Shown here: piece after piece, positions 1 to 60,952 of the stretch
Layout: each line of letters begins with the position of its first letter
Position numbering within the stretch: position 1 is the first letter of the stretch
Notes under the pieces: model-generated
Database searches by the model: none
The model's input: the letters and a program-made list of their open reading frames with translations, nothing else
What the model was told of the DNA's origin: nothing
Translations under genes and position numbers: made by a program
Origin: an uncultured Clostridia bacterium
Lineage (GTDB): Bacteria; Bacillota; Clostridia; Christensenellales; UBA1242
Assembly (NCBI GenBank): GCA_944381215.1
Contig: CALWKF010000009.1
Span: 1-60,952, forward strand
DNA: 60,952 nucleotides
Reading direction: 5' to 3'

Positions 1-645
1 ACGCACCCGCTGGCCGAGTTCTTGTGGTGGACGGACGAGAATGGTACGATAGTTTCCTACGATGCGACCATTACCATTCAAAGCCTTACCGCGAACACTA
101 CACGCATTGCAGTTTTTCGGGCTAATGGCACGGCGGTAACCGCGTATAATGGTGGGGAAGTGCGCGCCCGAAGTAACGGCGAGCAAGTAACTCTCACCGC
201 AATACCTTATGCGGGATGTGCGTTTTCCTCGTGGGTGGTGACTAACGGCACCCTAACACTTGAAAACCCCAATAGTAGCACAATCACCTTGCCGCTAGCC
301 ACACTGAATGGTGTGGTGCTAAGACCTACCTTCACGGGTGGAACGGCGGTAACAAACTCGCCGCTCGCAAAGGCGAGTACGGGTGGCGAAGTCCGTATGA
401 ATATAACTACTCTAGATAACACGGACTACATCCACCTCTCGGCCGTGCCGTATTCTGGGTATATATTCGCTGGCTGGTCCGCAATCAGCGGTACTGGTGA
501 AAGCATAGACCTTAGTGCATACGGTGCAACCGCCGACATCCCACTCTCTTTGGTAGAAGGCGCGGTGATAGTGGCAATGTTCGAGCCGATCAACTCAACT
601 GACCACGAAGGTACTACCGACAACGGCTATGTTGACATGGACTAA
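1..645 (+). CDS. C-terminal part of a secreted InlB-repeat-like surface protein (5' end outside window)
   Basis: The reading frame is open from the first base, so only the last 214 residues are present. It holds repeats of the type seen in InlB-like and other Gram-positive surface proteins: a Gly-Tyr-x-Phe-x-x-Trp core (GCAFSSW, then GYIFAGW) inside beta-strand-rich units, ending in a low-complexity polar tail rich in Thr, Asp and Asn. The last 100 residues match the ends of the proteins at 12766-14220, 14769-16460 and 52883-54838 (GG-x-V start, LSAY-x-ADIP, VEG). It is therefore the end of a fourth paralogue. No LPXTG sorting signal is visible. It probably acts outside the cell, but the ligand is unknown. 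Confidence 0.7.
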   Translation, partial: THPLAEFLWWTDENGTIVSYDATITIQSLTANTTRIAVFRANGTAVTAYNGGEVRARSNGEQVTLTAIPYAGCAFSSWVVTNGTLTLENPNSSTITLPLATLNGVVLRPTFTGGTAVTNSPLAKASTGGEVRMNITTLDNTDYIHLSAVPYSGYIFAGWSAISGTGESIDLSAYGATADIPLSLVEGAVIVAMFEPINSTDHEGTTDNGYVDMD

Positions 646-668
646 AATCGTAAATTTTACGATTTTTT
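644..668 (+). terminator. Hairpin terminator after the first surface gene
   Basis: A perfect inverted repeat (AAATCGTAAA / TTTACGATTT) begins within the stop codon region and runs into a T tract. It probably ends transcription of the upstream surface gene. Confidence 0.6.
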
Positions 669-763
669 GCCCGATTTAATACTAATGAATGAAATTATAA
701 TTTATCTTCATGTAAATAAAATAATTTTTATTTTTAAATATTTTAACCATATACACACAAATT

Positions 764-797
764 CGCACTTCTTATAAATTAAGAGGTGCGTTTTTAT
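764..797 (+). terminator. Second hairpin with T tract
   Basis: CGCACTTCTT and AAGAGGTGCG form a 10-bp stem (one G-T pair) with a 7-nt loop, followed by TTTTTAT. A hairpin with the same GCACCTC-type arms follows the surface gene that ends at 54838. Confidence 0.6.
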
Positions 798-839
798 ATT
801 GTTTTTACCGCACAAAATTAGAAAAGAAAGCAAAAATAA

Positions 840-868
840 TTGCTAAAATATGGGCCATGTGATAAAAT
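840..868 (+). promoter_or_regulatory. Promoter of mreB-like gene
   Basis: TTGCTA (840-845), a 17-bp spacer and TAAAAT (863-868) lie just ahead of the chosen start at 891. This supports the internal ATG over the longer upstream reading frame. Confidence 0.55.
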
Positions 869-890
869 AATCAAAAAGGTTGGGTGCATT

Positions 891-1868
891 ATGGCAAAAA
901 TACGGTTGTTTATCGATATGGGGTCCTCAAAAACGGTCATTTACCGTGACAAAATGGGAGTGGTGCTAAACGAGCCCTCAAAAGTTTCAGTTAGAAAGGA
1001 AGAGGACAACACCCAAATAGTAGGTTACGGGCAAAAGGCCACAAAAGGTGACAACATCTACATAGTTTCTCCTATAATGGAGGGGGTAATTGTCGATGAA
1101 AATATCGCCACCGCAATGCTTACGGAGTACATTAGGCGTGTAACTGTGGACTCCTCAAACTCTCGAATCGAGGCCTTTATGAGCATTCCTTGTGGCGCAA
1201 GTGCTCAGGACAAGGAGAGGTTCTACCAGGTCGCATACTCGTCAAATATCAGTAAACTCTGGCTCGTGCCCGCTCCAATTGCCGACTTATTAGGGTGCGG
1301 AATCGGCTTTGACGACTTCGAGTACTGCGTGCTAGCGGACATCGGTTCTGGCTGTACCGACATCGCGATTTTGAGCCAAAACGGCATTGTCGACGGCTTC
1401 ACGATTAACATTGGAGCAATAAACATCGACATGGCAATCGTGTCCCACATCCAGTCCAAATACGGCGTAAAAATTACGCTAAATTCAGCACTCTCTCTAA
1501 AAGAGCAAATCGGTAGCCTAATTCCTAGCGGTAGCAAAAACCTAACAGTTAATGGCACCGAGGTTCGCACTGACATGAAAAAGACCATTACCGTAACGGG
1601 CTTCGACATCCTCGATGCACTGCGGGAGTACTACCAGGTGATTGCTGACTCGGTTTCGAGCCTACTTTCTGCCAGTGAGTACCAGGTCTACCAAAAGGCC
1701 TGTGCCCAAGGCGCGATTTTTTGCGGAAACGGGAGCAAAATTGAAGGGCTAAAAGAGTACATGCAGGAAACTTTGCGTATACCAATTTACGTGGCAAACG
1801 GCGCACGCACGGTTTACGGCATGCAAAAATTGTCGCAAGACCCCGCTTTGATTAGAAAATTGTTATAA
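891..1868 (+). CDS. mreB: MreB/Mbl-type actin-like cell-shape protein
   Basis: 325 residues, the usual size for MreB. The phosphate-1 loop reads DMGSSKT near the N-terminus, the phosphate-2 loop ADIGSGCTDIAI near residue 145, and the adenosine motif CGNGSKIEGL near residue 282, so this is an actin-fold ATPase. Family knowledge: MreB filaments at the membrane direct cell-wall synthesis in rod-shaped cells. An in-frame TTG at 840 would overlap the promoter; ATG 891, preceded by AAAAAGG, is preferred. Several motif residues differ from typical MreB (for example GSGCTD rather than GGGTTD), so a divergent Mbl or MreBH-like role is possible. It is followed by minD and minE, as mre and min genes are grouped in Bacillus. 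Confidence 0.8.
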   Translation: MAKIRLFIDMGSSKTVIYRDKMGVVLNEPSKVSVRKEEDNTQIVGYGQKATKGDNIYIVSPIMEGVIVDENIATAMLTEYIRRVTVDSSNSRIEAFMSIPCGASAQDKERFYQVAYSSNISKLWLVPAPIADLLGCGIGFDDFEYCVLADIGSGCTDIAILSQNGIVDGFTINIGAINIDMAIVSHIQSKYGVKITLNSALSLKEQIGSLIPSGSKNLTVNGTEVRTDMKKTITVTGFDILDALREYYQVIADSVSSLLSASEYQVYQKACAQGAIFCGNGSKIEGLKEYMQETLRIPIYVANGARTVYGMQKLSQDPALIRKLL

Positions 1869-1885
1869 CGGCACTTGTTGTGTCG

Positions 1886-1920
1886 AAAAGAACTAAGGCA
1901 CCTTGGTTCTTTTTTCTTTT
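1886..1920 (+). terminator. Terminator or attenuator between mreB and minD
   Basis: AAGAACTAAGG pairs with CCTTGGTTCTT and is followed by a run of T with one C. No clear separate minD promoter lies after it, so partial read-through into minD is likely. Confidence 0.6.
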
Positions 1921-1959
1921 TTTAAAATTTTTGCTAAACTCTATAAAAAAGGAGGGAGT

Positions 1960-2724
1960 ATGGCTAGAAAAATCGTGTTGACTGGCGGGAAGGGCGGAGT
2001 TGGTAAGACTACTTGCTGTGCGCTCCTAGGGGCTGGGCTATCGAGCCTCGGCGCGAGGGTCGTGATGCTCGACGTCGATATCGGGCTAAATAACCTCGAT
2101 GTTGCCGCGGGTATTGACACCAAAGTTTCCTACGACATCGTAGATATTGCCGAGGGCAAGTGCCGTATGAGACAAGCCCTCGTAAATCATCCCGCGTTTC
2201 CGCTCCTTTACATATTGCCCAGCGGGCACAGTCTAAACGTCGGCAAAGTTACAATCGAGGACATGCAAAAAATTATTGGCGAATTAAACTCATCCTTTGA
2301 CTACATACTAATCGACTGCCCCGCAGGCATCGGGAAGGAGTTCTACCGCGCCATTTATCTTGCCAGCGAAGCGGTAATAGTTACGACCCCAAATATCGTT
2401 GCGATTCGCGACGCAAACAAGGTGGCGAGCCTGATTTTAGGTTGTGGAATAAGTAATCTAAGTTTAATCGTAAACCGCGTGCGCAACGATTTGCTCGCAA
2501 AACGCCTAATGCTGAATCCCCAGGACATCGCAAAGAGCCTAAATATAAAGCTTCTCGGCGCAATTTCGGAGTCCGATAAAATCACGGTCAGCGCAAACAA
2601 AACGGGCAGTGTCCTAGACGCTAGCCCCGAGGCAACAAGGGAATTTAACCGAATAGCCGAAGACATACACCTAGGCAAAAGGACTGAAAACACCTTCGGG
2701 TTTTTAAAAAGGAGGAGAGTATGA
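1960..2724 (+). CDS. minD: Septum-site ATPase MinD
   Basis: 254 residues from the ATG preceded by AAAAAAGGAGGGAGT; the frame is open further upstream but without a ribosome site. The deviant Walker A KGGVGKTT near residue 10, the DVDIGLNNLD switch segment and the Walker B LIDCPAG identify the MinD/ParA family. The C-terminus ends in a basic amphipathic stretch (FGFLKRRRV) that fits the membrane-targeting helix of MinD. MinD binds the membrane in its ATP form and, with MinE or DivIVA/MinJ, places the division site. The next gene, minE, overlaps by 4 bp. No minC is present in the window. Confidence 0.9.
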   Translation: MARKIVLTGGKGGVGKTTCCALLGAGLSSLGARVVMLDVDIGLNNLDVAAGIDTKVSYDIVDIAEGKCRMRQALVNHPAFPLLYILPSGHSLNVGKVTIEDMQKIIGELNSSFDYILIDCPAGIGKEFYRAIYLASEAVIVTTPNIVAIRDANKVASLILGCGISNLSLIVNRVRNDLLAKRLMLNPQDIAKSLNIKLLGAISESDKITVSANKTGSVLDASPEATREFNRIAEDIHLGKRTENTFGFLKRRRV

Positions 2725-2960
2725 ATAATGAACCGCGCGGATTGGGACGCCTAAAACAAGTGCTGATTAATGACAAGCACTTTTGTCCCGATCGCTTAAA
2801 TGATGTCGTGTCTAGCGATATCTTTAAGGTGCTGTCAAATTACATGGATATAGATAGTGCCGACTTGCTATCAAAAATCTCAATCGACGAGCAGGGCAAC
2901 TACGTGCTTCGCTTCAAGGTCAAGTGCAAGCGTTTAAAAATTATGGGGCTACTTTCGTAG
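2721..2960 (+). CDS. minE: MinE-like topological specificity factor
   Basis: 79 residues. The start ATGA overlaps the minD stop and is preceded by AAAGGAGGAGAGT, so the two are translationally coupled. Residues 8-24 (GRLKQVLINDK) match the anti-MinCD helix/strand of MinE. The section IFKVLSNYMDIDSADLLSK matches the MinE dimer domain around its KYVxID core, and a beta-strand with a Leu-rich pattern follows. MinE stimulates MinD ATP hydrolysis and drives oscillation. The C-terminus is short but complete. Identification rests on pattern and position after minD. Confidence 0.8.
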   Translation: MNNEPRGLGRLKQVLINDKHFCPDRLNDVVSSDIFKVLSNYMDIDSADLLSKISIDEQGNYVLRFKVKCKRLKIMGLLS

Positions 2961-2967
2961 GTGGCGT

Positions 2968-3117
2968 ATGAATTTAAATTGGTTATTTAAGGCGGTTATA
3001 ACGGTGATTTGCACGGTTATCGTAATGCTGGTCATCGACACGCTAGGACTTACAAACCCCATTAGCGAAGCAATCAATGAGCTCGACGACATATTCTATG
3101 TTAATTTAGGGGGATAG
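2968..3117 (+). CDS. 49-residue single-span membrane peptide in the spoIVFA position
   Basis: ATG 2968 follows TAGGTGG, and the stop lies 2 bp before the spoIVFB start. The product has a short N-terminal segment (MNLNWLFKA), one hydrophobic span of about 18 residues (VITVICTVIVMLVI) and an acidic outer tail of about 25 residues (SEAINELDD). In Bacillus the gene directly before spoIVFB is spoIVFA, a single-span partner that holds the protease inactive. Position and topology suggest a minimal counterpart, but sequence identity cannot be shown from so short a protein. The reading frame could also be a conserved leader peptide. Confidence 0.5.
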   Translation: MNLNWLFKAVITVICTVIVMLVIDTLGLTNPISEAINELDDIFYVNLGG

Positions 3118-3119
3118 GT

Positions 3120-3968
3120 ATGAAAAAATTTAAGTTTTCTATTCATCCGCTGTTTTTGGTGTTTGCAGTTGCACTGATTTATTTGGGGTACTTTTATATC
3201 CTGCTTGCATACGTGCTTACTATTATTTTACACGAATTTGCACACGCCTTTGTCGCTAATAGACTAGGGTACAGACTAAACCACATCACTCTAATGCCAC
3301 ACGGTGCCTCACTCTCGGGGCAGAACGCTTTTTTTAGCGTGCGTGACGAAATTTTGGTCGCAATCGCAGGACCTGTTCTAAATTTAGTGCTAGCAGTTGT
3401 AGGGTGCGCACTCTGGTGGATATGGCCTGAATCGTACCCAGTAACTGAGCCGTTTGTCTACGCAAATATGGTTACCGCAGTGATAAATTGCTTGCCGATT
3501 TTTCCGCTCGACGGCGGTAGGGTAATGCTAGCCATGTTGAGTCGAAACGGCAATCGCACGTCAGCCGTAAAAAAGATAAAAATCACCGGAATTGTGGTTT
3601 CATGCGCGATACTAGTAGGCTTCGTCATCACCGTATTTTTTGTACCCAATTACACAATGCTGGTGTTTGGCTCCTTTCTCTTCGTTACCGCTCTTTTAGA
3701 GGACAAATCAGCCTACTACTCGCACATGAACCTGTTAGAGAGCAAGACCCCATATCTCTCTCGTGGCCTCAAAATTCGCGAAATCGCAGTGCCCGAAACA
3801 ATAGAATTATATAAACTCTTTAACGCCGTTACGCCCGACAGTTTGACCGATTTTAATGTTATCGACAAAAATTATAAAATAATCGGCAAAATTACCGAGC
3901 CCGAACTCGAACGCCTAATAACCCTCTATCCTGCAAATACAAGGCTCAGCCTAATCATAAATAATTAA
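3120..3968 (+). CDS. spoIVFB: SpoIVFB-like intramembrane metalloprotease
   Basis: 282 residues, close to Bacillus SpoIVFB. The zinc motif HEFAH lies in a membrane span near residue 38, followed by MPHGASL, and the second metal site NCLPIFPLDGGR lies near residue 125, both typical of site-2 proteases of the M50B family. Six or so hydrophobic segments fill the first 190 residues; the last 90 resemble a degenerate CBS domain (FNVIDKNYKIIGKI). In Bacillus this enzyme cuts pro-sigma-K in the mother cell during sporulation; the Bacillus order min genes, spoIVFA, spoIVFB is retained here. The ribosome site AGGGGGAT is good. Confidence 0.88.
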   Translation: MKKFKFSIHPLFLVFAVALIYLGYFYILLAYVLTIILHEFAHAFVANRLGYRLNHITLMPHGASLSGQNAFFSVRDEILVAIAGPVLNLVLAVVGCALWWIWPESYPVTEPFVYANMVTAVINCLPIFPLDGGRVMLAMLSRNGNRTSAVKKIKITGIVVSCAILVGFVITVFFVPNYTMLVFGSFLFVTALLEDKSAYYSHMNLLESKTPYLSRGLKIREIAVPETIELYKLFNAVTPDSLTDFNVIDKNYKIIGKITEPELERLITLYPANTRLSLIINN

Positions 3969-4067
3969 AAATGCCCCTAAATTCTCGGTTTTTTTAAAAA
4001 ATATTCAGGAATTTGCATAAAAACACTAAAAAATGTTTGACAAATCAATAAAAATACAAAAAGGGTA

Positions 4068-4096
4068 TTGAAATTTTTTAGGTTTTATGCTATAAT
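4068..4096 (+). promoter_or_regulatory. Promoter of the 4140 gene
   Basis: TTGAAA, 17-bp spacer, TATAAT. The transcript would start near 4103, about 37 nt ahead of the start codon, with a G-rich ribosome site (GGGGGGG at 4128-4134). Confidence 0.65.
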
Positions 4097-4139
4097 AAAA
4101 CCGAAAGAAAACAAAAAGTAGTTTTTAGGGGGGGTATAT

Positions 4140-5165
4140 ATGGCTTTATTTAAAAGAGGAAATGAAAAAGAACAGCTTTTAGATGAAATCAACCAAATGT
4201 CCGAAGAGGAATTCGAAAACTTTGAAAAGAACGACTACGCAAAGAGAGAAAAGCGCGCTCACCGCGTGCTAGTTGGTGCTACAATAGCCTGCGTTGCTTT
4301 ACTTGCAATGCTGGGTATTACAGCTCTATTTTGGGGCGTCGCTGCCTACGCAATCGGCTTTGCTGCAACCGCAGTTGCTGGTGCTGGCGCAATCACCATT
4401 GGTAGTAGTTGGCTTGCGCGTAGACACTTTAGAAAGTACCGCAAGATGAAAGAGGCTTATGCAGAGGCACAGAGCGGTAAAACAAAGAAGGGCCGTGTGC
4501 TTTCTCCTGAGAAACAGGCTGCTAGCAGTCATCAGGCATCTAAAAATGCAGAATATCTTGCAAAAAGAGGGAAGATTTCGGAGCGCGTATATAATAAGTA
4601 CGTTGAGGGAGACAAGAGTGCGAGCGCACAGGCTAGCAAGGGACGCAGAGGTCGCCACTCTACCAGTGAGGAAGTTAGCACTGCATTGAAGACTAACAGA
4701 GCGCAAATGAAGTTTAGAATGGACCAAAGTCGCGACTCATTTATTAAAAACGACCTCGGTAAATATCAGGTTAGCCCAGACAAAACTGGTAAGGTAGAGG
4801 TGCTCGTACAAAAGTATAACGAGAACACAGGCTTTGAGCACAACAGCGAAGGGAATCCTGTATTCGAGCCCATGGTAACATATGACTGTACATCGGACAT
4901 CGATTTGCTGGCTACCCAAAAGTGCGTTGTAAACAGCTTGGCAATCGGGAACTCCGAGTACCCAGTTTGCATGCGCGTAACAGTAGGGGGCGTGCCAAAA
5001 GTTTTTAGGTTCATGAACCAAGATAACGTAAACTCATACAAAAGCGAGTCGGATGCTAGAATCGATCAATATTTGGCTGAACACTTAGATCCTAGTAGAA
5101 GAAAAGAATCTTCTAGCGAGATAGAGCTAAACGATGAGCACGAGTCTCCTACACTTTCACTTTAA
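4140..5165 (+). CDS. Unknown membrane protein with two close transmembrane spans
   Basis: Not recognised. Of 341 residues, 1-38 are charged and cytoplasm-like (EEEFENFEKNDYAKREKRA), 42-64 and 66-88 are two hydrophobic helices rich in Ala and Gly that would form a hairpin, and the remainder is hydrophilic and basic to about residue 200 (KTKKGR, KGRRGRH), then mixed and acidic at the end. A small folded domain may lie at 215-315 (VEVLVQKYNENTG, PVCMRVTVGGVPKVFRF). It has its own promoter and terminator and so is a single-gene unit between spoIVFB and lgt. A role at the membrane is all that can be inferred. Confidence 0.8.
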   Translation: MALFKRGNEKEQLLDEINQMSEEEFENFEKNDYAKREKRAHRVLVGATIACVALLAMLGITALFWGVAAYAIGFAATAVAGAGAITIGSSWLARRHFRKYRKMKEAYAEAQSGKTKKGRVLSPEKQAASSHQASKNAEYLAKRGKISERVYNKYVEGDKSASAQASKGRRGRHSTSEEVSTALKTNRAQMKFRMDQSRDSFIKNDLGKYQVSPDKTGKVEVLVQKYNENTGFEHNSEGNPVFEPMVTYDCTSDIDLLATQKCVVNSLAIGNSEYPVCMRVTVGGVPKVFRFMNQDNVNSYKSESDARIDQYLAEHLDPSRRKESSSEIELNDEHESPTLSL

Positions 5166-5179
5166 ATAAATATCAAACT

Positions 5180-5216
5180 AAGGGATAAACAAAAATTATG
5201 TTTATCTCTTTTTTAT
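5180..5216 (+). terminator. Terminator ahead of lgt
   Basis: AGGGATAAAC and GTTTATCTCT pair (G-T tolerated) around an AT-rich loop, followed by TTTTTT. Confidence 0.65.
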
Positions 5217-5218
5217 GC

Positions 5219-5247
5219 TTGCCAATATAATAATTATGTAGTATAAT
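5219..5247 (+). promoter_or_regulatory. Promoter of lgt
   Basis: TTGCCA, 17-bp spacer, TATAAT; the ribosome site AAAAGGAGCG follows 17 bp later. Confidence 0.65.
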
Positions 5248-5271
5248 TATGAAAAACTAAAAGGAGCGCGT

Positions 5272-6060
5272 ATGTCACCTAATCCTACTGCTTTTACTAT
5301 TTTCGGCCTCGATGTGCATTGGTACGGCATAATTATAGCGTGCGCACTGATTTGTGCGTTAGTTTTGGCATACTTTATCGCTCCTATGCGTGGGTTTAAA
5401 AAGGATGACCCGTTCGAGTTAATTCTGTGGCTTTTCCCGCCCGCAATCATTGGGGCAAGGCTATACTTTTTAATATTTAACGGCGGTCCATGGGGCTGGG
5501 ATGCATTCAAAATTTGGGACGGCGGAATTGCGGTATACGGAGCAATAATCGGTGGCGCAATAGGCGCAGCATTATATTGTATTTTTAGAAAGCGCAACTT
5601 TTTTAGCGTCGCTGACATCGCTGCACCCTGCGTAATCTTAGGGCAGGGAATTGGCAGAATCGGTTGCTATTTCTCGGGCTGTTGCTACGGTGTTACTGTT
5701 ACCGATCCCGCAATGCAGTTTTTCCCAGTTTCAGTATTCGTGCACGGCGAATGGCACTTGGCGACAATGTTTTATGAGTGCTTTGCCGACCTAATTATCT
5801 GCGCGATTTTGGTTATCATTCTCAAAAAAGTGAAGATTCGCGGAATAGTGCTTTCGGGGTACTTAATTCTGTATGGCATTGCCCGCGCCGTTATCGAGGG
5901 CTTTCGAGGGGAGTCGCTAATGGTAGGCTCCTTGCGCGTCAGCCAAGTGCTGAGTATCATCTTGATTGCAGTCGGGGTGGCATTAGCGATATTCCTAATC
6001 ATAAAAGAAATTAGAGATAACAAAAAACCAAAAGAGGTGCTGATCGGTGGAAAGGTTTAA
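5272..6060 (+). CDS. lgt: Prolipoprotein diacylglyceryl transferase
   Basis: 262 residues with seven hydrophobic segments. Lgt moves a diacylglycerol group from phosphatidylglycerol to the lipobox cysteine of pre-lipoproteins at the membrane. The signature region GRIGCYFSGCCYG (near residue 128) and WDGGIAVYGAIIGG (near residue 80) are conserved family blocks; the Cys-rich form of the signature is common in Clostridia. It starts at ATG 5272 after AAAAGGAGCGCGT. Its end overlaps the next gene by 14 bp. A lipoprotein substrate in the window is the protein at 29060-32152. Confidence 0.92.
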   Translation: MSPNPTAFTIFGLDVHWYGIIIACALICALVLAYFIAPMRGFKKDDPFELILWLFPPAIIGARLYFLIFNGGPWGWDAFKIWDGGIAVYGAIIGGAIGAALYCIFRKRNFFSVADIAAPCVILGQGIGRIGCYFSGCCYGVTVTDPAMQFFPVSVFVHGEWHLATMFYECFADLIICAILVIILKKVKIRGIVLSGYLILYGIARAVIEGFRGESLMVGSLRVSQVLSIILIAVGVALAIFLIIKEIRDNKKPKEVLIGGKV

Positions 6061-6886
6061 AAGAGAAAAAGACGGCTACGCTCCGCGCGAAGTCGACGAC
6101 TTTTTGGAAAGAATGCGCAACGAATACAACGAAAAGATTCGCAAGCAGAACGAGCAGATGTTCAAGATGAATCAGGAAATGAACGACCTTAGATATAGTA
6201 TCGAGGTCTATAAGGAAAAAGAGCGCAAAATTTCAAAGGCGTTAGTAAAGGCCGTTCAAAAGGCGGATGAAATCACCGCTTCTGCTCGCAATGTTTACGA
6301 CTTGGAGATAAAAAGAGTTCAATTACTTTATAAAAAATGGGAGAATGTGTTGAACGAATTGAGGAGTAAATTCGCAGGGCTACTACCAGGCGAAGAAATA
6401 GATAATTTGGTGGGCGACTTCCAGTACGCGCTCACTGTAACATTAAATTCGCAGTTGAATGAGAAAGGCGAGAGGGTGTACTCAAAATCAGTGCTCGAAA
6501 AGATGCAACACCGCACGCCATCCATTACACAGGACGGGAAAATCGACCCCGCTGTTACCTTGAAGGAAAACGAGATAAAGGTCTACTACGACAGCGAAGG
6601 CAGGCGCATCCAGTCGATTACTCGGCAGAAGCATAACGACGAGGAAATCACTCTTGCCGAAAAGTTTTTGAATGGCGAGGATGTCGAAATGCCCAAGAGT
6701 TATGGCGAGATAGGCCCAAATGTCCTCGAAGTTCCGCCAGCCGAGTTTACCCGCGCTCTAAATGAGAGCAAGGACGGCTTTAACATCCAAGAGGCCCTGC
6801 ACCCGCAAGAGTCTCTGCGTGAAATCTTGCGCGCCTTCGACCTCGACACCGAAGAAGTTAATCCCGAGCCCCACATGAAAAGATAA
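6047..6886 (+). CDS. DivIVA-like coiled-coil protein
   Basis: 279 residues starting at GTG 6047, with AGAGGTG upstream inside lgt. The first 20 residues contain DGYAPREVDDFLERM, which matches the DivIVA N-terminal motif (GY-x-x-x-x-VD-x-FL) that binds curved membrane. A charged heptad region follows to about residue 90, and then a less regular acidic C-terminal half not typical of DivIVA. Family members (DivIVA, GpsB, SepIVA) recruit division or polar proteins. Translation appears coupled to lgt, which suggests shared expression. It may be a division partner for the MinD/MinE genes upstream, but that is inference. Confidence 0.65.
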   Translation: MERFKREKDGYAPREVDDFLERMRNEYNEKIRKQNEQMFKMNQEMNDLRYSIEVYKEKERKISKALVKAVQKADEITASARNVYDLEIKRVQLLYKKWENVLNELRSKFAGLLPGEEIDNLVGDFQYALTVTLNSQLNEKGERVYSKSVLEKMQHRTPSITQDGKIDPAVTLKENEIKVYYDSEGRRIQSITRQKHNDEEITLAEKFLNGEDVEMPKSYGEIGPNVLEVPPAEFTRALNESKDGFNIQEALHPQESLREILRAFDLDTEEVNPEPHMKR

Positions 6887-7136
6887 TTTGCGCCCAATAT
6901 TAATAGGTAGTAAATCATATTAAATCGTACTCACATGAATAGGTAGTTATTAGCAATGTGGATGGGTAGTTATTAAAAATAAGTGTAGTAATTAAGAATA
7001 TGAAGAGATAATAATTAACATTTTTATAAAGTTATATTGCTCCACTTAAAAAGATAATTTAATTCGCAACTTCCATGCTACTATTCATTCTATCAGCATA
7101 AATTTTCTACATAACATAATTAATTTAATTATAAAC

Positions 7137-7164
7137 AAAAAACAGCCTTGGGGCTGTTTTTTGT
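7137..7164 (-). terminator. Terminator of nifJ
   Basis: CAGCC/GGCTG stem with flanking A and T runs; it works in both directions and begins right at the nifJ stop codon. The 250 bp between here and the DivIVA-like gene show only AT-rich sequence with loose copies of GGTAGTTATTA. Confidence 0.75.
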
Positions 7165-10100
7165 TTATTCCTCATTTGCAAGTTTAGTGAGTTTGGAGTA
7201 GAGTAGGTCGCTGTCTTGCTTTGCCTTTTCGAGTAGTTCTTGCGCATGTGCTGGGTTCTTTTTAAAGAGGTTTGCAAATCTACGCTCTTTCTTCAAAAAT
7301 TCGATAAAGTCCCCAGTGGGCTTAGGTGAGTCGAGGATGAGTTTATGAGTTACTGGGCTGTATCTAAACAAGTGCCAGTAGCCACACTGAACCGCCTCAC
7401 GCATAACCTGCATGCCGTTCGACATGTCAATTCCGTGATTGATACAGGTCGAGTACGCGATAATTATCGACACGCCGTCATATTCGCACGCCTCTTTAAT
7501 GGCAGTGAGTGCCTGATTCATATTCGCCCCCAAGGCAATCTGCGCGACATACACATCGGGGTAGGACATCGCCATTAAGCCTAGATTTTTCTTGCTAGTC
7601 TGCTTACCACTGTCCGCAAATTTTGCGACCGCTCCCGCAGGAGTTGCTTTGCTTGCTTGACCGCCAGTGTTACTGTAAACTTGGCTATCGAGCACTAAAA
7701 TATTGACATTTTTGCCACTCGCTAACACGTGGTCAAGCCCGCCGTAACCGATATCGTACGCCCAACCATCGCCACCGATTATCCACACGGTCTTGTCGTT
7801 AAGGTCCTCACGCCTATCCAAAATCTCGCGCATAAGGGCTTGGGCCTGCGCATTTGATGTTGGCAAGTTTTCCTCAATCGCACCAAGTAACTGCACGCTT
7901 GCCACTTCGCTCTCATCAAGGCTCTTAGCGTTAAACCACTCGGCAATGTAGTTTTCTAGTATTGGTGCCTGCGCCCGCAAAGCCTCGAGAGTGGTGGCAA
8001 TTTGTCTCTTTTTGCTGTCTAGTGCTAGCCTCATCCCGAGCCCGAACTCCGCGTTGTCCTCAAACAGACTGTTTGCCCACGCAGGCCCGTGGCCCTCACT
8101 ATCTACAGTGTACGGGCAACTCGGGAAACTGCCACCGTAAATACTACTACAACCGGTCGCGTTAGCAATCACCATTTTGTCGCCATACAACTGCGTAGCC
8201 AAACGGATGTACGGGGTCTCACCACAGCCAGCACATGCACCGCTAAACTGGAAGTGCTGGGGCGCAAACTGACTGCCTTTTACCGTAAACTTGTTAAACA
8301 CCTTCGGGTTCTCAATTTTTTCGGCAAATCGGTAGTTCTCAGTTTGCTCCACGGTCTCTTTGTCGCCGTCGCTCATAACTAACGCCTTCTTTAATGCAGG
8401 GCAGACGTTCGCACAACTGCCACAGCCCGTACAGTCAAGAGGGGAGATTTGGATGCGGAACTGCTTTCCCTCGAGCCCTTGCGCCTTGATTGCCTCAAAG
8501 GTCGTGGGAATCTCGACGCCGTCCTCAATCAACACTGGCTTAATCGCACCGTGCGGGCACACAAAACTACACATATTACACTGAATGCAGTTTTCAGGTA
8601 TCCACTTGGGGATATTTGTGGCGATTCCGCGCTTCTCGTAACGCGCCGTGTCGGTGTCAATGTGCCCGTCCGCGTTAAAGGCACTGACAGGAAGTTTGTC
8701 GCCTTCGAGTCTCGCAATCGGCTCCATAACGGACCTCGCAAACTCCGTCTTGTCCGCATCGTAGGTCGTGGTAATCTCGTTTAGCGCGTTCTGCCAAGAG
8801 GTAGGGATGTTTATTTTCACAATCTCAGCCCCGCCCGCATCGATCGCACGGTAGTTTTGCTCAACAACCGCTTCACCAGCCTTGCCGTACGACTTTTTCG
8901 CCGCATCTTTCATGGCAATGACCGCCTCATCGTAGGGGATGATGTTGGAGAGTTTGAAGAACGCCGACTGCATAATCGTGTTGATTTTGCCTTTTAGACC
9001 CAGTTTATCTGCAATGTCTTGCGCGTCGATTATAAAGAGCGTTATGTTGCGCCTCGACAGTTCACGCTTGAAGGAGGCTGGCAGTTTGTCCTCAATCTCG
9101 CGGGGCTTCCAATCGCAGTTTAGGAGCAACGTCCCGCCGTTTTTGAGTTTGGAAAGGAAGTCATATTTGCCAATGTAGCGCGCATTGTGGCACGCGATAA
9201 AGTCCGCCTTGTCAATCTCATAAGGTGCCGTTATCGGGTGCTTCCCAAATCGCAAGTGCGAAATCGTTACACTGCCACTTTTCTTACTGTCGTACACGAA
9301 AAAGCCCTGCGCATAGAGCGGGGTCAACTCGCCAATAATTTTAATGCTGTTCTTGTTCGCACTGACGGTCCCGTCGCTACCCAGCCCGTAAAATAAGCAC
9401 TGCGTCATGCTCTCTTTTAGCGAAAATTCGGGTAAAATTAGGCTCGAGCCCGTCATATCATCAGTTATTCCCACCGTAAAATCACGCTTTCCATTCGGCA
9501 CACAGTTTTGTATCACCGCCATTGCGCACGCGGGGGTAAAGTCCTTTCCGCCAAGGCCGTACCTGCCACCTAGTACAGGTAGGTGAATACCGCGCTCCGA
9601 AAGCACTGCACACACATCGAGGTACAAGGGCTCGCCAGCACTCCCGCCTTCCTTCGTGCGATCGAGCACCGTTATCGTGCGTGCGGAGCGGGGAAGCACG
9701 CTCAAAAACTCATCCGTGTAGAACGGGCGGTACAGCCTAACTGTGATTATGCCCACTTTGTCGTTGTGGTCCTTATTATACTCATCCGCCACACGCTCGA
9801 GGGTCTCCGTGCTACTGCCCATGGACACGATAATGCGTTGCGCATCAGGGGCCCCGTGGTAACTAAACGGCGCGTAGTGCCTGCCTGTCAACTGCTCGTA
9901 TATTTGGCACGCTTGCTTAAAGTACGCCCCAACGCTCTGGAAGTAACTCTCGCTCGCTTCGCGGTTTTGGAAAAAGACATCGGGGTTCTGCGCCGTGCCA
10001 AATTGCCTAGGCGTGTTCGGGTTCAGCCCGCGCTCTTTAAAGGCCTTGATTTTCTCGAAAGGAATAACCTTTTTAATTTCCTCGTTGTCGAGCACCGAAA

Positions 10101-10641
10101 TTTTATTGATTTCGTGCGAAGTGCGGAACCCGTCGAAAAAGTGCAAAACTGGCACGCTACTGTTTAAGGCCGTAATCATCGAAATGAGCCCTAAATCATA
10201 GCACTCTTGCACGTTTTTGGACGCAATCATTGAAAAGCCCGTCTGCCTGCACGCCATTACATCGCTGTGGTCGCCGAAAATGGACAGCGCGTGAGTGGCC
10301 ACCGTCCTCGCTGCCACATTGAATACGCACGGGAGCAACTCACCAGCAATTTTGTACATATTGGGAATCATTAGTAGCAACCCTTGGCTCGCCGTAAAGG
10401 TGGTAGTTAAACTCCCGCACAGCAAACTCCCATGCAAGGCCCCAACAGCACCGCCTTCGCTCTGCATCTCGACCACTTGCATGCTCCCGCCGTAAATATT
10501 AGGTTTTTTCGCCGCCGCCCACTCGTCGCAAGCCTCCGCCATAGGCGAACTCGGGGTAATAGGGTAAATTATGGCAGTTTCGTTGACCGCGTACGAGGCC
10601 ATTGCCGCTGCCGTGTTTCCGTCTGTCGTAATTGTTTTCAA
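7165..10641 (-). CDS. nifJ: Pyruvate:ferredoxin (flavodoxin) oxidoreductase
   Basis: 1158 residues, the full length of the single-chain enzyme. It converts pyruvate and CoA to acetyl-CoA and CO2 and passes electrons to ferredoxin, a central step in anaerobes. The N-terminal domain starts ITTDGNTAAAMASY. The two ferredoxin-like 4Fe-4S motifs are CIQCNMCSFVC and CTGCGSCANVC (around residues 685-750), the proximal cluster begins CAGCGETPY, and the thiamine pyrophosphate motif is GGDGWAYDIGYGGLDH near residue 960. The start is TTG at 10641, seven bases after GGAGGAGAG. It is transcribed alone from its own promoter, divergent from truA. Confidence 0.97.
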   Translation of the reverse strand: MKTITTDGNTAAAMASYAVNETAIIYPITPSSPMAEACDEWAAAKKPNIYGGSMQVVEMQSEGGAVGALHGSLLCGSLTTTFTASQGLLLMIPNMYKIAGELLPCVFNVAARTVATHALSIFGDHSDVMACRQTGFSMIASKNVQECYDLGLISMITALNSSVPVLHFFDGFRTSHEINKISVLDNEEIKKVIPFEKIKAFKERGLNPNTPRQFGTAQNPDVFFQNREASESYFQSVGAYFKQACQIYEQLTGRHYAPFSYHGAPDAQRIIVSMGSSTETLERVADEYNKDHNDKVGIITVRLYRPFYTDEFLSVLPRSARTITVLDRTKEGGSAGEPLYLDVCAVLSERGIHLPVLGGRYGLGGKDFTPACAMAVIQNCVPNGKRDFTVGITDDMTGSSLILPEFSLKESMTQCLFYGLGSDGTVSANKNSIKIIGELTPLYAQGFFVYDSKKSGSVTISHLRFGKHPITAPYEIDKADFIACHNARYIGKYDFLSKLKNGGTLLLNCDWKPREIEDKLPASFKRELSRRNITLFIIDAQDIADKLGLKGKINTIMQSAFFKLSNIIPYDEAVIAMKDAAKKSYGKAGEAVVEQNYRAIDAGGAEIVKINIPTSWQNALNEITTTYDADKTEFARSVMEPIARLEGDKLPVSAFNADGHIDTDTARYEKRGIATNIPKWIPENCIQCNMCSFVCPHGAIKPVLIEDGVEIPTTFEAIKAQGLEGKQFRIQISPLDCTGCGSCANVCPALKKALVMSDGDKETVEQTENYRFAEKIENPKVFNKFTVKGSQFAPQHFQFSGACAGCGETPYIRLATQLYGDKMVIANATGCSSIYGGSFPSCPYTVDSEGHGPAWANSLFEDNAEFGLGMRLALDSKKRQIATTLEALRAQAPILENYIAEWFNAKSLDESEVASVQLLGAIEENLPTSNAQAQALMREILDRREDLNDKTVWIIGGDGWAYDIGYGGLDHVLASGKNVNILVLDSQVYSNTGGQASKATPAGAVAKFADSGKQTSKKNLGLMAMSYPDVYVAQIALGANMNQALTAIKEACEYDGVSIIIAYSTCINHGIDMSNGMQVMREAVQCGYWHLFRYSPVTHKLILDSPKPTGDFIEFLKKERRFANLFKKNPAHAQELLEKAKQDSDLLYSKLTKLANEE

Positions 10642-10672
10642 TTTATCTCTCCTCCAAATTTATTCTAATGCG

Positions 10673-10701
10673 ATTATACCACTTTAAAAAAAGTTAGACA
10701 A
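10673..10701 (-). promoter_or_regulatory. Promoter of nifJ
   Basis: On the minus strand, TTGTCT, a 17-bp spacer and TATAAT. It is back to back with the truA promoter, 15 bp away. Confidence 0.65.
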
Positions 10702-10716
10702 ATATTTTAATACAAT

Positions 10717-10746
10717 TTGCCAAAGTTAGATTACCTATGTTATAAT
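10717..10746 (+). promoter_or_regulatory. Promoter of truA, placed for a leaderless transcript
   Basis: TTGCCA (10717-10722), an 18-bp spacer and TATAAT (10741-10746). Only six bases separate the -10 box from the ATG at 10753, so transcription would start at or next to the start codon. Confidence 0.65.
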
Positions 10747-10752
10747 AAAAAT

Positions 10753-11490
10753 ATGAAGAGAATTTTGATTTTAATTCAGTTTTTGGGTACAAACTATTCG
10801 GGCTGGCAAACCCAACCAGGCTTAGAGACTATTGAGGGCAACTTAGAGCGCGCCGTTTTCGAGACCACGGGCGAGCGGGTGACAGTCCACAGCAGTGGCA
10901 GAACGGATGCAGGAGTCCACGCCCTCGCTATGCCCGCGCACTTTGATACAAACACCCGTATAGTACCCGAGAATTTATACAAGGCTCTCAATGCGCATCT
11001 GCCTAGTGATATTAGGGTACTTTCTAGTCGTGAGGTCGACGAGCACTTTCACGCGCGCTTTGATGTCAAGGAAAAGACCTATGAGTATCACTTTTATACG
11101 AGCCCAATGCCCCTGCCGTATTACAGCACCACCAGCGCTTGGGTAACTGCACCCTTCGACTTCGACCTCGCCAAAAGCGTCGTTAATGCGTTTGTCGGTA
11201 CACACGACTTCGTGGGCTTTGCTAGTAGCAAAACAGAGGTCAGTAGCACAGTGCGCACGATTACCAAAATTTCGCTAACAAAAAAAGCCCCCAACCAGTA
11301 CTGCCTCTCAGTTACGGGCGACGGCTTTTTGTATAATATGGTCCGCATAATCGCAGGCACTGTTATCGAAATCGGGCAGGGGAAAATCGCCCCAGATTCA
11401 CTCCCAGACATTATCGAGAGTCGCGACCGCAAGCGCGCTGGCCGTACCGCCTCCGCCGTCGGCCTAGTCCTAAAAGCTGTAAAGTATTAA
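10753..11490 (+). CDS. truA: tRNA pseudouridine(38-40) synthase TruA
   Basis: 245 residues. TruA makes pseudouridine at positions 38-40 of the tRNA anticodon arm. The catalytic aspartate lies in SSGRTDAGVHA near residue 50. The motifs HFHARFDVKEKTYEY and DGFLYNMVRIIAG are also typical. An in-frame TTG lies at 10717, but it is the -35 box of the promoter and has no ribosome site, so ATG 10753 is chosen. There is no Shine-Dalgarno sequence before that ATG either (see findings). It ends in its own terminator. Confidence 0.93.
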   Translation: MKRILILIQFLGTNYSGWQTQPGLETIEGNLERAVFETTGERVTVHSSGRTDAGVHALAMPAHFDTNTRIVPENLYKALNAHLPSDIRVLSSREVDEHFHARFDVKEKTYEYHFYTSPMPLPYYSTTSAWVTAPFDFDLAKSVVNAFVGTHDFVGFASSKTEVSSTVRTITKISLTKKAPNQYCLSVTGDGFLYNMVRIIAGTVIEIGQGKIAPDSLPDIIESRDRKRAGRTASAVGLVLKAVKY

Positions 11491-11512
11491 GGCACATCAA
11501 AAGTGCTTTTTG
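11489..11512 (+). terminator. Terminator of truA
   Basis: GGCAC/GTGCT stem with a 7-nt loop followed by TTTTTGT, right after the stop codon. Confidence 0.6.
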
Positions 11513-11583
11513 TATAATTTTTTATTCAAAATCTCTAAATTTGCCTTATTTTATTCAACATATTTCCTTTTAATTCAATCAAC

Positions 11584-11616
11584 AAAAAAAACGAAAGCCC
11601 CCGCTTTCGCTTTTTG
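11584..11616 (-). terminator. Terminator of the XRE genes
   Basis: CGAAAGC/GCTTTCG hairpin with A and T runs on either side. It can serve the minus-strand regulator genes. Confidence 0.7.
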
Positions 11617-11620
11617 TATA

Positions 11621-11833
11621 TTAATAATTTTCTAACCCTAGCACTACATTAGCACTAACTCCAAGCACGATACATATTTGTTTGACTTGCTCATAATCAG
11701 GTTTTCGCTTGCCTTTTTCCCAATAACATACGCAAGTAGGTGACACGCCGACCTTTTTCGCCAGCGCCGTAATAGATAAACCTGCCTCCAGCCTCAATTC
11801 TTTCAGTATATCTTTAAATTCTCTTTCTTCCAT
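11621..11833 (-). CDS. Small XRE-family regulator (copy 1)
   Basis: 70 residues, one helix-turn-helix domain of the Cro/C1 type: LSITALAKKVGVSPTCVCYWEKGKRKPD holds the two DNA-contact helices, and the end ANVVLGLENY closes the domain. Such single-domain proteins act as dimeric repressors. It is one of three similar genes in a row; copy 2 lies 17 bp upstream and is probably cotranscribed. There is no effector domain. Confidence 0.85.
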   Translation of the reverse strand: MEEREFKDILKELRLEAGLSITALAKKVGVSPTCVCYWEKGKRKPDYEQVKQICIVLGVSANVVLGLENY

Positions 11834-11850
11834 TTAAAACTTCCATAACC

Positions 11851-12054
11851 TTAAATATCTTCAAAACCTAAAACTATATCACCAGACACATTAAAAACGA
11901 TACAAATGCGCTTAATTTGGTCATAACTTGGTTTCTTTTTGTCAGTCTCCCAATAACTAACACAAGCTTGAGTAACACCCAATTTTTCGGCAAGCTCTTT
12001 TCGACTCAAACTAGCCTCAATTCGCAAGGCTTTTATAATTTCGTAGAATTCCAT
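11851..12054 (-). CDS. Small XRE-family regulator (copy 2)
   Basis: 67 residues, with the same fold and length as copies 1 and 3 (LSRKELAEKLGVTQACVSYW, then GDIVLGFEDI). About half of its residues match copy 1, so the genes arose by duplication. The 215 bp upstream hold an inverted repeat TTAAC-CATA-GTTAA that could be its operator. Confidence 0.85.
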   Translation of the reverse strand: MEFYEIIKALRIEASLSRKELAEKLGVTQACVSYWETDKKKPSYDQIKRICIVFNVSGDIVLGFEDI

Positions 12055-12122
12055 ATTAATATTTTTAACAAAAGTTAATAAAAAATGCTTGACTTGTAAC
12101 TACTGTTTATATTAAAATAGTA

Positions 12123-12136
12123 TTAACCATAGTTAA
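12123..12136. promoter_or_regulatory. Possible operator upstream of XRE copy 2
   Basis: TTAAC and GTTAA as inverted arms around CATA, within an AT-rich stretch between XRE copies 2 and 3. A further GTTAA stands near 12075. The assignment is from symmetry and position only. Confidence 0.35.
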
Positions 12137-12269
12137 AAGTGGTAAAAATAAAAAAATTAAACAGAAAACTGCTTAATTTTGTAAATGCTTAAGAATAAAA
12201 AAGGTGAGTATGATGTTAATAAGATAAGAAACGTTCAAATCAGTAGGGGGTAGATAGATAAAAGGACAG

Positions 12270-12491
12270 TTAAAAGTCGTTGAAGCCTAACAAAAAGTCT
12301 CCTGAAACATAACCGTCCAAAGCCTTGCGAATTTTTTGTAATTGTAAGTAGTTTGGCAAGCGTTTTCCACTTTCCCAAAGGCTGATACAAGATTGAGTTA
12401 CGCCAATTTTTAGAGCAAATTCCTTGACATCCATACCCAATTCTTGCCTAAGACCTTTTAGAATGTCTTTAAATTCTAATTTATTACTCAT
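12270..12491 (-). CDS. Small XRE-family regulator (copy 3)
   Basis: 73 residues with one Cro/C1-type helix-turn-helix (MDVKEFALKIGVTQSCISLW, end GDFLLGFNDF). It is divergent from the surface protein gene at 12766, and the 275 bp between them contain three copies of a TGACA-based dyad, so it may control itself and that gene. Confidence 0.85.
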   Translation of the reverse strand: MSNKLEFKDILKGLRQELGMDVKEFALKIGVTQSCISLWESGKRLPNYLQLQKIRKALDGYVSGDFLLGFNDF

Positions 12492-12531
12492 AAATTTAAT
12501 TATAACATTTGATAAAAAATTTTTGTTATTT

Positions 12532-12661
12532 TATGACAACTGTCATAAAATAGTTGCTATTTTCTATTAACTTATGCTAAAATTTTATGACAATTGTCAA
12601 AAAACATTGCTTTTCCACAATTTTCCAATGTTACACAAAAGTCTTTTACATGACAATTTCA
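12532..12661. promoter_or_regulatory. Three operator-like dyads between XRE copy 3 and a surface gene
   Basis: Site 1, 12532-12547: TATGACA-AC-TGTCATA. Site 2, 12588-12599: TGACAATTGTCA, a perfect palindrome. Site 3, from 12651: TGACAATTTCA, a half-conserved copy. A promoter-like pair TTGCTA (12554) and TAAAAT (12578) lies between sites 1 and 2, and site 3 covers the -35 box of the promoter at 12650. The layout is like that of phage-type repressors. Confidence 0.55.
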
Positions 12662-12678
12662 TAACAATTTATTATAAT
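12650..12678 (+). promoter_or_regulatory. Promoter of the 12766 surface gene
   Basis: ATGACA, 17-bp spacer, TATAAT. The -35 box overlaps operator-like site 3, so a bound repressor would block it. Confidence 0.5.
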
Positions 12679-12765
12679 TATTAAAGAGTTAGGTCTTATT
12701 CTAATAGGTTATGGAATTTTTATAATTAACAAACATTTGCAAATAATAAAAAATAGGAGGGGAGT

Positions 12766-14220
12766 ATGACTACAAAAAGTAAGGTATCTATGATTTTTGT
12801 GGCTTTAATTTTGTTAACTTCCTATTTAATTTTTTATATTTTATTTTTTGCTCACAAAAATGAGCCAGTCGAGGCAGCCACAAGTGCGTATAGTAACGAA
12901 GTGTCGGGCTATGAGTATGTTCCAATGTATGGCCAATTATATTTAACTACGGGCGATTTTGACTGTACAATTAGTATACCAGATCCTGTGCTTTGGGGCA
13001 ACGGTGAAGGTGCTATGCCTTATCTTATGTTTGTAATGGAATGGCAATATTTTACAATAATACCCTCGGAAATCTATGTTTGGAATGATGATGTTACTTC
13101 GTTTACAGTAGAATTTATAGGCTCTTCTAATACTAGTAGCTTAAGTAGTGCAATGAGTACTGCTATAAATGATTTAAATAATGGTACTAACCCAAGTATA
13201 CATACTACATCAGTAACAAGAAGCGGGAATACATTTGCGTTTGAAAATGCTATTAATCATTATGCAGAATATTATTTTACACCCACATCTGGTCCTAGTA
13301 ATATATATTTAGCTATTGCTGCAAGTATAGAGATACCCGACAATGCATATATGATAGTTACGCATTCATTGACCTTTGACTATGCTAGCGGTAGCGGTAA
13401 TATTTTGTCAGCGGAAGGGGAACGACTAGAGGGTACAGCCGACTATATCTCAAATTCCTCAATCGCTGTCTCAGCCTCCCCAAGCGACGGCTATATATTT
13501 GACCACTGGGTGCTAAACGGCTCCACTCGTACCGAAAACCCGCTAACTTTTACCATAACCCAAGATTCCACCCTTATGGTATATTTTAGACAGCCAGTCG
13601 AAATAACTTCTTCCAACAACGGCTCGGAGTTCGCGACCTTTAACACCGAAACGCTCGACCTTTCATACCGATATAATATAACTTTTACCACCGATAACTA
13701 CCTCTACAGCGCAACGGTGAACACAGGCGCCGAGCAACGAATCGCCTCGATGAACGGCATGCTAACGGTCCCAGACAACTCTTGCACCGCCATAATTTAC
13801 TACACCAACGAAACGGGCTCGCGCCTCTTCCTTGAAATTATTGGAGTAACTGGCGACGTAACAATCAACCTCACTTTCTCAAACGTTTCGCAGAGTTTTA
13901 GCCCCACGAGCGGGGGTGGTGCCAGCGGAATCGTCGTGTCTGCAACCGAGGGCGGAGTCGCAAGCGTCGTGGGGGACGACTTCGAAAACCTCGCCGATGA
14001 CGACGAAATTCTCTACATCGCAAAACTCGCACAAAACGGCTACCAGTTTTCCCACTGGGAGGATGCGGAAGGCAACATTCTAGGCTATACCGACAACCTC
14101 CTCCTCACCAAAGCCGAAGCCTACAACACCAAAGTAATCGCCGTCTTCATCCCCACCAACCAAGAAAACACCAACTCCACCACCGACACCCAACCAACCG
14201 ACACCCCCGAAATTATCTAA
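12766..14220 (+). CDS. Secreted surface protein with InlB-like repeats
   Basis: 484 residues after AGGAGGGGAGT. Residues 9-30 form a signal/anchor helix, followed by PVEAATS, a likely signal-peptidase site. Residues 35-210 are a unique domain. Around 215-270 is an InlB-like repeat (GYIFDHWVLNGS, NPLTFTIT). Residues 275-380 form a domain shared with the protein at 52883-54838 (start ITSSN, then LEIIGVTGDVTINLTF). A terminal repeat (GYQFSHWEDAEGN) and a Thr/Asn-rich tail ending in PEII follow. It is a cell-surface or secreted protein of unknown ligand. Base composition is AT-rich in the first half and GC-richer from about 13440 on, consistent with joined modules. Confidence 0.75.
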   Translation: MTTKSKVSMIFVALILLTSYLIFYILFFAHKNEPVEAATSAYSNEVSGYEYVPMYGQLYLTTGDFDCTISIPDPVLWGNGEGAMPYLMFVMEWQYFTIIPSEIYVWNDDVTSFTVEFIGSSNTSSLSSAMSTAINDLNNGTNPSIHTTSVTRSGNTFAFENAINHYAEYYFTPTSGPSNIYLAIAASIEIPDNAYMIVTHSLTFDYASGSGNILSAEGERLEGTADYISNSSIAVSASPSDGYIFDHWVLNGSTRTENPLTFTITQDSTLMVYFRQPVEITSSNNGSEFATFNTETLDLSYRYNITFTTDNYLYSATVNTGAEQRIASMNGMLTVPDNSCTAIIYYTNETGSRLFLEIIGVTGDVTINLTFSNVSQSFSPTSGGGASGIVVSATEGGVASVVGDDFENLADDDEILYIAKLAQNGYQFSHWEDAEGNILGYTDNLLLTKAEAYNTKVIAVFIPTNQENTNSTTDTQPTDTPEII

Positions 14221-14281
14221 CCGCACTAAATAGCCTTTATACATTATACATAAGAAATTTTAAAAAACAATCCACTTTAAA
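14205..14281 (+). repeat. 77-bp repeat, copy A, spanning the stop codon of the surface gene
   Basis: Covers the last codons (PEII), the stop and 61 bp of 3' flank. It is repeated with one visible mismatch at 16445-16521 after the next surface gene. Confidence 0.85.
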
Positions 14282-14283
14282 AG

Positions 14284-14322
14284 TAAACTACACCTCCAAA
14301 AGCTGGGGTGTGGTTTATTATT
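14284..14322 (+). terminator. Terminator with long loop after the first surface gene
   Basis: TAAACTACACC and GGTGTGGTTTA pair (one G-T) around a 12-nt loop and run into TTATTATTTA. The rest of the 548-bp gap to the next gene holds a dispersed repeat (14415-14466), a promoter (14638-14667) and AT-rich sequence. Confidence 0.55.
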
Positions 14323-14414
14323 TATGCAAGTTATTAAATACTAATAAAATTCCTGCCATTTTAAGAGGAAATTGGGGCTGGCGCGGTGCGATGACGTACT
14401 TCCAATATATTCAG

Positions 14415-14466
14415 GGTCATTCTGAGCCTCGACCCGCGAAGCCTTTAGACGAAGGATCTCATCTCA
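14415..14466 (+). repeat. REP-like dispersed repeat
   Basis: Sequence of the form TCATYCTGAGC..GACCCGCGAAGCC..GACGAAGGATCTCAT. Its ends (ATCCT-type and AGGAT) are inverted, so it can fold back. At least ten copies occur in intergenic parts of the window. Confidence 0.75.
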
Positions 14467-14637
14467 TCCTCTTAAAACAAACGTATTTAAATACAAGCAC
14501 TAGTAGATATCTATTAGTGCTTGTTTATAATATTGGTCTGTTTTTAAACTCCAAACCGATAAAATTTAACATTTTGCCTTTAATAAGTATCTAAAACCCA
14601 CAAAATTCAATAATTTTTCGTCAATATACATTTTTAT

Positions 14638-14667
14638 TTGACACATGATACAAAATAATAGTATTAT
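14638..14667 (+). promoter_or_regulatory. Promoter of the 14769 surface gene
   Basis: TTGACA, 18-bp spacer, TATTAT, giving a leader of about 95 nt. Confidence 0.5.
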
Positions 14668-14768
14668 TATAGATAATGAAATTGTGCTGAAATAATTTTA
14701 AAATTGTTAACAACTTAGGATTTAACTTGATAATTTTTCTATAATTTATACAATTAAAAAGATAAAGG

Positions 14769-16460
14769 ATGGCACATATGTATCAAAATTTCAAGTGGCA
14801 AAGATTTAATAAAATAGTTGTCGTTATCTCTATTTTGATTCTTTTGCTAACGAGTATTTTTGCTGTTCGTGTTTTTTTCGCCCCTGTAAGTGGACCTGTC
14901 GAAGCGGCTGAGCAAGAATATCAAGTTGCTTATGCAAGGCATCGCTATACTGGTACCTCTACTCTGTATGAAGATTATTGTTATTGTTATGTTTTTTTAA
15001 CATGTGATAATTTAGGTATAAGTTCGATTACTTTTCCCACACTTAAATATTATAATTCAAGAGGTGAATCTATATCTTCCTCATCAACTGATACATCCAT
15101 TTACTGGCGACCTTCATTAAATTTAACAATTAATTTAAGTGGATATTCTTGGATTAGTTCAGTTACTTCTTTTTCTGCTACTTATGGTCGTACAGCTTTT
15201 GGCGCTAGAACTTTAGATGATGCAAAATCTACAGCAAAAAATAATTTAGGAGCTTCAAAATATGGAGGAACAACAACTTTTACGCGAAGCGGCAATTCGT
15301 TTACTTCGACTGTAAGTCTTAGTTTTTATTCTACTCATTTTAGTTCCAACCATGAATTTTATTCGGTTTTATACATTGATTTAGAAAAACCTACTGATAG
15401 CATTTCTGCTAATTCATATACTTTAACCTTTAATTATAATGGCGGGAATATTTTAACCAGTTCTAAGACAGTTACATACAATTCTGTTATTGGCACTTTG
15501 CCTGCTCCAACTCGAGAAAATTATATTTTCGATGGTTGGTATATTGGTAGTACAAAACTAACAGAAACAAGAACTTGGACCTATACATCCAACCAAAAAG
15601 CAACTGCTCAGTGGACTTTTGATGGCTATACACTCGCATATAGTGTCGATAATGATATAGGTGGCTCTATCGTAGGAGCAAGTACACAGTATGCCAAAAA
15701 CTCCTCAGTCACTGTCACAGCCTCGCCGGCGGAGGGCTATGTATTTGACCATTGGGTGCTAAATGGCACCTCCGCGACCGCAAACCCCTTGACCTTTACA
15801 ATCACTCAAAACAGCACCCTTGTCGCATACTTCCGTGAAATACCGAATGTCACCGTTACAATCAGTGGGGACATCCAGTGCGACATCCAAAAAACAGTGG
15901 ACAGCGATGCCTTTATCGTGGTAACTCCACCCACCAGCAACTATGTTTCCAGCATTACCATTGACGGCAAAGTCTTCCCAATTCAGTACTACCACGCGAA
16001 TGTCTATGGCGCGGGCGAGGCACACCTAATTAGTTACACTGTGCGCGACACCTCCAACACTTTTTCAATCTATTTTGAAAACCTCTTTGGCTCCAGTACC
16101 CTGGAAATTTCGCTCGTGAACGTAAAGCCGACCTACCAAAACCCGCCACTCGGTGGGGCGAGCGTTGAGGGCGTGGCCACCCAAGCAACCGTTGGTGGCG
16201 AAACCCGTGTGACTGGCGTTGACACTTCTAGCGCGAATGCCACCGTGCACTTGAGCGCAATCTCGTACGCTGGCTATGTGTTCACAGGCTGGACCGCTAG
16301 CGACGGCACCGACTTGTCCGCATACGGAAGTAGTGCAGACATCCCATATTCGCTAATCGAGGGCAAAATAATCACCGCCAACTTCACCTCCACCTCGAAC
16401 TCCAGCGCAAACGGCATCACCGACAACCAAGACGAAGACGGCATCCCCGAAATTATCTAA
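14769..16460 (+). CDS. Secreted surface protein with InlB/Flg_new-type repeats
   Basis: 563 residues. A signal helix at 15-33 is followed by PVEAAEQ, as in the 12766 protein. Residues 40-215 are a unique aromatic and Ser/Thr-rich domain. About 218-285 is a repeat of the Listeria-Bacteroides type (LTFNYNGGNI, ENYIFDGWY). About 290-350 is an InlB-like unit (GYVFDHWVLNGT), followed by a diverged middle domain, a last unit (GYVFTGWTASDGTDLSAYG) and a tail ending PEII. The start ATG at 14769 is preceded by AAAGATAAAGGATGGCACAT. Its downstream 77 bp equal those of the previous surface gene. Probably an adhesin-type protein; the target is unknown. Confidence 0.75.
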   Translation: MAHMYQNFKWQRFNKIVVVISILILLLTSIFAVRVFFAPVSGPVEAAEQEYQVAYARHRYTGTSTLYEDYCYCYVFLTCDNLGISSITFPTLKYYNSRGESISSSSTDTSIYWRPSLNLTINLSGYSWISSVTSFSATYGRTAFGARTLDDAKSTAKNNLGASKYGGTTTFTRSGNSFTSTVSLSFYSTHFSSNHEFYSVLYIDLEKPTDSISANSYTLTFNYNGGNILTSSKTVTYNSVIGTLPAPTRENYIFDGWYIGSTKLTETRTWTYTSNQKATAQWTFDGYTLAYSVDNDIGGSIVGASTQYAKNSSVTVTASPAEGYVFDHWVLNGTSATANPLTFTITQNSTLVAYFREIPNVTVTISGDIQCDIQKTVDSDAFIVVTPPTSNYVSSITIDGKVFPIQYYHANVYGAGEAHLISYTVRDTSNTFSIYFENLFGSSTLEISLVNVKPTYQNPPLGGASVEGVATQATVGGETRVTGVDTSSANATVHLSAISYAGYVFTGWTASDGTDLSAYGSSADIPYSLIEGKIITANFTSTSNSSANGITDNQDEDGIPEII

Positions 16461-16521
16461 CCGCACCAAATAGCCTTTATACATTATACATAAGAAATTT
16501 TAAAAAACAATCCACTTTAAA
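16445..16521 (+). repeat. 77-bp repeat, copy B
   Basis: Nearly identical to 14205-14281, again covering the PEII codons, the stop and the following 61 bp. Confidence 0.85.
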
Positions 16522-16562
16522 CTGCACCAAAACGGCCACTTTTAAAGGTGCAGTTTATTATT
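16518..16562 (+). terminator. Terminator with long loop after the second surface gene
   Basis: TAAACTGCACC and GGTGCAGTTTA are perfect 11-bp arms around an 18-nt loop, followed by TTATTATTTA. Confidence 0.6.
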
Positions 16563-16618
16563 TACGCAAGTTTAAAAATACTAAGTTTCACTCTCTTTGT
16601 AACTAATAAAATCACTTG

Positions 16619-16815
16619 GTCATCCTGAGTGTCGACCCGCAGCGCCTTCGTAACTCAGCGTATACGAAAAGTAACAATAGAAACATCTAGCATGCCGCTG
16701 CCCGAAGGATCTCATCCTTTCCGCTTTAAATAAGCCTCGACCCGCGTAGTCTTCGTAATTAGCGTATACGAAAAGTAACAATAGAAACATTTAGCAAGAC
16801 GCTGCCCGAAGGATC
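16619..16815 (+). repeat. Two expanded REP-like repeats in tandem
   Basis: Two copies (about 16619-16716 and 16735-16815) of the dispersed repeat, each with an extra internal block containing AGCGTATACGAAAAGTAACA. The copies differ at scattered bases. Confidence 0.7.
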
Positions 16816-16887
16816 TATTCCGCTTAAAAAATCCTCAATAAATTACAAACAATCATTCAAAGTAAGTAGTCTTACTTATATATAATC

Positions 16888-16984
16888 GGGAGTACGCCAC
16901 GCACTGTGCTCTCTGCACAAAATAATCTTCTTCTTTTGCGCCTCACTTTTCGATGCAAATCACCAGTGTTTACTGGTTTTTTTA
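16888..16984 (+). ncRNA. Possible small non-coding RNA ending in a terminator
   Basis: A TATAAT at 16881-16886 (no good -35) is followed by about 95 nt with no reading frame of note, a perfect TGTGC-TCTCT-GCACA hairpin (16905-16919) and an ACCAGT-GTTT-ACTGGT hairpin with a T run (16962-16983). It lies between two protein genes with their own signals. The terminator is convincing; the RNA itself is inferred and matches no family I recognise. Confidence 0.35.
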
Positions 16985-16992
16985 TCGTCATA

Positions 16993-17021
16993 TTGACTTT
17001 ATAAGGTTCCCGTGATATAAT
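16993..17021 (+). promoter_or_regulatory. Promoter of the 17049 gene
   Basis: TTGACT, 17-bp spacer, TATAAT; ribosome site AAAAGAGGAG follows. Confidence 0.65.
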
Positions 17022-17048
17022 TTAACAAAACGAAAAGAGGAGATTTTT

Positions 17049-17771
17049 ATGGAAAACGAAAACAAAAAAAACTTGAGAGCAATGCAATTTGACATTGAAC
17101 ACACTGCTCGCAAAAGACATGTTAACCGGTATGGTTCATCATTGTTATTAGGCTTAGGGAGATTCGAGGCAAAGCGCGTGCCAAGGTATATGGACTACAT
17201 TTTTGATGAACTGCTTGAGAATGCCGATGTTTTATATGAAATGGCGCGAGTGAATTTGGATATAATGGAAGAGGTTATTAGATTTAAATTCGGTAGCCTC
17301 GACAACGATTTTGTGGAGGCCTCTAGGCGTGGCGCGGAGGTGAAAACAGCTGCGTATAATCAATCAAATCAGCGCTTTAATGAGATTTTGGAGTACGCTC
17401 TAAATGGACACAGTTTTAAACTTGAGGATGACCGGCTAGAGTCTAAAAGACCTATTTGGGCGATCGAGCAAATAGAAGATATTTTTGCATATTTGCGTGA
17501 AAGGCAAAAGGTGCAAAACGATGAAATGGGTGAGAGAAGTATTTACGCTCAGTGTTTATCGCAGGTTGTGAAAAAGAAATATAGCGAGTCTATCAATTTT
17601 GATGACACGGAATTTTGGCGTCTGTACGCTCAGTGCATTTTTGATAAAAATGTATTATCAAGCGAACGAACAAAACTTTATACTCTGCAGAAAAAATACA
17701 AAGATGATTTGGAGCGTGAGGCTTTGCTTGATGAGAAATATCCAGGCAGACATAGTTTTGGTTGTGATTAG
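17049..17771 (+). CDS. Unknown soluble protein
   Basis: Not recognised. 240 residues, charged and apparently helical throughout, with no signal peptide, membrane span or catalytic motif that I can name. Notable parts are YMDYIFDELLENADVLYEMA (61-80), NQSNQRFNEILEYALNGH (106-123) and a Cys in each of two similar stretches, IYAQCLSQVV and LYAQCIFDKN. It has its own promoter and a good ribosome site, and is followed 156 bp later by rplM. It is probably cytoplasmic; no function is proposed. Confidence 0.75.
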   Translation: MENENKKNLRAMQFDIEHTARKRHVNRYGSSLLLGLGRFEAKRVPRYMDYIFDELLENADVLYEMARVNLDIMEEVIRFKFGSLDNDFVEASRRGAEVKTAAYNQSNQRFNEILEYALNGHSFKLEDDRLESKRPIWAIEQIEDIFAYLRERQKVQNDEMGERSIYAQCLSQVVKKKYSESINFDDTEFWRLYAQCIFDKNVLSSERTKLYTLQKKYKDDLEREALLDEKYPGRHSFGCD

Positions 17772-17810
17772 ATAAAAGTGGAATTTTTATAAATTTCAGC
17801 CTTTTAACTC

Positions 17811-17839
17811 TTGACAAATCACCAAAATTTTATTATAAT
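17811..17839 (+). promoter_or_regulatory. Promoter of rplM-rpsI
   Basis: Consensus TTGACA, 17-bp spacer, TATAAT, as expected for a strong ribosomal protein promoter. Confidence 0.8.
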
Positions 17840-17845
17840 ATTTCA

Positions 17846-17926
17846 ATCTATTGAAAATATTGGTGAATTAGCCCCTCGCTGATGCTTGGTAGATAAATTT
17901 ATGACTTTTTCGGAGGAAAACTCATT
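17846..17926 (+). other. 5' leader of rplM
   Basis: About 80 nt of leader precede the rplM start. Ribosomal L13 operons of Firmicutes often carry a leader that binds L13. Here a small TCAAT/ATTGA pairing is the only clear stem, so regulation by L13 is possible but not shown. Confidence 0.3.
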
Positions 17927-18367
17927 ATGAAGACTTATATGCCAACACAGTCGCGTGAAAACGCAAAGTGGTGGATCGTGGACGCTACAAACGTGCCCCT
18001 CGGCCGTCTCGCTAGCCAGGTAGCCGCAATCTTGCGTGGTAAGAACAAGCCTACCTACACACCACACGCCGACATGGGCGACTATGTAATCGTCATCAAC
18101 TGCGACAAGGTTGCTCTGACTGGTAACAAAATTAACCAAAAAATGTACCGCTACCACACACTTTACCCAGGTGGCGACCGCGAAATCGCGTACAAAGATT
18201 TAATGCAGGACCGTAGCGACTTTGTCGTTATGCGCGCCGTAAAGGGTATGATGCCCAAGAACGCATTGGGTAAGCAAATGCTCAAGAAACTCCGCACCTA
18301 CAAGGGTGAGAACCACGAGCACCAGGCGCAAAACCCTCAACCTTACGCTATCAAAGGAGGTAGATAA
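17927..18367 (+). CDS. rplM: 50S ribosomal protein L13
   Basis: 146 residues, the normal length. Typical blocks are [39 protein letters not shown], the [10 protein letters not shown] segment and [12 protein letters not shown]. It binds 23S rRNA early in large-subunit assembly. The start follows CGGAGGAAAACTCATT. It is followed 2 bp later by rpsI, the universal pairing of these genes. Confidence 0.97.
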
Positions 18368-18369
18368 TT

Positions 18370-18777
18370 ATGGCAGCAAAAGCAATTCCTAACCCATACA
18401 CACATGCAACTGGGCGTCGTAAATCATCTATCGCCCGCGTGCGTATCATTGCAGGCAAGGGTAAAATCACAATCAACAAGAAGGACATCGAGGAATACTT
18501 CGGCCTTGCAACTCTTAAACAAATCGTTCGCCAGCCATTGGTTTTGACTAACACCTTAGATAAATACGACGTGTACGTAACAGTAAATGGTGGTGGCTTT
18601 GGTGGACAGGCAGGTGCCATTCGTCATGGTATCGCTCGCGCACTCGAGAAAGCAAACGCAGACTTCCGTCCCGTTCTCAAAACCGCAGGGTTGTTAACTC
18701 GCGACCCACGTATGAAAGAGCGTAAGAAATATGGTTTGCACAAGGCGCGCCGTGCTGTACAGTTTAGCAAACGTTAA
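18370..18777 (+). CDS. rpsI: 30S ribosomal protein S9
   Basis: 135 residues ending in the conserved RRAVQFSKR tail, which reaches the P-site tRNA. Other family blocks are [13 protein letters not shown] and [21 protein letters not shown]. The ribosome site GGAGG lies at the end of rplM. The last 70 bp of the gene plus 25 bp downstream are repeated several times further on (see att-like repeats), which suggests that the 3' end of the gene has served as an integration site. Confidence 0.97.
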
Positions 18778-18802
18778 TCGCGAACGTGGGCAAGAGCCAG
18801 CC
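18705..18802 (+). repeat. att-like repeat, copy 1 (3' end of intact rpsI)
   Basis: Runs from CCCACG in rpsI to CAGCC after the stop. It contains the coding end of S9 and TAATCGCGAACGTGGGCAAG. Its outer parts CCCACGT and ACGTGGG are inverted. It is the reference for copies 2-4. Confidence 0.8.
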
Positions 18803-18888
18803 TCGAAAAAGAGAGGCAAAATACAAATCATGTTGGGAAGACCGCATGGTTTGTTTTTTTATTTAGTTGGGCGAGGCTGTCTATTAAA

Positions 18889-18980
18889 CCCACGTATGAA
18901 GGAAAGAAAGAAATACGGTGATGCGCGCCGTGCAGTACAGTTCAGCAAACGTTAATCGCGAACGTGGGCAAGAGTCAGCC
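18889..18980 (+). repeat. att-like repeat, copy 2
   Basis: 92 bp. It still encodes [19 protein letters not shown] in frame with a stop, with many synonymous changes against copy 1 (for example ATGAAGGAAAGAAAG for ATGAAAGAGCGTAAG). It is preceded by GGGCGAGGCTGTCTATTAAA, also found before copy 3. Confidence 0.8.
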
Positions 18981-19067
18981 ACTTATTACTTGGCTTTAAT
19001 TATGACTATATCTTGGAAACAGGGTATAGTTTTATTTTTAGTTTGCTGGGCGAGGCTGTCTATTAAA

Positions 19068-19155
19068 CCCACGTATGAAAGAGCGTAAGAAATATGGTGA
19101 TGCGCGCCGTGCTTTTAGTATCACAAGCGTTAATAAATAGGGTCGTTAGCCAGCC
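19068..19155 (+). repeat. att-like repeat, copy 3 (left border of the cargo island)
   Basis: 88 bp. The start is very close to copy 1 (CCCACGTATGAAAGAGCGTAAGAA region), but the end is degenerate (GCTTTTAGTATCACAAGCG instead of GCTGTACAGTTTAGCAAACG). The copies are spaced 184 and 179 bp apart. Confidence 0.75.
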
Positions 19156-19235
19156 TAAAGTAGGATAGAAAATCAGTATAAAAACTCACGCAATTTTTTT
19201 ATTTAATTTAAAAAACTTGAATTTTCTATATCGTA

Positions 19236-19264
19236 TTGAATTTGCCTATATTATGTGATATAAT
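19236..19264 (+). promoter_or_regulatory. Promoter of the MoxR-VWA operon
   Basis: TTGAAT, 17-bp spacer, TATAAT. The -10 box ends at 19264, so translation cannot start at the in-frame TTG there and the start at 19291 is favoured. Confidence 0.6.
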
Positions 19265-19290
19265 TGAACAAAAGACAAAGAGGTGATCAA

Positions 19291-21606
19291 TTGACACATT
19301 TAAGAGATTTTATTGTAAGAACACGTCTTGACAATACTGACGAAAATCAAAAAACAGGTAACTCTGCGTTTGATACCCAAGATTATGTGTTCTTTGAAAC
19401 ATATGATGAAGTGAAAGGCATAGATTCAGATAAACGTTATGTTTACGCTTCAGATTACGCTGTTATGAATTGGGCCCCCCTTAGCGGAAAAAGGAAAGGT
19501 CCTAAGGGTAGACAATCGACTTGGCATTGGCTGCGCTCGGCCTACGGTAAGTCTCATGTCGACTGTGTTACTGATGGAGGCTCGCTCACCTCTCACAATG
19601 CAAGCTTCCAGAGCATCGGGCTGTGTCCAGCTTTACACCTTAATCTCTCATCTGTAATCTCCGCGCGAAGCGCGTCACGCGACTTTAAAATCAAGCCTTT
19701 TAAGGATGAAAATGGCAAAATTTTATATTACACTATTGAATTTGGCTCTTATCCACAAGATAAAGCAAGAAATAGTAGTGAATTAGAAAAATTATATAAT
19801 GCACGTAAATTAACTCCAACCGGTAAAACCTACACTGGATATATGAAAGAAGACGGCAGTTTTGAACAAAACCAGGAGTTTGAATATGGTGATAAAAAGT
19901 ATGTTAGAGTTATTTCAAAAAAATATGATATTGACTCTGAATATAAGGACAAAACAAAAGCGCCAGAAGACGGAACTCCTATGTGGGCCAAAGTTCAACC
20001 AATCAAATGGAAAATAAAAAATTGGGATGAACTTCCAAGGTCTATTAATCCTAATGGAAATGGAACTGCTAAAACTATTTATGTAAAATCTGAAGAAGTA
20101 ATTATGTCAGGAATTCCTTTCTATCCAGAATATGACAAAACAGAACATACAATGTGGCAAAACAGTCTATTGCGCGCGTTTTTTAATGACTATGATTTAT
20201 ACGAAGAATTGAGTAAGGGAAACGGAAATAAAAGATATAAAGCGGATAAAAATTATTGTTTCAAAGGTAAAGGCTTTCTACAAGAAGCGCTTGATAGTTC
20301 TTTGAGCATTTCTTCCGCTATCACACAAGAAGATGAAAAAGAACGTACACAAGAGTCACAAAAGCGTTGGTCAAGGCTCGAAAAACTAAATCCAGACAAG
20401 ACCCCCGCAAAACTCCGCAGAAGAATGACCGATACCGAAATGATTAAGAGCTGGATTGATGCAGGGCAGTCAGTGTTGCTTCGTGGTCCCTCTGGAATTG
20501 GTAAAACTGAGAGAATTAAAAAGTTATATCCAGACCTAATTTATATTAAACTCACAAATAATATGTTCCCCGAAAAAGTCGTTGGCTCTATGAACCTGCA
20601 AACAGGACAGGCAATTCCGCCAGACTTCGCGAAAACTGCGCTGTTGTCCTGTGCAACGGAAGAGGAGCGCAAACTAATTGAAGAAAATATTCAAAATCTT
20701 TATGAACTTGCAGACACGATTTACGAGCGTTCCAAATCAGCAAAAGGCAAAGTTGTTATTATGCTTGACGAACTTTTGAATGTAAAGCCTGCTGTTCAAT
20801 CGCTTGTTTACACGCTTGTGCTTAACCAAATTGTGGAAACAGGGAAAGGGCTAAAACTTCCCGCAAATACCGTTGTTGTAGCCACTGGTAACCAGAAAAA
20901 ATATTCAACTGTTGCAGAAGACTTAGCCGAGCCCCTCGAAAAGAGGTTTGACCACATCTTAGATATGGAGCCGAAGGTGAGCGAGTGGCTTTACGAGTAC
21001 GCTATTCCTGAAAAAATTCATCCATCAGTCATTGGCTATATATTCTCAAAATATTATGAAAATAGTCGCAGTGATGAATTAGGTAACATAGGTTACTTTT
21101 ACGAAGAGCCCGAAGTCGGCGAAAATCATCTCGATAAAAATGGTTGTCGTGGCAGAACAAACGACCCTCGAGGCTGGGCCTCGATTTCAAACACCTTGTA
21201 TGCCTTGGAGGAAGATTTAAAGAATGGAAAGTTTGTAGGAAAAGATGTCGAGGCATTGGTAAGGGTTTCAATTGGCTCCAAACTTCGCGAGGAATGGGCA
21301 GAGGAATTCTTTAACTTTTATAATTATCCTACTCTTACTGTTGAAGAGATTGTTGAAAAAAGATACACCAAGGCAGACTTGCCTGCTGATATTAACGAAA
21401 AATTTGCAACAATGGCGGGACTTTTAAATGCGACACCAGAGCAGGTCAGCGCTTGTCGAAAATTTATACGCAAACATTGCGACCCTGAATATTTGTCTGT
21501 TTTCGATATTTATTGGGCAGGTAATGATGAGGAGCGTATGGAAAAAATCGTAGAACTAAGGGAACTTTCTGCTAGCAAATCAGAGATTGAGGGGGTATAT
21601 AGATGA
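19291..21606 (+). CDS. MoxR-type AAA+ ATPase with N-terminal DUF6273/C-type-lectin-like regions
   Basis: 771 residues from TTG 19291 (ribosome site AAAGAGGTGAT). Residues 1-120 resemble the second half of a DUF6273-type lectin-like domain (VFFETYDEVKG, HWLRSAYG, LCPALHLNLSS). Residues 130-340 resemble the first half of such a domain (IEFGSYPQDKA, PIKWKIKNW, WQNSLLRAFFNDY), so the halves are in inverted order. From about 375 a MoxR-like AAA+ domain follows: Walker A LLRGPSGIGKTE, Walker B VVIMLDELLN, sensor 1 VVVATGNQ and an arginine region EPLEKRFDH. MoxR proteins work as remodelling ATPases with VWA partners; both partners are encoded next. The lectin-like part may bind a target. A role in biological conflict is inferred from the architecture. 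Confidence 0.8.
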   Translation: MTHLRDFIVRTRLDNTDENQKTGNSAFDTQDYVFFETYDEVKGIDSDKRYVYASDYAVMNWAPLSGKRKGPKGRQSTWHWLRSAYGKSHVDCVTDGGSLTSHNASFQSIGLCPALHLNLSSVISARSASRDFKIKPFKDENGKILYYTIEFGSYPQDKARNSSELEKLYNARKLTPTGKTYTGYMKEDGSFEQNQEFEYGDKKYVRVISKKYDIDSEYKDKTKAPEDGTPMWAKVQPIKWKIKNWDELPRSINPNGNGTAKTIYVKSEEVIMSGIPFYPEYDKTEHTMWQNSLLRAFFNDYDLYEELSKGNGNKRYKADKNYCFKGKGFLQEALDSSLSISSAITQEDEKERTQESQKRWSRLEKLNPDKTPAKLRRRMTDTEMIKSWIDAGQSVLLRGPSGIGKTERIKKLYPDLIYIKLTNNMFPEKVVGSMNLQTGQAIPPDFAKTALLSCATEEERKLIEENIQNLYELADTIYERSKSAKGKVVIMLDELLNVKPAVQSLVYTLVLNQIVETGKGLKLPANTVVVATGNQKKYSTVAEDLAEPLEKRFDHILDMEPKVSEWLYEYAIPEKIHPSVIGYIFSKYYENSRSDELGNIGYFYEEPEVGENHLDKNGCRGRTNDPRGWASISNTLYALEEDLKNGKFVGKDVEALVRVSIGSKLREEWAEEFFNFYNYPTLTVEEIVEKRYTKADLPADINEKFATMAGLLNATPEQVSACRKFIRKHCDPEYLSVFDIYWAGNDEERMEKIVELRELSASKSEIEGVYR
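19516..19674 (+). other. Segment resembling a variable region of diversified lectin-like proteins
   Basis: Encodes the stretch from STWHWLRS to LCPALHLN, followed within 15 bp by a GC-rich hairpin CGCGC-GAA-GCGCG. The segment is GC-richer than the gene around it. In diversity-generating retroelements the variable repeat sits in this part of the lectin fold and is often followed by a short hairpin. No reverse transcriptase or template repeat is in the window. Confidence 0.4.
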
Positions 21607-21983
21607 TTAAAGAACTAATAGATTTACAGCGCAATTCAAAGGCAACTTGCGCGATAATCGAGGACTCGGACAGCGGGAAATTATTGCCAACAGTTTTAAT
21701 GAAAGCAAGTGTCAGCGATAAGTTTCTTTTTTCGAATAAACCGCCTTTTGCAGACAAAATTGATGAAAAATGCGCAAAAAACAAACTATGTTATTTTGTT
21801 ATCAAGGGAATTGATGAAATTTCAACGGAGCAACAAAATAGATATGTTGGACTTGTTAAAGATAGAGAGTTTAACGGGTATGCTATTCCCAATAATTGCA
21901 TTTTAGTCTTTACCGTGCAAAATAGGTCTAATTTAAAAAAAGTGTCTAGTGAGTTATATCACTTTGCCGTCGTTGCTTTTTAG
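21603..21983 (+). CDS. Small AAA-like protein without a Walker A motif
   Basis: 126 residues; its start overlaps the stop of the MoxR gene (ATGA). The middle reads FVIKGIDEISTEQQNRYVGLV and then NNCILVFTVQN, which parallels the Walker B and sensor 1 part of MoxR ATPases (DEIDK..NRLL.., VVATGN). The P-loop is missing and the Walker B acidic pair is weakened. It may be an inactive partner that joins or regulates the ATPase ring, or a decayed remnant of a second ATPase. Tight coupling between the two flanking genes argues for a retained function. Confidence 0.55.
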   Translation: MIKELIDLQRNSKATCAIIEDSDSGKLLPTVLMKASVSDKFLFSNKPPFADKIDEKCAKNKLCYFVIKGIDEISTEQQNRYVGLVKDREFNGYAIPNNCILVFTVQNRSNLKKVSSELYHFAVVAF

Positions 21984-22020
21984 TTTGATATAATCTAGTT
22001 TTATACAAAAGGAGTCTGTT

Positions 22021-23547
22021 ATGAAATATGATGTAAAACTATTGGAAAATGTCAAAAAGTTGATGCTTGTTCGCTTTCCGCGTTTTGCCTCTCAAATCTC
22101 TTCTGCAAAACTAGAATATAAGACAGATTTAAAATATCACACAGCAGCAACTGACGGGAAAAATATCTATTTTGACCCAGAATATTTTGCGAGCTTAAAT
22201 GACGATGATAAACTTTTTATCACAGCCCACGAATTTCTACATATAAAATTTGAGCACATGTTTAGAATGACTGATAAAAATGGACAAAAGCGAGATATAA
22301 GGCTATGGAATATAGCAACAGATGCCATAATAAATGCAAATTTAGAGAGGGACGGCTTTAAAATAAAAGAGGGTTATGTCAATATGCCCGAGGCCCTAAA
22401 TTATAGCGCCGAAGAATTTTATGAAAAACTTTTGGCAGAAAAACAAGAACAACAACAATCTGGAAACGGACAAAATCAAGGTCAAGACGCACAAAATAGT
22501 CAGGGCCAAAACACCAGCCAAAATAAAAATCAAAGCAGTGAGCGAAACAACAGCGAAATTACTGAGCGAAGCAAACAAGAAAGTCAAGCAAACCACGAAC
22601 AACAAAAAAGTCAAAGCGACCAGCAAAATACAAATACTTCTAAAAAAGATAAAGACTCTACCAAAACAGGCGATTTTTCCAAACTCATTCAAAAACAAAC
22701 TGGACAAAACATGGATAATAATACACAATTTGCTGATGACCATAGCTTGTGGGGAGAGAGTCCAGAGCAAGAAAATGAAGTTAAAAATGGTCAAGTAGGT
22801 AGTAAGCTAATCTCAAACGCTCAAAATAAAGAAATTGATGAAAAATTTGAATTTCAGCAAAATCGGGAAGAAAGACGCGAACTAGCAAAACGCAGTATAC
22901 AAAGTTTATGGAATCAGGAACTTAAAAAACTTGAGGATAGGAATATCGAACTTGGAGATATTGGGGAAGAAAAGCCGATTCTCGACTGGAAATTGTTGCT
23001 CAGACGCGAGGTCGAGAAGACGGATACTATTTGGTCACAACGCAAATCTATTGCCGAAAATAATTATGCGTACAGGCTCGAGGAAATAGACGAGGATGAT
23101 GAAGCGGAAACCGAAGTTATGATAGATGTCTCGGGCTCCGTGTCAAATGAAATGATTAGGTCCTTTTTAAGACAGTTAAAACCTATATTAAAAAATTCAA
23201 AACTTAAAGTTGGCTTTTTCGCAGATTTTGCTACAAAAGAATTCCAAGAGATTAAAAAAGATAGAGATATTAATAACCTAAAAATTTACAGGCCAGGTTA
23301 TGGCACTAATATGGATACAGCAGTTAGAACATTTTCAAAAAAGCCCGAGGTAAACAAAATTATATTTACTGACGGTTATCCAGGGCAGGAGCCGAAGCAG
23401 GACTTAAAAGACGTAAATGTAATTTGGCTTGTATACGAAAATAAAGACTTTCATCCATGTTGCGGTAAAGTCATCAATGTAAATTTAAAAGATTTTCAAG
23501 ATTTAAATGCAAAGAGAAAAACGGACGAATTAGAATTATCAAAATAA
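22021..23547 (+). CDS. Metallopeptidase-VWA protein, partner of the MoxR ATPase
   Basis: 508 residues after AAAAGGAGTCTGTT. Residues 1-140 form a zinc peptidase-like domain with HEFLHIKFEH near residue 70 and DIRLWNIATDAIIN further on, as in DUF2201 N-terminal domains. Residues 145-240 are a Gln/Asn/Ser/Lys linker of low complexity. Residues 365-500 are a VWA-like domain with the metal site DVSGS near 370 and FTDGYPG near 455. MoxR ATPases and VWA proteins with this build are found as gene pairs and may assemble into conflict or chaperone systems. It probably acts in the cytoplasm, as no signal peptide is seen. Confidence 0.82.
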   Translation: MKYDVKLLENVKKLMLVRFPRFASQISSAKLEYKTDLKYHTAATDGKNIYFDPEYFASLNDDDKLFITAHEFLHIKFEHMFRMTDKNGQKRDIRLWNIATDAIINANLERDGFKIKEGYVNMPEALNYSAEEFYEKLLAEKQEQQQSGNGQNQGQDAQNSQGQNTSQNKNQSSERNNSEITERSKQESQANHEQQKSQSDQQNTNTSKKDKDSTKTGDFSKLIQKQTGQNMDNNTQFADDHSLWGESPEQENEVKNGQVGSKLISNAQNKEIDEKFEFQQNREERRELAKRSIQSLWNQELKKLEDRNIELGDIGEEKPILDWKLLLRREVEKTDTIWSQRKSIAENNYAYRLEEIDEDDEAETEVMIDVSGSVSNEMIRSFLRQLKPILKNSKLKVGFFADFATKEFQEIKKDRDINNLKIYRPGYGTNMDTAVRTFSKKPEVNKIIFTDGYPGQEPKQDLKDVNVIWLVYENKDFHPCCGKVINVNLKDFQDLNAKRKTDELELSK

Positions 23548-23706
23548 ATTATATAAGCTTTTTTAAAATGCATGATTTTTTCAAGTTTGCAATAATACGA
23601 AATTATATTCATTTCAAGTTTACAAAAGCAGAATATATGTATATTTTATATTTGTTAAATTTATAAAAACACAGATTTCACAAAGCTCATCATGTAGTAT
23701 AGTTCT

Positions 23707-23744
23707 GCGCAAACGTTAATCGCGAACGTGGGCAAGAGTCAACC
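23707..23744 (+). repeat. att-like repeat, copy 4 (right border of the cargo island)
   Basis: GCGCAAACGTTAATCGCGAA and the following CGTGGGCAAGAGTCAACC match the end of copies 1 and 2. Only the distal 38 bp are kept, as expected for the core of an attachment site. Together with copy 3 it brackets 4.5 kb of cargo. Confidence 0.75.
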
Positions 23745-23779
23745 ACAAAATAATGCTTTATAATATTACAAAAACTTTA

Positions 23780-23806
23780 ATCGTGCAAATCCGCACGGTT
23801 TTTTTG
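23780..23806 (+). terminator. Terminator after the island
   Basis: CGTGC-AAATCC-GCACG hairpin followed by GTTTTTTT. Confidence 0.7.
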
Positions 23807-23961
23807 TATTCAAAGTCGGGGTAGAATATTAATATAGTTTTATTTTTTTATTTAATTGGTGGGGAAAATTTCAGAAAGTATAATATATATGATGTAGCAT
23901 AATTTTATAAAAAATATTTAATTTTTAAATACAAAAATTAATAATTTTTAGGTATTATGCA

Positions 23962-24007
23962 AGTACTATGCATAGTACTATGCAATTAAAAAACATTGCA
24001 TAGTACT
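23962..24007. repeat. AGTACTATGCA palindromic repeat, copy 1
   Basis: Arms AGTACTATGCAAT (23974-23986) and ATTGCATAGTACT (23995-24007) are a perfect 13-bp inverted repeat with an 8-nt loop; a further AGTACTATGCAT precedes it. A related element stands at 48396-48440 ahead of alaS. The rest of 23548-24186 is AT-rich without a gene. Confidence 0.75.
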
Positions 24008-24186
24008 ATTAAAATAGTGTAAAAACACGTAAAAAATGCGATTTTTTAAAAAATACAAGCAAAAATATGGTCGATTTTATAAATTTCTACACATTTTGAC
24101 AAAATGTATTTAAATGTTAAAAAATGTTGCTAAAAATCGATTATTGTGATAAACTAAATTTATAAAACTTTTTTTGGAGCGTGGTT

Positions 24187-26934
24187 GTGACAGAGTTATA
24201 TATTAGCCTAGGTTGCATTTTAATAATGCTTGGCTTTATCTTTGCATCATACAAATTGAGTAATAAAATAATGAGACTGGTATTAAAGATTGCGAGCCTT
24301 GTTTTGTTTGCATTCTATTTTTATTTTGTGTTCCAGCCTGACTTTATTGAGTCGGTTACAATCGGCGTAAACAATATTTTCTCCAATGCCGAACTCGCGT
24401 GGATAAACATACTCCGTTGGTTAAATAATGTCTGCGTGTTGGTTGCGATTCTCGCTCCGTGGTTTAAAGTTAAAACATTCGATAATATCCTTGCCTTTGT
24501 CGCTCCCGTTATATTTATTTTAGATGTTGTTTTTTACCGACTTCACTGCGAAGCTCTTTTAGGTGCGGACTTTGCCTTGACCGACACAAACGCAATTTTG
24601 TTTGCGATTGAAATTGGTATCATGGGTGCCTTTGCTGGATATTACTTGTTTAGAAAAATCAAGGACCGCGACTTTAATAACATCTGCAAGCAACTAGGCC
24701 TTATGGCGGGAATCTTGCCACTACTCATGCTTTCCGTGTTCCCGCAGAACTTCCTGTTTAACTTTTTAGGTGAAGTGGGCGAGGGTGTTGAGGACTTTAC
24801 ACTCGTGCACCGAATCTACATCTACCTTGCAGTGCTTTTCCCTGTAGCACTTACGTTTCTTTTTCGCAAGGCCGACGAGAGCATCCGTAGGTCCGTGCTT
24901 GTGTGGATCGCAATGGCAGGCTTTAATCAGTACTTCTTTACTTACACGTTTAACATGAGTCTGGGTGGCCTCCCGCTTCACTTGTGTAACACAGCAATCG
25001 TGCTCATAATGATTGCCTACATATTTAAGTGCAAGCCCGTGTTCTATTTTACGTACTTCGTAAACGTTATCGGCGCAATGTTTGCGATTCTGCTACCTAA
25101 TACCGCGACACCGATGACTGCAATTTCATCTTTGCACTTCTGGTTTAACCACTGGTACGCCTTTTTCGCCCCGATTCTGGGTATCACTCTTAAAATTTTC
25201 CCGCGCCCGAATTTCAAGATGATGCGTGGCGCAATCTATATATTCACAATCTACCTTGTCGCAATGGCAGTATTAAATGGCGTCATTAACGCAATGGGGT
25301 ACTCGGTCGATTACTTCTTCCTGTATGAAAACTTTATCGTAGGGAAGTTTGAGTTCCTCCGCCCGATAAAGGAGGGCTTTGTGTGGTCGTTTGCCGTGGG
25401 CGACGGTACCGCGCGGATTTTCTGGCTGTATGACATAATCGTGTGGGTGGCGTACGTCTTCATGATGTTTATTACGTGGCTCGTGTACTCGTATTGCTAC
25501 AAAATCAGCGACCACTACGCAGAACTCCGCGCGCTGTATAAAATCGACCTACTAGGCATCCGCGAATTAAAGAAAAAGATGAAAGGTCGCCCCATTACCG
25601 AACCAATCGACCTAAAAGGAGTAAATATGATTCAGTTTGAACATTTTAGCAAACGCTACGGAAATGCCAAAAACTATTCCGTGCACGACTTTAACCTAAC
25701 CGTAAATGACGGCGAAGTCTTTGGCTTTTTAGGGCACAACGGCTCGGGTAAAAGTACGACTATAAAGTCACTAGTCGGCATCCAGTCGATTACCGAAGGG
25801 CGAATACTCGTGTGTGGCTACGATATTGAGAAGCAACCGCTCGAGGCAAAGCGACTAATCGGCTACGTGTCCGATAACCACGCTGTCTACGAGCACCTAA
25901 CAGGGCGCGAGTATATAAACTACGTCGCCGACCTGTATGACGTCAGCGCCGAGGACCGTACCGCGCGCATGGATAGGTATGTCGAGATGTTCAACCTAAA
26001 AGACGCTATCGACCGCGAAATCAAAGGTTATTCGCATGGTATGAAGCAGAAGGTTATGGTCATTTCTTCATTGATTCACGACCCGAAGGTCTGGGTGCTG
26101 GACGAGCCACTAACTGGTCTTGACCCCACCAGCGCATACCAAATCAAGCAGTGCATGATCGAGCACGCAAGGCGCGGAAACATCGTGTTCTTCTCGAGCC
26201 ACGTCATCGAAGTCGTCGAGAAAGTGTGCGACCGCATTGCTATTATAAAGAAAGGCGAGTTGCAGGGTGTTTACAGCCTCAAAGAACTCAAAAAAGACAA
26301 CATTTCCTTAGAGGAGTTGTATCTAGGTAACATGGAAGGCACTACCACGACCGACATCGAGGTTAGTGGCGCAAAACTCCTAGACGCTAGCAAATCAGCC
26401 ACGCAAACCTCGGGGGACGAAACCGCCGAAACTTCCACCCAGCAACCAAACTCAGCCAACGAGTCAGTACAATCGAATTCGGTCAAAAACATGCAACAAC
26501 TCGACTCAACCGAAGACCTAACAGCACAACAGCCTAAATCAACCAAAAACTCGGCGCAACCAGTTTTGGCCGAAAACTCACAGCACCCCAACTCAACGAA
26601 AGCACAAACCGAACAAACTAACTTAGCCGAAGAATTAACACAAACAAACTCGACCAAAGAACAAACTCAACAAGCCAATTCGACTGAAGAAACCCCGCAA
26701 GCTGATTCAACCGAAGAACAAACAAAAAAGGCCGATTTAACCAAAGAACAAGCAAAAACGACTGGGCCGAACACAGAGGAAACGAAAGAAATTTCAAAAG
26801 CCGAACCCGACTCGGGAAACAAGCATTCCTTTATACAAAAAATCAAAATTCTAAAACTAAAAAAGGCAAAACCTGCCGAACGAAAAATAAAAATACCACC
26901 TAAAAAGACAAATTCACAAGATAAAGGGGAGTAG
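24187..26934 (+). CDS. Fusion of a YwaF-like membrane domain and an EcsA-type ABC ATPase
   Basis: 915 residues from GTG 24187 (TTTTTGGAGC seven bases upstream; an in-frame GTG at 24181 is too close to it). Residues 1-460 hold about a dozen hydrophobic segments and a stretch like YwaF/TP0381 proteins (GLPLHLCNTAIVL, HFWFNHWYAFF). From residue 481 an ABC ATPase follows: Walker A GHNGSGKSTT, signature YSHGMKQ, Walker B VWVLDEPLTGLD, H-loop SSH. The last 190 residues are a Gln/Thr/Ser/Glu-rich repetitive tail ending in a Lys-rich segment. The permease is the next gene. It most likely powers export or membrane remodelling, as EcsA-type ATPases do; the substrate is unknown. Confidence 0.85.
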   Translation: MTELYISLGCILIMLGFIFASYKLSNKIMRLVLKIASLVLFAFYFYFVFQPDFIESVTIGVNNIFSNAELAWINILRWLNNVCVLVAILAPWFKVKTFDNILAFVAPVIFILDVVFYRLHCEALLGADFALTDTNAILFAIEIGIMGAFAGYYLFRKIKDRDFNNICKQLGLMAGILPLLMLSVFPQNFLFNFLGEVGEGVEDFTLVHRIYIYLAVLFPVALTFLFRKADESIRRSVLVWIAMAGFNQYFFTYTFNMSLGGLPLHLCNTAIVLIMIAYIFKCKPVFYFTYFVNVIGAMFAILLPNTATPMTAISSLHFWFNHWYAFFAPILGITLKIFPRPNFKMMRGAIYIFTIYLVAMAVLNGVINAMGYSVDYFFLYENFIVGKFEFLRPIKEGFVWSFAVGDGTARIFWLYDIIVWVAYVFMMFITWLVYSYCYKISDHYAELRALYKIDLLGIRELKKKMKGRPITEPIDLKGVNMIQFEHFSKRYGNAKNYSVHDFNLTVNDGEVFGFLGHNGSGKSTTIKSLVGIQSITEGRILVCGYDIEKQPLEAKRLIGYVSDNHAVYEHLTGREYINYVADLYDVSAEDRTARMDRYVEMFNLKDAIDREIKGYSHGMKQKVMVISSLIHDPKVWVLDEPLTGLDPTSAYQIKQCMIEHARRGNIVFFSSHVIEVVEKVCDRIAIIKKGELQGVYSLKELKKDNISLEELYLGNMEGTTTTDIEVSGAKLLDASKSATQTSGDETAETSTQQPNSANESVQSNSVKNMQQLDSTEDLTAQQPKSTKNSAQPVLAENSQHPNSTKAQTEQTNLAEELTQTNSTKEQTQQANSTEETPQADSTEEQTKKADLTKEQAKTTGPNTEETKEISKAEPDSGNKHSFIQKIKILKLKKAKPAERKIKIPPKKTNSQDKGE
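25614..25629 (+). promoter_or_regulatory. Internal ribosome site and start for the ATPase part
   Basis: AAAAGGAG followed six bases later by an in-frame ATG at 25627, exactly where the ABC ATPase domain begins (MIQFEHFSKRYG). A separate ATPase of about 435 residues could be made from the same mRNA. Confidence 0.55.
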
Positions 26935-26936
26935 TA

Positions 26937-28562
26937 ATGCAAGCATATACGAGGATGCATGCCTTAGTTGCAATGCAGTTAACGAATCGTAAAAAGTTCA
27001 AGAAAATGAAAAGTAAACTACATGTGCTCGTTTACTTCCTTTTGCGTATTCTGTTGATTGCGGTAGTGACTCTCGTAGTCGGCGCAATAATGTATTTGTG
27101 TAACAACTTTTTCAGTATTGAAATCAACCAAAACCTGCTCCTATTCTTTATCGCATTCATGCAAATTATTTCAATATTCGGCTACACACACAGTCTTGTA
27201 GATAATTTATATTTGAGTAAAGACAACGCAATTTTACTGCAATTTCCCGCACGGCATAGCGAAATTTTTATCAGTAAAATGATAGTAAATTACATCGTCG
27301 AGTTTTCTAGAAATTTAACCTTTATTTTGCCTGTTTTAATCGCCTTTGGAATAATGGGGCGGACTCCAATCGACATCGGCTACTGGTTTGTAATCCCGCT
27401 ATTACTTATTGTTTTGCCTCTAATTCCGCTATTTTTGGGCGCGATTCTCAGTATCCCTTATATGTACATCCGTAGACTACTGAAATCAATTCCACTGCTA
27501 CAAACTTTTGTAGGGCTGGGACTCTTAGGCGTAATTGTTTATTTGGGTATTAGGATTTTACAACTTATCCCAGTGCCTCTGCGACTACTCGCACTGTATA
27601 CCGACTTTATCTCGTGGCTAAACGGCTTTATCGCCACCGTTGACAGCTACCTATACGGCTTCCAAAACATCGTCAACTGCCTGTTTCCTACGCGAACGGC
27701 ACTCGACTTCGTCATAACTATTGGTATAGGCGTCGTAATCGTGCTCCTCGCATACGTATTGGCAATGCCTCTATTTTTTAGAATCATCAGCCATTTCAGC
27801 GAGCGTTCAGTCGAAAAACGGCATGATAAGGTTAAGCCCACAAAACAGCGCACCGTGTTTGGCTCATACTTTTATAAGGAGTTAATCACAATCGTGCGCA
27901 CCCCAGGGAAGTTGTTTAGTTATCTCTCGGGTATAATCTCGTTCCCGTTCTTGCTGTGCGCGATAAACTACATCTTTACCGCAATCAACACGAGTAATAT
28001 CGGCCAGTCGCTAGTAATCGGCTTTAATATAATGATAGGCCTCGTGCTCGCCACCGCAAACAACTCGAGTATCGCCACAGCCATTAGTAACGAGGGGGCG
28101 GAGTTCGCAGTTTTAAAGACCGCACCGAGTAAAACATATAAAATCGTCTGGTCAAAAATCTGTGTACACTTCATTTTTAGCACGATTTCGATAATCGTGG
28201 GCTTTATTTGCCTAGGGGTCGTAACTGATTTGCCCGTCGCCGCAGTGTTCTGGTTGCTCCTTGTATTCCTATTAATTAATACGGGGCACATATTCTGGAG
28301 CATTCAGTTTGACCTATTAAATCCAAGGTTAAATGACGTCGCCCTAAAGGGTAGCGCGTATAACAATCCCAATGTCGGGAAAAGTATTCTAGCAGGGCTC
28401 CTCACGGCGACAGGCTTCTGCGCATTTGCCATATTCTTCATGCTCGATAGTTACTTGGGTGGCTGGGTAAAACTTATTATCGCCGCCGCAGTGTTCTTCG
28501 TGCTAAGATTGTTACTTTTAATGGCAAATCTAAAAGTCTACTTTAAACGAATCGAATTTTAG
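26937..28562 (+). CDS. ABC transporter permease (EcsB/ABC-2-like)
   Basis: 541 residues with about twelve hydrophobic segments and a charged cytoplasmic N-terminus. It begins two bases after the ATPase stop, with GGGGAGTAGTA as ribosome site. The central KRHDKVKPTKQ loop and the repeated pattern of paired helices fit permeases of EcsB or ABC-2 type. It would be the membrane partner of the upstream ATPase. Ecs systems affect secretion and intramembrane proteolysis in Bacillus, but no such specific role can be read from the sequence. Confidence 0.75.
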   Translation: MQAYTRMHALVAMQLTNRKKFKKMKSKLHVLVYFLLRILLIAVVTLVVGAIMYLCNNFFSIEINQNLLLFFIAFMQIISIFGYTHSLVDNLYLSKDNAILLQFPARHSEIFISKMIVNYIVEFSRNLTFILPVLIAFGIMGRTPIDIGYWFVIPLLLIVLPLIPLFLGAILSIPYMYIRRLLKSIPLLQTFVGLGLLGVIVYLGIRILQLIPVPLRLLALYTDFISWLNGFIATVDSYLYGFQNIVNCLFPTRTALDFVITIGIGVVIVLLAYVLAMPLFFRIISHFSERSVEKRHDKVKPTKQRTVFGSYFYKELITIVRTPGKLFSYLSGIISFPFLLCAINYIFTAINTSNIGQSLVIGFNIMIGLVLATANNSSIATAISNEGAEFAVLKTAPSKTYKIVWSKICVHFIFSTISIIVGFICLGVVTDLPVAAVFWLLLVFLLINTGHIFWSIQFDLLNPRLNDVALKGSAYNNPNVGKSILAGLLTATGFCAFAIFFMLDSYLGGWVKLIIAAAVFFVLRLLLLMANLKVYFKRIEF

Positions 28563-28571
28563 GAGAGAAAA

Positions 28572-29036
28572 ATGACTAAAAAAGCAATCGTCGCCATCGA
28601 GTTTGTCGTGTGCGTGCTGGCAATTGTCATAATCTCGGTTTTTGGACTCAACCCCGAAACGTGGCGAGATTTCGTGCCAGCAAGTAGCCTGACTATTACA
28701 AACGAATCGAATGCGCAAACTGGCATCACCGTAACTCGCGAAACCGTGAATGGTCGCGAAATCGTGTACGCGAAAATTCCACGAGGCATGCGCACATATC
28801 AAATTTATTGGGTAATTGGCCCAGAAAACGCCACAATACAGCAAATTTCCTTTACATCTGCCGAAATAAATGCTAATATTATTTCCGTGGATGATACAGG
28901 GCTTGTATCATTTTTGACTACTGGTACTCAAGGGGCGACTGTGGTGCTGTCTACCACCGATGGCACTAACAGACGCGCAACAATCGTTATCACCTTTGAT
29001 ATCGGTAGCGATGGCGGAGACATTCCATTACCATAA
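28572..29036 (+). CDS. Unknown single-span exported protein
   Basis: 154 residues, nine bases after the permease, with AGGAGAG as ribosome site. Residues 5-25 are a membrane helix or uncleaved signal (IVAIEFVVCVLAIVIISVFG); the rest is Thr/Ile-rich and beta-like, with QISFTSAEINANIISVDDTGLV resembling bacterial Ig-like (Big_2-type) domains. It ends in a Gly/Asp-rich tail. It probably sits on the outer face of the membrane with the transporter and the lipoprotein encoded next. Confidence 0.65.
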   Translation: MTKKAIVAIEFVVCVLAIVIISVFGLNPETWRDFVPASSLTITNESNAQTGITVTRETVNGREIVYAKIPRGMRTYQIYWVIGPENATIQQISFTSAEINANIISVDDTGLVSFLTTGTQGATVVLSTTDGTNRRATIVITFDIGSDGGDIPLP

Positions 29037-29059
29037 AAAATTTTTGGGGAGAAAAAGAA

Positions 29060-32000
29060 ATGAACAAAACAAACAGCATAGTAAAACCTACTATAATAGT
29101 CGCTTTTTCGGCAGTTTTGCTACTATGCGTATTTATGCTTGTCGCATGTGGCAAGCAAATTAGGGAGCTCCAGGTCGACCTTACTAATGTCGAAACAACC
29201 TATATCGTCGGCAGAGCGGACGCCTTGGACCTAACTAACTTAAAAGTAAACGTCATCTACGACGATGACTCCACCGAGGTCGTAGACACCACTTCTAGCG
29301 ACCTTACAATTGATACTAGTGCAGTTAATCTTAACACAGAGGGCACATACACTGTAAAACTTCAATTTAAGGGCGTAAATGCATCCTTTGATATCGATGT
29401 AATTGGGATGTTGAGAATTGACCGTAGCGCAATTCCTACTAGCGTCGCATACGGTTCCGAGCCCGACTGGTCTAACATCAGCGTCGAGTTTTACAACGAA
29501 ACCACAGGTGAATATGACGCAGTTAGCGAGGGTAACTACGTTATCGACACCTCGGACTACGATGGGCAAGAGGTGGGTACTCACACAATTACAGTTACAT
29601 ACCAGGACTACATCGTAGCCTTTACTGTAACAGTGCTCGAATCAAACTCTAACCCCGATGCGCCACTTATGGCAATCGACGGCGACACTTACGTGATTTT
29701 TAACAACCTTACATACACCCTTACAAGTGGCACAAATCACAAACTATACCTAGGCGACAACAGTGCGGAGGCAACCGAGGGCTTTACCTTGACACCTTCT
29801 AGCACTGGCGCAACTCTAAACATCTCTAAAAACGGCGACTACGTGCTACACTACACAAACAATAGTGGCATAGAGCGTGAACTAAACTTTAGGTCAATCG
29901 ACTACCTCAGCACCTTTGGTGCAGGCGAGGACTGGTCAATTTACCGCAACACCGTATCTCAATTAGGCACTCCTGACTCGGAATTTTTAAACCCAGAGGA
30001 GCAACCATACCTTGTGGGTACTGGTAGCCCATTCCACTTTGATTTAAGTATGATGAGTGCTGGTGCAAACGGCTCTAACGTTGTGGCTAGTGAGGACCTA
30101 CTCGTATATACATTCTACGTTCAGTCTGACGATACTTGGACCGAGATTACCGACACCTCAACTTTATTTACACTCGATGGCCAGGACTTCACATTTAAAA
30201 ACGGAAATGACGGCGCAAATCTAGGCAAAGTTTACAGAGTAGTTGTAGCGCCAAGGTACCAAAGCGACCGCACTCCTGCTGAATTCGTATTCACTCTAAA
30301 CGACGGTGTAAACGTGTTTACGAACGACGAACTTAGAGAAAAGTTTGCAGACCTCAACGTGCAAACTATCAACATCCACCGCATCATTGTGGTTACTCTA
30401 AACAAGGATGAGCAGTTTAACTCAGATGGCTCACTTGTAAACATTAGTATGACAAACGATAGAGTGTTAGACTCTACTGAAGCAGCGAGCGAGCAAAACT
30501 TGCTTACCACTACTCGTGATGAGTGGTTGGACCGCGATCTTTGGGTAATTTATAATACCGATGGCACATTACTACACAACTACACTGGCATACCTTATGT
30601 TAGATTTTCTGCCAACAAGGATGATGACAACTTAGTTATCAATGGTAACTACATGAACATTGACGGCGCAAAGCTACCTTTAATTAACCCAGCAGCAATT
30701 GAGGCATTGGGTGCAGAGCGTCGCGGTCAATCTACGTATTTAAATGGTGTAACTAATCCTTCTCCAAGCGATATGTACACTGTAAACTCTCAGGTTAACA
30801 TTTTTTCAACTGGCATTCAATCTTCAAATTATGCAAAAAACATTGCTAATGCGGAACAAGCCGTAAGAGATTACTCTGGTGAAGACTTAGCAGAAGATGC
30901 TAGTATGGAGAGTTTTAACCTTCTCGAGAGGAACAAAACAACATTCAACAATATCTCAATTGTTTCAAATGGTCAAGTACCGGGCGGTGACTTAAATAAC
31001 CCCGACAATGCTGAAATTGTTAAGCAGAAATCGGGTAGTCATAGCGCAATCAAGACCCAAAACGATTTAGTTACTAATAATGTAGTTATTCGTTATGCGT
31101 GCATTGGATTATATAGTTCAATGGCTGCAGTTGATATGGATGTAAACTACACTTATATTAGCGACACTTGGGCTAATGGTATTTACTACTACAATGGTGC
31201 CGTGCTAGATATGAGCGACACTTATGTAGGTGCTTCTGGTGGTACTGCTGTTTGGCTAGAAGACCAACACTATATGAATGGTGGAGTATTTGACCCATAT
31301 GTGATTTATGACAATTCTGTTGTTATTGACAACTACGTATCAGGTACAGAGCCTTGGTTTGTGGCTCAAAATGTGAGTACGATTGTTGCAGCAAAATTAA
31401 CCGAGATTCAACAAGCAATTCTCAATTTATCAAACAATGAAAAAGACTTTATAATTAAGAAAGAAAATGCATCAGGAGAGGAATTTGGGGTATTTAATTT
31501 TGCGTTAGTTATTGTAAATAAATACTCTATTCCAGATAATGTTTCATCTTCCACCTCTAATGACTATCCTAAATATAGTGCTCGTTATTGCTTTGACGGG
31601 CAAGTTATTAATCGTCCGTATAATATAGCAGATAGTGGCGACCCTCGTATTCAGGGCGGTTCGTTTGCTGGTGTATTGGATGAGTATGTGGGCACCGAGG
31701 CATTTTTAACCGAGGCTACTCTTCAGGGCAAAACCGTAGGTGGCGCATTGCAAGCAACAATAAAAAAGATGCAAGACGCTAGCGGTACTATTACCGAGGA
31801 GGAACAAACTGCTTTTAATAATGTGACAGGAAACACTCCAGGCTACGAAGTAGCAAAGGCAGTTTACGATGCTGTGCTTGCAAAGGCAAAGGGTACACCT
31901 GTCGAACTTAGCGAAATGGCTCAAGTTGCTTTCAAGTATATTAATGTCGATATAAGTATAACTAGCCCAGATTTCGAGGCAATCACTGATGCTGTTACAC

Positions 32001-32152
32001 TTGCTACTGGTTACACTCAAATGTACAAATCATTTGTAGACCCAGACAACCACTACATTGAGATAAACACAAATGTTCCAACACAAGGTCAATTAATGAT
32101 TGTAACTGAATTCTTCGATGCTGAAACCAGTACAGCAACAGACCAAGCCTAA
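29060..32152 (+). CDS. Large lipoprotein with Ig-like domains
   Basis: 1030 residues after TTTTGGGGAG. The signal peptide ends in the lipobox LVAC (Cys 31), so it would be lipidated by Lgt. Residues 35-115 and 117-195 are two bacterial Ig-like domains of the Big_3 kind (VGRADALDLTNLKVNVIYDD, DWSNISVEFYN). The remaining 830 residues show no motif I recognise; a middle stretch of Asn/Asp/Tyr-rich sequence (about 600-760) has the look of a beta-helix (NNISIVSNGQ, NNVVIRYACIGLY). It closes the transporter operon and may be its extracellular substrate-handling or adhesive partner. Confidence 0.78.
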   Translation: MNKTNSIVKPTIIVAFSAVLLLCVFMLVACGKQIRELQVDLTNVETTYIVGRADALDLTNLKVNVIYDDDSTEVVDTTSSDLTIDTSAVNLNTEGTYTVKLQFKGVNASFDIDVIGMLRIDRSAIPTSVAYGSEPDWSNISVEFYNETTGEYDAVSEGNYVIDTSDYDGQEVGTHTITVTYQDYIVAFTVTVLESNSNPDAPLMAIDGDTYVIFNNLTYTLTSGTNHKLYLGDNSAEATEGFTLTPSSTGATLNISKNGDYVLHYTNNSGIERELNFRSIDYLSTFGAGEDWSIYRNTVSQLGTPDSEFLNPEEQPYLVGTGSPFHFDLSMMSAGANGSNVVASEDLLVYTFYVQSDDTWTEITDTSTLFTLDGQDFTFKNGNDGANLGKVYRVVVAPRYQSDRTPAEFVFTLNDGVNVFTNDELREKFADLNVQTINIHRIIVVTLNKDEQFNSDGSLVNISMTNDRVLDSTEAASEQNLLTTTRDEWLDRDLWVIYNTDGTLLHNYTGIPYVRFSANKDDDNLVINGNYMNIDGAKLPLINPAAIEALGAERRGQSTYLNGVTNPSPSDMYTVNSQVNIFSTGIQSSNYAKNIANAEQAVRDYSGEDLAEDASMESFNLLERNKTTFNNISIVSNGQVPGGDLNNPDNAEIVKQKSGSHSAIKTQNDLVTNNVVIRYACIGLYSSMAAVDMDVNYTYISDTWANGIYYYNGAVLDMSDTYVGASGGTAVWLEDQHYMNGGVFDPYVIYDNSVVIDNYVSGTEPWFVAQNVSTIVAAKLTEIQQAILNLSNNEKDFIIKKENASGEEFGVFNFALVIVNKYSIPDNVSSSTSNDYPKYSARYCFDGQVINRPYNIADSGDPRIQGGSFAGVLDEYVGTEAFLTEATLQGKTVGGALQATIKKMQDASGTITEEEQTAFNNVTGNTPGYEVAKAVYDAVLAKAKGTPVELSEMAQVAFKYINVDISITSPDFEAITDAVTLATGYTQMYKSFVDPDNHYIEINTNVPTQGQLMIVTEFFDAETSTATDQA

Positions 32153-32157
32153 AAATA

Positions 32158-32345
32158 AACAGTTAAAATACAGTATAAAAACAAACGGCCTAAAACACAG
32201 CCCAAGCAAACAGCATAAAACACAATTCTAAAAACGACCGCTTAATACAGCTTAAATACAGTATAAAAACAAACGGCCTAAAACACAGCATAAAAACGAC
32301 AGCTTAAAATACAGCCCAAGCAAACAGCTTAAAACATAAGCTTAA
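32158..32345 (+). repeat. Degenerate tandem repeat in the 3' region, C-rich and G-poor
   Basis: About 190 bp built of variants of CAGTATAAAAACAAACGGCC and AAACACAGCCCAAGCAAACAGC. The coding-strand RNA is rich in A and C, poor in G and U, and without stems, which resembles Rho-utilisation sequence. Confidence 0.65.
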
Positions 32346-32349
32346 AAAA

Positions 32350-32386
32350 CAAAAGGATATACCAATCGGTATATCTTTTTGTTTTA
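32350..32386 (+). terminator. Terminator of the transporter operon
   Basis: GATATACC-AATC-GGTATATC with a run of five T. Beyond it, to 32888, the 750-bp gap contains only dispersed repeats and no gene. Confidence 0.75.
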
Positions 32387-32562
32387 TCTCAAAATCAATA
32401 ATCAATAAAATTACTTGCGGCTGGCGCGGTGCGAAGTCGCACACACGATAAGTAAGTGCGTAACCATATTAACAACAGAATAGTGCGTAGTTGTATTATA
32501 ATAATTACTTGGTCATCCTGAGCCCGCCCCGCTTCATCCTCTTAATAAATACTAAAATCACT

Positions 32563-32608
32563 GTCATCCTGAGCCCGCCCCGCGAAGCCTTCGACGAAGG
32601 ATCTCATT
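32563..32608 (+). repeat. REP-like dispersed repeat
   Basis: TCATCCTGAGCCCGCCCCGC... GACGAAGGATCTCATTCC form. A partial copy (TCATCCTGAGCCCGCCCCGC only) lies just before, at 32514-32533. Confidence 0.75.
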
Positions 32609-32718
32609 CCTGCCACTTTAAGAGGATACGCGACAGGCGCGGTGTACAATCGTTTCGAAATATCACATTTATTTTTGCACTAACTTTTGGCAAACAATCA
32701 CTTTAAGAGGCCACTGGG

Positions 32719-32833
32719 CTGGCGCGATAGCATTCTTTTCTAATTATGATAATCAATCGCGCGCCAGACTTCCCGCAAGCGGGAAGGCATCCTGAGCCCG
32801 CCCCGCGTAAGCTCTTAGACGAAGGATCTCATC
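32719..32833 (+). repeat. Composite GC-rich hairpin element plus REP-like repeat
   Basis: CTGGCGCG...CGCGCCAG arms around GAT-AGCATTCTTTTCTAATTA, then a perfect CTTCCCGC-AA-GCGGGAAG hairpin (32769-32786), then a REP-like unit. The same composite order is found at 41833-41947, and a decayed one near 60548. Confidence 0.75.
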
Positions 32834-32888
32834 CGCTTAAAACTAGGGAATATGCAAATAAAACCACTATTTAAAAAGCAAAGCAAAC

Positions 32889-32915
32889 AAAAAAGAGAGC
32901 AGTGCTCTCTAAAAA
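32889..32915 (-). terminator. Terminator of the ppa-lepB unit
   Basis: GAGAGC-AGT-GCTCTC hairpin with A and T runs, overlapping the lepB stop codon. Confidence 0.7.
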
Positions 32916-33607
32916 AGTAGTCGTACTAAATAGTTTAGTAGGGTGTTCGCTGGTATCACATTTTCAACTGTACCAATGCAGTAACTTAGTGGCATAGGCC
33001 CCAACATTCTGCCGTCTAAACTGTTGGCCCTGTTATCGCCTAGGAAAAAGAAGTAGCCTTCGGGTATCGTGATTGACCCGTCCGCGTTTTGTGGAATCGT
33101 CGTGCGCCCCCAAGCATCCTTCCAGTCGTCCCATGTCGATTGCGTGTTAAAGGCCTCATACAGCCCGTTCCAAATTCGAGTGCTGATGTAGTCCTCTTCA
33201 AGAAGTTTTCCATTCACGTAAATTTCCGCAATTCCGCCATTGCTCCTCATCCGCACCGTGTCCCCAGGCAACGCAATTACGCGCTTAATAATCGACTTTT
33301 CGTTGACTCCGCTGTGTGAGTTTTTCGATTCAGTCATGTCGATTATTACGATGTCGCCGTAGTTTAGATTAGTATCGCGGTTAACAATTGCAATGTCGCC
33401 AGTGTACGAGGGGTTATTGTTTATTCCAGGGAGCATTGACGAGCCGTCGATTAGTTTGATGTAGTGGAAACTCAGCCACCACACGCCCATAGCGAGTATT
33501 ATCATAATCGCAATCGCCGTCAACGTGTTCGCAAGGTCAATATACCGCTTATACCTAGGGAAACAAACTTGCCCCCTCTTTGCCTCCAATTTTTTATTAT
33601 AAAACAA
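32909..33607 (-). CDS. lepB: Signal peptidase I
   Basis: 232 residues. One membrane helix (residues 31-50) precedes the catalytic serine motif DGSSMLPG near residue 75; the lysine motif is SIIKRVIALPGDTV near 126 and the last box is FFLGDNRANSLDGR near 190. It cleaves signal peptides outside the membrane. The start is uncertain: TTG 33607 has only a distant AAAAGG site, and no ATG precedes the helix. It lies 18 bp after ppa and probably shares its promoter. It is the Ser/Lys type, in contrast to the SipW-type enzyme at 36519. Confidence 0.92.
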   Translation of the reverse strand: MFYNKKLEAKRGQVCFPRYKRYIDLANTLTAIAIMIILAMGVWWLSFHYIKLIDGSSMLPGINNNPSYTGDIAIVNRDTNLNYGDIVIIDMTESKNSHSGVNEKSIIKRVIALPGDTVRMRSNGGIAEIYVNGKLLEEDYISTRIWNGLYEAFNTQSTWDDWKDAWGRTTIPQNADGSITIPEGYFFFLGDNRANSLDGRMLGPMPLSYCIGTVENVIPANTLLNYLVRLLF

Positions 33608-33625
33608 TTAACGAACTACCTTTTA

Positions 33626-34159
33626 TTAGTTTCTATCATACTCTGCAGCGTAGTTAATAAGGCTGTCGTCAATAACTTTCAGTGCCGCCTCAATGCCCTC
33701 TACACTCTTAATCTCGGTTACTTTGTTCTCGAGTTCCTTGTAACGCTTGAAGAAGTGCACCATCTCATCAAAAACGTGCTTTGGTAGGTCGTCCATGTTG
33801 CGTACGTTCTTAAAGAAGGGGTCCTTTTTAGCAACGGCGATAATCTTTTCATCCTGCTCGCCGTCGTCGACCATAACGATCATACCGATAGGTCTAGCCT
33901 CTACGAGCACGCCCGAAATAAGTGGCTCGCTCGTGATAACTAATACATCCAGCGGGTCGCCGTCGCCACCCAACGTGCGGGGGATAAACCCGTAGTTTGC
34001 AGGGTAAACCATGCTAGTGTTGAGCATACGGTCAAAGGCGATGAGGCCAGTTTCCTTGTCTAGCTCGTATTTTACTTTGCTACCTTTACCAATTTCAATA
34101 AAAGCGGTAAAGTCGTCGTGCTTTACTCTATTTTTTTCAATGTCATGCCAAATGTTCAT
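33626..34159 (-). CDS. ppa: Inorganic pyrophosphatase, family I
   Basis: 177 residues, normal for the soluble family I enzyme that splits pyrophosphate into phosphate. The metal and substrate residues are seen in [22 protein letters not shown], the signature DGDPLDVLV near residue 64 and the downstream KDPFF region. It starts at ATG 34159 after AAAGGAGAT. It is the first gene of a two-gene unit with lepB. Confidence 0.95.
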
Positions 34160-34192
34160 AATTTTTATCTCCTTTGTTTGTGCATATTTAGT

Positions 34193-34221
34193 ATTATATC
34201 ACTTGCATAAATTTTAGGCAA
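34193..34221 (-). promoter_or_regulatory. Promoter of ppa-lepB
   Basis: On the minus strand TTGCCT, 17-bp spacer, TATAAT. Confidence 0.65.
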
Positions 34222-34271
34222 GCAATTTTTTATTTATCTGTCCACTTTTATATACAAAATAAGGCGACATA

Positions 34272-34300
34272 TTGACAAAATGCCACTTTTTTGGTATAAT
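34272..34300 (+). promoter_or_regulatory. Promoter of the 34335 gene
   Basis: TTGACA, 17-bp spacer, TATAAT. The -35 box is itself the first codon (TTG) of the longest reading frame, so the true start must be downstream. Confidence 0.75.
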
Positions 34301-34334
34301 TATATTAGGAAAACAAAAATCTGGGGGAATAGAA

Positions 34335-36089
34335 ATGGAGATATATTATAGGCCTTATAGGCGCAACATTCGCGAGGTCCTGTCAATTCGCGAAAATGCT
34401 CAGCTTTTTAGCCAAAACTTGCTCACACACTTGCGCAACATTAGTACCCACGTCCGCAACACCGCGCCCAAGGCAAAACGCGCCATAATCAACGCACCCA
34501 CAAATGCCTATCATGTGGGCTCAGGCCTCCGCTTTTACACCAAAGTCTTGATAAAATACACCCGTAAGGTCGTAGGTCTCACACCTTTTCTCGATATGTA
34601 CGACGCAGTGCTCGGGTACTATGTGAAAGATTTTGTGAAATTTATGGATGATGTCGTTAAATGGGGCGTCATAAAGACAAACAGCGCGCGTAGAAAATAC
34701 CGCGCCCGCCACTTGACAAATAGTGGTGAAGCCCCCGTGATTGTTAACATCGGCCTAAGTAGCGACTCGCGCGACAATATTACATTCTCGGGCGACTTTA
34801 AACGCGTCATTTCGCGCAATCAAAAAAAGGGCGGGGTAGTCATTATCAACTCCGCTGGCACATATTATGGTAGCGCAGATTACGCCGAAAAAATCAAGGG
34901 CAGGGTCGCTCTATCCAGCAATAACGGCGCCCTAGTTACCGCAATGACCCCTAGCGGACACCAAATCGTGCTCCAAGACAAAAAAATCCCCAGCGACACC
35001 GTAAAGGCCCTTTATACCTACCTAAACCAGCCCACAAACCGCGAACTTATGAAAGACTACTACATGGTAGTCGAGGGCGACGTCGACAACGGCGTTACGG
35101 CAGTCGATTTTGCAGGGGGCAAGGTCCGCCTCAGCAACTCAAAGCATGTTAGTACCAGCGAGGCCGAGGTTTTGGCTTCGCTAAACAACGCGTACGGAGT
35201 CCGCTTTGTCGCAAAGGCAAGTTACGACCTGAATCGTGGCGAGGGCAAAAGGGGTGGCGCGCCGAACGTAAAACTTGACAAGGGCGCACAGGCAAACGCA
35301 AGGCTCGCTAGCACTGGTGCCTCGATTTTGGCAAGCCTCCCAGAACCCCTGTTTTCACAGTTGTCAAAAAACGTCGACGTGCAATTCGGCAGAAACGGTA
35401 GCGTCGACCTAGTCCCAAAAGATTGTAGCAAGCTCCGCGCCGCCGAGCTGATTGCCGACTACTACGGGCTCGACCGCGGGCAAATTCTAAATATCGCCAC
35501 ATCCGTAAACGATGTCTGCGCTCCCGTGTCGCTAAACGCAATCGCCGACAGCCTCAAAAAAGGTGTCGACCCCAAGAATGTGGCAAACGATTGTATTAAA
35601 ATTGACGATTACTTGATTGAAAACAGCGACCGTTTGTGCATCCCCGAGGGCTTTATCAAGAACTATAACCTCAAAAACCTTACCACCAAGTTCGACCACG
35701 ACCTAGTTGACGCCAATCGCCGTCGCCACGAGGAAATTCTCACCCGCGAGTTCGACGCATACGTCAATGAGGAGAGGGAAAAGTTAAGCCAAATCGTCGA
35801 GGCCAGCAGGCAGGAACTCGACGCAATCGACCTCAGCACCGAAGAAAACAAGGAAAAGCACCAGGCAATCAAGAAAAAGGTCGAGTTCGCTATCAATACC
35901 TTTAACACAAATGTTGCAAACAAGCGCGCCGAGCTCGATGCCCGCCCAATCGAAAACGAAATTCGTAGGTCCAAATACATGGGGGATAACTTCTTCGACC
36001 TCGCTCGCAAGATAAACGGCTTGTCTAAAAACACAAACTACCAAAACACTCCGCCCACACCCACACCAACACCGAGCCTCTCTGCCTAA
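34335..36089 (+). CDS. Large unknown protein with C-terminal coiled coil
   Basis: Not recognised. 584 residues from ATG 34335 (CTGGGGGAATAGA upstream). Residues 1-130 are basic with amphipathic segments but no clear membrane span. Residues 130-280 look like a mixed alpha/beta domain (VIVNIGLSSDSRDNITFSGD, KGGVVIINSAGTYYG). Residues 280-410 contain KLRAAELIADYYGLDRGQIL. From 440 to 560 the sequence is charged and heptad-like (EEREKLSQIVEASRQELDAI), then a PTPTPTP tail. GC content is higher than in the surroundings. It is a single gene with its own promoter, upstream of the SipW locus. Confidence 0.8.
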   Translation: MEIYYRPYRRNIREVLSIRENAQLFSQNLLTHLRNISTHVRNTAPKAKRAIINAPTNAYHVGSGLRFYTKVLIKYTRKVVGLTPFLDMYDAVLGYYVKDFVKFMDDVVKWGVIKTNSARRKYRARHLTNSGEAPVIVNIGLSSDSRDNITFSGDFKRVISRNQKKGGVVIINSAGTYYGSADYAEKIKGRVALSSNNGALVTAMTPSGHQIVLQDKKIPSDTVKALYTYLNQPTNRELMKDYYMVVEGDVDNGVTAVDFAGGKVRLSNSKHVSTSEAEVLASLNNAYGVRFVAKASYDLNRGEGKRGGAPNVKLDKGAQANARLASTGASILASLPEPLFSQLSKNVDVQFGRNGSVDLVPKDCSKLRAAELIADYYGLDRGQILNIATSVNDVCAPVSLNAIADSLKKGVDPKNVANDCIKIDDYLIENSDRLCIPEGFIKNYNLKNLTTKFDHDLVDANRRRHEEILTREFDAYVNEEREKLSQIVEASRQELDAIDLSTEENKEKHQAIKKKVEFAINTFNTNVANKRAELDARPIENEIRRSKYMGDNFFDLARKINGLSKNTNYQNTPPTPTPTPSLSA

Positions 36090-36355
36090 TTCCCAACACT
36101 ATCACCGCCAATCAGTTTAAACATACCCGCACATTGCAACAATCAAAAGCAGGAAGAACCAAAAGCAATACAATAAAAATAAAAAGCGGAATACCCAAAA
36201 ATCAAAAGCAGTATGATTAAAACCAAAATAGGGAAGAACTAAAAACGGAAATAATCAGAGCAGAAATAATTGAAAAGCGGTCGAGTGAAAAAGTAAAAGT
36301 ATTAGAGTTTAGAATACTAAAAAACAAAACCCACTTTATAAATATAATATTATAT
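36090..36355 (+). other. A-rich, T-poor non-coding stretch with loose repeats
   Basis: No gene seen. The + strand is purine-rich, with repeated variants of AATCAAAAGCAG and AAAAAGCGGAATA. It may be a long 3' untranslated region of the upstream gene, like 32158-32345. Confidence 0.4.
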
Positions 36356-36359
36356 AGGA

Positions 36360-36390
36360 ATAGGCCCCGAGGGGCTTATTTTTTTGTCAT
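36360..36390 (+). terminator. Terminator before the SipW locus
   Basis: AGGCCCC-GA-GGGGCTTA hairpin followed by seven T. Confidence 0.7.
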
Positions 36391-36457
36391 TTTTTGTTTT
36401 TTTGTGTACTTTGTCAATTTTTGCATACACTTATATCGTAAAATGTGCCAAAAACAT

Positions 36458-36486
36458 TTGAGTTTTTTGTTGCCTTTTGTTAAAAT
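36458..36486 (+). promoter_or_regulatory. Promoter of the SipW-type peptidase gene
   Basis: TTGAGT, 17-bp spacer, TAAAAT. Confidence 0.5.
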
Positions 36487-36518
36487 TAGTCGTATAGATA
36501 TAAAAAATGGAGAAAAAT

Positions 36519-37514
36519 ATGGAGAAAAACGAACAGAAAGGAGAAGAGGCTCTCACCGCTAGACAAATCGAGCACAACACCCGCGCTGAAATCATCAACC
36601 AAGAACAGCCCGTCTACGACGACGTCGATATTGTCTACAACCCTAACGCCCCGCGCTCTACACTGAACCCCGAAATAATGGAACAGTACGACCAGGCCAA
36701 GGAACCCAGCCGTGAGCAAATCAAACTCCGTGAGTACAAGCAACGCCAAATGGAAGAATTTACCAATAACTACTCCATTAGCCAGGTAATTCCTTCGGGC
36801 TGGACCACGTTCTTTAACGTCGTGAATACAATTTTCTTGACCTTGGCACTCGTCATCGCCTTTTTCGTGGCTTTCGGCCTGCTGTTTGGACTGCGCATCG
36901 GCCTAGTGCCCACAAATAGTATGGAGCCCACCATTCCCGTGGGGAGCATGGTAATTCTGCGCCCAGTCGACGGCCTCGAGAGTATCCACCTAGACGATAT
37001 CATCAGTTACCAAAAGGACGGCGTGTCATACATCCACCGCGTTGTCGACATTTCGCCAGCATCTAGCGACAGCGAGGCTCTAATCGTCGTAAAAGGCGAC
37101 AACCCAGACGTCACTGGCACCGACTACGTGCCACTGCGCATGGTCGAGGGTAAAATGGTGCTAAGTATCCCAGTATTAGGTACCGTATTCCTCTTTATTA
37201 AGGAAAATATCATCCTAACCGTCGCCGTAATACTTACAATTATTATCGCAATGCTCCTAATACGCAGTATCGTCGAGCGCAAGCACGCAAAGGCAGAAAT
37301 CGAGCGATTCCTAACCTTAAAGGCCGAGTACGAGCAAGAAGCCGAGCGCAAATTCATGGAGCAAAAGCGTAAAGAGGATGAGCAGGTGTTCAAGGAAATT
37401 ATGCGCACCCAGTATGGTACGGAAGATTCGCAAGGTGCCGTAGACGATAAGTCTATTCCAAACAACTACAATAACTCTAATAATTCCGCGGGAAATGGCG
37501 GGACCAGGGCGTAA
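36519..37514 (+). CDS. sipW: SipW-type (ER-type) signal peptidase I
   Basis: 331 residues. ATG 36519 has TGGAG upstream, which is better than the in-frame ATG 36507. Residues 1-90 are a long hydrophilic N-terminal extension, then a membrane helix (about 98-122), the catalytic serine in TNSMEPTIPVGSM, and YIHRVV with histidine in the place of the usual lysine, the mark of SipW/Sec11-type enzymes; VKGDNPDVTG follows. A second helix lies at about 220-242 and a charged coiled-coil tail ends the protein. In Bacillus SipW matures TasA and TapA of biofilm fibres. The five genes after it carry SipW-type signal peptides and are probable substrates. Confidence 0.88.
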   Translation: MEKNEQKGEEALTARQIEHNTRAEIINQEQPVYDDVDIVYNPNAPRSTLNPEIMEQYDQAKEPSREQIKLREYKQRQMEEFTNNYSISQVIPSGWTTFFNVVNTIFLTLALVIAFFVAFGLLFGLRIGLVPTNSMEPTIPVGSMVILRPVDGLESIHLDDIISYQKDGVSYIHRVVDISPASSDSEALIVVKGDNPDVTGTDYVPLRMVEGKMVLSIPVLGTVFLFIKENIILTVAVILTIIIAMLLIRSIVERKHAKAEIERFLTLKAEYEQEAERKFMEQKRKEDEQVFKEIMRTQYGTEDSQGAVDDKSIPNNYNNSNNSAGNGGTRA

Positions 37515-37518
37515 AATA

Positions 37519-37548
37519 TCAAAAAGTCCAATTTGGGCTTTTTTGGTA
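37519..37548 (+). terminator. Terminator after sipW
   Basis: AAAAAGTCC/GGGCTTTTTT stem with a 5-nt loop. The following genes must then use their own promoters or read-through. Confidence 0.6.
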
Positions 37549-37678
37549 TATTAACAAAATAAAATCACAAAATAATAAAAAAAATACCAAAATTTCTTAA
37601 AAAACGATAAAATCATTTTACTTTTATGGTGAAATAATGTAAACTTTTCATAAATGATGAAAAAAGGGGAGGGGCAAA

Positions 37679-39130
37679 GTGAATAATAGCAAGACTTTGA
37701 AATTCAAGATTGCTACCACTGTTATTTTTGCGATTTTTGTCGCAGTTTGCTTGACTGCTGGTATAGTGTACGCAGCCTTTGCTGTTCCCACGACTTCCAC
37801 AGTTACAGGCGTCCCAACAGCCCGCCTATATAGCGAATTATGGGGAGGGGAGAGTGATAATTCTCCACTGACTTCAATTACAGCAGGCAAAACAGTCTAC
37901 GTTTCCACCACTGGTAATGGTGGCAAAAATGTAACCAGCCCGTATTGCGTAATGCGTGTTGCCATTTCGCCCACTATTCCAACAACCAGCTCGCCCGCAG
38001 ATATCGATGACCTCTTTACATTTAACGATGCCAATGCATGGACATTGCAGGACAATGGCTGGTATTATTACAATAGTTTGGTAGGGAACGGCAGTACTAA
38101 CCGAATCTTCGTCGGCACGGCTACGGTCGCTTGCCATATGGTAGTCGAGCTCATGCAGTTTGCGAGTCAAAGTGACGGCTTTGCAGAACTTTGGTCCCCG
38201 CTCGCTGGTAGAAATGCCGACACAAACATCTCAAACTCTACCACCACCAATGGAGTGACTATTAATAGTTCAAACTGGATGGGTGACGGTCGTTTCGTTC
38301 CATTTAACGCAAACAATGTGCAGTTTACAACCCATAACGTCGGCAATACTGTAAACATCGACGAAGTGCTCGTGTCCAATGTGATTACCAGCACGATTGG
38401 CGAGGGTACCAGCACCCAAACATCAATTAGGTCGCTAAACACCACCGCTGGCACCGATTATATGAAAATTTATAACAATAGTCTTGTTCCAGTAGCCTTT
38501 TTAATGCAGGTTACTCCTTACATAATTTCAGTTACCCAGTCGGGCGACGATTACCAAAGCAACTTAACTTCACAAAGTATCTCAATTAGCGCACTTTCAT
38601 TCAACTTTGGGAGCGACACCTCGAACTTAACATTCGGTACTTATCAAAACGGTAGTTTGTACATGATTTCAAACCAAATCGTACAGCCTGGCGAGTTTAT
38701 AAACACCTTGCCCGACTCAGTTACATTCACTCCCGCCACCGCAATTAATGGCTCCACATCCACAATGTACGCACTCTATATGCGTATTACTATAAACCTA
38801 ATCGACATCGACACCTTGGAGTATAGTATGAATATGTTTGGTAGCAACCCCGATGCCGTGGACGACTATGGCTTTACAGGTTACTACCCAATTTGGACTG
38901 CAAACATATCCCTTGCCACCAGTCTAAAAAGTAAATACTACACTTGGCTGGATAGACTCGAGACCAGCTTGCCTAGTAGCCTAACAATGCCGAGTTATGA
39001 CAAACTCGTCGACGAGGGCGATATCCAAAACTTTTCACTCGACAGCATAGCTGTACCGCCCGCTGAGGACAGCCCCGATAATGACGGGGGTAGTGCTGGC
39101 ACTGCAGATATTTCACTAAATACATTTTAA
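37679..39130 (+). CDS. TasA/camelysin-like protein with SipW-type signal peptide
   Basis: 483 residues from GTG 37679 (AAAAGGGGAGGGGC upstream). The signal helix (11-32) ends in IVYAAFAVPTTSTVTG, the A-x-A site followed by aromatic and Thr residues typical of SipW substrates. The rest is rich in Asn, Ser and Thr with a beta pattern and no catalytic motif. It is larger than the other putative substrates here, so it may be a cap, anchor or adhesin of the fibre. It lies 165 bp after sipW and 18 bp before another substrate. Confidence 0.72.
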   Translation: MNNSKTLKFKIATTVIFAIFVAVCLTAGIVYAAFAVPTTSTVTGVPTARLYSELWGGESDNSPLTSITAGKTVYVSTTGNGGKNVTSPYCVMRVAISPTIPTTSSPADIDDLFTFNDANAWTLQDNGWYYYNSLVGNGSTNRIFVGTATVACHMVVELMQFASQSDGFAELWSPLAGRNADTNISNSTTTNGVTINSSNWMGDGRFVPFNANNVQFTTHNVGNTVNIDEVLVSNVITSTIGEGTSTQTSIRSLNTTAGTDYMKIYNNSLVPVAFLMQVTPYIISVTQSGDDYQSNLTSQSISISALSFNFGSDTSNLTFGTYQNGSLYMISNQIVQPGEFINTLPDSVTFTPATAINGSTSTMYALYMRITINLIDIDTLEYSMNMFGSNPDAVDDYGFTGYYPIWTANISLATSLKSKYYTWLDRLETSLPSSLTMPSYDKLVDEGDIQNFSLDSIAVPPAEDSPDNDGGSAGTADISLNTF

Positions 39131-39148
39131 TTAAAAGGAGGGTAGCAA

Positions 39149-39688
39149 ATGGCGAAATTTGAAAAATTAAAAACCTATAATATACTCGTGTTTGCCTTGG
39201 TCCCGCTCTTGATTATTGCCTTGGTCGCCACTGTTACTCTCGCCGCAATGACCGACAGGGCGGAAGGAAACAATGTAATCGAAATCGCAGGCGCGGGCAC
39301 TTTGACGACCACGTTCGTGGCTGGGGGCCTGTACCCAGGGAGCACCTGCAATGTAACCATGAAGTTTGAATACAACGACACTAATATGCCAGCAGGCAGT
39401 TCCGTGGTCCTCGATGCCGACACTTTTCAAGTGACTAATATTAGGTACTCCACAAATGACGGCACCAGTTACACCCCCGTAAATTCGGGGAGCTTGGCTA
39501 CATACTTAACTTGCGTGCTCGCTAGCGATGTAACAGTGCAAAACGGCTCCTCAGCAAACGGCGTGGCCCAAATTACTGTGGGCCCTGGAACAGGTGAATT
39601 CATTGCCGTCAGCCCAGCCGACCGCCTCACATACTCCGTGACCCATGTCCAAATAGAATTTTCAATAAACGTAATATACGGCTCCTAA
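39149..39688 (+). CDS. Small SipW-type secreted protein
   Basis: 179 residues after AAAAGGAGGGTAGCAA. The helix at 11-32 ends TVTLAAMTDRAEGNN, a SipW-like site. The mature part is a beta-rich domain of about 145 residues (GTLTTTFVAGGLYPGSTCNVTMKFEYN begins it). Family and partner are not certain, but position in the locus and signal type suggest a TasA-like fibre or accessory subunit. Confidence 0.7.
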   Translation: MAKFEKLKTYNILVFALVPLLIIALVATVTLAAMTDRAEGNNVIEIAGAGTLTTTFVAGGLYPGSTCNVTMKFEYNDTNMPAGSSVVLDADTFQVTNIRYSTNDGTSYTPVNSGSLATYLTCVLASDVTVQNGSSANGVAQITVGPGTGEFIAVSPADRLTYSVTHVQIEFSINVIYGS

Positions 39689-39744
39689 TGAATAATTCGT
39701 AACAAAATGCACAAACTAGCATCGACCGAAAAGCCAAACTAAAT

Positions 39745-39990
39745 AATATTCGAGCGAAACCTCGTTAAACTAGGGGCTTCGGCCCAAATGCTCTGCTAAG
39801 CATTTAGCGGGGCTCCAAATGGGTAACCATTTGGCCGAGTGCGCGCGCGACCCAAAGTAAAATGTATAAGAGAAATCTTATAGGTGGTTCTTTTTACCAA
39901 AGGTTAAACGCAATCTCAAAAATTATCTATCGAATAAACAAGTGTGGTGTTGACGCCTTTAATTTGTAACACACCGCCGTACGGCAGTTA
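39745..39990 (+). ncRNA. Possible structured leader RNA upstream of a SipW-substrate gene
   Basis: A row of stable stems: CGAG-CGAAAC-CTCG (39751-39764), GGGC-TTCG-GCCC (39774-39785, a C(UUCG)G tetraloop), AAATGCT-CTGCTA-AGCATTT (39786-39805), CCAAATGG-GTAA-CCATTTGG (39815-39834, GNRA loop), TATAAGA-GAAA-TCTTATA (39865-39882, GNRA loop) and a GCCGTACGGC palindrome (39976-39985). No reading frame spans it. It is GC-richer than its flanks. It ends about 80 bp before the start at 40064. I do not recognise it as a known riboswitch, tmRNA, RNase P or intron. Confidence 0.6.
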
Positions 39991-40007
39991 ACAAAAGGGC
40001 ATCACTA

Positions 40008-40179
40008 AGGTATCAACTAAAGGCTTGTTTAACCCTAATTAAAACTTAAAGGAGTTTTTAAAAATGACAACGCAAAAAGCTCAATCTAAAATCAAATCAT
40101 CAACCGTTGCAATTACCGTTTTGTCTATTTTGCTAGCAATCGCTGTCGTTTCTACAATCGTATTGGCAGCGTTCACTGC
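40008..40179 (+). repeat. 172-bp inverted repeat, left arm
   Basis: Runs from AGGTATCAACTAAAGG through the ribosome site, the start codon and the whole signal peptide codons of the 40064 gene. It equals the reverse complement of 41615-41786 with one mismatch (GTCGTTTCTAC against GTCGTATCTAC). Confidence 0.93.
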
Positions 40180-40702
40180 TACACAAAAAGCAAGCACAAC
40201 TATTACGTTCGGTGGCGGGTTAACAATGACAATGAATATGTCTGCTAACTCTGACTTCCAAGCAGTTACTGATGACACAAATCAATCTGTAACAATTGAA
40301 ACAACTGGTCCATTCTCTAAAGATGATGTAACAATGCCTGCTCTACAATCTAAAACAAGTGAAGCAGCATATGTTGGTTGGCAAATCGTTTTAGACTCAA
40401 ACAACTCAGGTTGGACATATGATTCAGGCACAAAGACTTTTACTAACACAACTAAACAGTTAAAAGTAGTTATTACTACAGGTGCTGCTGTAACAGTAAG
40501 TGAAAGTGAAGATGGTGTATTCTACTTCACTGATGCTACAACTGCTAACACTTACCAAAACATTTTCGAGTCACTCGTTGTAAGTTCTACTACAGATAAT
40601 GTAAATGATATTGCTGGTGAAAGTGTTCAAATTGCTTTCAACTTCAAGGCTGAAACTGTTGCTGGTGGTGGTGTTCCTGACAATGTACAAACATTTGCTT
40701 AA
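40064..40702 (+). CDS. SipW-substrate protein A (head-on cassette)
   Basis: 212 residues after TTAAAGGAGTTTTTAAAA. The first 38 residues (MTTQKAQSKIKSSTVAITVL to the cleavage region LAAFTA) equal those of protein B at 41023-41730. After the site come conserved TITFGGGLT and then an Asn/Thr/Ser-rich beta-like mature region of about 170 residues, different from that of B. It probably forms or joins extracellular fibres, as TasA-like substrates of SipW do. Of the two cassette genes, only this one now lies behind the possible structured RNA. Confidence 0.75.
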   Translation: MTTQKAQSKIKSSTVAITVLSILLAIAVVSTIVLAAFTATQKASTTITFGGGLTMTMNMSANSDFQAVTDDTNQSVTIETTGPFSKDDVTMPALQSKTSEAAYVGWQIVLDSNNSGWTYDSGTKTFTNTTKQLKVVITTGAAVTVSESEDGVFYFTDATTANTYQNIFESLVVSSTTDNVNDIAGESVQIAFNFKAETVAGGGVPDNVQTFA

Positions 40703-40717
40703 TAATTTGTGAATTAT

Positions 40718-40746
40718 AACAACTCTAGGTTTAACCTAGAGTTGTT
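40718..40746 (+). terminator. Hairpin terminator after protein A gene
   Basis: AACAACTCTAGGTT-T-AACCTAGAGTTGTT, perfect 14-bp arms, followed by ATTAATTAT. The T run is poor, so it may be a structure with another purpose. Up to 40970 the sequence is AT-rich, with no gene. Confidence 0.5.
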
Positions 40747-40977
40747 ATTAATTATGATTAAATCATAAAAGAAGATTTTTGTTAATTAATTCTATATTGT
40801 CAAAAAATAACACATAGTCGCTAAATTTTGTCAGTATCTAATAAATTTTAGTCATTTAATTAATAATAAATAAATAATAATATATTGTAAATTATTATGT
40901 TAATTATTATTTGACTATTTATATTCTAAAATTGAAGTACCCTTGGAAACTTCCAAAGATGTTTTGATTAATAGAAA

Positions 40978-41008
40978 AAGACAACACAATTAAATGTGTT
41001 GCCTTTTT
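40978..41008 (-). terminator. Terminator of protein B gene
   Basis: On the minus strand GGCAACACA/TGTGTTGTC stem followed by TTTTTCT. Confidence 0.65.
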
Positions 41009-41022
41009 TAGCCTAAATTAAA

Positions 41023-41730
41023 TTAAGCAGATTCAACTTCACCAGTTGAAATAGTTGTCCAGTTTGCCTTAGCAACCTCTGCCTCGAGAGCGGCAGTAGC
41101 ATCAGCACCAGCGTAAACTGCTGTAATCTTTAGAGTAAGAGTAGCAGTCTCGCCACCAGTCAAACCACTAATAGCAGCAGTTGAGTAAACTGAGTTAATA
41201 GCCTGTACTAATTCAGCCTCGGTGCTTGCGTTCAAACTGCTGATAACATACCAACCGTCCAAAGCGCCAGAGCCTTCTGTAGCATTGCTGCTAGTGCCAG
41301 CATAGTTAAGAGTAGTTTCAACATCAAGAGCAGTATCTTCGTTTGGTGTTCCACCAACATAAAGGGATGCAGTACCAGTTTTCTCTAGTTTAAATGCAAT
41401 AGCAATAGCAGCTTTAGAAGTGTTTGTAATTTTAAATGAAGCAAATTGAGCACCATTTGTCAAAGCGGTTGTAGCGCCAGTAATGTCAGAACCAACAGTA
41501 CCATCACTGTCAACAGATTTAACCAACCACTTAGCAGAGGCATTCATTGTTTCATTTGATACTTGAATAGTAAGTCCACCACCGAAGGTAATGGTCTGAC
41601 TAGCCTGTCTGTTTGCAGTGAACGCTGCCAATACGATTGTAGATACGACAGCGATTGCTAGCAAAATAGACAAAACGGTAATTGCAACGGTTGATGATTT
41701 GATTTTAGATTGAGCTTTTTGCGTTGTCAT
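41023..41730 (-). CDS. SipW-substrate protein B (head-on cassette)
   Basis: 235 residues, opposite in direction to protein A, with the same ribosome site and signal peptide. The mature part starts TANRQASQTITFGGGLTIQV and contains an Ala/Thr/Glu-rich beta-like domain, with GLTGGETATLTLKITAVYAG near the end, typical of TasA/CalY-like families. It differs from A after the shared first 60 residues. It is likely secreted and processed by the SipW-type peptidase. Its upstream flank lacks the structured RNA. Confidence 0.75.
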   Translation of the reverse strand: MTTQKAQSKIKSSTVAITVLSILLAIAVVSTIVLAAFTANRQASQTITFGGGLTIQVSNETMNASAKWLVKSVDSDGTVGSDITGATTALTNGAQFASFKITNTSKAAIAIAFKLEKTGTASLYVGGTPNEDTALDVETTLNYAGTSSNATEGSGALDGWYVISSLNASTEAELVQAINSVYSTAAISGLTGGETATLTLKITAVYAGADATAALEAEVAKANWTTISTGEVESA

Positions 41731-41786
41731 TTTTAAAAACTCCTTTAAGTTTTAATTAGGGTTAAACAAGCCTTTAGTTGATACCT
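41615..41786 (-). repeat. 172-bp inverted repeat, right arm
   Basis: Reverse complement of 40008-40179 with one mismatch. The arms enclose 1435 bp that contain both mature coding regions in convergent orientation. Confidence 0.93.
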
Positions 41787-41832
41787 AAATAATCAAAATC
41801 ACCCGCAATTTTGCCCTTAAGAGGACATTGGG

Positions 41833-41947
41833 GCTGGCGCGAGAGCATTCTTTTCTAATTAAGGTAATCATTCATGCGCCAGACTTCCCGCAAGCGGGAA
41901 GGCATTCTGAGCCCGCCCCTCGAAGCCTGAGACGAAGAATCTCATCC
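41833..41947 (+). repeat. Composite GC-rich hairpin element plus REP-like repeat
   Basis: Same order of parts as 32719-32833: GGCTGGCGCGAGAGCATTC, a GCGCC arm, CTTCCCGC-AA-GCGGGAAG, then TTCTGAGCCCGCCC..GACGAAGAATCTCATCC. It fills most of the gap between the 41730 and 42086 genes. Confidence 0.75.
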
Positions 41948-42054
41948 CATCCGCTTAATATTCAATAAAATCAAATAATATACTTTTAACAAAAATAAAA
42001 TAATACACTCTTTTAACAATACAATATAATTAAATAATAAAAAAAATTTAATAA

Positions 42055-42085
42055 AAAAAAATTGAGGTTTCCCTCAATTTTTTTA
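42055..42085 (-). terminator. Terminator of the 42086 gene
   Basis: AAAATTGAGG-TTT-CCCTCAATTTT hairpin with A and T runs on the two sides. Confidence 0.65.
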
Positions 42086-42820
42086 TTAACTACCAAATGT
42101 AAAAGTAAATCCTTGGCCCCATTCGTCAGGGTCGGTCGATGCATAAATTGATACATACGCCTTTACATAGTGATTTGCAAAGTAATTTGTTTTCATATCC
42201 GGCCCGCTTACATCAAAAACTTTCAAATTGTCTAGTAAATTTATTGGCGTATTAGCCGCACTGACTTTATTAAATACGATTTGATTATCAGCACTAGTTT
42301 CGCCAGTCCTAAACACTTTATACACAAAGTTTGCCTCAGTACCTTGTAGGCTGTTTATAAATGTGCTTTCGTCATTTAATAGGGTAGTTACTGCAACTAA
42401 ACCGTCATTAGTATTTGTCCCCATTTTAGGTGTAATGGCATCAGTAATTGGTTTTTGGTCACTTGCTCGGTTACCCTCATCGTCTAAAACCTCCGCATCA
42501 GTGGCAATCACCACAAACACACGCAGGTAGCAGTCCGCAGTGCTGGACGATACCGAGATTCCACTTAATTCTAGTCCTGTTACTGCATTTGCAGTAGTTG
42601 TAGAAGTGGTAGATCCGTCGGTGTAGTACTCCCATTTGCCACTGTCGTCGATACCGTTTTCTACGGTTAGGACGATTCCGTCGTGAAATTGTAGGGTAGT
42701 CGTGGCGGTTTTATTCGCCGTAAACGCAGCAAAATAAATTGAGCATGCCATTGTTACTAACAGCAAAACAGTGCTAATCACAGCGAAAGTGATTGATAAC
42801 TTATCTCTAATTTTCAGCAT
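42086..42820 (-). CDS. SipW-substrate-like secreted protein
   Basis: 244 residues with ribosome site AAGGGGTAAAAA. The signal helix (9-32) ends IYFAAFTANKTATTTLQFHDG, which has the AAFTA-N-x-A and T-x-x-F-x-x-G pattern shared with proteins A and B. The mature domain is Asp/Thr/Asn-rich and beta-like. It is the fifth such gene in the locus and is transcribed alone on the minus strand. Confidence 0.75.
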   Translation of the reverse strand: MLKIRDKLSITFAVISTVLLLVTMACSIYFAAFTANKTATTTLQFHDGIVLTVENGIDDSGKWEYYTDGSTTSTTTANAVTGLELSGISVSSSTADCYLRVFVVIATDAEVLDDEGNRASDQKPITDAITPKMGTNTNDGLVAVTTLLNDESTFINSLQGTEANFVYKVFRTGETSADNQIVFNKVSAANTPINLLDNLKVFDVSGPDMKTNYFANHYVKAYVSIYASTDPDEWGQGFTFTFGS

Positions 42821-43015
42821 TTTTTACCCCTTATAAACTTTCTCTTACATAGATTAATTTAATTATACCTTATTTCGCTAAATTTCGCAAACGATTTTAC
42901 GCGCTTGTGTATGTTTTTCATAATATTATTTTTTACATTCCACTAACTAATATACTTTCCCACAGCCCTCTTTTTAGCCCGATTCACGATATTTCTAAAA
43001 ATTGCGCCCATACTC

Positions 43016-43044
43016 TTGATTTTTGGGCGACTTTATGCTAAAAT
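43016..43044 (+). promoter_or_regulatory. Promoter of rpsF-ssb-rpsR
   Basis: TTGATT, 17-bp spacer, TAAAAT. Confidence 0.6.
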
Positions 43045-43069
43045 AGTACAGATTGTTTTCGCAATCCTT

Positions 43070-43095
43070 GTCTATTTTAAAATAGACCGTTTAGT
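43070..43095 (+). promoter_or_regulatory. Hairpin in the rpsF leader, possible S6:S18 site
   Basis: GTCTATTTT/AAAATAGAC pair, with CCG at 43087-43089 at the base of the stem. S6:S18-binding leaders of rpsF operons carry a conserved CCG near such a stem, so autoregulation is plausible; the fit was judged by eye. Confidence 0.4.
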
Positions 43096-43113
43096 CCAAA
43101 AGGAGGTTATGCT

Positions 43114-43395
43114 ATGAATAAGTACGAGCTTTTGTACATTATTTCGTGCGATGCGACCGAGGAGGCACGCGAGGCTATTATCAAGAAGTTTAGCGACATG
43201 GTAACTGCCGACGGCGGAAAGGTCGAGTCTATCGAAAAAATCGGTATGAAGAAGTTTGCTTACCCAATCCAAGACAAGCAGGAAGGCTACTACGTGCTCA
43301 TGAACTTTGAGTCGAACCCAACCTTGCCTCGCGAAATGGAGAAGCAAATGGCACTTACCGAGCACTTTGTACGCAAGATGTTTATTAAGAAGTAA
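43114..43395 (+). CDS. rpsF: 30S ribosomal protein S6
   Basis: 93 residues, full length. It starts MNKYELLYII, the family opening, and contains the GMKKFAYPIQDKQEGYYVLMNF core strands. It binds the central domain of 16S rRNA together with S18. The ribosome site AAAAGGAGG is strong. The order rpsF-ssb-rpsR is standard in Firmicutes. Confidence 0.96.
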   Translation: MNKYELLYIISCDATEEAREAIIKKFSDMVTADGGKVESIEKIGMKKFAYPIQDKQEGYYVLMNFESNPTLPREMEKQMALTEHFVRKMFIKK

Positions 43396-43412
43396 AAGAG
43401 GTAGTTCTTACT

Positions 43413-43844
43413 ATGAACAAAGTTTTTTTAATTGGAAATCTTACTCGCGACCCCGAGATCAGCACCACCAACAGCGGTGTGCAACTCTGCCGTTTTAGCA
43501 TTGCAGTCAACCGCACATACGCTAACGCTGACGGCGTGCGCGAGGCCGATTTCTTCAACATTACCGCATGGCGCAACCTTGCTGAGAGGTGTGGCAAGTA
43601 CCTGCACAAAGGCAACAAGGTCTCCGTCATGGGTAGCATCCAAATTCGCAATTATGAGTCGAACGGCGAGCGTCGTACCAGCGTCGATGTAGTGGCTGAC
43701 GATGTGGAATTCCTAACCCCAAGAACAGGGGAGTCTAGCAGTTCTTACGAGTCTGACACCAGCACCAGCAGTGCACCAAGCACAAGTACCACCACAAAGG
43801 TTACCGAACTCGAGCCCGTTGAAGATTCAGATTTACCATTCTAA
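43413..43844 (+). CDS. ssb: Single-stranded DNA-binding protein
   Basis: 143 residues. The N-terminal OB fold has MNKVFLIGNLTRDPEI, VQLCRFSIAVNR, FFNITAWRNLAERC and YLHKGNKVSVMGSIQ. The linker is Ser/Thr-rich, and the acidic tail ends EPVEDSDLPF, which binds partner proteins in replication and repair. The start is 17 bp after rpsF, with AAAAGAGGTAG upstream. Confidence 0.96.
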   Translation: MNKVFLIGNLTRDPEISTTNSGVQLCRFSIAVNRTYANADGVREADFFNITAWRNLAERCGKYLHKGNKVSVMGSIQIRNYESNGERRTSVDVVADDVEFLTPRTGESSSSYESDTSTSSAPSTSTTTKVTELEPVEDSDLPF

Positions 43845-43862
43845 TTTTAAAAGGAGTTAACT

Positions 43863-44204
43863 ATGGCAACAGAAAACGAAAAGCCAGAAGTAGCACAGGC
43901 TGAAGTTGCTCAAGTCGAAAAGCAACCTCACCACGAGAAGACCGAGCGCAAGCCACGCGAGGGCGAAGAGGGCGCACCACGTCGTCGCCGTCCCGCACAA
44001 AGACGCAAGGTCTGCCAGTTCTGTGCTGACAAGGTCGAGGAAATCGACTACAAGGATGTGGCAAAACTTCGTCGTTACATCACTGAAAAGGGTAAAATTA
44101 TTTCCCGCCGTCAAACTGGCACTTGTGCTAGACACCAGAGAGCACTTTCTACCGCTATCAAGCGCGCTCGTTACATGGGTCTAATTCACTACGTTGGTGA
44201 ATAA
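43863..44204 (+). CDS. rpsR: 30S ribosomal protein S18
   Basis: 113 residues, longer than usual (about 75-90) because of a charged N-terminal extension rich in Glu and Lys to about residue 35. The conserved part holds [12 protein letters not shown] with the Cys pair, [29 protein letters not shown] and [13 protein letters not shown]. It forms the S6:S18 pair in the ribosome platform. The ribosome site is AAAAGGAG. Confidence 0.96.
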
Positions 44205-44257
44205 AAATTTTTAGTTCAATAAGTTAAAAAATTATATTTAACTAAATATTTGTATAA

Positions 44258-44287
44258 AAAATGCAAGATTTCTCTTGCATTTTTTAA
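44258..44287. terminator. Two-way terminator between rpsR and gerAC
   Basis: AATGCAAGA-TTTC-TCTTGCATT with A and T runs on the two sides, serving both convergent units. Confidence 0.8.
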
Positions 44288-44290
44288 TTT

Positions 44291-45523
44291 TTAGAACGCG
44301 CCATAGATATCAGGCTCAACAAAGACTTCGACTTTCTTCATATAGTCTTCGGGATTCTCAAGTGTCTTTAAGTATTTTTGCCACTCGTTATGACATTGAA
44401 TATTAAATGACTTGTAGAAATTGAATATATCAAAGCCATATTCTTGTTGGAGTTTTACTGTATTTTGGATGTCATTTTCTATTTTTGTACGCATTGCGGT
44501 TTTGACTGCTTCACTTAAATATGAAGACATATTTCCAAGACTGCCATTTTCATTTTCTATCATTTCAAGTTTTAGTCCCAGTCCGAGTTTGAGTTTAACA
44601 GTAGGTATATTGTTGACCACTGCAAATTCAAGCCTTACATTTTTCTGTGAAATGGAGTATCCAAGAGTTGCGTTAGTTAGTACCTTGTCGTTAATATTGT
44701 TGAGTTTTACCATGTTTTCAATAATTTTTTGGTCAAACCAGTTAAACTGCTCGCGTTCATCATTATTTAAAACATAAGTTAATTTACCTTTATAAAATAC
44801 AGCCACAGAACCATCGCTTAACACTGAGTCCTCTTGGGTGTTTCCGCCACTGCTACCACCGCCACCGCCACCGCTTTCTCCACCACTTTGCCCGCCACCA
44901 CTACTACTGCCACTTGTTTCTCCCTGACTCTTTGTAGTGATTTGCGCCATGCAACTCGTTTTTTGCGGTGATAGGTAGTCGTGGTAGAAACTCAGCAAGT
45001 TTGCATTCCCCGAAAAAACATAGCGTTCATTATATTTTGCGATAATTTGTAGGTTGTCGACCTCGTTTGTGTTAATATTTGAGGACTTTTCGAGTAGGTC
45101 CTTTGCATCCTTATCCGTGTAAATAAGCAAAGTGTTGTTTGCTATATTGTTCCCGCGCAGAAAGTAATCGAGAACAGTTGCTATATTTTCCTTCTCGCAC
45201 AACTCTTTGCCTAATAATATAAATCCGCAGTGGGCGAGGCGCACCTTTTTGCCGACCTGGTACTCCATTAACTCAATCGCATCCTCGACGGTTTCACCAC
45301 TTTGTGATACAATTGAGAATTTCTGCTGATACTGTCCACCAGCCTCGGGAATGAGAATCTGGGCTGACACCTCGATGCCACTCTCACCACTGTCTATTGC
45401 GAGCCCCGTACAAATCGCGCGAATTGAGCCTTGGCTTGGCGTGTTTATCGCCCCAGGCACCAGGAGGAGAATAAACGCCACCACTGCAAACAGTATAAAC
45501 TTATTGAATAGATTTTTGCTCAT
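44291..45523 (-). CDS. gerAC: Spore germination protein GerAC family
   Basis: 410 residues from the ATG at 45523 with AGGAGGAAAA upstream; the longer frame overlapping gerAB lacks a ribosome site. A hydrophobic N-terminal helix (7-28) is followed by ICTGLAIDSG and, later, the EYQVGKKVRLAHCGFILLG block typical of Ger(x)C proteins. No lipobox Cys is seen where the family normally has one. Residues around 205-235 are a Ser/Gly-rich insert with a long Gly run. GerAC works with GerAA and GerAB in the germinant receptor of the spore inner membrane. Confidence 0.85.
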   Translation of the reverse strand: MSKNLFNKFILFAVVAFILLLVPGAINTPSQGSIRAICTGLAIDSGESGIEVSAQILIPEAGGQYQQKFSIVSQSGETVEDAIELMEYQVGKKVRLAHCGFILLGKELCEKENIATVLDYFLRGNNIANNTLLIYTDKDAKDLLEKSSNINTNEVDNLQIIAKYNERYVFSGNANLLSFYHDYLSPQKTSCMAQITTKSQGETSGSSSGGGQSGGESGGGGGGSSGGNTQEDSVLSDGSVAVFYKGKLTYVLNNDEREQFNWFDQKIIENMVKLNNINDKVLTNATLGYSISQKNVRLEFAVVNNIPTVKLKLGLGLKLEMIENENGSLGNMSSYLSEAVKTAMRTKIENDIQNTVKLQQEYGFDIFNFYKSFNIQCHNEWQKYLKTLENPEDYMKKVEVFVEPDIYGAF

Positions 45524-46880
45524 TTTTCCTCCTTTCCTCATCCACAAGCAAGGCCACAACGCTTTCTTGCCCTCTTGCCGTATTTTGCCTTTTTTCAAGT
45601 TTAGACTCGTTCATTTGTCCTTTCTCATTCACGGTAAAATCATCCTTCTGCCTTTCATCATTCATAGTCAAGGTGTTTGTTGCTTTCAGCCTTTTCTCAT
45701 TTTTGGAAATATCGTCTTTTTGGCTTTTATTTTCCATAGCGAATGCCACGTTGTCTTTCAGCTTCTCCTCATGTATGGGTAAATTTACATCGCTTTTTTC
45801 TTTCAAATCACCATTTTGCCTTTTAATTGCCAGAATTATGATAAAAATCACCATCAGCGCGATTAAGCCAACCGTTGCATACGACAGATACTCCCGCACG
45901 ACTTCGAACATCACGAGTAGGTCGTAGTGCGCAATAGTTGCGATCGAAAATATCAGCAAAAACGCAACCAATATCGGTAAAATTGTTGTTTTTGTCTGCA
46001 TCAAGGCCTTGTTTGCTTGCCCCACACAGTAAATTAGGCAGATTGTCGAGCAAAATAGTTTCGTAATGTCTACGATTGACGTCAGCCATACCAGCCTTTG
46101 TAGTTCTAGTATAAACGGGTCGTACTGCGAAAATTCGCTCAGCGAAAAAATCACATACTGCATCGACTTGCCAAACACGTCGTAGAATACAAAGCAGATT
46201 GCCAAAATAAACAGCATAACACACGCCGACACCAGCATCGTATTTCTAAGTAATTTTGGGCTTGCGTCGACCTTGCCTACAAAAAATAGCAGGCACAGCG
46301 AGTTCCCGAAGTAGAACATACTTGTTAGCGACCCGTTTAGCATAGGTAGTGCCCCTTCCGCAAAGTAGGGGAGATTCTGGTCAAATTGCAGGTAATTGAC
46401 ATTTGAAATTACCGAAATAATCGTGCCGATTAGAATAAACCAAAACATGATTTCGAGCGACCTGCCGAGTGTCCGTGCACCCTTGTAGGCAATGTATCCC
46501 GTTACAAAAAAGGTCGGTATCGCGAACAGCCACGGGCTAAATTCATCATATAGTTGATTTAGGAAAAATGAGTATAATTCCTGGTAACACAGCGTCAGCC
46601 TAAGAATCAAATATACCGCGAGTAAAAAGTAGATTATCACGGCCCCAACCACCGTAAATTTCCGTTTTAGTAGGGTAAACAGGTCAGTATTAGGATTGCG
46701 TATAATCACCAGCGTAATGAGGAACACGAGTAGCAATTCAACTGCAAAATTTATTAAAATACTAAATATTGCATCGCCATTTGCGCCCGCGTAGACTACC
46801 GAAGGCATCGTGACTAACTTGCTAGTCAGCATTACGAACACGGCAATTATAATAAACTGCCTACTGCTGAGTTCTGCCAT
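45501..46880 (-). CDS. gerAB: Spore germination protein GerAB (permease-like)
   Basis: 459 residues. Residues 1-350 have ten hydrophobic segments in the amino-acid permease fold used by GerAB. It begins with the family-type SSRQFIIIAVFVMLTSKL. The last 105 residues are a highly charged Lys/Glu/Asn-rich tail (EKRLKATNTLTMNDERQKDD), absent in standard GerAB and of unknown role. GerAB binds the germinant. The start overlaps the end of gerAA by 20 bp and its end overlaps the start of gerAC, so the operon is translationally coupled. Confidence 0.88.
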   Translation of the reverse strand: MAELSSRQFIIIAVFVMLTSKLVTMPSVVYAGANGDAIFSILINFAVELLLVFLITLVIIRNPNTDLFTLLKRKFTVVGAVIIYFLLAVYLILRLTLCYQELYSFFLNQLYDEFSPWLFAIPTFFVTGYIAYKGARTLGRSLEIMFWFILIGTIISVISNVNYLQFDQNLPYFAEGALPMLNGSLTSMFYFGNSLCLLFFVGKVDASPKLLRNTMLVSACVMLFILAICFVFYDVFGKSMQYVIFSLSEFSQYDPFILELQRLVWLTSIVDITKLFCSTICLIYCVGQANKALMQTKTTILPILVAFLLIFSIATIAHYDLLVMFEVVREYLSYATVGLIALMVIFIIILAIKRQNGDLKEKSDVNLPIHEEKLKDNVAFAMENKSQKDDISKNEKRLKATNTLTMNDERQKDDFTVNEKGQMNESKLEKRQNTARGQESVVALLVDEERRKNEQKSIQ

Positions 46881-48315
46881 CGCTCTGCCTCCTCTTGTTT
46901 ATATTTGGAATGCTTTTCGGCCGATTTTTCATTTCGCGAATTGAGTGCCTGTGGAACCCGTCTTGCAGGTCCGACCTAATATACGGGGCAAAAGGTGCTA
47001 GATACGGCGACCCGAAGCTATCCATATTGACAAGGTACCCGATTAAGAAAATCGCGCCTACAATCAGCCCGAACACGCCCATCAGCCCGCCTAAAATCGT
47101 GAATATAAATCGCAGTAGGGAAATCTGCGCGCTTTGTTCAGGTAGGGTGTAACTCATTACCCCAGTGATTGCAATGATTAGTACCGCAGGAGGGCTCACC
47201 AGTCCCGCCTTTACCGCAGTGTCGCCCAAAATCAACGCCCCCACAACAGACAGCGACAGCCCCATGTACCTAGGCATCCGCAGACTCGCCTCATACAGTA
47301 CCTCAAATAAAAAGATTATAAAAATCATTTCAATCAGCGGGGTTAGTGGTAGCCCTTGAATCGAGTTCGAAATTGTAATCAGCAGTTTTATCGGTATCGC
47401 CTTTATGTGATGAGTCAGCAGTGCCACATATAACCCAGGCAGTAATATTCCAACCAGTGCTGCGAGTAAACGCATAAATCGTAACACTGTCGCGCGACTC
47501 GGGGTGGTGTAGTAGTCGTTGCTCGATTGCAGGTCTTCAAGTAGTAAAAAGGGGACAGTCAACACAATTGGCGAGCCGTCCGTGAGAATTGCTACGCGCC
47601 CTTCGAGTATTTTCGCAGTCGCAATGTCGGGCTTTTCAGTCGAGCCAATTTGCTTAAAAATTGTGTGCTTACCTTTTGTTAAAAACTCGGCTATGTAATG
47701 GGAGTCGACTATGCCGTCAATATTTATCTCACTTAACTTTTCTTTAACTCGCTTGACAATTTTTGGGTCCGCCACATCTTTTAGATAAATTATACGCACC
47801 TGCGAGTTAGTCTCTTTCCCAAGCTTGGTTTTATCGATACATAAATTCGGTGTTTTTAGTCGTTTACGAATTAGTGCCATATTGGTAATAAAATCTTCAA
47901 CAAAACCCTCGCGCGGCCCCTCAATTACAGCACTTGTGGGTGGCTCACTAGGGGTGCGTACATACCATTTTGCACACTCCACAACCAGCACCTTGTCGGT
48001 CCCATTAAACAGCACCGCGCAAAAGCCATTTAATATATTTTCTATCAAGGTTTCTTCGTCCTCGGGCTCGCTAACTTTACTAAATGCAATAAACTCCTCC
48101 TTGGCCTGAGTTACAATATCGCGCTCATCAATCTTGGCAAATTTTTGCAGTGGTCCAATTACGTTTTGCGAAAGCACTAACTGGTCAATCACGTTTTCAA
48201 TCCAAACAATTGCTACCTCGGTCCCGTCCTTTGTTTTAAATTCACGTGTCGCCAGGTCCGAGGTATTGTTAAATACTTTTTTAAAATGTTCTAGCTTTGA
48301 TTTAATATCGTTCAT
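46861..48315 (-). CDS. gerAA: Spore germination protein GerAA
   Basis: 484 residues, full length for the family. The N-terminal hydrophilic part holds DGTEVAIVWIENVIDQ and the EGPREGFVEDFITNMALIR block; the membrane part (about 285-440) has LLPGLYVALLTHH, EVLYEASLRMPR and PEQSAQISLLRF, all typical. GerAA forms the oligomeric ion channel of the germinant receptor. The ribosome site is AAGGTGGT. It is the first of three gerA genes on this strand. Its promoter is probably of forespore (sigma-G) type, but I could not place it. Confidence 0.93.
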   Translation of the reverse strand: MNDIKSKLEHFKKVFNNTSDLATREFKTKDGTEVAIVWIENVIDQLVLSQNVIGPLQKFAKIDERDIVTQAKEEFIAFSKVSEPEDEETLIENILNGFCAVLFNGTDKVLVVECAKWYVRTPSEPPTSAVIEGPREGFVEDFITNMALIRKRLKTPNLCIDKTKLGKETNSQVRIIYLKDVADPKIVKRVKEKLSEINIDGIVDSHYIAEFLTKGKHTIFKQIGSTEKPDIATAKILEGRVAILTDGSPIVLTVPFLLLEDLQSSNDYYTTPSRATVLRFMRLLAALVGILLPGLYVALLTHHIKAIPIKLLITISNSIQGLPLTPLIEMIFIIFLFEVLYEASLRMPRYMGLSLSVVGALILGDTAVKAGLVSPPAVLIIAITGVMSYTLPEQSAQISLLRFIFTILGGLMGVFGLIVGAIFLIGYLVNMDSFGSPYLAPFAPYIRSDLQDGFHRHSIREMKNRPKSIPNINKRRQSDGRTQQ

Positions 48316-48395
48316 ACTTTAACCACCTTTTCCCTTATTTTCTTTTTAATTGTAAAAAATATACATTTTTTCTAAAATTTCGACAGGAAATTTAA

Positions 48396-48440
48396 GTACT
48401 ATGCATGTACTATGCAATATAAAAACTAATGCATAGTACT
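48396..48440. repeat. AGTACTATGCA palindromic repeat, copy 2
   Basis: GTACTATGCA (48407-48416) and TGCATAGTAC (48430-48439) around a 13-nt loop, preceded by AGTACTATGCAT. It resembles 23962-24007, also in the flank (GTGTAAAAA and AAAATACAAGCAAAA follow in both). It lies between the gerAA and alaS starts. Confidence 0.7.
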
Positions 48441-48600
48441 ATTAAATTCGTGTAAAAATACTAAATTTTTAATAAAATTTGAAAAATACAAGCAAAATTG
48501 TTACAAATTTGGTACAATTTCCAAATAAATAAAAACTAAAAAAACTAAATTCAAAAAAATTACTTTTCAATAATTTCCCTCTAAATTTTTCGCCCTTTGA

Positions 48601-48629
48601 TTGACTTATTTGATAAAATCTATTAAACT
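48601..48629 (+). promoter_or_regulatory. Promoter of alaS-like gene
   Basis: TTGACT, 17-bp spacer, TAAACT. Confidence 0.45.
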
Positions 48630-48666
48630 AAATAACTAGTATTTATATTTATAGGAGATTAGCAAA

Positions 48667-50469
48667 ATGCAATACACAAGTAAGATTTTAATGCGCAAAT
48701 GGCGTGAGTTTTGGACAAGCAAAGACCACAAGGAAATTAAGGGTGCATCACTCATCCCTGCTGATAATACGGTACTGTTTACCACCGCAGGTATGCAACC
48801 ACTAATTCCATATCTTTTGGGTCAGCCTCATCCATTAGGCAAACGGCTCTTTGACATCCAGCCGTGCCTCCGCACAAACGACATTGACGAAGTGGGTGAC
48901 AACCGCCACCACACAATGTTTTTTATGCTGGGGAACTGGAGCATAGGCGACTATTTTAAAAAGGAAGCAATTACTTGGAGCTATGAGTATTTAACCGACC
49001 CGAAGTGGCTAAACATTGACCCCGCTAAACTCGCGGTAACCGTGTTCGAAGGTGATGACACCGTGCCCCGCGACACAACCAGCGCAGAGCTGTGGGAAAA
49101 GTGCGGAATTCCAAAAGAGCGCATCTACTTCTGTCCCCGCTCAGACAATTGGTGGGAGATTGGTGGTGGCATAGGCCCGTGCGGTCCCGACACCGAGATT
49201 TTCTACGACACGGGCAAGCCCGCTTGCTCCGACACCTGCGGACCACAGTGCGACTGCGGTAAGTGGGTCGAGATTTGGAACAATGTGTTCATGGAGTTTA
49301 ATGTGCCACACGCTGGTGCACAACTTGAAAAATTGCCACAACAAAACGTGGATACAGGCATGGGACTCGAGCGAATCGAGGCGGTGCTAAATGGTTACGA
49401 CTCAACTTTTAGAAACGAGTGCTTTAAGCGTCCTATCGAGATTTTGGAAACTTTAAGTAATAAAAAATTCGACTTTGAAAATGAATTCGGCAAATATTTT
49501 TGCATAATCAGCGACCACATCCGCGCAAGTGTCTTTTTGCTTGGCGACATTCAACCAACAACCCCTGGAAACGTTGGCCAAGGCTACATTCTGCGTCGCC
49601 TAATTCGTAGGGCAGTGAATTGTGCTAGAAAACTCGAATTCGACCCAAAGGAACTTGTAAAGGTGGCCGACGCGTACGTACAATATTATAAAGAGGACTT
49701 TGAAAACTTCGCGACCGTCGAGAAGTTTATTCTAGACGAGATTGCAAAGGAAATCGAGAAATTCGAAAAGGCAATCGAGGGTGGTATCCGCGAGTTTAAC
49801 CGAATCACTGAATCAATGAAAAGTGGCGACATGATTGACGGAAAAACGGCTTTCCACTTGTTCGACACCTTCGGCTTCCCGTTAGATTTGACTGTGGACT
49901 TAGCTCTCGAGCGCGGAATAAAGGTCGACAAGGCTGGTTACGACTCGGCATTCAGCGAGCACCAGCAGAAGTCGCGCGACAACTCGGGCGCAATGTTCAA
50001 GGGTGGTGTGGCAGAGGCGCACTCCGAGGAGGAAAAACTCGCTCTCCGCAGGCTCCACTCGGCGACCCACTTGATGCTAGCAGCTTTACGCAGAATAGTA
50101 GGGGACACGGTCGAGCAAAGGGGCAGTAACATCACCCCAGAGCGACTAAGATTCGACTTTACCTGCGACCACAAACTTTCAAAAGAGGAATTAACCGCAG
50201 TCGAAAATATGGTAAACGAGCAGATTAATAGGGACCTGCCAATTACTTGCGAGGAAATGACCGTTGACGAGGCGCGCGCAAGCGGTGCAATCGGCATTTT
50301 CGATGACAAGTACGGCGACAAAGTAAAGGTCTACACCATGGGCGATTTTAGTAAGGAAATTTGCGGAGGCCCACATGCAGAGCACACGGGCGAGCTCGGA
50401 CACTTTAAAATTTTAAAGGAAGAGAGTAGCAGTAGCGGTGTTCGTAGAATTAAGGCAGTTTTGGAGTAA
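48667..50469 (+). CDS. alaS: Alanyl-tRNA synthetase, short form without C-terminal domain
   Basis: 600 residues against about 870 for usual AlaRS. The class II catalytic core is intact: motif 2 region HHTMFFMLGNWSIGDYF near residue 78, NTDTGMGLER-type motif 3 (DTGMGLERI near 235), and the tRNA-recognition part. The editing domain is present with zinc ligands HSATH (near 460) and CGGPH (near 569), so mischarged Ser/Gly-tRNA could still be hydrolysed. The oligomerisation/C-Ala region is missing; the protein stops right after the editing domain (ELGHFKILKEESSSSGVRRI). It is not a frameshift: no C-terminal part follows in any frame. The ribosome site is TAGGAGATTAGCAAA. Such short AlaRS forms exist in some lineages. 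Confidence 0.88.
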   Translation: MQYTSKILMRKWREFWTSKDHKEIKGASLIPADNTVLFTTAGMQPLIPYLLGQPHPLGKRLFDIQPCLRTNDIDEVGDNRHHTMFFMLGNWSIGDYFKKEAITWSYEYLTDPKWLNIDPAKLAVTVFEGDDTVPRDTTSAELWEKCGIPKERIYFCPRSDNWWEIGGGIGPCGPDTEIFYDTGKPACSDTCGPQCDCGKWVEIWNNVFMEFNVPHAGAQLEKLPQQNVDTGMGLERIEAVLNGYDSTFRNECFKRPIEILETLSNKKFDFENEFGKYFCIISDHIRASVFLLGDIQPTTPGNVGQGYILRRLIRRAVNCARKLEFDPKELVKVADAYVQYYKEDFENFATVEKFILDEIAKEIEKFEKAIEGGIREFNRITESMKSGDMIDGKTAFHLFDTFGFPLDLTVDLALERGIKVDKAGYDSAFSEHQQKSRDNSGAMFKGGVAEAHSEEEKLALRRLHSATHLMLAALRRIVGDTVEQRGSNITPERLRFDFTCDHKLSKEELTAVENMVNEQINRDLPITCEEMTVDEARASGAIGIFDDKYGDKVKVYTMGDFSKEICGGPHAEHTGELGHFKILKEESSSSGVRRIKAVLE

Positions 50470-50579
50470 ATCGGTTGACTTAACTAAATAAAATTTGATA
50501 AAATAATTTTATACGATTTGACTTACACTACTTTTATAACGCTTTTTTAGGTGTCAAAGGTACAAAGGAGTCTATTTAG

Positions 50580-52151
50580 ATGAATGTTTTTGTAAATATC
50601 TTAAAGATTTTGCTGATTTTGGTAGCGATTGTTATAGGCCTTGGTCTAATTTTGCTCGCTGGCCTCGTGATTTTTCCTGGGTTTAGTCTGTTCGGCCTGC
50701 ATTATGTCAGCGGGGATACCCAAAAGGTTGGCGATTACATAAATTTAGGCCAAGCCACCGAAAGTTCCCCTAGTTACGCAGAACAGTGGGGCAGGACCAG
50801 CACCGTGTCAATCAACACTCTGTCGTGGGATATCGAGCTTTGCCCCGTTACCGAAGCAAACGACAACTATTACCTTCCTTATTCAATTACGGCTCTGTGG
50901 TCTAGGGAGTATAACGGCTTTGTCGTGGGCGAAGTAGCAGAGCCCGAGTTCACAGGTGGCGAGTTTATGGAAAATAGCGACGGTACTTTAACCTTATACT
51001 ACGAGGTGCGTGAGCCCGACGGTGGCTGGATCAGCAAGGTCAACACCGAACTATTGATTTTATTTAATGCCAGCGACTTCGAGGGGAAAGATATCGTTAT
51101 CAACACCCGCTCTGGCACAGTAAAAATCGGCGACCGCCTCCGCTATGAAACCGACGAGAACGATCAGCAAACCAAGGTCAGCACTAGCTTTACCTCGGGC
51201 GACATCGACATCACAAACCTTAGCGGAAATATTACTATCTGCGACGTCAATGTAGGCGGCGACGTGAATATCGACAAGGATTCTGGCGACTTCGTGTCCC
51301 AGGTTGACCTAAATAATAATGTATTTATCGACATCGACAAGGGCTTTGGCACGATTACATTACAAGATGTCGGCACTCGGGTAGGCTACACTGGCCTAAT
51401 TTTTAGGGAAATAAACAACTCAAACATCACTTTTGGCCAGGTTAAAGGCGATTTGTCCTTTGACGGCACAGGCGGACTAATTCGTGGCGAAAGTGTCGAC
51501 GGTCTCCTATCTGTTAGGGGCGGGAATTGCGACGTTATTCTCGAAGAGGTCGCAGGCATGATCGACTGGACCTCGACCGACGGCTCGCTTGAACTTGGTA
51601 CCGCAGGCGGTGAGGTTACCGCTAGATGTACAGGCTCGGGGCACATAAACATCGATGTAGCTCTAGGCAACCTCAATATCGAGACCAACAACGGCGCAAT
51701 AGCCCTGCCCGAGACCCGTGGCAATGTAACTTTGGATACTAATAACGGCAATATCGACGTAACTGGCACGCAGATTTCTGCAGTTTACACAATTACAAGT
51801 CGCGGTGGCAGAACTACTCTAAATAATATCTATGGCACCGTAAACTTTACCGCCAAGGAAAACGGCAACGCAAGTATCGATTTAAACTATGCCGAGTTGA
51901 GAGGCGAGAACGTCATTAACACCCAAACGGGCAATATTACTGTTACTGTGGGTAGCGGAATGCCCTTCTATCTAAACAACTGGAGTACTAATAATTCGGT
52001 CGATATCGAAGTCTCTGGTTGCTGCTCCGAAAACAGCAAAATGGAAAATACCGAATACGCCGGTGGTACTGCCGTCAATGCAGGCTCCCAAAGCGACAGC
52101 CTAACTCTAACCAGCATTTCAGGCCAAATCAGCCTAACTCACGCAATTTAA
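50580..52151 (+). CDS. Membrane-anchored DUF4097-like beta-helix protein
   Basis: 523 residues after AAAGGAGTCTATTTAG. A hydrophobic anchor at 8-37 is followed by a domain with aromatic residues, and from about 170 to 500 by repeated short strands with N-G, G-N and D-I/V turns (DIDITNLSGNITICDVNVGG, NVTLDTNNGNIDVTGTQ), as in DUF4097/adhesin-like beta-helix proteins. Each rung is about 20 residues. It is probably exposed on the outer surface. No enzyme motif is seen, and it is transcribed alone behind alaS. Confidence 0.75.
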   Translation: MNVFVNILKILLILVAIVIGLGLILLAGLVIFPGFSLFGLHYVSGDTQKVGDYINLGQATESSPSYAEQWGRTSTVSINTLSWDIELCPVTEANDNYYLPYSITALWSREYNGFVVGEVAEPEFTGGEFMENSDGTLTLYYEVREPDGGWISKVNTELLILFNASDFEGKDIVINTRSGTVKIGDRLRYETDENDQQTKVSTSFTSGDIDITNLSGNITICDVNVGGDVNIDKDSGDFVSQVDLNNNVFIDIDKGFGTITLQDVGTRVGYTGLIFREINNSNITFGQVKGDLSFDGTGGLIRGESVDGLLSVRGGNCDVILEEVAGMIDWTSTDGSLELGTAGGEVTARCTGSGHINIDVALGNLNIETNNGAIALPETRGNVTLDTNNGNIDVTGTQISAVYTITSRGGRTTLNNIYGTVNFTAKENGNASIDLNYAELRGENVINTQTGNITVTVGSGMPFYLNNWSTNNSVDIEVSGCCSENSKMENTEYAGGTAVNAGSQSDSLTLTSISGQISLTHAI

Positions 52152-52172
52152 TACAAAATTGTACCATAAATT

Positions 52173-52218
52173 AACTACACCTTTAAAAGTTAAATTCTTT
52201 TATGGGTGTAGTTTTTAA
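52173..52218 (+). terminator. Terminator with long loop
   Basis: AACTACACC and GGTGTAGTT pair across a 23-nt loop and continue into TTTTAATT. It belongs to the same type as 14284-14322 and 16518-16562. Confidence 0.5.
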
Positions 52219-52243
52219 TTTACGCAGGTTTAAAAATGCTGGT

Positions 52244-52413
52244 CATCCTGAGCCTCGACCCGCAACGCTTTTCGACGAAGGATCTCATCCGCTTAAAATA
52301 AATAGAGTATAAACAATCACGTTAAGTGCGCCTCGTTTTATATCCTTAATAACCAATAAAATCACTTGGTCATCCTGAGTGTCGACCCGCGAAGCCCTTA
52401 GACGAAGGATCTA
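52244..52413 (+). repeat. Two REP-like dispersed repeats
   Basis: Copies at about 52244-52290 and 52369-52413, each of the TCATCCTGAG..GACCCGC..GACGAAGGATCT form. They lie in the 731-bp gap before the 52883 gene, which also holds the promoter cassette and poly-G tract below. Confidence 0.7.
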
Positions 52414-52428
52414 TTCTTCTTAATTTAA

Positions 52429-52546
52429 ATAATTTACCAGTATTTTACAGCATCTAATTTCTAAAAACTTTTAAAAAAATTTGCTAAAAATCTCGAAAAT
52501 TGTTATAATAATATTATTAGAATATGTAAAGGAGGGAATCAACAAC
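52429..52546 (+). repeat. 118-bp promoter/ribosome-site cassette, copy 1
   Basis: Repeated at 60835-60952. It contains TTGCTA (52481), 17-bp spacer, TATAAT (52504) and AAAGGAGGGAATCAACAAC. In this copy no ATG follows the ribosome site; the gene it fronted is missing, and the next gene starts 340 bp later. Confidence 0.85.
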
Positions 52547-52726
52547 AAACAACTTCTAGAACGATGTAGCCTTTAATTGCTAGTTAATCAAAGTAAAACC
52601 TTGTTTAATTTAAGTCGATTATTAAATTATATCTTGTTCCTAGTCTAAAATTAAATTATATTTAGTTTTGTTGTTGAAAAATAAATATGAAGTACTCTTT
52701 TAATACAAAAATGAATAAAAACCTAC

Positions 52727-52736
52727 GGGGGGGGGG
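52727..52736 (+). repeat. Ten-base G tract upstream of a surface gene
   Basis: A run of ten G in a stretch otherwise about 80% A/T. A small reading frame (ATG at 52711) crosses it and changes length with the number of G. It is a possible slippage site. Confidence 0.7.
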
Positions 52737-52882
52737 CGCTTTCTAGCCTAAAAATTTCTTGTATTAGAAAAACTCACTTTAATCTATAAATTTATTTTTA
52801 ATCAAAAAATTTAATTAATTTTACTAAAAATAAAAGTAATTTATAGAAAATATTGTAATTTTATAACAAAAGGTGAGTTTTT

Positions 52883-54838
52883 ATGATAAAATTATCCAAA
52901 GCTAAAACGAGTTTAATAGTAACCCTTGTCTGCATTTTCGGTATAACCACGCTATTAACCGCTTTTTTATTTTTCCCAAAAGATACAGTAAACGCGTTTA
53001 CCAGTGTTGATGATTCCAATGCGGTTGTCGTTCCTGAGATTTGGGACAACAATCGGCAATCATTCAATTCAACAAATTTTCGTACACTATTAAGTTACAT
53101 ATCTAGCGATGGCACAATTAATGGGGTAAACACGACTCAGCAAACTGCCGCGGACATTCGAAATTATACCTATGGTGGTAAAGCCAGTGGTAGAGCAGTC
53201 GTTGTTCAACTAGGAAACTACCAGTGGCAAGTCGTATACCTAACTCGCACCAACAAGACAAGTGGCGACCGTATAGCCACTCTTTTAATGGTAGATAATG
53301 ACGGCACATCTGATTATGGTTATACTGAAAATGGTACTTTTGGCCCTGAAGATTTTACAACTGGATATCCGACAAGTATGTATGGTACGAGTTACATACG
53401 TGCAGTAACTTTAAATAATGGTGGGCCTTACATTAATATTACCAGTGATAGTTATAACCCAACCAGTGTTATTCAATCAACTCAATCTAGTTTACATAAG
53501 TATGCGCTATATACAGTAGATGCTCAAGGTTTGACGAAGTATCTTGTTCAACCTCAAAATGTATGGTATCAATTACAACCGCAATTATTGGGTGATGATA
53601 ACCCTAGAGGATACACTTTAAACAATGAATCCTTGTCCACTAACATAACTACAGGTTGGCGCGCTTCTACATTTACTTATCAAGATAGAGAATATTATAC
53701 TCAGTGGGGTGTAGACTATCTTTGGTTACCTAGTATGTCTGAAATTGGCACAGGCAATAGTAGTAACACAAACTATTTAGGACTTTGGGAGTTATCCACA
53801 ACAGAACGTGCGAGCGCCTCCACTTGGTGGTCGCGTTCAGGTGGTTACTTGCGTGCTAATATTGCTGGTTTTTTTTACACTTCAGGGGCAAATGCTTCTG
53901 ATAATGCTGTGTATAATAGTGAAGGTGTACGACCTGCACTTCACTTAAATATTGATGCAACAGTGAATAGTTTAACAAATGATATAACAGTTGAGTCAAG
54001 CAATCCCTCTCAAGGTACAGTTTCAGGCGGTGGTGAATATGATGCAGACTACTCAGGTACCACCACGATTACTGCTACACCTATGAATGGTTACTTATTC
54101 GACTACTGGCAAGACAGTAGCGGGAACAAAATTTACCAAAACCCATACACCTTTCCAGTAACTAAAGATGAGAGTTACACCGCATACTTCCGCGAGTGTA
54201 ATATCGTTATTACTTCTTCAAATGGTGGTGCCGAAATTACTCGCACATACACCGACCCCGGCAACGTATCAATCACTTATGGCCTAACATTTTCTGCAAA
54301 TAATTATATATCGGGCATAATAATTAATAGCGGAGTAGTCCAAGATATCGGGAGCCTGAGTGGTGATTTAATAGTCGATGACACTTGTACTGCCATGAGT
54401 TACCGCACCAACACAACAGGCTCGCAACTCATACTTGAAATTTTTCAAGTTAACAACGATATCACCATAAACCTAATATTTGTCGACATTGCCCAAAATT
54501 ACACCCCCGCCAGTGGTGGCACTAGTATTACGGGTGTCGCCCTGCAAGTGAGCGGAGGCAGTGGTGCAACCTTTGAGGCGGTAGGTGAGGCGCGAATCAC
54601 AGGCTACTCCCAAGCCGAAAACATTACCTACGTGCACGTAAGCGCAGTCCCCTCGAGTGGCTACTACTTTGTAGGCTGGCAGACTAGCGACGACACCGAC
54701 CTAACCGATTACGGAAGCAGTGCCGACATCCCATACGAATTAGTTGAAGGCAAGATTCTCACCGCCGTTTTCGCCCCGACCCCCTCTAACTCTCAAACCG
54801 ATTCCACACTAGACAACACAGGCACAGAAATTGGTTGA
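52883..54838 (+). CDS. Secreted protein with DUF6273-like and InlB-like repeat domains
   Basis: 651 residues after AAAAGGTGAGTTTTT. The signal helix is at 10-30. Residues about 90-370 fit a DUF6273/lectin-like domain with GNYQWQVVYL, LWLPSMSEIG, STWWSRSGGY and EGVRPALHLN. Then an InlB-like unit (GYLFDYWQDSSGN), the middle domain shared with the 12766 protein (ITSSNGG, LEIFQVNNDITINLIF), a last unit (GYYFVGWQTSDDTDLTDYG) and a polar tail. The lectin-like part is related to the one in the MoxR protein. A cell-surface binding role is probable. It ends in a clear terminator. Confidence 0.78.
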   Translation: MIKLSKAKTSLIVTLVCIFGITTLLTAFLFFPKDTVNAFTSVDDSNAVVVPEIWDNNRQSFNSTNFRTLLSYISSDGTINGVNTTQQTAADIRNYTYGGKASGRAVVVQLGNYQWQVVYLTRTNKTSGDRIATLLMVDNDGTSDYGYTENGTFGPEDFTTGYPTSMYGTSYIRAVTLNNGGPYINITSDSYNPTSVIQSTQSSLHKYALYTVDAQGLTKYLVQPQNVWYQLQPQLLGDDNPRGYTLNNESLSTNITTGWRASTFTYQDREYYTQWGVDYLWLPSMSEIGTGNSSNTNYLGLWELSTTERASASTWWSRSGGYLRANIAGFFYTSGANASDNAVYNSEGVRPALHLNIDATVNSLTNDITVESSNPSQGTVSGGGEYDADYSGTTTITATPMNGYLFDYWQDSSGNKIYQNPYTFPVTKDESYTAYFRECNIVITSSNGGAEITRTYTDPGNVSITYGLTFSANNYISGIIINSGVVQDIGSLSGDLIVDDTCTAMSYRTNTTGSQLILEIFQVNNDITINLIFVDIAQNYTPASGGTSITGVALQVSGGSGATFEAVGEARITGYSQAENITYVHVSAVPSSGYYFVGWQTSDDTDLTDYGSSADIPYELVEGKILTAVFAPTPSNSQTDSTLDNTGTEIG

Positions 54839-54846
54839 TAAATACA

Positions 54847-54878
54847 AAAAAGCCCGTATATTACGGGCTTTTACTTTT
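54847..54878 (+). terminator. Terminator of the 52883 gene
   Basis: AAGCCCGTA/TACGGGCTT hairpin followed by TTACTTTTTT, nine bases after the stop. Confidence 0.8.
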
Positions 54879-54950
54879 TTAAATCACACTACTTAAAGCA
54901 CTATTTTACCGCATTCTACTAGTACCTTTTAAACCGCTAAAAAACAAATT

Positions 54951-54984
54951 GCACCTCAAAATTCACTTTGAGGTGCGTTTTTTA
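54951..54984 (+). terminator. Second hairpin with T run
   Basis: GCACCTCAAA/TTTGAGGTGC with a 6-nt loop and GTTTTTT. The rest of the gap to 55115 is AT-rich. Confidence 0.6.
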
Positions 54985-55115
54985 TGGAAATTAAAGGGAA
55001 AAGTGGCAAAAATAAGTTTTTTGTATAATTTAAATTTAACTTAACTATTATAAATTCAATTAGCTTTTATTATAATCAAATTTATTTATTTTCATATTAT
55101 AAACCGCTTAAATTT

Positions 55116-55817
55116 TTATCCGCTCAAACCAAAGTAGTCCACAATTCCGCACATTATGGTGTAGGCAATTTTCTCTTGATACTCACTCGTTACAAGCTTT
55201 GCCTCTTCCTCGGGGTTCGATAAAAAGCCACATTCCACGAGTATCCCAGGGGTAGAGGAGCAGTTTAAGATATAAAAATCACCTTCCTTACTTTCGAGCC
55301 TGCTTCCCTCAATCTGCTCCGAAAATAGCCCCTGCAACTCTTGTCCAAGCTCATGGCTGATGTCGCTACCGATTTTGTAGAAAACTTGCGCGCCGTGTGC
55401 CGACTCGCTTGTATAACTATTCAAATGAATGCTCACAACAAGGTTCGCGTTTGCCTCCTCAATAATCGCCTCGCGCGCCCTCATGTCTCGCATTTTATGC
55501 CCACTGGCAAAGGTCCCGTACAGGCCCTCCTCGTTAGTTCTAGTGTACGTTACCGCAATGCCCAAAGTATTGAGCAACCCGCCCAGTTTTTTGGCAATGC
55601 TTAGGTTTATGTCGCGCTCGTAAACCCCAAGGCTACCCACACAGCCCGAGTCAACGCCTCCGTGTCCAGCATCGATTACTACGCTAAACCGCGGGAGCGG
55701 GGTGGAGGTAAGTGCCGTGCTATTTGAGTACACCATGTACGCGTTCCCGCAAAACAAAATCGTGAAAATTAGCAGGTAGAGTAAGACCTTTTTTAAACTC
55801 TCAATAGTAATTATCAT
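55116..55817 (-). CDS. cwlD: N-acetylmuramoyl-L-alanine amidase CwlD
   Basis: 233 residues from the ATG at 55817 (GAGAGGGGCT upstream). An N-terminal helix (6-28) anchors or exports the enzyme. The Amidase_3 zinc site is seen in IDAGHGGVDSG near residue 47, YERDINLSIA, VSIHLNS near 128, and the catalytic Glu in GILVECGFLSNPEE. CwlD acts in spore cortex synthesis, making muramic-delta-lactam that marks the cortex for germination lysis. Its presence fits the gerA operon and spoIVFB. Confidence 0.9.
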   Translation of the reverse strand: MIITIESLKKVLLYLLIFTILFCGNAYMVYSNSTALTSTPLPRFSVVIDAGHGGVDSGCVGSLGVYERDINLSIAKKLGGLLNTLGIAVTYTRTNEEGLYGTFASGHKMRDMRAREAIIEEANANLVVSIHLNSYTSESAHGAQVFYKIGSDISHELGQELQGLFSEQIEGSRLESKEGDFYILNCSSTPGILVECGFLSNPEEEAKLVTSEYQEKIAYTIMCGIVDYFGLSG

Positions 55818-56051
55818 AGCCCCTCTCAAAAAAGTTATAGTCTAATATATTCACATACAAACCAATTTATTAATACCTAAATTTTTGCACCAAAAAACAC
55901 GCGCCATACTGTATAATTATTCATTTTTAATCAATAAATTGCATAATTATAAACTTAAAAGCGATTTAAAAACAATTCAGTCATTATTTTAAGACGGTAC
56001 GCATTAATTGGCTGTAATTTTGAGACTGCGTGCATTAATTTTATTAAATAT

Positions 56052-56080
56052 TTGCCTTTATCTACTTTTTGTGCTATAAT
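56052..56080 (+). promoter_or_regulatory. Promoter of mrnC operon, placed for a leaderless transcript
   Basis: TTGCCT, 17-bp spacer, TATAAT (56075-56080). The ATG at 56088 lies seven bases after the -10 box. Confidence 0.65.
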
Positions 56081-56087
56081 ACTAACT

Positions 56088-56510
56088 ATGATTAAATTTT
56101 TTACAGAAACTAAATTTTCGGATAACGACCTAATCAGCATCCCTTCTGCAACGCTTGCGTGGATTGGAGATGCAGTGTTTAGTTTGTGCGCCCGAGAGTA
56201 CGAATTGCGCTTTAACCACGGCAAGCCCGCAAAGCTTAACCGCATGGCCACCGAGTGGGTGAATGCTAGAGCGCAGTCCGAGTGGCTAGAGAAAATCACC
56301 CCGCACCTAACTGATGCCGAACTCGGTGTTGTCCGCCGTGCAAAAAATGCCCCCATTACTACAAAGAGCAAGCACTACGGCCTCGCCGATTACAAGCGCG
56401 CCACAGGCTTTGAGGCACTGATTGGATACTTGTATCTAGCAGACAAAATGGACAGGCTTAACGAAATTTTAGCAATGATTTTTGGAGAAAATGATGATAA
56501 TATTCGGTAA
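56088..56510 (+). CDS. mrnC: Mini-ribonuclease III
   Basis: 140 residues, normal for the domain that lacks a dsRNA-binding part. The family signature is LAWIGDAVFSLCAREY near residue 27, and the second acidic site lies in ADYKRATGFEALIGYLYL near 110. It matures 23S rRNA ends. The in-frame TTG at 56052 is the -35 box of the promoter, so ATG 56088 is chosen, although it lacks a ribosome site. The following order mrnC-rlmB-sigH is that of Bacillus, without the NYN-domain gene. Confidence 0.9.
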   Translation: MIKFFTETKFSDNDLISIPSATLAWIGDAVFSLCAREYELRFNHGKPAKLNRMATEWVNARAQSEWLEKITPHLTDAELGVVRRAKNAPITTKSKHYGLADYKRATGFEALIGYLYLADKMDRLNEILAMIFGENDDNIR

Positions 56511-57213
56511 AAATGCAATACTTGAGAGTTTGCGCGCCGAAAAGGCGATTTATAAAATCTACATGCTCGACAAGTACAAGGGCAAGTTCGGCGAAATCGA
56601 CGCGCTGGCTCGCAGAAAAAATATAAAAATCGAGTACCGCACACGTGAGGAACTTTCGAGGCTCGCTAGCGATATGCACCACCAGGGCTTTGTGGCCGAG
56701 TGCGCGGACTTTGAATACAGCGAAGTCGAGGACATCATGGACCTAGCAAGATCCCGCGGGGAACAGCCCTTTGTCGTGATTCTCGACGGCATAGAGGACC
56801 CGCATAACCTCGGCAGTATCGTGCGTGTGTGCGAGTGCGCGGGCGTGCACGGCATAATCATCCCAAAGCACAACGCTTGCCCCGTAAACAGCACGGTCGT
56901 AAAGACTAGCGCAGGGGCTCTGTCTAACATGATGATAGCGAGAGTCTCAAACATAACCCAGACTATCGAGAAACTAAAAAAGGCAGGGATGTGGGTCTAC
57001 GCTGTCGAGTTGGGTGGCGAAAATATTTATAGACAGAACCTAACGGGCGCACTGGGCCTAGTCATCGGTAGCGAGTGCGACGGCATCGGCGAACTCGTAA
57101 AAAAGACCTGCGACGGCATCGTTACCATGCCAATGAAAGGAAATATTAACTCACTAAACGCCTCAGTCGCTTGCGGGATTGCAGTGTACGAGGCGGTTAG
57201 ACAACGAGGGTAA
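56494..57213 (+). CDS. rlmB: 23S rRNA (guanosine-2'-O-)-methyltransferase RlmB / TrmH family
   Basis: 239 residues from ATG 56494, seven bases after TTGGAG; ATG 56491 is also possible. The start overlaps mrnC by 17 bp. Family motifs are ILDGIEDPHNLGSIVRVCEC (motif 1, near 92), LGLVIGSECDGI (motif 2, near 189) and MPMKGNINSLNASVACGIAV (motif 3 with the SPOUT knot, near 211). It methylates a ribose in 23S rRNA. Confidence 0.93.
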   Translation: MIIFGKNAILESLRAEKAIYKIYMLDKYKGKFGEIDALARRKNIKIEYRTREELSRLASDMHHQGFVAECADFEYSEVEDIMDLARSRGEQPFVVILDGIEDPHNLGSIVRVCECAGVHGIIIPKHNACPVNSTVVKTSAGALSNMMIARVSNITQTIEKLKKAGMWVYAVELGGENIYRQNLTGALGLVIGSECDGIGELVKKTCDGIVTMPMKGNINSLNASVACGIAVYEAVRQRG

Positions 57214-57217
57214 AATT

Positions 57218-57850
57218 TTGAGTAAAAAAGATATCGATAAACAACGCCTGCTACTCTTACAGGCGAGGGCGGGGAACACCCGAGCACTCGACGAGTTGAT
57301 GAGCGACCTAAAACCCATGGTAACCACCATTGCGCGTGGCTACTTTTTAACAAATGGCGACACCGCCGATCTCATCCAAGAGGGCATGATAGGCTTGTAT
57401 AAGGCCTTTTTAAACTACGATTTAAATAGCAAGGTCTCCTTTGATACCTATGCTAGCATCTGTATCCGCAGGCAAATGATTTCGGCCGTGCGCGCGAGCC
57501 TCAGCCAGAAAAATCAGCCCCTAAACCAGTACATCGGCATAGGCGCACAGGGCGGGCTAATACTCGAGAGTGGCGACCCAGACCTTGAGTACAACACCTT
57601 AAAGAGCGATGAACTTAGCCCCGAGGAGCGTGTAATGCTAGTCGAGCGCACCCGCGAGTTAAAAAAGCGGATAAAGGAGGTCTTGAGCGACTTTGAACTC
57701 GAGGTGCTAAAAAAGTACCTAACGGGCGCAAGTTACAGAGAAATCGCAAAATCGCTTGACAAAACCGAGAAATCGATAGATAATGCTATTATGAGAATAA
57801 AAAACAAATTGAAATTTTTAGAGGAAAAAAATGTATCTAGCACTTTATAG
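57218..57850 (+). CDS. sigH: RNA polymerase sigma factor, SigH-like
   Basis: 210 residues from TTG 57218, with GAGGG upstream at the end of rlmB; longer in-frame extensions lack a ribosome site. Region 2 covers ARGYFLTNGDTADLIQEGMIGLYKAF and the -10 recognition segment FDTYASICIRRQMI. Region 4 has SYREIAKSLDKTEKSIDNAI. In Bacillus the gene after rlmB (and a NYN gene) is sigH, the sigma factor of early sporulation, and the similarity fits. It overlaps dnaX by 20 bp, an unusual coupling. Sigma-F/G identity is less likely in this context. Confidence 0.85.
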   Translation: MSKKDIDKQRLLLLQARAGNTRALDELMSDLKPMVTTIARGYFLTNGDTADLIQEGMIGLYKAFLNYDLNSKVSFDTYASICIRRQMISAVRASLSQKNQPLNQYIGIGAQGGLILESGDPDLEYNTLKSDELSPEERVMLVERTRELKKRIKEVLSDFELEVLKKYLTGASYREIAKSLDKTEKSIDNAIMRIKNKLKFLEEKNVSSTL

Positions 57851-59278
57851 AAAATATAGACCACACACATTCGATAAAATTGTCGGCCAGGAGCACGTAA
57901 CCAAAACCTTGGAAAACCAAATCAAAAACGACCAAATCGGCCACGCATACCTGTTTTGCGGTAGTCGTGGCACAGGCAAGACCAGTGCGGCAAAAGTCTT
58001 TGCGCGCGCTATTAACTGCCTGACTCCTGTTAACGGCTCCCCATGTGGCAAGTGCGAGGTATGTAGGGCCCTTGCCGAGAATAACGCAATCGACATAATC
58101 GAAATTGACGCCGCCAGCAACAACGGTGTCGAGGAAATTCGCGACCTTCGTGACAAGGTAAAGTACCCGCCAACGGTCGGCAAGTACAAGGTTTATATTA
58201 TAGACGAAGTGCACATGCTCACCACCAGTGCCTTTAATGCACTCCTTAAAACCCTAGAGGAGCCCCCAGCACACGCCGTGTTTATTTTGGCTACGACCGA
58301 GGTGCACAAACTCCCCGCGACAATTCTCTCGCGCGTGCTCCGCTTTGACTTTAAACTAATACCCACCGAAACCATCGCAAAACTCATCACCGAAATTTTC
58401 GAGGAAAGCGGTATTAAAGCCGAATCCCAGGCCGTCGACTTGATTGCCTCCGCAGGGCAGGGATCGGTCCGCGACGCACTCTCTATTGCCGACATGTGCG
58501 CATCTTTTGCGAATAACGACATAAAGTATGCCGACGTCGTCGAGGTCCTAGGCGTCAGCGACTCCGAAACAATTTTCGCCCTCGGTAGCGCGATTCTCAC
58601 TCAAAATATCCGCGACTTCTTTACCCGCTTTACATCCTTGGCAGATTCGGGCAAAAATCTGTCAGTCATCGCAAACGACTTAACTAAATTTTTCCGCGAT
58701 GTCCTAGTGCTAAAAACCTGTGGCGCTGAGTTTGTCGAGTACGAGCTCCAAATCAAGGACAAAATGACCGCGCTCGCAAAAGAGATGACAGAGGAGCGCA
58801 TAAACCGCGCATTACAGGCATTCAGCCACATCGAGAGCGAAATGAAATACTCTCTAAACCCGCAACTCTTGATTGAGACGACTGCCCTTGGGCTACTCGA
58901 TGCCGATGTAAAAAAAAACTGATTTTTAGCGTAGGCAAGAGTACTCCAGAGATTGTGGTAAAACCCACCGACCCGCGCTCCGTGTGGGGGAAAGTATTAC
59001 TAAGTCTACGCAAAAACGGCATTATAAATGTCCACTCAATCTGTGTCGAAGTTAGCGACATAGTGTTAAACAACAACGACTTTATCATAAATATTCATAA
59101 GAGTATAAACTACGAAACTCTAAAAAAACCGCAAAACTTGAGTCAATTGCTTGATACTTTTAAAAATCTCGGCTATAATTATAATGTTATTCTCGCCTTC
59201 GCTCCCGAACGCGAAATTAAGGTCGACAAGGCAAAAGTATTAAGCGAGTTGCTCGGTTGCGAGGTGCAAAAAATTTAA
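57831..59278 (+). CDS. dnaX: DNA polymerase III gamma/tau subunit; two frames joined by slippage at A9
   Basis: Frame 0 gives 363 residues (57831-58922), a gamma-like clamp-loader subunit: Walker A GSRGTGKTSA near residue 45, zinc-finger Cys residues in CLTPVNGSPCGKCEVC, Walker B VYIIDEVHML and sensor SRVLRF. It ends in KKN and a stop right after a run of nine A (58910-58918). The -1 frame continues without a stop from LIFSVGKST through a domain of about 115 residues (VWGKVLLSLRKNG, NYNVILAFAP) to 59278. Slippage at the run would give a protein of about 482 residues, like tau. It is followed by ybaB and recR, the usual order. Confidence 0.88.
58910..58922 (+). other. Slippery A9 tract and frame-0 stop of dnaX
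   Basis: Codons GTA AAA AAA AAC TGA. A shift by -1 (or one extra A in the mRNA) reads GTA AAA AAA AAA CTG ATT, which stays open for 115 more codons. Placement directly at the stop is the form seen in recoded dnaX genes of Thermus and E. coli. Confidence 0.75.
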
Positions 59279-59291
59279 GGAGATTGAAATT

Positions 59292-59612
59292 ATGGCAGGA
59301 TTTAATGGCTTTGGTGGCGCAAATATGCAGAATTTATTGAAGCAAGCGCAAAAAATGCAAGAACAAATGATGAAGGATAAGGAAGAGCTCGAAAACACTA
59401 CCTTTTATGCGAACGCAGGGGGCGGAATGGTCGAGGTCGAAATGACTGGCAGACGCGAGCTTACTTCACTTAAAATCAAACCCGAGGTTATTGACCCCGA
59501 GGACAAGGAAATGCTTGAGGACCTAATTGTCGCCGCAATCAACGACGCGAACCGCCAAATCGACGAAAAAATGGCAGAGATGACTCCAAACCTACCAGGG
59601 GGAATGTTCTAG
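59292..59612 (+). CDS. ybaB: Nucleoid-associated protein YbaB/EbfC
   Basis: 106 residues, full length. Typical features are a Gly/Asn N-terminus, the coiled LLKQAQKMQEQMMKDKEELE, GGGMVEVEMTGRRELTSLKI and the C-terminal helix around LIVAAINDANRQIDEKMAEM. It is a dimeric DNA-binding protein. The ribosome site TAAGGAGATTG is good, and it sits between dnaX and recR as in most bacteria. Confidence 0.95.
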   Translation: MAGFNGFGGANMQNLLKQAQKMQEQMMKDKEELENTTFYANAGGGMVEVEMTGRRELTSLKIKPEVIDPEDKEMLEDLIVAAINDANRQIDEKMAEMTPNLPGGMF

Positions 59613-60206
59613 TTGAAAAATTTTATTTTACCGATTGAGAAGCTTGTGGCTTCTTTTTCTAAATTGCCAGGGGTGGGCAGAAAGACCGCAGTCCGCTACG
59701 CCTATTATATTATAAATTCCTCGAATGCCGACGTGCGCGCTTTTGCAGAAACTATGGTGAACGCAAAGGAAACAGTACACTATTGCTCCGTCTGCGGAAA
59801 CTTTACCGACCGCGAAATTTGCGAGGTGTGTACGCGCGGGGATAGAGGCCTTGTGTGCGTGGTCGCAGAGCCAAAGGACGTCCTGGCCCTCGAGCGTGTC
59901 AGCGACTACAACGGCACCTACCACGTGCTCCACGGCCTCTTAAACCCACTAGAGGGCATCACCCCCAACGACATCCATATAAAAGAACTTTTGGACCGCG
60001 TCGGGAAGGATCATGTCCGCGAAGTCATAATGGCAACCAGCCCCACAGTCGAGGGCGAGGCAACAGCCATTTACATCAGTAACCTTCTTCATCCGCTCGG
60101 GGTAAAGGTAACCCGCCTTGCTCAAGGTGTCAGCCTCGGCACTGATATTGAGTATGTGGATGAGGTTACGTTATCTCGTGCTCTCGAAGACCGCCGCGAA
60201 ATATAG
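59613..60206 (+). CDS. recR: Recombination mediator RecR
   Basis: 197 residues from TTG 59613, directly after the ybaB stop; GGGGGA lies about 10 bases upstream within ybaB. Helix-hairpin-helix LPGVGRKTAVRYAYYI near residue 18; zinc finger CSVCGNFTDREICEVC near 55; Toprim motif VVAEPKDVLALERV near 80; a Walker B-like end. It works with RecO and RecF in loading RecA at gaps. It is the last gene of this operon. Confidence 0.96.
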   Translation: MKNFILPIEKLVASFSKLPGVGRKTAVRYAYYIINSSNADVRAFAETMVNAKETVHYCSVCGNFTDREICEVCTRGDRGLVCVVAEPKDVLALERVSDYNGTYHVLHGLLNPLEGITPNDIHIKELLDRVGKDHVREVIMATSPTVEGEATAIYISNLLHPLGVKVTRLAQGVSLGTDIEYVDEVTLSRALEDRREI

Positions 60207-60350
60207 AGAATGGTATCTAGCACGGTATCTACTTCGTTGCGAGCCAATAAATTATTCAGTCACATATTAGCTTATATGCTCCCTCACAATTTTTGGCGTG
60301 CTCCTTGTATCTACCGCACTATCTACCATTCTCTTTTTATTGGCCGTTCA
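60207..60350 (+). terminator. Long inverted repeat after recR
   Basis: AGAGAATGGTA-TC-TAG and downstream CTATCTACCATTCTC pair over about 28 bases with mismatches, followed by TTTTTATT. Within each arm the words GTATCTA and TCTAC recur. It may end the operon; the loop is about 80 nt. Confidence 0.45.
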
Positions 60351-60370
60351 ACAACCAATAAAATCACCTG

Positions 60371-60807
60371 GTCATCCTGAGCCTCGACCCGCGTTAGCCT
60401 AAGACGAAGAATCTCATTCCTGCCTCTTAAAACAATGCCCAAAAAACCGTAAAGCAGTAGTAGAACAAAGTGGCTGAGATTCTTCGTCAGAGGCTCTGTA
60501 AGCAGGGCTCAGAATGACAGTACCTTTATTATATATAATAAGTAACGAGAGCATTCGTTTCTAATTGTGGTAATAACTTACGCGTCAGCCTTCTTGCAAG
60601 TAGGAATATGTTCTAACCCCAGCCACGCACTCAAATTACTTGGTCATCCTGAGTGTCGACCCGCGTAGCCTTCAGACGAAGGATCTATTCCTCTTATAAA
60701 AGGTTTCGCAATACGTTATCCGTATCTATTCCGCCATCTCAACAACAAATAAAATCAATGTCATTCTGAGCCCGCCCCGCGTAGCCTTCGACGAAGAATC
60801 TCAGCCG
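60371..60807. repeat. Cluster of four REP-like repeats
   Basis: Copies at about 60371-60420 (+), 60476-60520 (inverted), 60642-60690 (+) and 60759-60807 (+). Between the second and third lies a decayed copy of the composite element (GAGAGCATTCGTTTCTAATT). No gene is seen from 60207 to the end of the window. Confidence 0.75.
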
Positions 60808-60834
60808 CTTATAAGAGATTTTTACACAATTTAG

Positions 60835-60952
60835 ATAATTTACCAGTATTTTACAGCCCTAAATTTTTAAAAACTTTTTAAAAAATTTGCTAAAAATCTC
60901 GAAAATTGTTAAAATAATATTATTAGAATATATAAAGGAGGGAATCAACAAC
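60835..60952 (+). repeat. 118-bp promoter/ribosome-site cassette, copy 2 (at window edge)
   Basis: Matches 52429-52546, with TTGCTA (60887), 17-bp spacer, TAAAAT (60910) and AAAGGAGGGAATCAACAAC. The window ends here, so the gene behind it is not visible; a further surface protein gene is likely. Confidence 0.85.

Follow-up and report, generated by a model that had tools for sequence, protein, structure and literature searches.

The window, by which we mean the whole stretch of 60,952 nucleotides analysed here, comes from an uncultured Clostridia bacterium and carries three genes, A, B and C, at positions 19291-23547. All three lie on the + strand and are intact, and their coordinates were confirmed (Table 1). 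Gene A starts with a TTG codon preceded by a ribosome-binding site (AGAGGTGATCA).

Table 1. Features of the A-B-C operon and its surroundings, in window coordinates
Feature	Position	Strand	Description
rpsI 3′ end (real) and following bases	18705..18802	+	First copy of the repeated tail
rpsI tail, second (duplicate) copy	18889..18980	+	Upstream of operon
rpsI tail, third copy, partial	19068..19134	+	
Gene A	19291..21606	+	771 aa; MoxR-like AAA+ ATPase preceded by a permuted DUF6273 module (putative sensor)
N-terminal module, aa 1-340 of A	19291..20310	+	Single DUF6273 domain, C-type-lectin-like, circularly permuted
Variable region (VR) of a diversity-generating retroelement (DGR), residues ~79-115 of A	19527..19634	+	Gapless alignment to templates of G092, G138, G030 and L138
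In-frame hairpin CGCGC-GAA-GCGCG	19662..19674	+	About 35 nt 3′ of VR
AAA+ (MoxR-like) ATPase domain of A	20374..21540	+	Pfam matches and invariant residues
Gene B	21603..21983	+	AAA+ core of 126 aa lacking Walker A; 4-nt overlap with A
Gene C	22021..23547	+	DUF2201_N zincin-like (HExxH) domain and vWA domain with intact MIDAS
HExxH motif of C	22228..22242	+	Invariant in 20 homologues
rpsI tail, partial copy	23693..23744	+	Downstream of operon; shares 97% identity with second copy across 38 bp

A preliminary description, made from the sequence alone, had proposed that the operon links a MoxR-like AAA+ ATPase, a P-loop-less AAA-like protein and an HExxH-vWA protein, and each of these assignments was borne out. 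In protein A, matches to AAA_5 and AAA exceed the Pfam cut-off and lie C-terminal to a DUF6273 match. Columns invariant among 20 homologues include G402, G404 and K405 (Walker A), D493-E494 (Walker B), N534 at the sensor 1 position, and R552, a candidate for the arginine finger of MoxR-clade ATPases. Outside the variable region described below, dN/dS of A against four relatives was 0.10-0.13, which indicates purifying selection on that part of the protein. No signal peptide was seen by eye at its N-terminus. A PADLOC match to DolB (E 6e-6), which spans just 71 residues of the AAA core, was set aside as generic.

Protein B matched no Pfam family and has no Walker A motif. Its AlphaFold2 model (pLDDT 87) matched AAA+ cores, NorQ and CbbQ among them, at Z scores of about 10 over 116-122 of the 126 residues, and 'P-loop-less AAA-like' is therefore correct. 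The dN/dS of B was 0.08-0.11. None of its family-profile matches names VMAP, FtsH or a beta-propeller, the set of models used containing no VMAP or iSTAND profile. Protein C matched the Pfam families DUF2201_N metallopeptidase (E 1.4e-25) and DUF2201 vWA (E 5.5e-10), and its profile matched MJ1213 structures (E 5.7e-5 over 43 positions). H70-E71-H74-H79 and the MIDAS residues D369-S371-S373 are invariant in 20 homologues. With its HExxH motif in conserved surroundings C is a predicted zincin metallopeptidase, and D369/S371/S373 provide the MIDAS that characterises the vWA partner in MoxR-vWA ternary systems. The label 'HNH endonuclease', given to relatives of C in PHROGs (phrog_1314), was dropped because the residues that C conserves are those of HExxH and MIDAS.

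The preliminary description had also placed a lectin-like part at the N-terminus of the ATPase. The DUF6273 match there (E 2e-6, 28.2 bits against a cut-off of 23.5) covers profile positions 55-171 only, and the AlphaFold2 model of the module (pLDDT 94.2, pTM 0.92) is one confident domain. Alignment with the family proteins L285 and L299 established that the halves of the domain are swapped: residues 217-302 of A correspond to 7-92 of canonical DUF6273, and residues 9-122 to 128-247, so that the canonical order is not found. In a profile comparison with the secreted DUF6273 proteins of the same genome, the C-terminal half alone was clearly recovered. The best structural match (VIA-align) was the DUF6273 domain of the IgA peptidase ThomasA, with Z 5.3 over 125 residues; the C-type lectins CEL-IV (Z 2.6) and Ly49C (Z 2.2) gave matches that are weak taken alone. 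Foldseek found no significant match to the module in the PDB, which the permuted order would help to explain. Alignment and predicted fold together show residues 1-340 of A to be a single circularly permuted DUF6273 domain, and no alternative fold turned up. In fold and in the sequence of both halves the domain is like DUF6273 (PF19789), a family to which the N-terminal part of ThomasA (PMC12402451) and the secreted proteins of the window genome belong; its reversed halves and its fusion to an AAA+ ring ATPase set it apart from the canonical form. The secreted DUF6273 domains encoded by the window genome are similarly hypervariable.

Within this module lies the variable region (VR), which aligns without gaps to the templates of diversity-generating retroelements (DGRs) in related operons. 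Compared with the L138 template, 24 of 40 adenines are changed in the window VR against 6 of 68 other bases (p 1.7e-8); for the G092 template the counts are 21/37 and 6/67 (p 2e-7). Gene A therefore carries the adenine-biased imprint of a DGR target. The six non-adenine changes compare with none or few in relatives that have a reverse transcriptase (RT). The dN/dS of the VR against relatives was 1.8-3.0, and synonymous divergence was 0.13-0.23 inside the VR versus 0.43-0.50 in the rest of A, as expected if the VR had been overwritten from a template. Because the changes are adenine-specific against the template, ordinary positive selection was rejected as the source of this variability. Judged by these comparisons the VR is shown to be a product of adenine-specific DGR retrohoming, and an origin through a DGR is all but certain.

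In relatives, a complete DGR stands directly upstream of the operon in the order Avd-TR-RT-A-B-C, with RT, template (TR) and Avd next to the gene that carries the VR, and the RT gene adjoining A. In 21 loci an Avd gene (NF033474, E 1.8e-10) precedes the TR. Mismatches between template and VR, compared in about 20 loci, fall almost exclusively at template adenines: 19 of 40 adenines and 0 of 68 other bases are changed at L138, and 18 of 37 adenines and no other bases at L144. In three MAGs (L160, L161 and L192) the operon flanks of the VR are 99.4-100% identical. The VRs are 94% identical between L160 and L161, and 75-76% between each of these and L192, with the differences at template adenines. 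The preliminary description had missed the variable region, the permutation and the upstream retroelement of the relatives. Its lectin-like domain stands, although a static 'lectin' is an incomplete picture; that the module is both diversified by a DGR and permuted makes 'recognition' more than a guess.

No RVT_1 domain, RT homologue or template was found in the window genome, the assembly of which is 94% complete. By gene content A is a former or trans-dependent DGR target here, not part of a complete DGR. Unless RT and TR both sit in the missing part there is no diversification in this genome, and the VR, and hence its specificity, is probably frozen. Certain relatives have broken RT or A genes, and the operon is retained in lineages without RT; hypermutation is thus not always needed.

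The operon sits after rpsI. In two congeners the order is rplM-rpsI-ABC gene, with no operon between. Copies of the rpsI tail bracket the operon and were considered as insertion sites, but a congener with the empty site has the same tandem tails; the operon therefore appears to have entered a pre-existing repeat array. Another copy of the operon is flanked by tRNA genes and has 56-bp repeats and an integrase-family gene, and a serine recombinase and a Mob_Pre relaxase lie beside L160 and L192. A, B and C occur together in 50 of 75 retrieved loci. The system is not part of the core genome: of 147 genomes in the family, just 25 contain DUF2201_N. The island setting and the co-occurrence of the three genes put forward at the outset are thus both upheld. 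The hosts are gut Bacillota with small genomes (about 1 Mb). Searches of viral contigs and phage records gave ATPase-level relatives only, at about 21-28% identity, and plasmid records gave two generic ATPase matches. The phage MoxR/DUF2201 proteins (phrog_1297 and phrog_1314) are homologous to the ATPase and the metallopeptidase-vWA protein, with about 21-25% identity in the ATPase, but the variable N-terminal module was not detected in the viral-contig and phage-record searches.

DGR-diversified MoxR-vWA ternary systems have been proposed as antigen sensors (PMC7159879, PMC10907252). As described there, the VMAP subsystem with a DGR (Kaur et al. 2020, PMC7159879; Dore et al. 2024, PMC10907252) likewise combines a MoxR ATPase, a vWA protein and a third protein; a DGR diversifies a domain of C-type-lectin fold, and antigen sensing with peptidase effectors has been suggested. 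In those systems, however, the VR belongs to an FGS/CLec domain at the C-terminus, in most cases that of the vWA protein; the window operon has it towards the front of the ATPase itself, inside a permuted DUF6273 domain. Its third member is an AAA core of 126 aa, no VMAP protein having been identified, and the hosts are small-genome gut Bacillota rather than the mainly multicellular bacteria to which DGR-diversified ternary systems have been linked (PMC10907252). The iSTAND ternary systems (Kaur et al. 2020; again PMC12839542) share the MoxR protein, a vWA/peptidase protein and an inactive, P-loop-less NTPase, and some have FGS domains. B differs in being a minimal AAA-like core, not a demonstrated iSTAND; the sensor is apparently on the ATPase here; and the DUF2201 name, which applies to C, is not used in the iSTAND source paper.

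With DGRs at large (Roux et al. 2021, PMC8144416) the relatives share Avd, template, RT, adenine mutagenesis and a C-type-lectin-like VR domain. Catalogued DGR targets near-universally have the VR at the C-terminus, for which the need for non-coding cis elements has been given as the reason. In the present family, by contrast, the VR occupies residues ~69-119 of ATPases ~690-770 aa long, so any cis elements after it must be coding. The in-frame hairpin, whose arms are compensated and whose offset from the VR stays at 33-35 nt in every locus examined, is a possible cis element for retrohoming; its stem strength by itself is unexceptional, and its support comes from the fixed offset and compensated arms only.

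These results suggest an evolvable intracellular sensor, probably for defence. We think it fairly probable that A, B and C make up a mobile ternary system of the MoxR-vWA type, with a DGR-made antigen-binding face on the ATPase, and that it works as follows. Located in the cytosol, A would build an AAA+ ring together with B, the latter as an ATP-dead subunit or in a regulatory role. A foreign protein, for example from a phage, would be bound inside the cell by the variable, lectin-like face of A, and binding would alter the ATPase cycle of the ring. The ring would then act on the vWA domain of C, releasing or aiming its HExxH peptidase, which may cleave host or invader proteins and so stop the invader or the cell. 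Hypermutation would furnish new specificities, of which selection would keep the useful ones. The defence role itself is an inference.

Diversifying recognition might instead serve to discriminate kin or competitors, or to sense host or diet molecules, with C altering the cell's own proteins. Kin recognition has been put forward as an alternative role of DGR-diversified conflict systems (PMC10907252), the hosts are gut bacteria, and secreted proteins of the genome carry similar hypervariable DUF6273 domains. With no signal peptide seen by eye, however, A should meet only molecules within the cell, and genes that travel on mobile elements are more in keeping with defence or competition than with a housekeeping sense; a role of this non-antiviral kind seems unlikely to us. 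It seems to us quite improbable that A and C work in chaperoning or assembly as RavA-ViaA, CbbQ-CbbO and NorQ-NorD do, the variable domain fitting the ring to clients of the host or the mobile element. MoxR-vWA pairs do often remodel or metallate client enzymes (PMC7159879), NorQ and CbbQ are among the fold matches of B, and distant A-like and C-like proteins occur in tailed phages. Yet a hypermutated client-binding face is hard to square with a fixed client, the distribution is patchy (25/147 genomes) and no client enzyme gene is conserved next to the operon, the conserved extra genes being Avd and, in part of the lineages, one for a 158-aa protein.

The loss of RT and TR from the window genome, the non-adenine changes in its VR and the broken RT or A genes of some relatives would also fit an operon that no longer functions there and is decaying as a leftover of a DGR element. 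Against this, A, B and C are all intact, and dN/dS is low for B and for A outside the VR; we give this explanation an equally small chance.

This family places the mutable face on the motor protein itself and, by way of circular permutation, breaks the rule that DGR targets carry a C-terminal VR (PMC8144416). On the favoured reading, DGR-diversified ternary systems, tied mainly to multicellular bacteria (PMC10907252), extend to mobile elements of gut Bacillota whose genomes measure ~1 Mb. A wider proposal, to which we give about an even chance, is that an AAA+ ring ATPase with its own retroelement-diversified antigen receptor serves unicellular gut bacteria of reduced genome as an intracellular immune receptor that is anticipatory and can evolve. 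Small mobile elements would spread this receptor, and a specificity once chosen could persist when the mutator is lost. With naturally occurring strains that are nearly identical except in the VR, this is a compact system in which to ask directly whether DGRs make bacterial immune receptors, and what these bind.

The three operon genes are tightly packed on the forward strand, downstream of rplM-rpsI. A Pfam search gave an N-terminal DUF6273 match and an AAA+ domain (AAA_5, AAA) above cut-offs in A, DUF2201_N (putative metallopeptidase) and the DUF2201 vWA domain in C, and no family match for B. Alignments of 18–20 homologues showed that A keeps Walker A, Walker B, the sensor-1 position and the arginine, that C keeps HExxH and the MIDAS, and that Walker A is absent from B. 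A profile of B resembled the stretch of A that runs from Walker B to sensor 1 (E 1.9e-6), and its structural model (pLDDT 87) matched AAA+ cores, including those of the MoxR-type NorQ and CbbQ, at Z 9–10 over most of B. These results show that the operon partners of A are an AAA core without Walker A (ATP-dead) and a vWA-HExxH protein. The preliminary description, of an AAA+ ATPase with a DUF6273 N-terminus, a P-loop-less AAA-like partner and a HExxH-VWA protein, was therefore correct.

Operon genes in the window and the variable region within gene A
Feature	Position	Strand	Description
gene A	19291-21606	+	771 aa; 3′ of rplM-rpsI
variable region (VR)	19527-19634		in gene A
gene B	21603-21983	+	126 aa
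gene C	22021-23547	+	508 aa

In alignments of A with its closest relatives in other genera, the N-terminal portion is nearly identical save for about 35 residues surrounding WLRSA...GLCPALHLNL. A DNA search found second copies of this variable stretch outside A in three genomes, ending at the same two boundaries. These copies are the templates (TR) of a diversity-generating retroelement (DGR), and translate in one frame as WLRSANSKNNVNNVKNDGSLNNNNANKKSAGLCP. A reverse transcriptase (RT) gene sits between the template and A (Pfam RVT_1, E 2e-18; motifs LPIGNQTSQ and YIDDM). Of the 37 adenines in the template of the related genome G092, 21 are changed in the window VR, as are 6 of the 67 other bases (p 2e-7); in the VR that belongs with this template in G092, the changes number 18 and 1 respectively. 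Against the template of the related locus L138, the window VR is changed at 24/40 adenines and 6/68 other bases, and L138's own VR at 19/40 and 0/68. As judged from these sequences, the comparisons show a lectin-like domain that is joined to an AAA+ ATPase and owes its variability to a DGR. The six non-adenine changes in the window VR fit later ordinary mutation.

Two sheep metagenome-assembled genomes (MAGs) and one from water buffalo (loci L160, L161 and L192) are 99.4–100% identical in RT, in B and in the non-VR part of A. Their VRs, each one consensus sequence per MAG, differ at 5 of 84 positions between L160 and L161 (94% identity) and at 20–21 of 84 between either and L192 (75–76%), and the printed differences fall on template adenines. 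To judge from these consensus sequences, hypermutation probably is, or was recently, active in these relatives.

The window's assembly, which is 94% complete, yielded no RT, no template and no RVT_1 domain. Outside the VR, dN/dS of A was 0.10–0.13 against four relatives; that of B was 0.08–0.11, and synonymous sites in C were saturated, leaving no ratio. The window VR gave dN/dS of 1.8–3.0, and its synonymous divergence was lower than in the rest of A (0.13–0.23 versus 0.43–0.50), as expected if a conserved template overwrote the VR after the genes diverged. The window's copy looks functional, with a VR that is probably frozen. Nine other DUF6273 proteins are encoded in the same genome (window 52883-54838 and loci L001–L003 and L005–L009). 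Seven of the nine (VR sequence inspected) look secreted and have a common framework, WWSRSG...VR(P/A)ALHLNL, whose residues vary in a DGR-like manner. Yet the assembly yielded no RT; a second DGR, unlinked or lost, likely lies behind them.

AlphaFold2 predicted residues 1–340 of A as one compact domain (pLDDT 94.2, pTM 0.92). Its best structural match was residues 152–318 of the IgA peptidase ThomasA (Z 5.3, 125 residues), which is annotated as DUF6273 over residues 31–322; the C-type lectins CEL-IV and Ly49C matched residues 33–115 weakly. The lectin-like N-terminus proposed earlier was thus upheld. Ordinary DUF6273 proteins from this bacterial family (L285, L299) begin with the ‘PIKW...WQNS.IR’ half and continue with the ‘WLRS...RPAL’ half, whereas in A the order is swapped: residues 217–302 align with canonical DUF6273 7–92 (53% identity) and residues 9–122 with 128–247. 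This makes the sensor a DUF6273 domain in circularly permuted form. The VR of described DGR targets is near-universally C-terminal, which has been attributed to non-coding cis elements (PMC8144416); in A, the permutation places it near the N-terminus. A small inverted repeat with compensated arms (CGCGC/GCGCG, CACGC/GCGTG, GCCTC/GAGGC, CCCAC/GTGGG) lies 33–35 nt 3′ of the VR at every locus examined, which is suggestive of cis elements lying in coding sequence.

In L052 (944-aa ORF, 5318-8152) and L053 (1050-aa ORF, 8403-11555), the permuted module is joined to leucine-rich repeats of the BspA type in place of the ATPase; the L052 fusion has its own RT and an adenine-specific TR/VR pair (11/29 versus 0/93). 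Sensors seem to be swapped between ATPases, since the best pieces of L067 (G096, 7275-9461) against window 19291-21606 scored 395 bits for the module and 85 bits for the ATPase. L148 and L149 have two N-terminal modules each. Some A proteins (L148 890-6034, L155 6001-8979, L197 4794-7349) end in tandem repeats of a domain of ~70–100 aa, with the motif ITIDEFW...IHTPTKEQ...VFDKMGKKW..., covered by no Pfam family.

The A alignment, scanned once against 84,980 species genomes, yielded 75 loci, nearly all in MAGs; as retrieval was motif-based, locus proportions are not prevalences. The MAG titles name Clostridia/Clostridium/Clostridiales, Christensenella, Candidatus Caccovivens, Bacilli/Bacillales, Tenericutes and other bacteria, many with animal-gut sources. 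A, B and C occurred together in 50 of the 75 loci, the co-occurrence that a neighbourhood survey had been proposed to seek, and of these 50, 20 encode the RT at full length and a further 4 in part. A blind pair search turned up adenine-specific TR/VR pairs at about 20 loci; in those with an intact reading frame, the VR covers roughly residues 69–119 of A. A gene of ~190 aa 5′ of the template is common to 21 loci; the two proteins tested match Avd (NF033474, E 1.8e-10 and 8.7e-7), under NCBI's strict cut-off. The full cassette order is Avd-TR-RT-A-B-C. One template serves two A genes in L162, L165 and L168. A conserved ~158-aa protein with no Pfam match lies between A and B in L158, L162, L164–L168, L170–L176 and L188. 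Several stand-alone N-terminal modules without ATPase stand beside A, B and C in L206 (1079-10422) and L075, possibly as extra sensors or recombination reservoirs.

The operon-flanking genes are adjacent, without the operon, in the congeners G087 and G148, an empty site that bears out the suggested genomic island; G087 has its own copy, partly broken, elsewhere. Among the 147 family genomes, 25 have DUF2201_N, as do 2 of the 7 listed genomes of the window's genus, so the operon is not core in the lineage. In the window, copies of the rpsI tail lie around the insertion, but tandem tails in G148, which lacks the operon there, make the repeats a pre-existing feature of the site. These tandem repeats of the rpsI 3′ end (window 18705-19134 and 23693-23744; L314, G148 contig 18 2814-3266; L316, G043 contig 10) occur in several genus members, have complementary CCCACG/CGTGGG ends and lie ~180 bp apart in the window and in G148; they may be integration remnants or repeated regulatory hairpins. 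Elsewhere, 56-bp repeats that resemble a tRNA 3′ end bracket the L147 copy and enclose an integrase-family gene, a tyrosine integrase is encoded near L139, and in L160, L161 and L192 Avd adjoins serine recombinase and Mob_Pre relaxase genes. In the protein encoded at window 24181-26934, a TMEM164-like membrane region is fused to an ABC transporter ATPase, with a long tail rich in threonine and glutamine; its neighbour is a 541-aa protein of membrane type that matches no Pfam family.

The closest described systems are of two kinds: the DGR-bearing MoxR-vWA ternary systems (PMC7159879, PMC10907252) and the iSTAND ternary systems, in which MoxR is combined with an inactive NTPase and a vWA protein that bears a peptidase (PMC12839542). 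The A-B-C system resembles both, but carries the variable sensor on the ATPase. No earlier report of such a system was found in the openly licensed literature, which is weak evidence of novelty. The variable face of A would bind a ligand in the cytosol, binding would gate a putative MoxR ring, and the ring would act on C. Antiviral defence is the favoured predicted role.

Follow-up and report, generated by a model that had tools for sequence, protein, structure and literature searches.

The question raised by this locus was what a long, stem-rich RNA does between two genes for secreted proteins, and whether it belongs to a known class. The window, that is, the whole stretch of 60,952 nucleotides that was analysed, lies in a genome assembly of 1.22 Mb. 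The leader comprised 375 non-coding bases, bounded by the upstream stop codon (39688) and the downstream ATG (40064). No open reading frame of 80 aa or more crossed this region on either strand, in agreement with the first-pass annotation, which had called it non-coding. The gene order was SipW-type peptidase, SipW-type substrate, small SipW-type protein, element, and putative major fibre gene. The annotation had also placed the leader between genes for SipW-type secreted proteins. This placement held, with an upstream TIGR04088 match slightly below the cut-off and an orthologous setting in the relatives. The features of the locus were as follows:

36507..37514, + strand: gene for a SipW-type signal peptidase, at the head of the gene run (TIGR02228, E 1.5e-15, over the cut-off; NF046067 SipW, E 4.8e-14, below the cut-off)
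39149..39688, + strand: gene for a small secreted protein of the SipW-dependent type, directly upstream of the leader (TIGR04088, E 0.0037)
39689..39750, + strand: AU-rich stretch from the upstream stop codon to hairpin 1, seen in the sequence; candidate entry site for an endonuclease
39751..39764, + strand: hairpin 1 (hp1), CGAG / loop CGAAAC / CUCG (locus conserved in the genus, stem swap in genome G003, covariation in the family)
39765..39772, + strand: spacer UUAAACUA, the same as the coremin spacer (invariant in 8 of 8 genus genomes; coremin has GUCCGAAGACGUUAAACUAC)
39774..39785, + strand: hairpin 2 (hp2), GGGC-UUCG-GCCC, 4 bp, the UUCG stem of the first-pass annotation (kept with changed sequence in relatives)
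39790..39813, + strand: hairpin 3, 10 bp, loop GCAU (fold and three-species alignment)
39815..39834, + strand: hairpin 4, 8 bp, GUAA loop (fold and alignment, with A-U to G-C double changes)
39865..39882, + strand: hairpin 5, 7 bp, GAAA loop (fold and alignment, with double changes in relatives G004 and G001)
39883..39889, + strand: GGUGGUU, conserved in 7 of 7 genomes at 131-205 nt downstream of hp1
40046..40066, + strand: ribosome-binding site and start codon of the fibre-like gene, seen in the sequence
40064..40702, + strand: downstream gene for a putative major fibre subunit (N-terminal hydrophobic helix, then a beta-rich protein)

The structure model of the 40064..40702 product (pLDDT 74.7) showed one helix followed by a beta-rich part. 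The product had no Pfam or NCBIfam match, and a fold comparison with the PDB gave no confident match. TasA was considered as its identity and rejected, since neither family nor fold matched and only the SipW-type neighbourhood and the beta-rich model pointed to it.

The leader carried six or more stems, and weaker stems continued from 39942 on. Stems with UUCG, GUAA and GAAA loops had been described here and judged unlikely to arise by chance. They were found, as hairpins of 4, 8 and 7 bp, respectively, in addition to hp1 and the 10-bp hairpin with loop GCAU. The minimum free energy of the leader was -73.9 kcal/mol, compared with -59.7 +/- 4.8 kcal/mol for dinucleotide shuffles (z = -2.96), and 1 of 200 shuffles was as good, which bore out the judgement. 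The covariation analysis of homologous intergenic regions that had been proposed as a check was also positive. Pairing was conserved, and in an alignment of the window and two related species compensatory changes were present in 11 of the 43 pairs in the stems beyond hp1. At the 5' end of the leader, hp1, the spacer UUAAACUA and hp2 formed a defined element (39751-39785).

The leader was compared at the DNA level with 98 related genomes. One close relative matched it at 83% over the entire leader; otherwise, only a short block near 39749 was found. The 22-mer CGAGCGRAAYCTCGTTAAACTA was present in one copy each in 7 of the 9 genus genomes, with zero in the reversed control. In the seven genomes read, it always followed a gene for a protein of 180-208 aa, and the orthologue of the gene at 40064 lay 311-653 nt downstream wherever the contig continued. 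The eighth genome, G003, had a different stem at the same place, CGTC-CGCAAC-GACG-UUAAACUA, behind a gene for a protein of 200 aa. In the ninth, G008, the contig stops short of the gene, 32 nt ahead of its start codon. The element was thus present at the same place in 8 of the 8 assessable genomes of the genus. The change from CGAG/CUCG to CGTC/GACG in G003 meant that the hp1 stem was kept by compensatory change. In the seven genus sequences tested, hp2 always lay directly 3' of the spacer, with differing bases and a pairing probability of 0.72-1.0; in G003 it was weaker (CUU-GAAA-AGG, read by eye). Its loop was variable, being UUCG in the window and GUAA, GAAA or another in relatives. The hp1 loop was CGAAAU or CGGAAU in six relatives, with CGAAAU in the nearest, G004. 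It ended in C in the window (CGAAAC) and in G003 (CGCAAC). In addition, GGUGGUU (39883-39889) was kept in all seven genomes although the neighbouring leader sequence diverged. It could pair with AACUA of the spacer in all relatives, and such pairing would compete with the coremin fold described below. Both partners were invariant across relatives, hence gave no covariation signal.

The element was compared with coremin (xrRNA-C), a motif of plant RNA viruses that stalls the 5'-3' exonuclease Xrn1. Coremin requires an hp1 of 4 bp whose loop is either YGAD (4 nt) or YGNNAD (6 nt), followed by the spacer and then by an hp2 of any sequence. The Xrn1 stall site on the viral motif is the nucleotide before hp1. 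In the window, a 4-bp stem with covariation was followed directly on its 3' side by the spacer UUAAACUA(C) and then by hp2. The loop rule fitted the six relatives and 88 of 102 phage contexts (see below), and the loops of the window and G003 ended in C, not D. The likeness comprised the 4-bp hp1, a hexaloop YGNNA-, the spacer UUAAACUA and the intergenic placement, to which the genus of the window added an adjacent hp2. Unlike coremin, which is found in RNA viruses, the prokaryotic copies lay on DNA phages, plasmids and a bacterial chromosome. Their loop may end in C, and the adjacent hp2 was inconsistent in phages. The exonuclease also differs: coremin acts on Xrn1, and bacteria have RNase J instead. 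Based on this comparison, the leader appeared to open with a prokaryotic member, or a close mimic, of coremin. The first-pass annotation had recognised no known class and suggested a covariance-model search. Rfam 15 gave no match for the window or the leader, even at E <= 10, and only tRNA matches in the relatives and phage loci. To this extent the statement stood, but it did not hold for hp1, UUAAACUA and hp2, which have the coremin architecture. A minimal RNA architecture that is already known would then extend to another domain of life and another genetic setting. The literature searched, which covered subscription journals and preprints in part, contained no description of coremin from bacteria or DNA phages, and priority is not settled. 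The key coremin papers make no mention of phage or RNase J. Two further systems were similar in part. Flaviviral xrRNA stops bacterial RNase J1 (PMC5760640), which is like the function proposed here, but its fold is much larger and ring-like and its sequence is unrelated. With regard to the tmRNA pseudoknot region, CGAGCGACATCTCGTTAAACAT was present in tmRNA-like genes of the family's genus g12, whereas the window element lay outside any tmRNA.

Copies outside the genus were sought in public genomes and viral contigs, and the copy counts of these scans are lower bounds. Exact copies were found, all of them intergenic by eye. One was flanked by a T2SSF gene and a ComGC-like pseudopilin gene in a Lactobacillales MAG, one preceded a DAHP synthase gene of Thermoactinomyces, and others lay in phages. 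On plasmids, a version with the stem GAC/GUC was found, and the motif was therefore written as YNNN-CGRAAY-N'N'N'G-UUAAACUA. When the first stem pair was G-C and two stem pairs were left free, at least 109 viral contigs matched, compared with at least 10 for an equally specific C-G control. Several of the 10 control contigs were true copies too, with the stem CCTT/AAGG. Both free stem pairs were complementary in 71 of the 72 distinct contexts of the first scan. Among 58 distinct 22-mers, 88.4% of cells paired (65.6% when shuffled), and the covariation was 0.533 (0.197 when shuffled). The energy model on the window sequence slightly favoured an alternative register of hp1 (-11.1 vs -10.5 kcal/mol), but this register was rejected by the family, in which it was 57.6% paired with a score of 0.087. 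The covariation also bore on a reading at the DNA level. A short dyad that lies upstream of genes and has a conserved flank might be an operator or promoter, but here the arms varied and covaried while loop and spacer were fixed, which is the reverse of a dimer operator, and the same site was present in unrelated hosts. A DNA-level site was thus scarcely credible.

The loop was analysed in phages using the query GTC-YGNNNN-GAC-GTTAAACTA, which constrained the loop at positions 1 and 2 alone and kept the spacer fixed. A was found at loop position 5 in 101 of 102 distinct contexts. YGNNAD fitted the 88 contexts given above, and 13 of the 102 ended in C. Since the query left four inner loop positions free, this meant that the Xrn1 loop rule measured in vitro was recovered from phage genomes. 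Phage contig L292 carried the canonical 20-nt coremin before a scaffold-like gene. Taken together, the phage copies paired no more often directly behind the spacer than shuffled sequences did (0.39 and 0.40, respectively), indicating that many of them have no adjacent hp2, which viral coremin needs. About 22 nt were conserved in the motif, and phage copies had no conserved 3' partner. The C at the end of the window loop can be read in two ways: either bacterial enzymes tolerate C, or the copy in the window has lost strength. The window copy might even have decayed into an inactive remnant of an element that once functioned. CGAAAC in the BNYVV context gave no Xrn1 resistance and hardly slowed ribosomes, and the nearest relative has CGAAAU. 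However, the 13 phage contexts and G003 also have C-ending loops, so C may be tolerated in prokaryotes, and the remainder of the leader was under covariation. We considered a relic unlikely.

On chromosomes, the GNC-type pattern was found in 0 of 398 genomes of the phylum. The class and phylum search at this stringency gave no chromosomal spread beyond the genus, except for the single intergenic exact matches L089 and L095. Other candidates were rejected. Family-level matches with 3 mismatches were tmRNA genes and coding sequence, L106-L108 were chance matches in which the complementary stem was absent, and the Enterococcus plasmid matches were a GAACGAAAUCUCGUUC palindrome behind a terminator, different from the motif. 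On Enterococcus plasmids (L100:4001-4023 and L101:4001-4023), a terminator was followed immediately by GAACGAAATCTCGTTC, and a glycosyltransferase/C39-peptidase operon of glycocin-like type lay downstream of them. A one-mismatch copy was present outside annotated genes in 7 of 5426 E. coli genomes, and the one inspected (L305:2501-2521) preceded an integrase-domain gene. The phage contigs L093 and L098 had a second common conserved stretch 3' of the motif, GCATCGGTGAA...TAGTAACCGATGTAAAATAA, which is an RNA candidate.

The genomic setting of the copies was then considered. Only 15 of 140 distinct motifs, a set that includes a few genus loci, lay inside an open reading frame of at least 80 aa, compared with 81% of random positions. 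The median distance from the motif to the next open reading frame on the same strand was 68 nt. Capsid-scaffold Pfam families accounted for 22 of the 74 different proteins encoded downstream. By PHROG, the eight most frequent families among the downstream proteins were all head scaffolding proteins. Annotated examples were genes for scaffold and major capsid proteins in Streptococcus, Enterococcus and Sporosarcina phages. A SpaA-type pilin gene followed the motif on a Lactococcus plasmid. The phage gene order was portal or minor capsid genes, element, scaffold, and major capsid gene.

The motif was also found in tRNA regions of cyanophages and Chaseviridae. In cyanophages, the tRNA 3' end and hp1 were 3 nt apart. 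A T-arm was placed so that the 3' end of a tRNA or tRNA-like structure abutted hp1 in 15 of 140 motifs, compared with 9 of 2800 random positions; the 15 loci represent fewer independent events because some come from related phages. We regard this tRNA-flush placement as the strongest hint to a function that the anatomy alone may give. It might also be expected of a cleavage site or a self-cleaving RNA that matures the downstream RNA, and known phage ribozymes keep similar genomic company, namely tRNAs and scaffold genes. However, the conserved part is short and has no conserved 3' partner in phage copies, and no ribozyme family matched, so cleavage was very improbable. The tRNAs also bore on a possible action on ribosomes, in which the element would stop or delay 30S subunits, or ribosomes that arrive from the upstream gene to re-initiate, and thereby uncouple or regulate downstream translation. 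Viral coremin stalls scanning eukaryotic ribosomes, the hexaloop CGAAAU more than the wild type, and the element often lies 40-70 nt ahead of a start codon. In contrast, many copies lie before or after tRNAs, which are untranslated, and bacterial ribosomes have no cap-dependent scanning. We therefore considered an effect on ribosomes quite unlikely. As a separate observation, the phages L138, L143, L145, L149, L156 and L219 had apparent tRNA-like minihelices, consisting of acceptor stem and T-arm only, 3' of the motif.

Terminator-like hairpins were found upstream of 23 of 138 motifs, compared with 18 of 414 random positions. Together with the leader position between SipW-type protein genes and the strictly conserved loop and spacer, this would suit an RNA element bound by a regulatory protein of the downstream operon, whether that protein acts by processive antitermination or otherwise. 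The first-pass annotation had likened the leader to RNAs that control biofilm operons by antitermination. EAR (epsC RNA, RF01735) of Bacillus eps operons is also a structured RNA within a biofilm operon, but its covariance model matched 0 of 9 genomes at E <= 10, whereas the B. subtilis control was detected. The window leader likewise has a UUCG hairpin, in the place of hp2, resembling the UNCG leader hairpin on which LoaP depends (PMC12691694). Unlike that hairpin, the UUCG of the window leader changes in relatives. With EAR and the other Rfam families unmatched and the UNCG hairpin not conserved, the proposal of antitermination was not supported. In addition, the terminators lie upstream of the motif, where an antiterminator acts too late, and a single protein would have to serve phages of Firmicutes, enterobacteria and cyanobacteria. 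A protein-binding site was decidedly unlikely.

Protection of mRNA was proposed because the hp1 part matches coremin and the motif precedes phage capsid-scaffold genes and tRNAs. We think it probable that the element is a roadblock to 5'-3' decay of the RNase J type, which stabilises the mRNA of an abundant fibre subunit. The observed basis of this reading was a conserved, covarying element that follows the coremin consensus, its position at structural genes and tRNA ends, and the gene for RNase J, which was encoded in the window's own genome (E 3.6e-157). A longer transcript from the upstream genes would be cut upstream of the element. RNase J would degrade the cut end in the 5'-3' direction and stop at hp1, and the mRNA of the fibre subunit would survive. 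In both the window and the phages, a gene needed in bulk comes after genes of low need. Once the transcript had been cut upstream, a roadblock to 5'-3' decay would keep the downstream message stable. At tRNAs, a cut by RNase Z at the tRNA 3' end would put the new 5' end at hp1, the place where Xrn1 stops on viral coremin. The hosts of some motif phages (Erwinia, Pectobacterium; enterobacterial) are not known to have RNase J, so the enterobacterial phage copies would need another target. Also counting against the roadblock are the C at the end of the window loop, given that this loop failed to stall Xrn1 in the BNYVV context, the unenriched hp2 of the phage copies and the rarity of the motif on chromosomes.

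Taken more broadly, we lean slightly towards a coremin-type exoribonuclease-resistant RNA that occurs throughout tailed DNA phages and has also become established on a bacterial chromosome, protecting there the mRNA of a major surface fibre from RNase J. Eukaryotic RNA viruses and bacterial DNA viruses would then use the same minimal fold, having either converged on it or inherited it from a common source. In the literature searched, exonuclease-blocking RNAs of the coremin kind are known from RNA viruses only. If the reading is true, bacteria and phages shield chosen messages from 5'-3' decay with an RNA of 35 nt. This would account for the way in which phages, and operons for fibres or pili, express one structural gene above the level of the others in its operon. 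The coremin-type element would also be a very small portable mRNA stabiliser.

The end of the leader also belonged to a 227-nt inverted repeat, 40001-40227 (+) / 41567-41793 (-), which was 90% complementary. It spanned the leader end, the ribosome-binding site and the N-terminus of two convergent fibre-like genes. The second of these genes had a different leader, 41794-41985 (-), which was apparently structured, gave no Rfam match and did not carry the coremin element. The contigs of G004 and G001 stopped in or beside the stretch matching the repeat, and that of G008 stopped near it, at the point 32 nt ahead of the gene noted above. The repeat could bound an invertible, phase-variable cassette.
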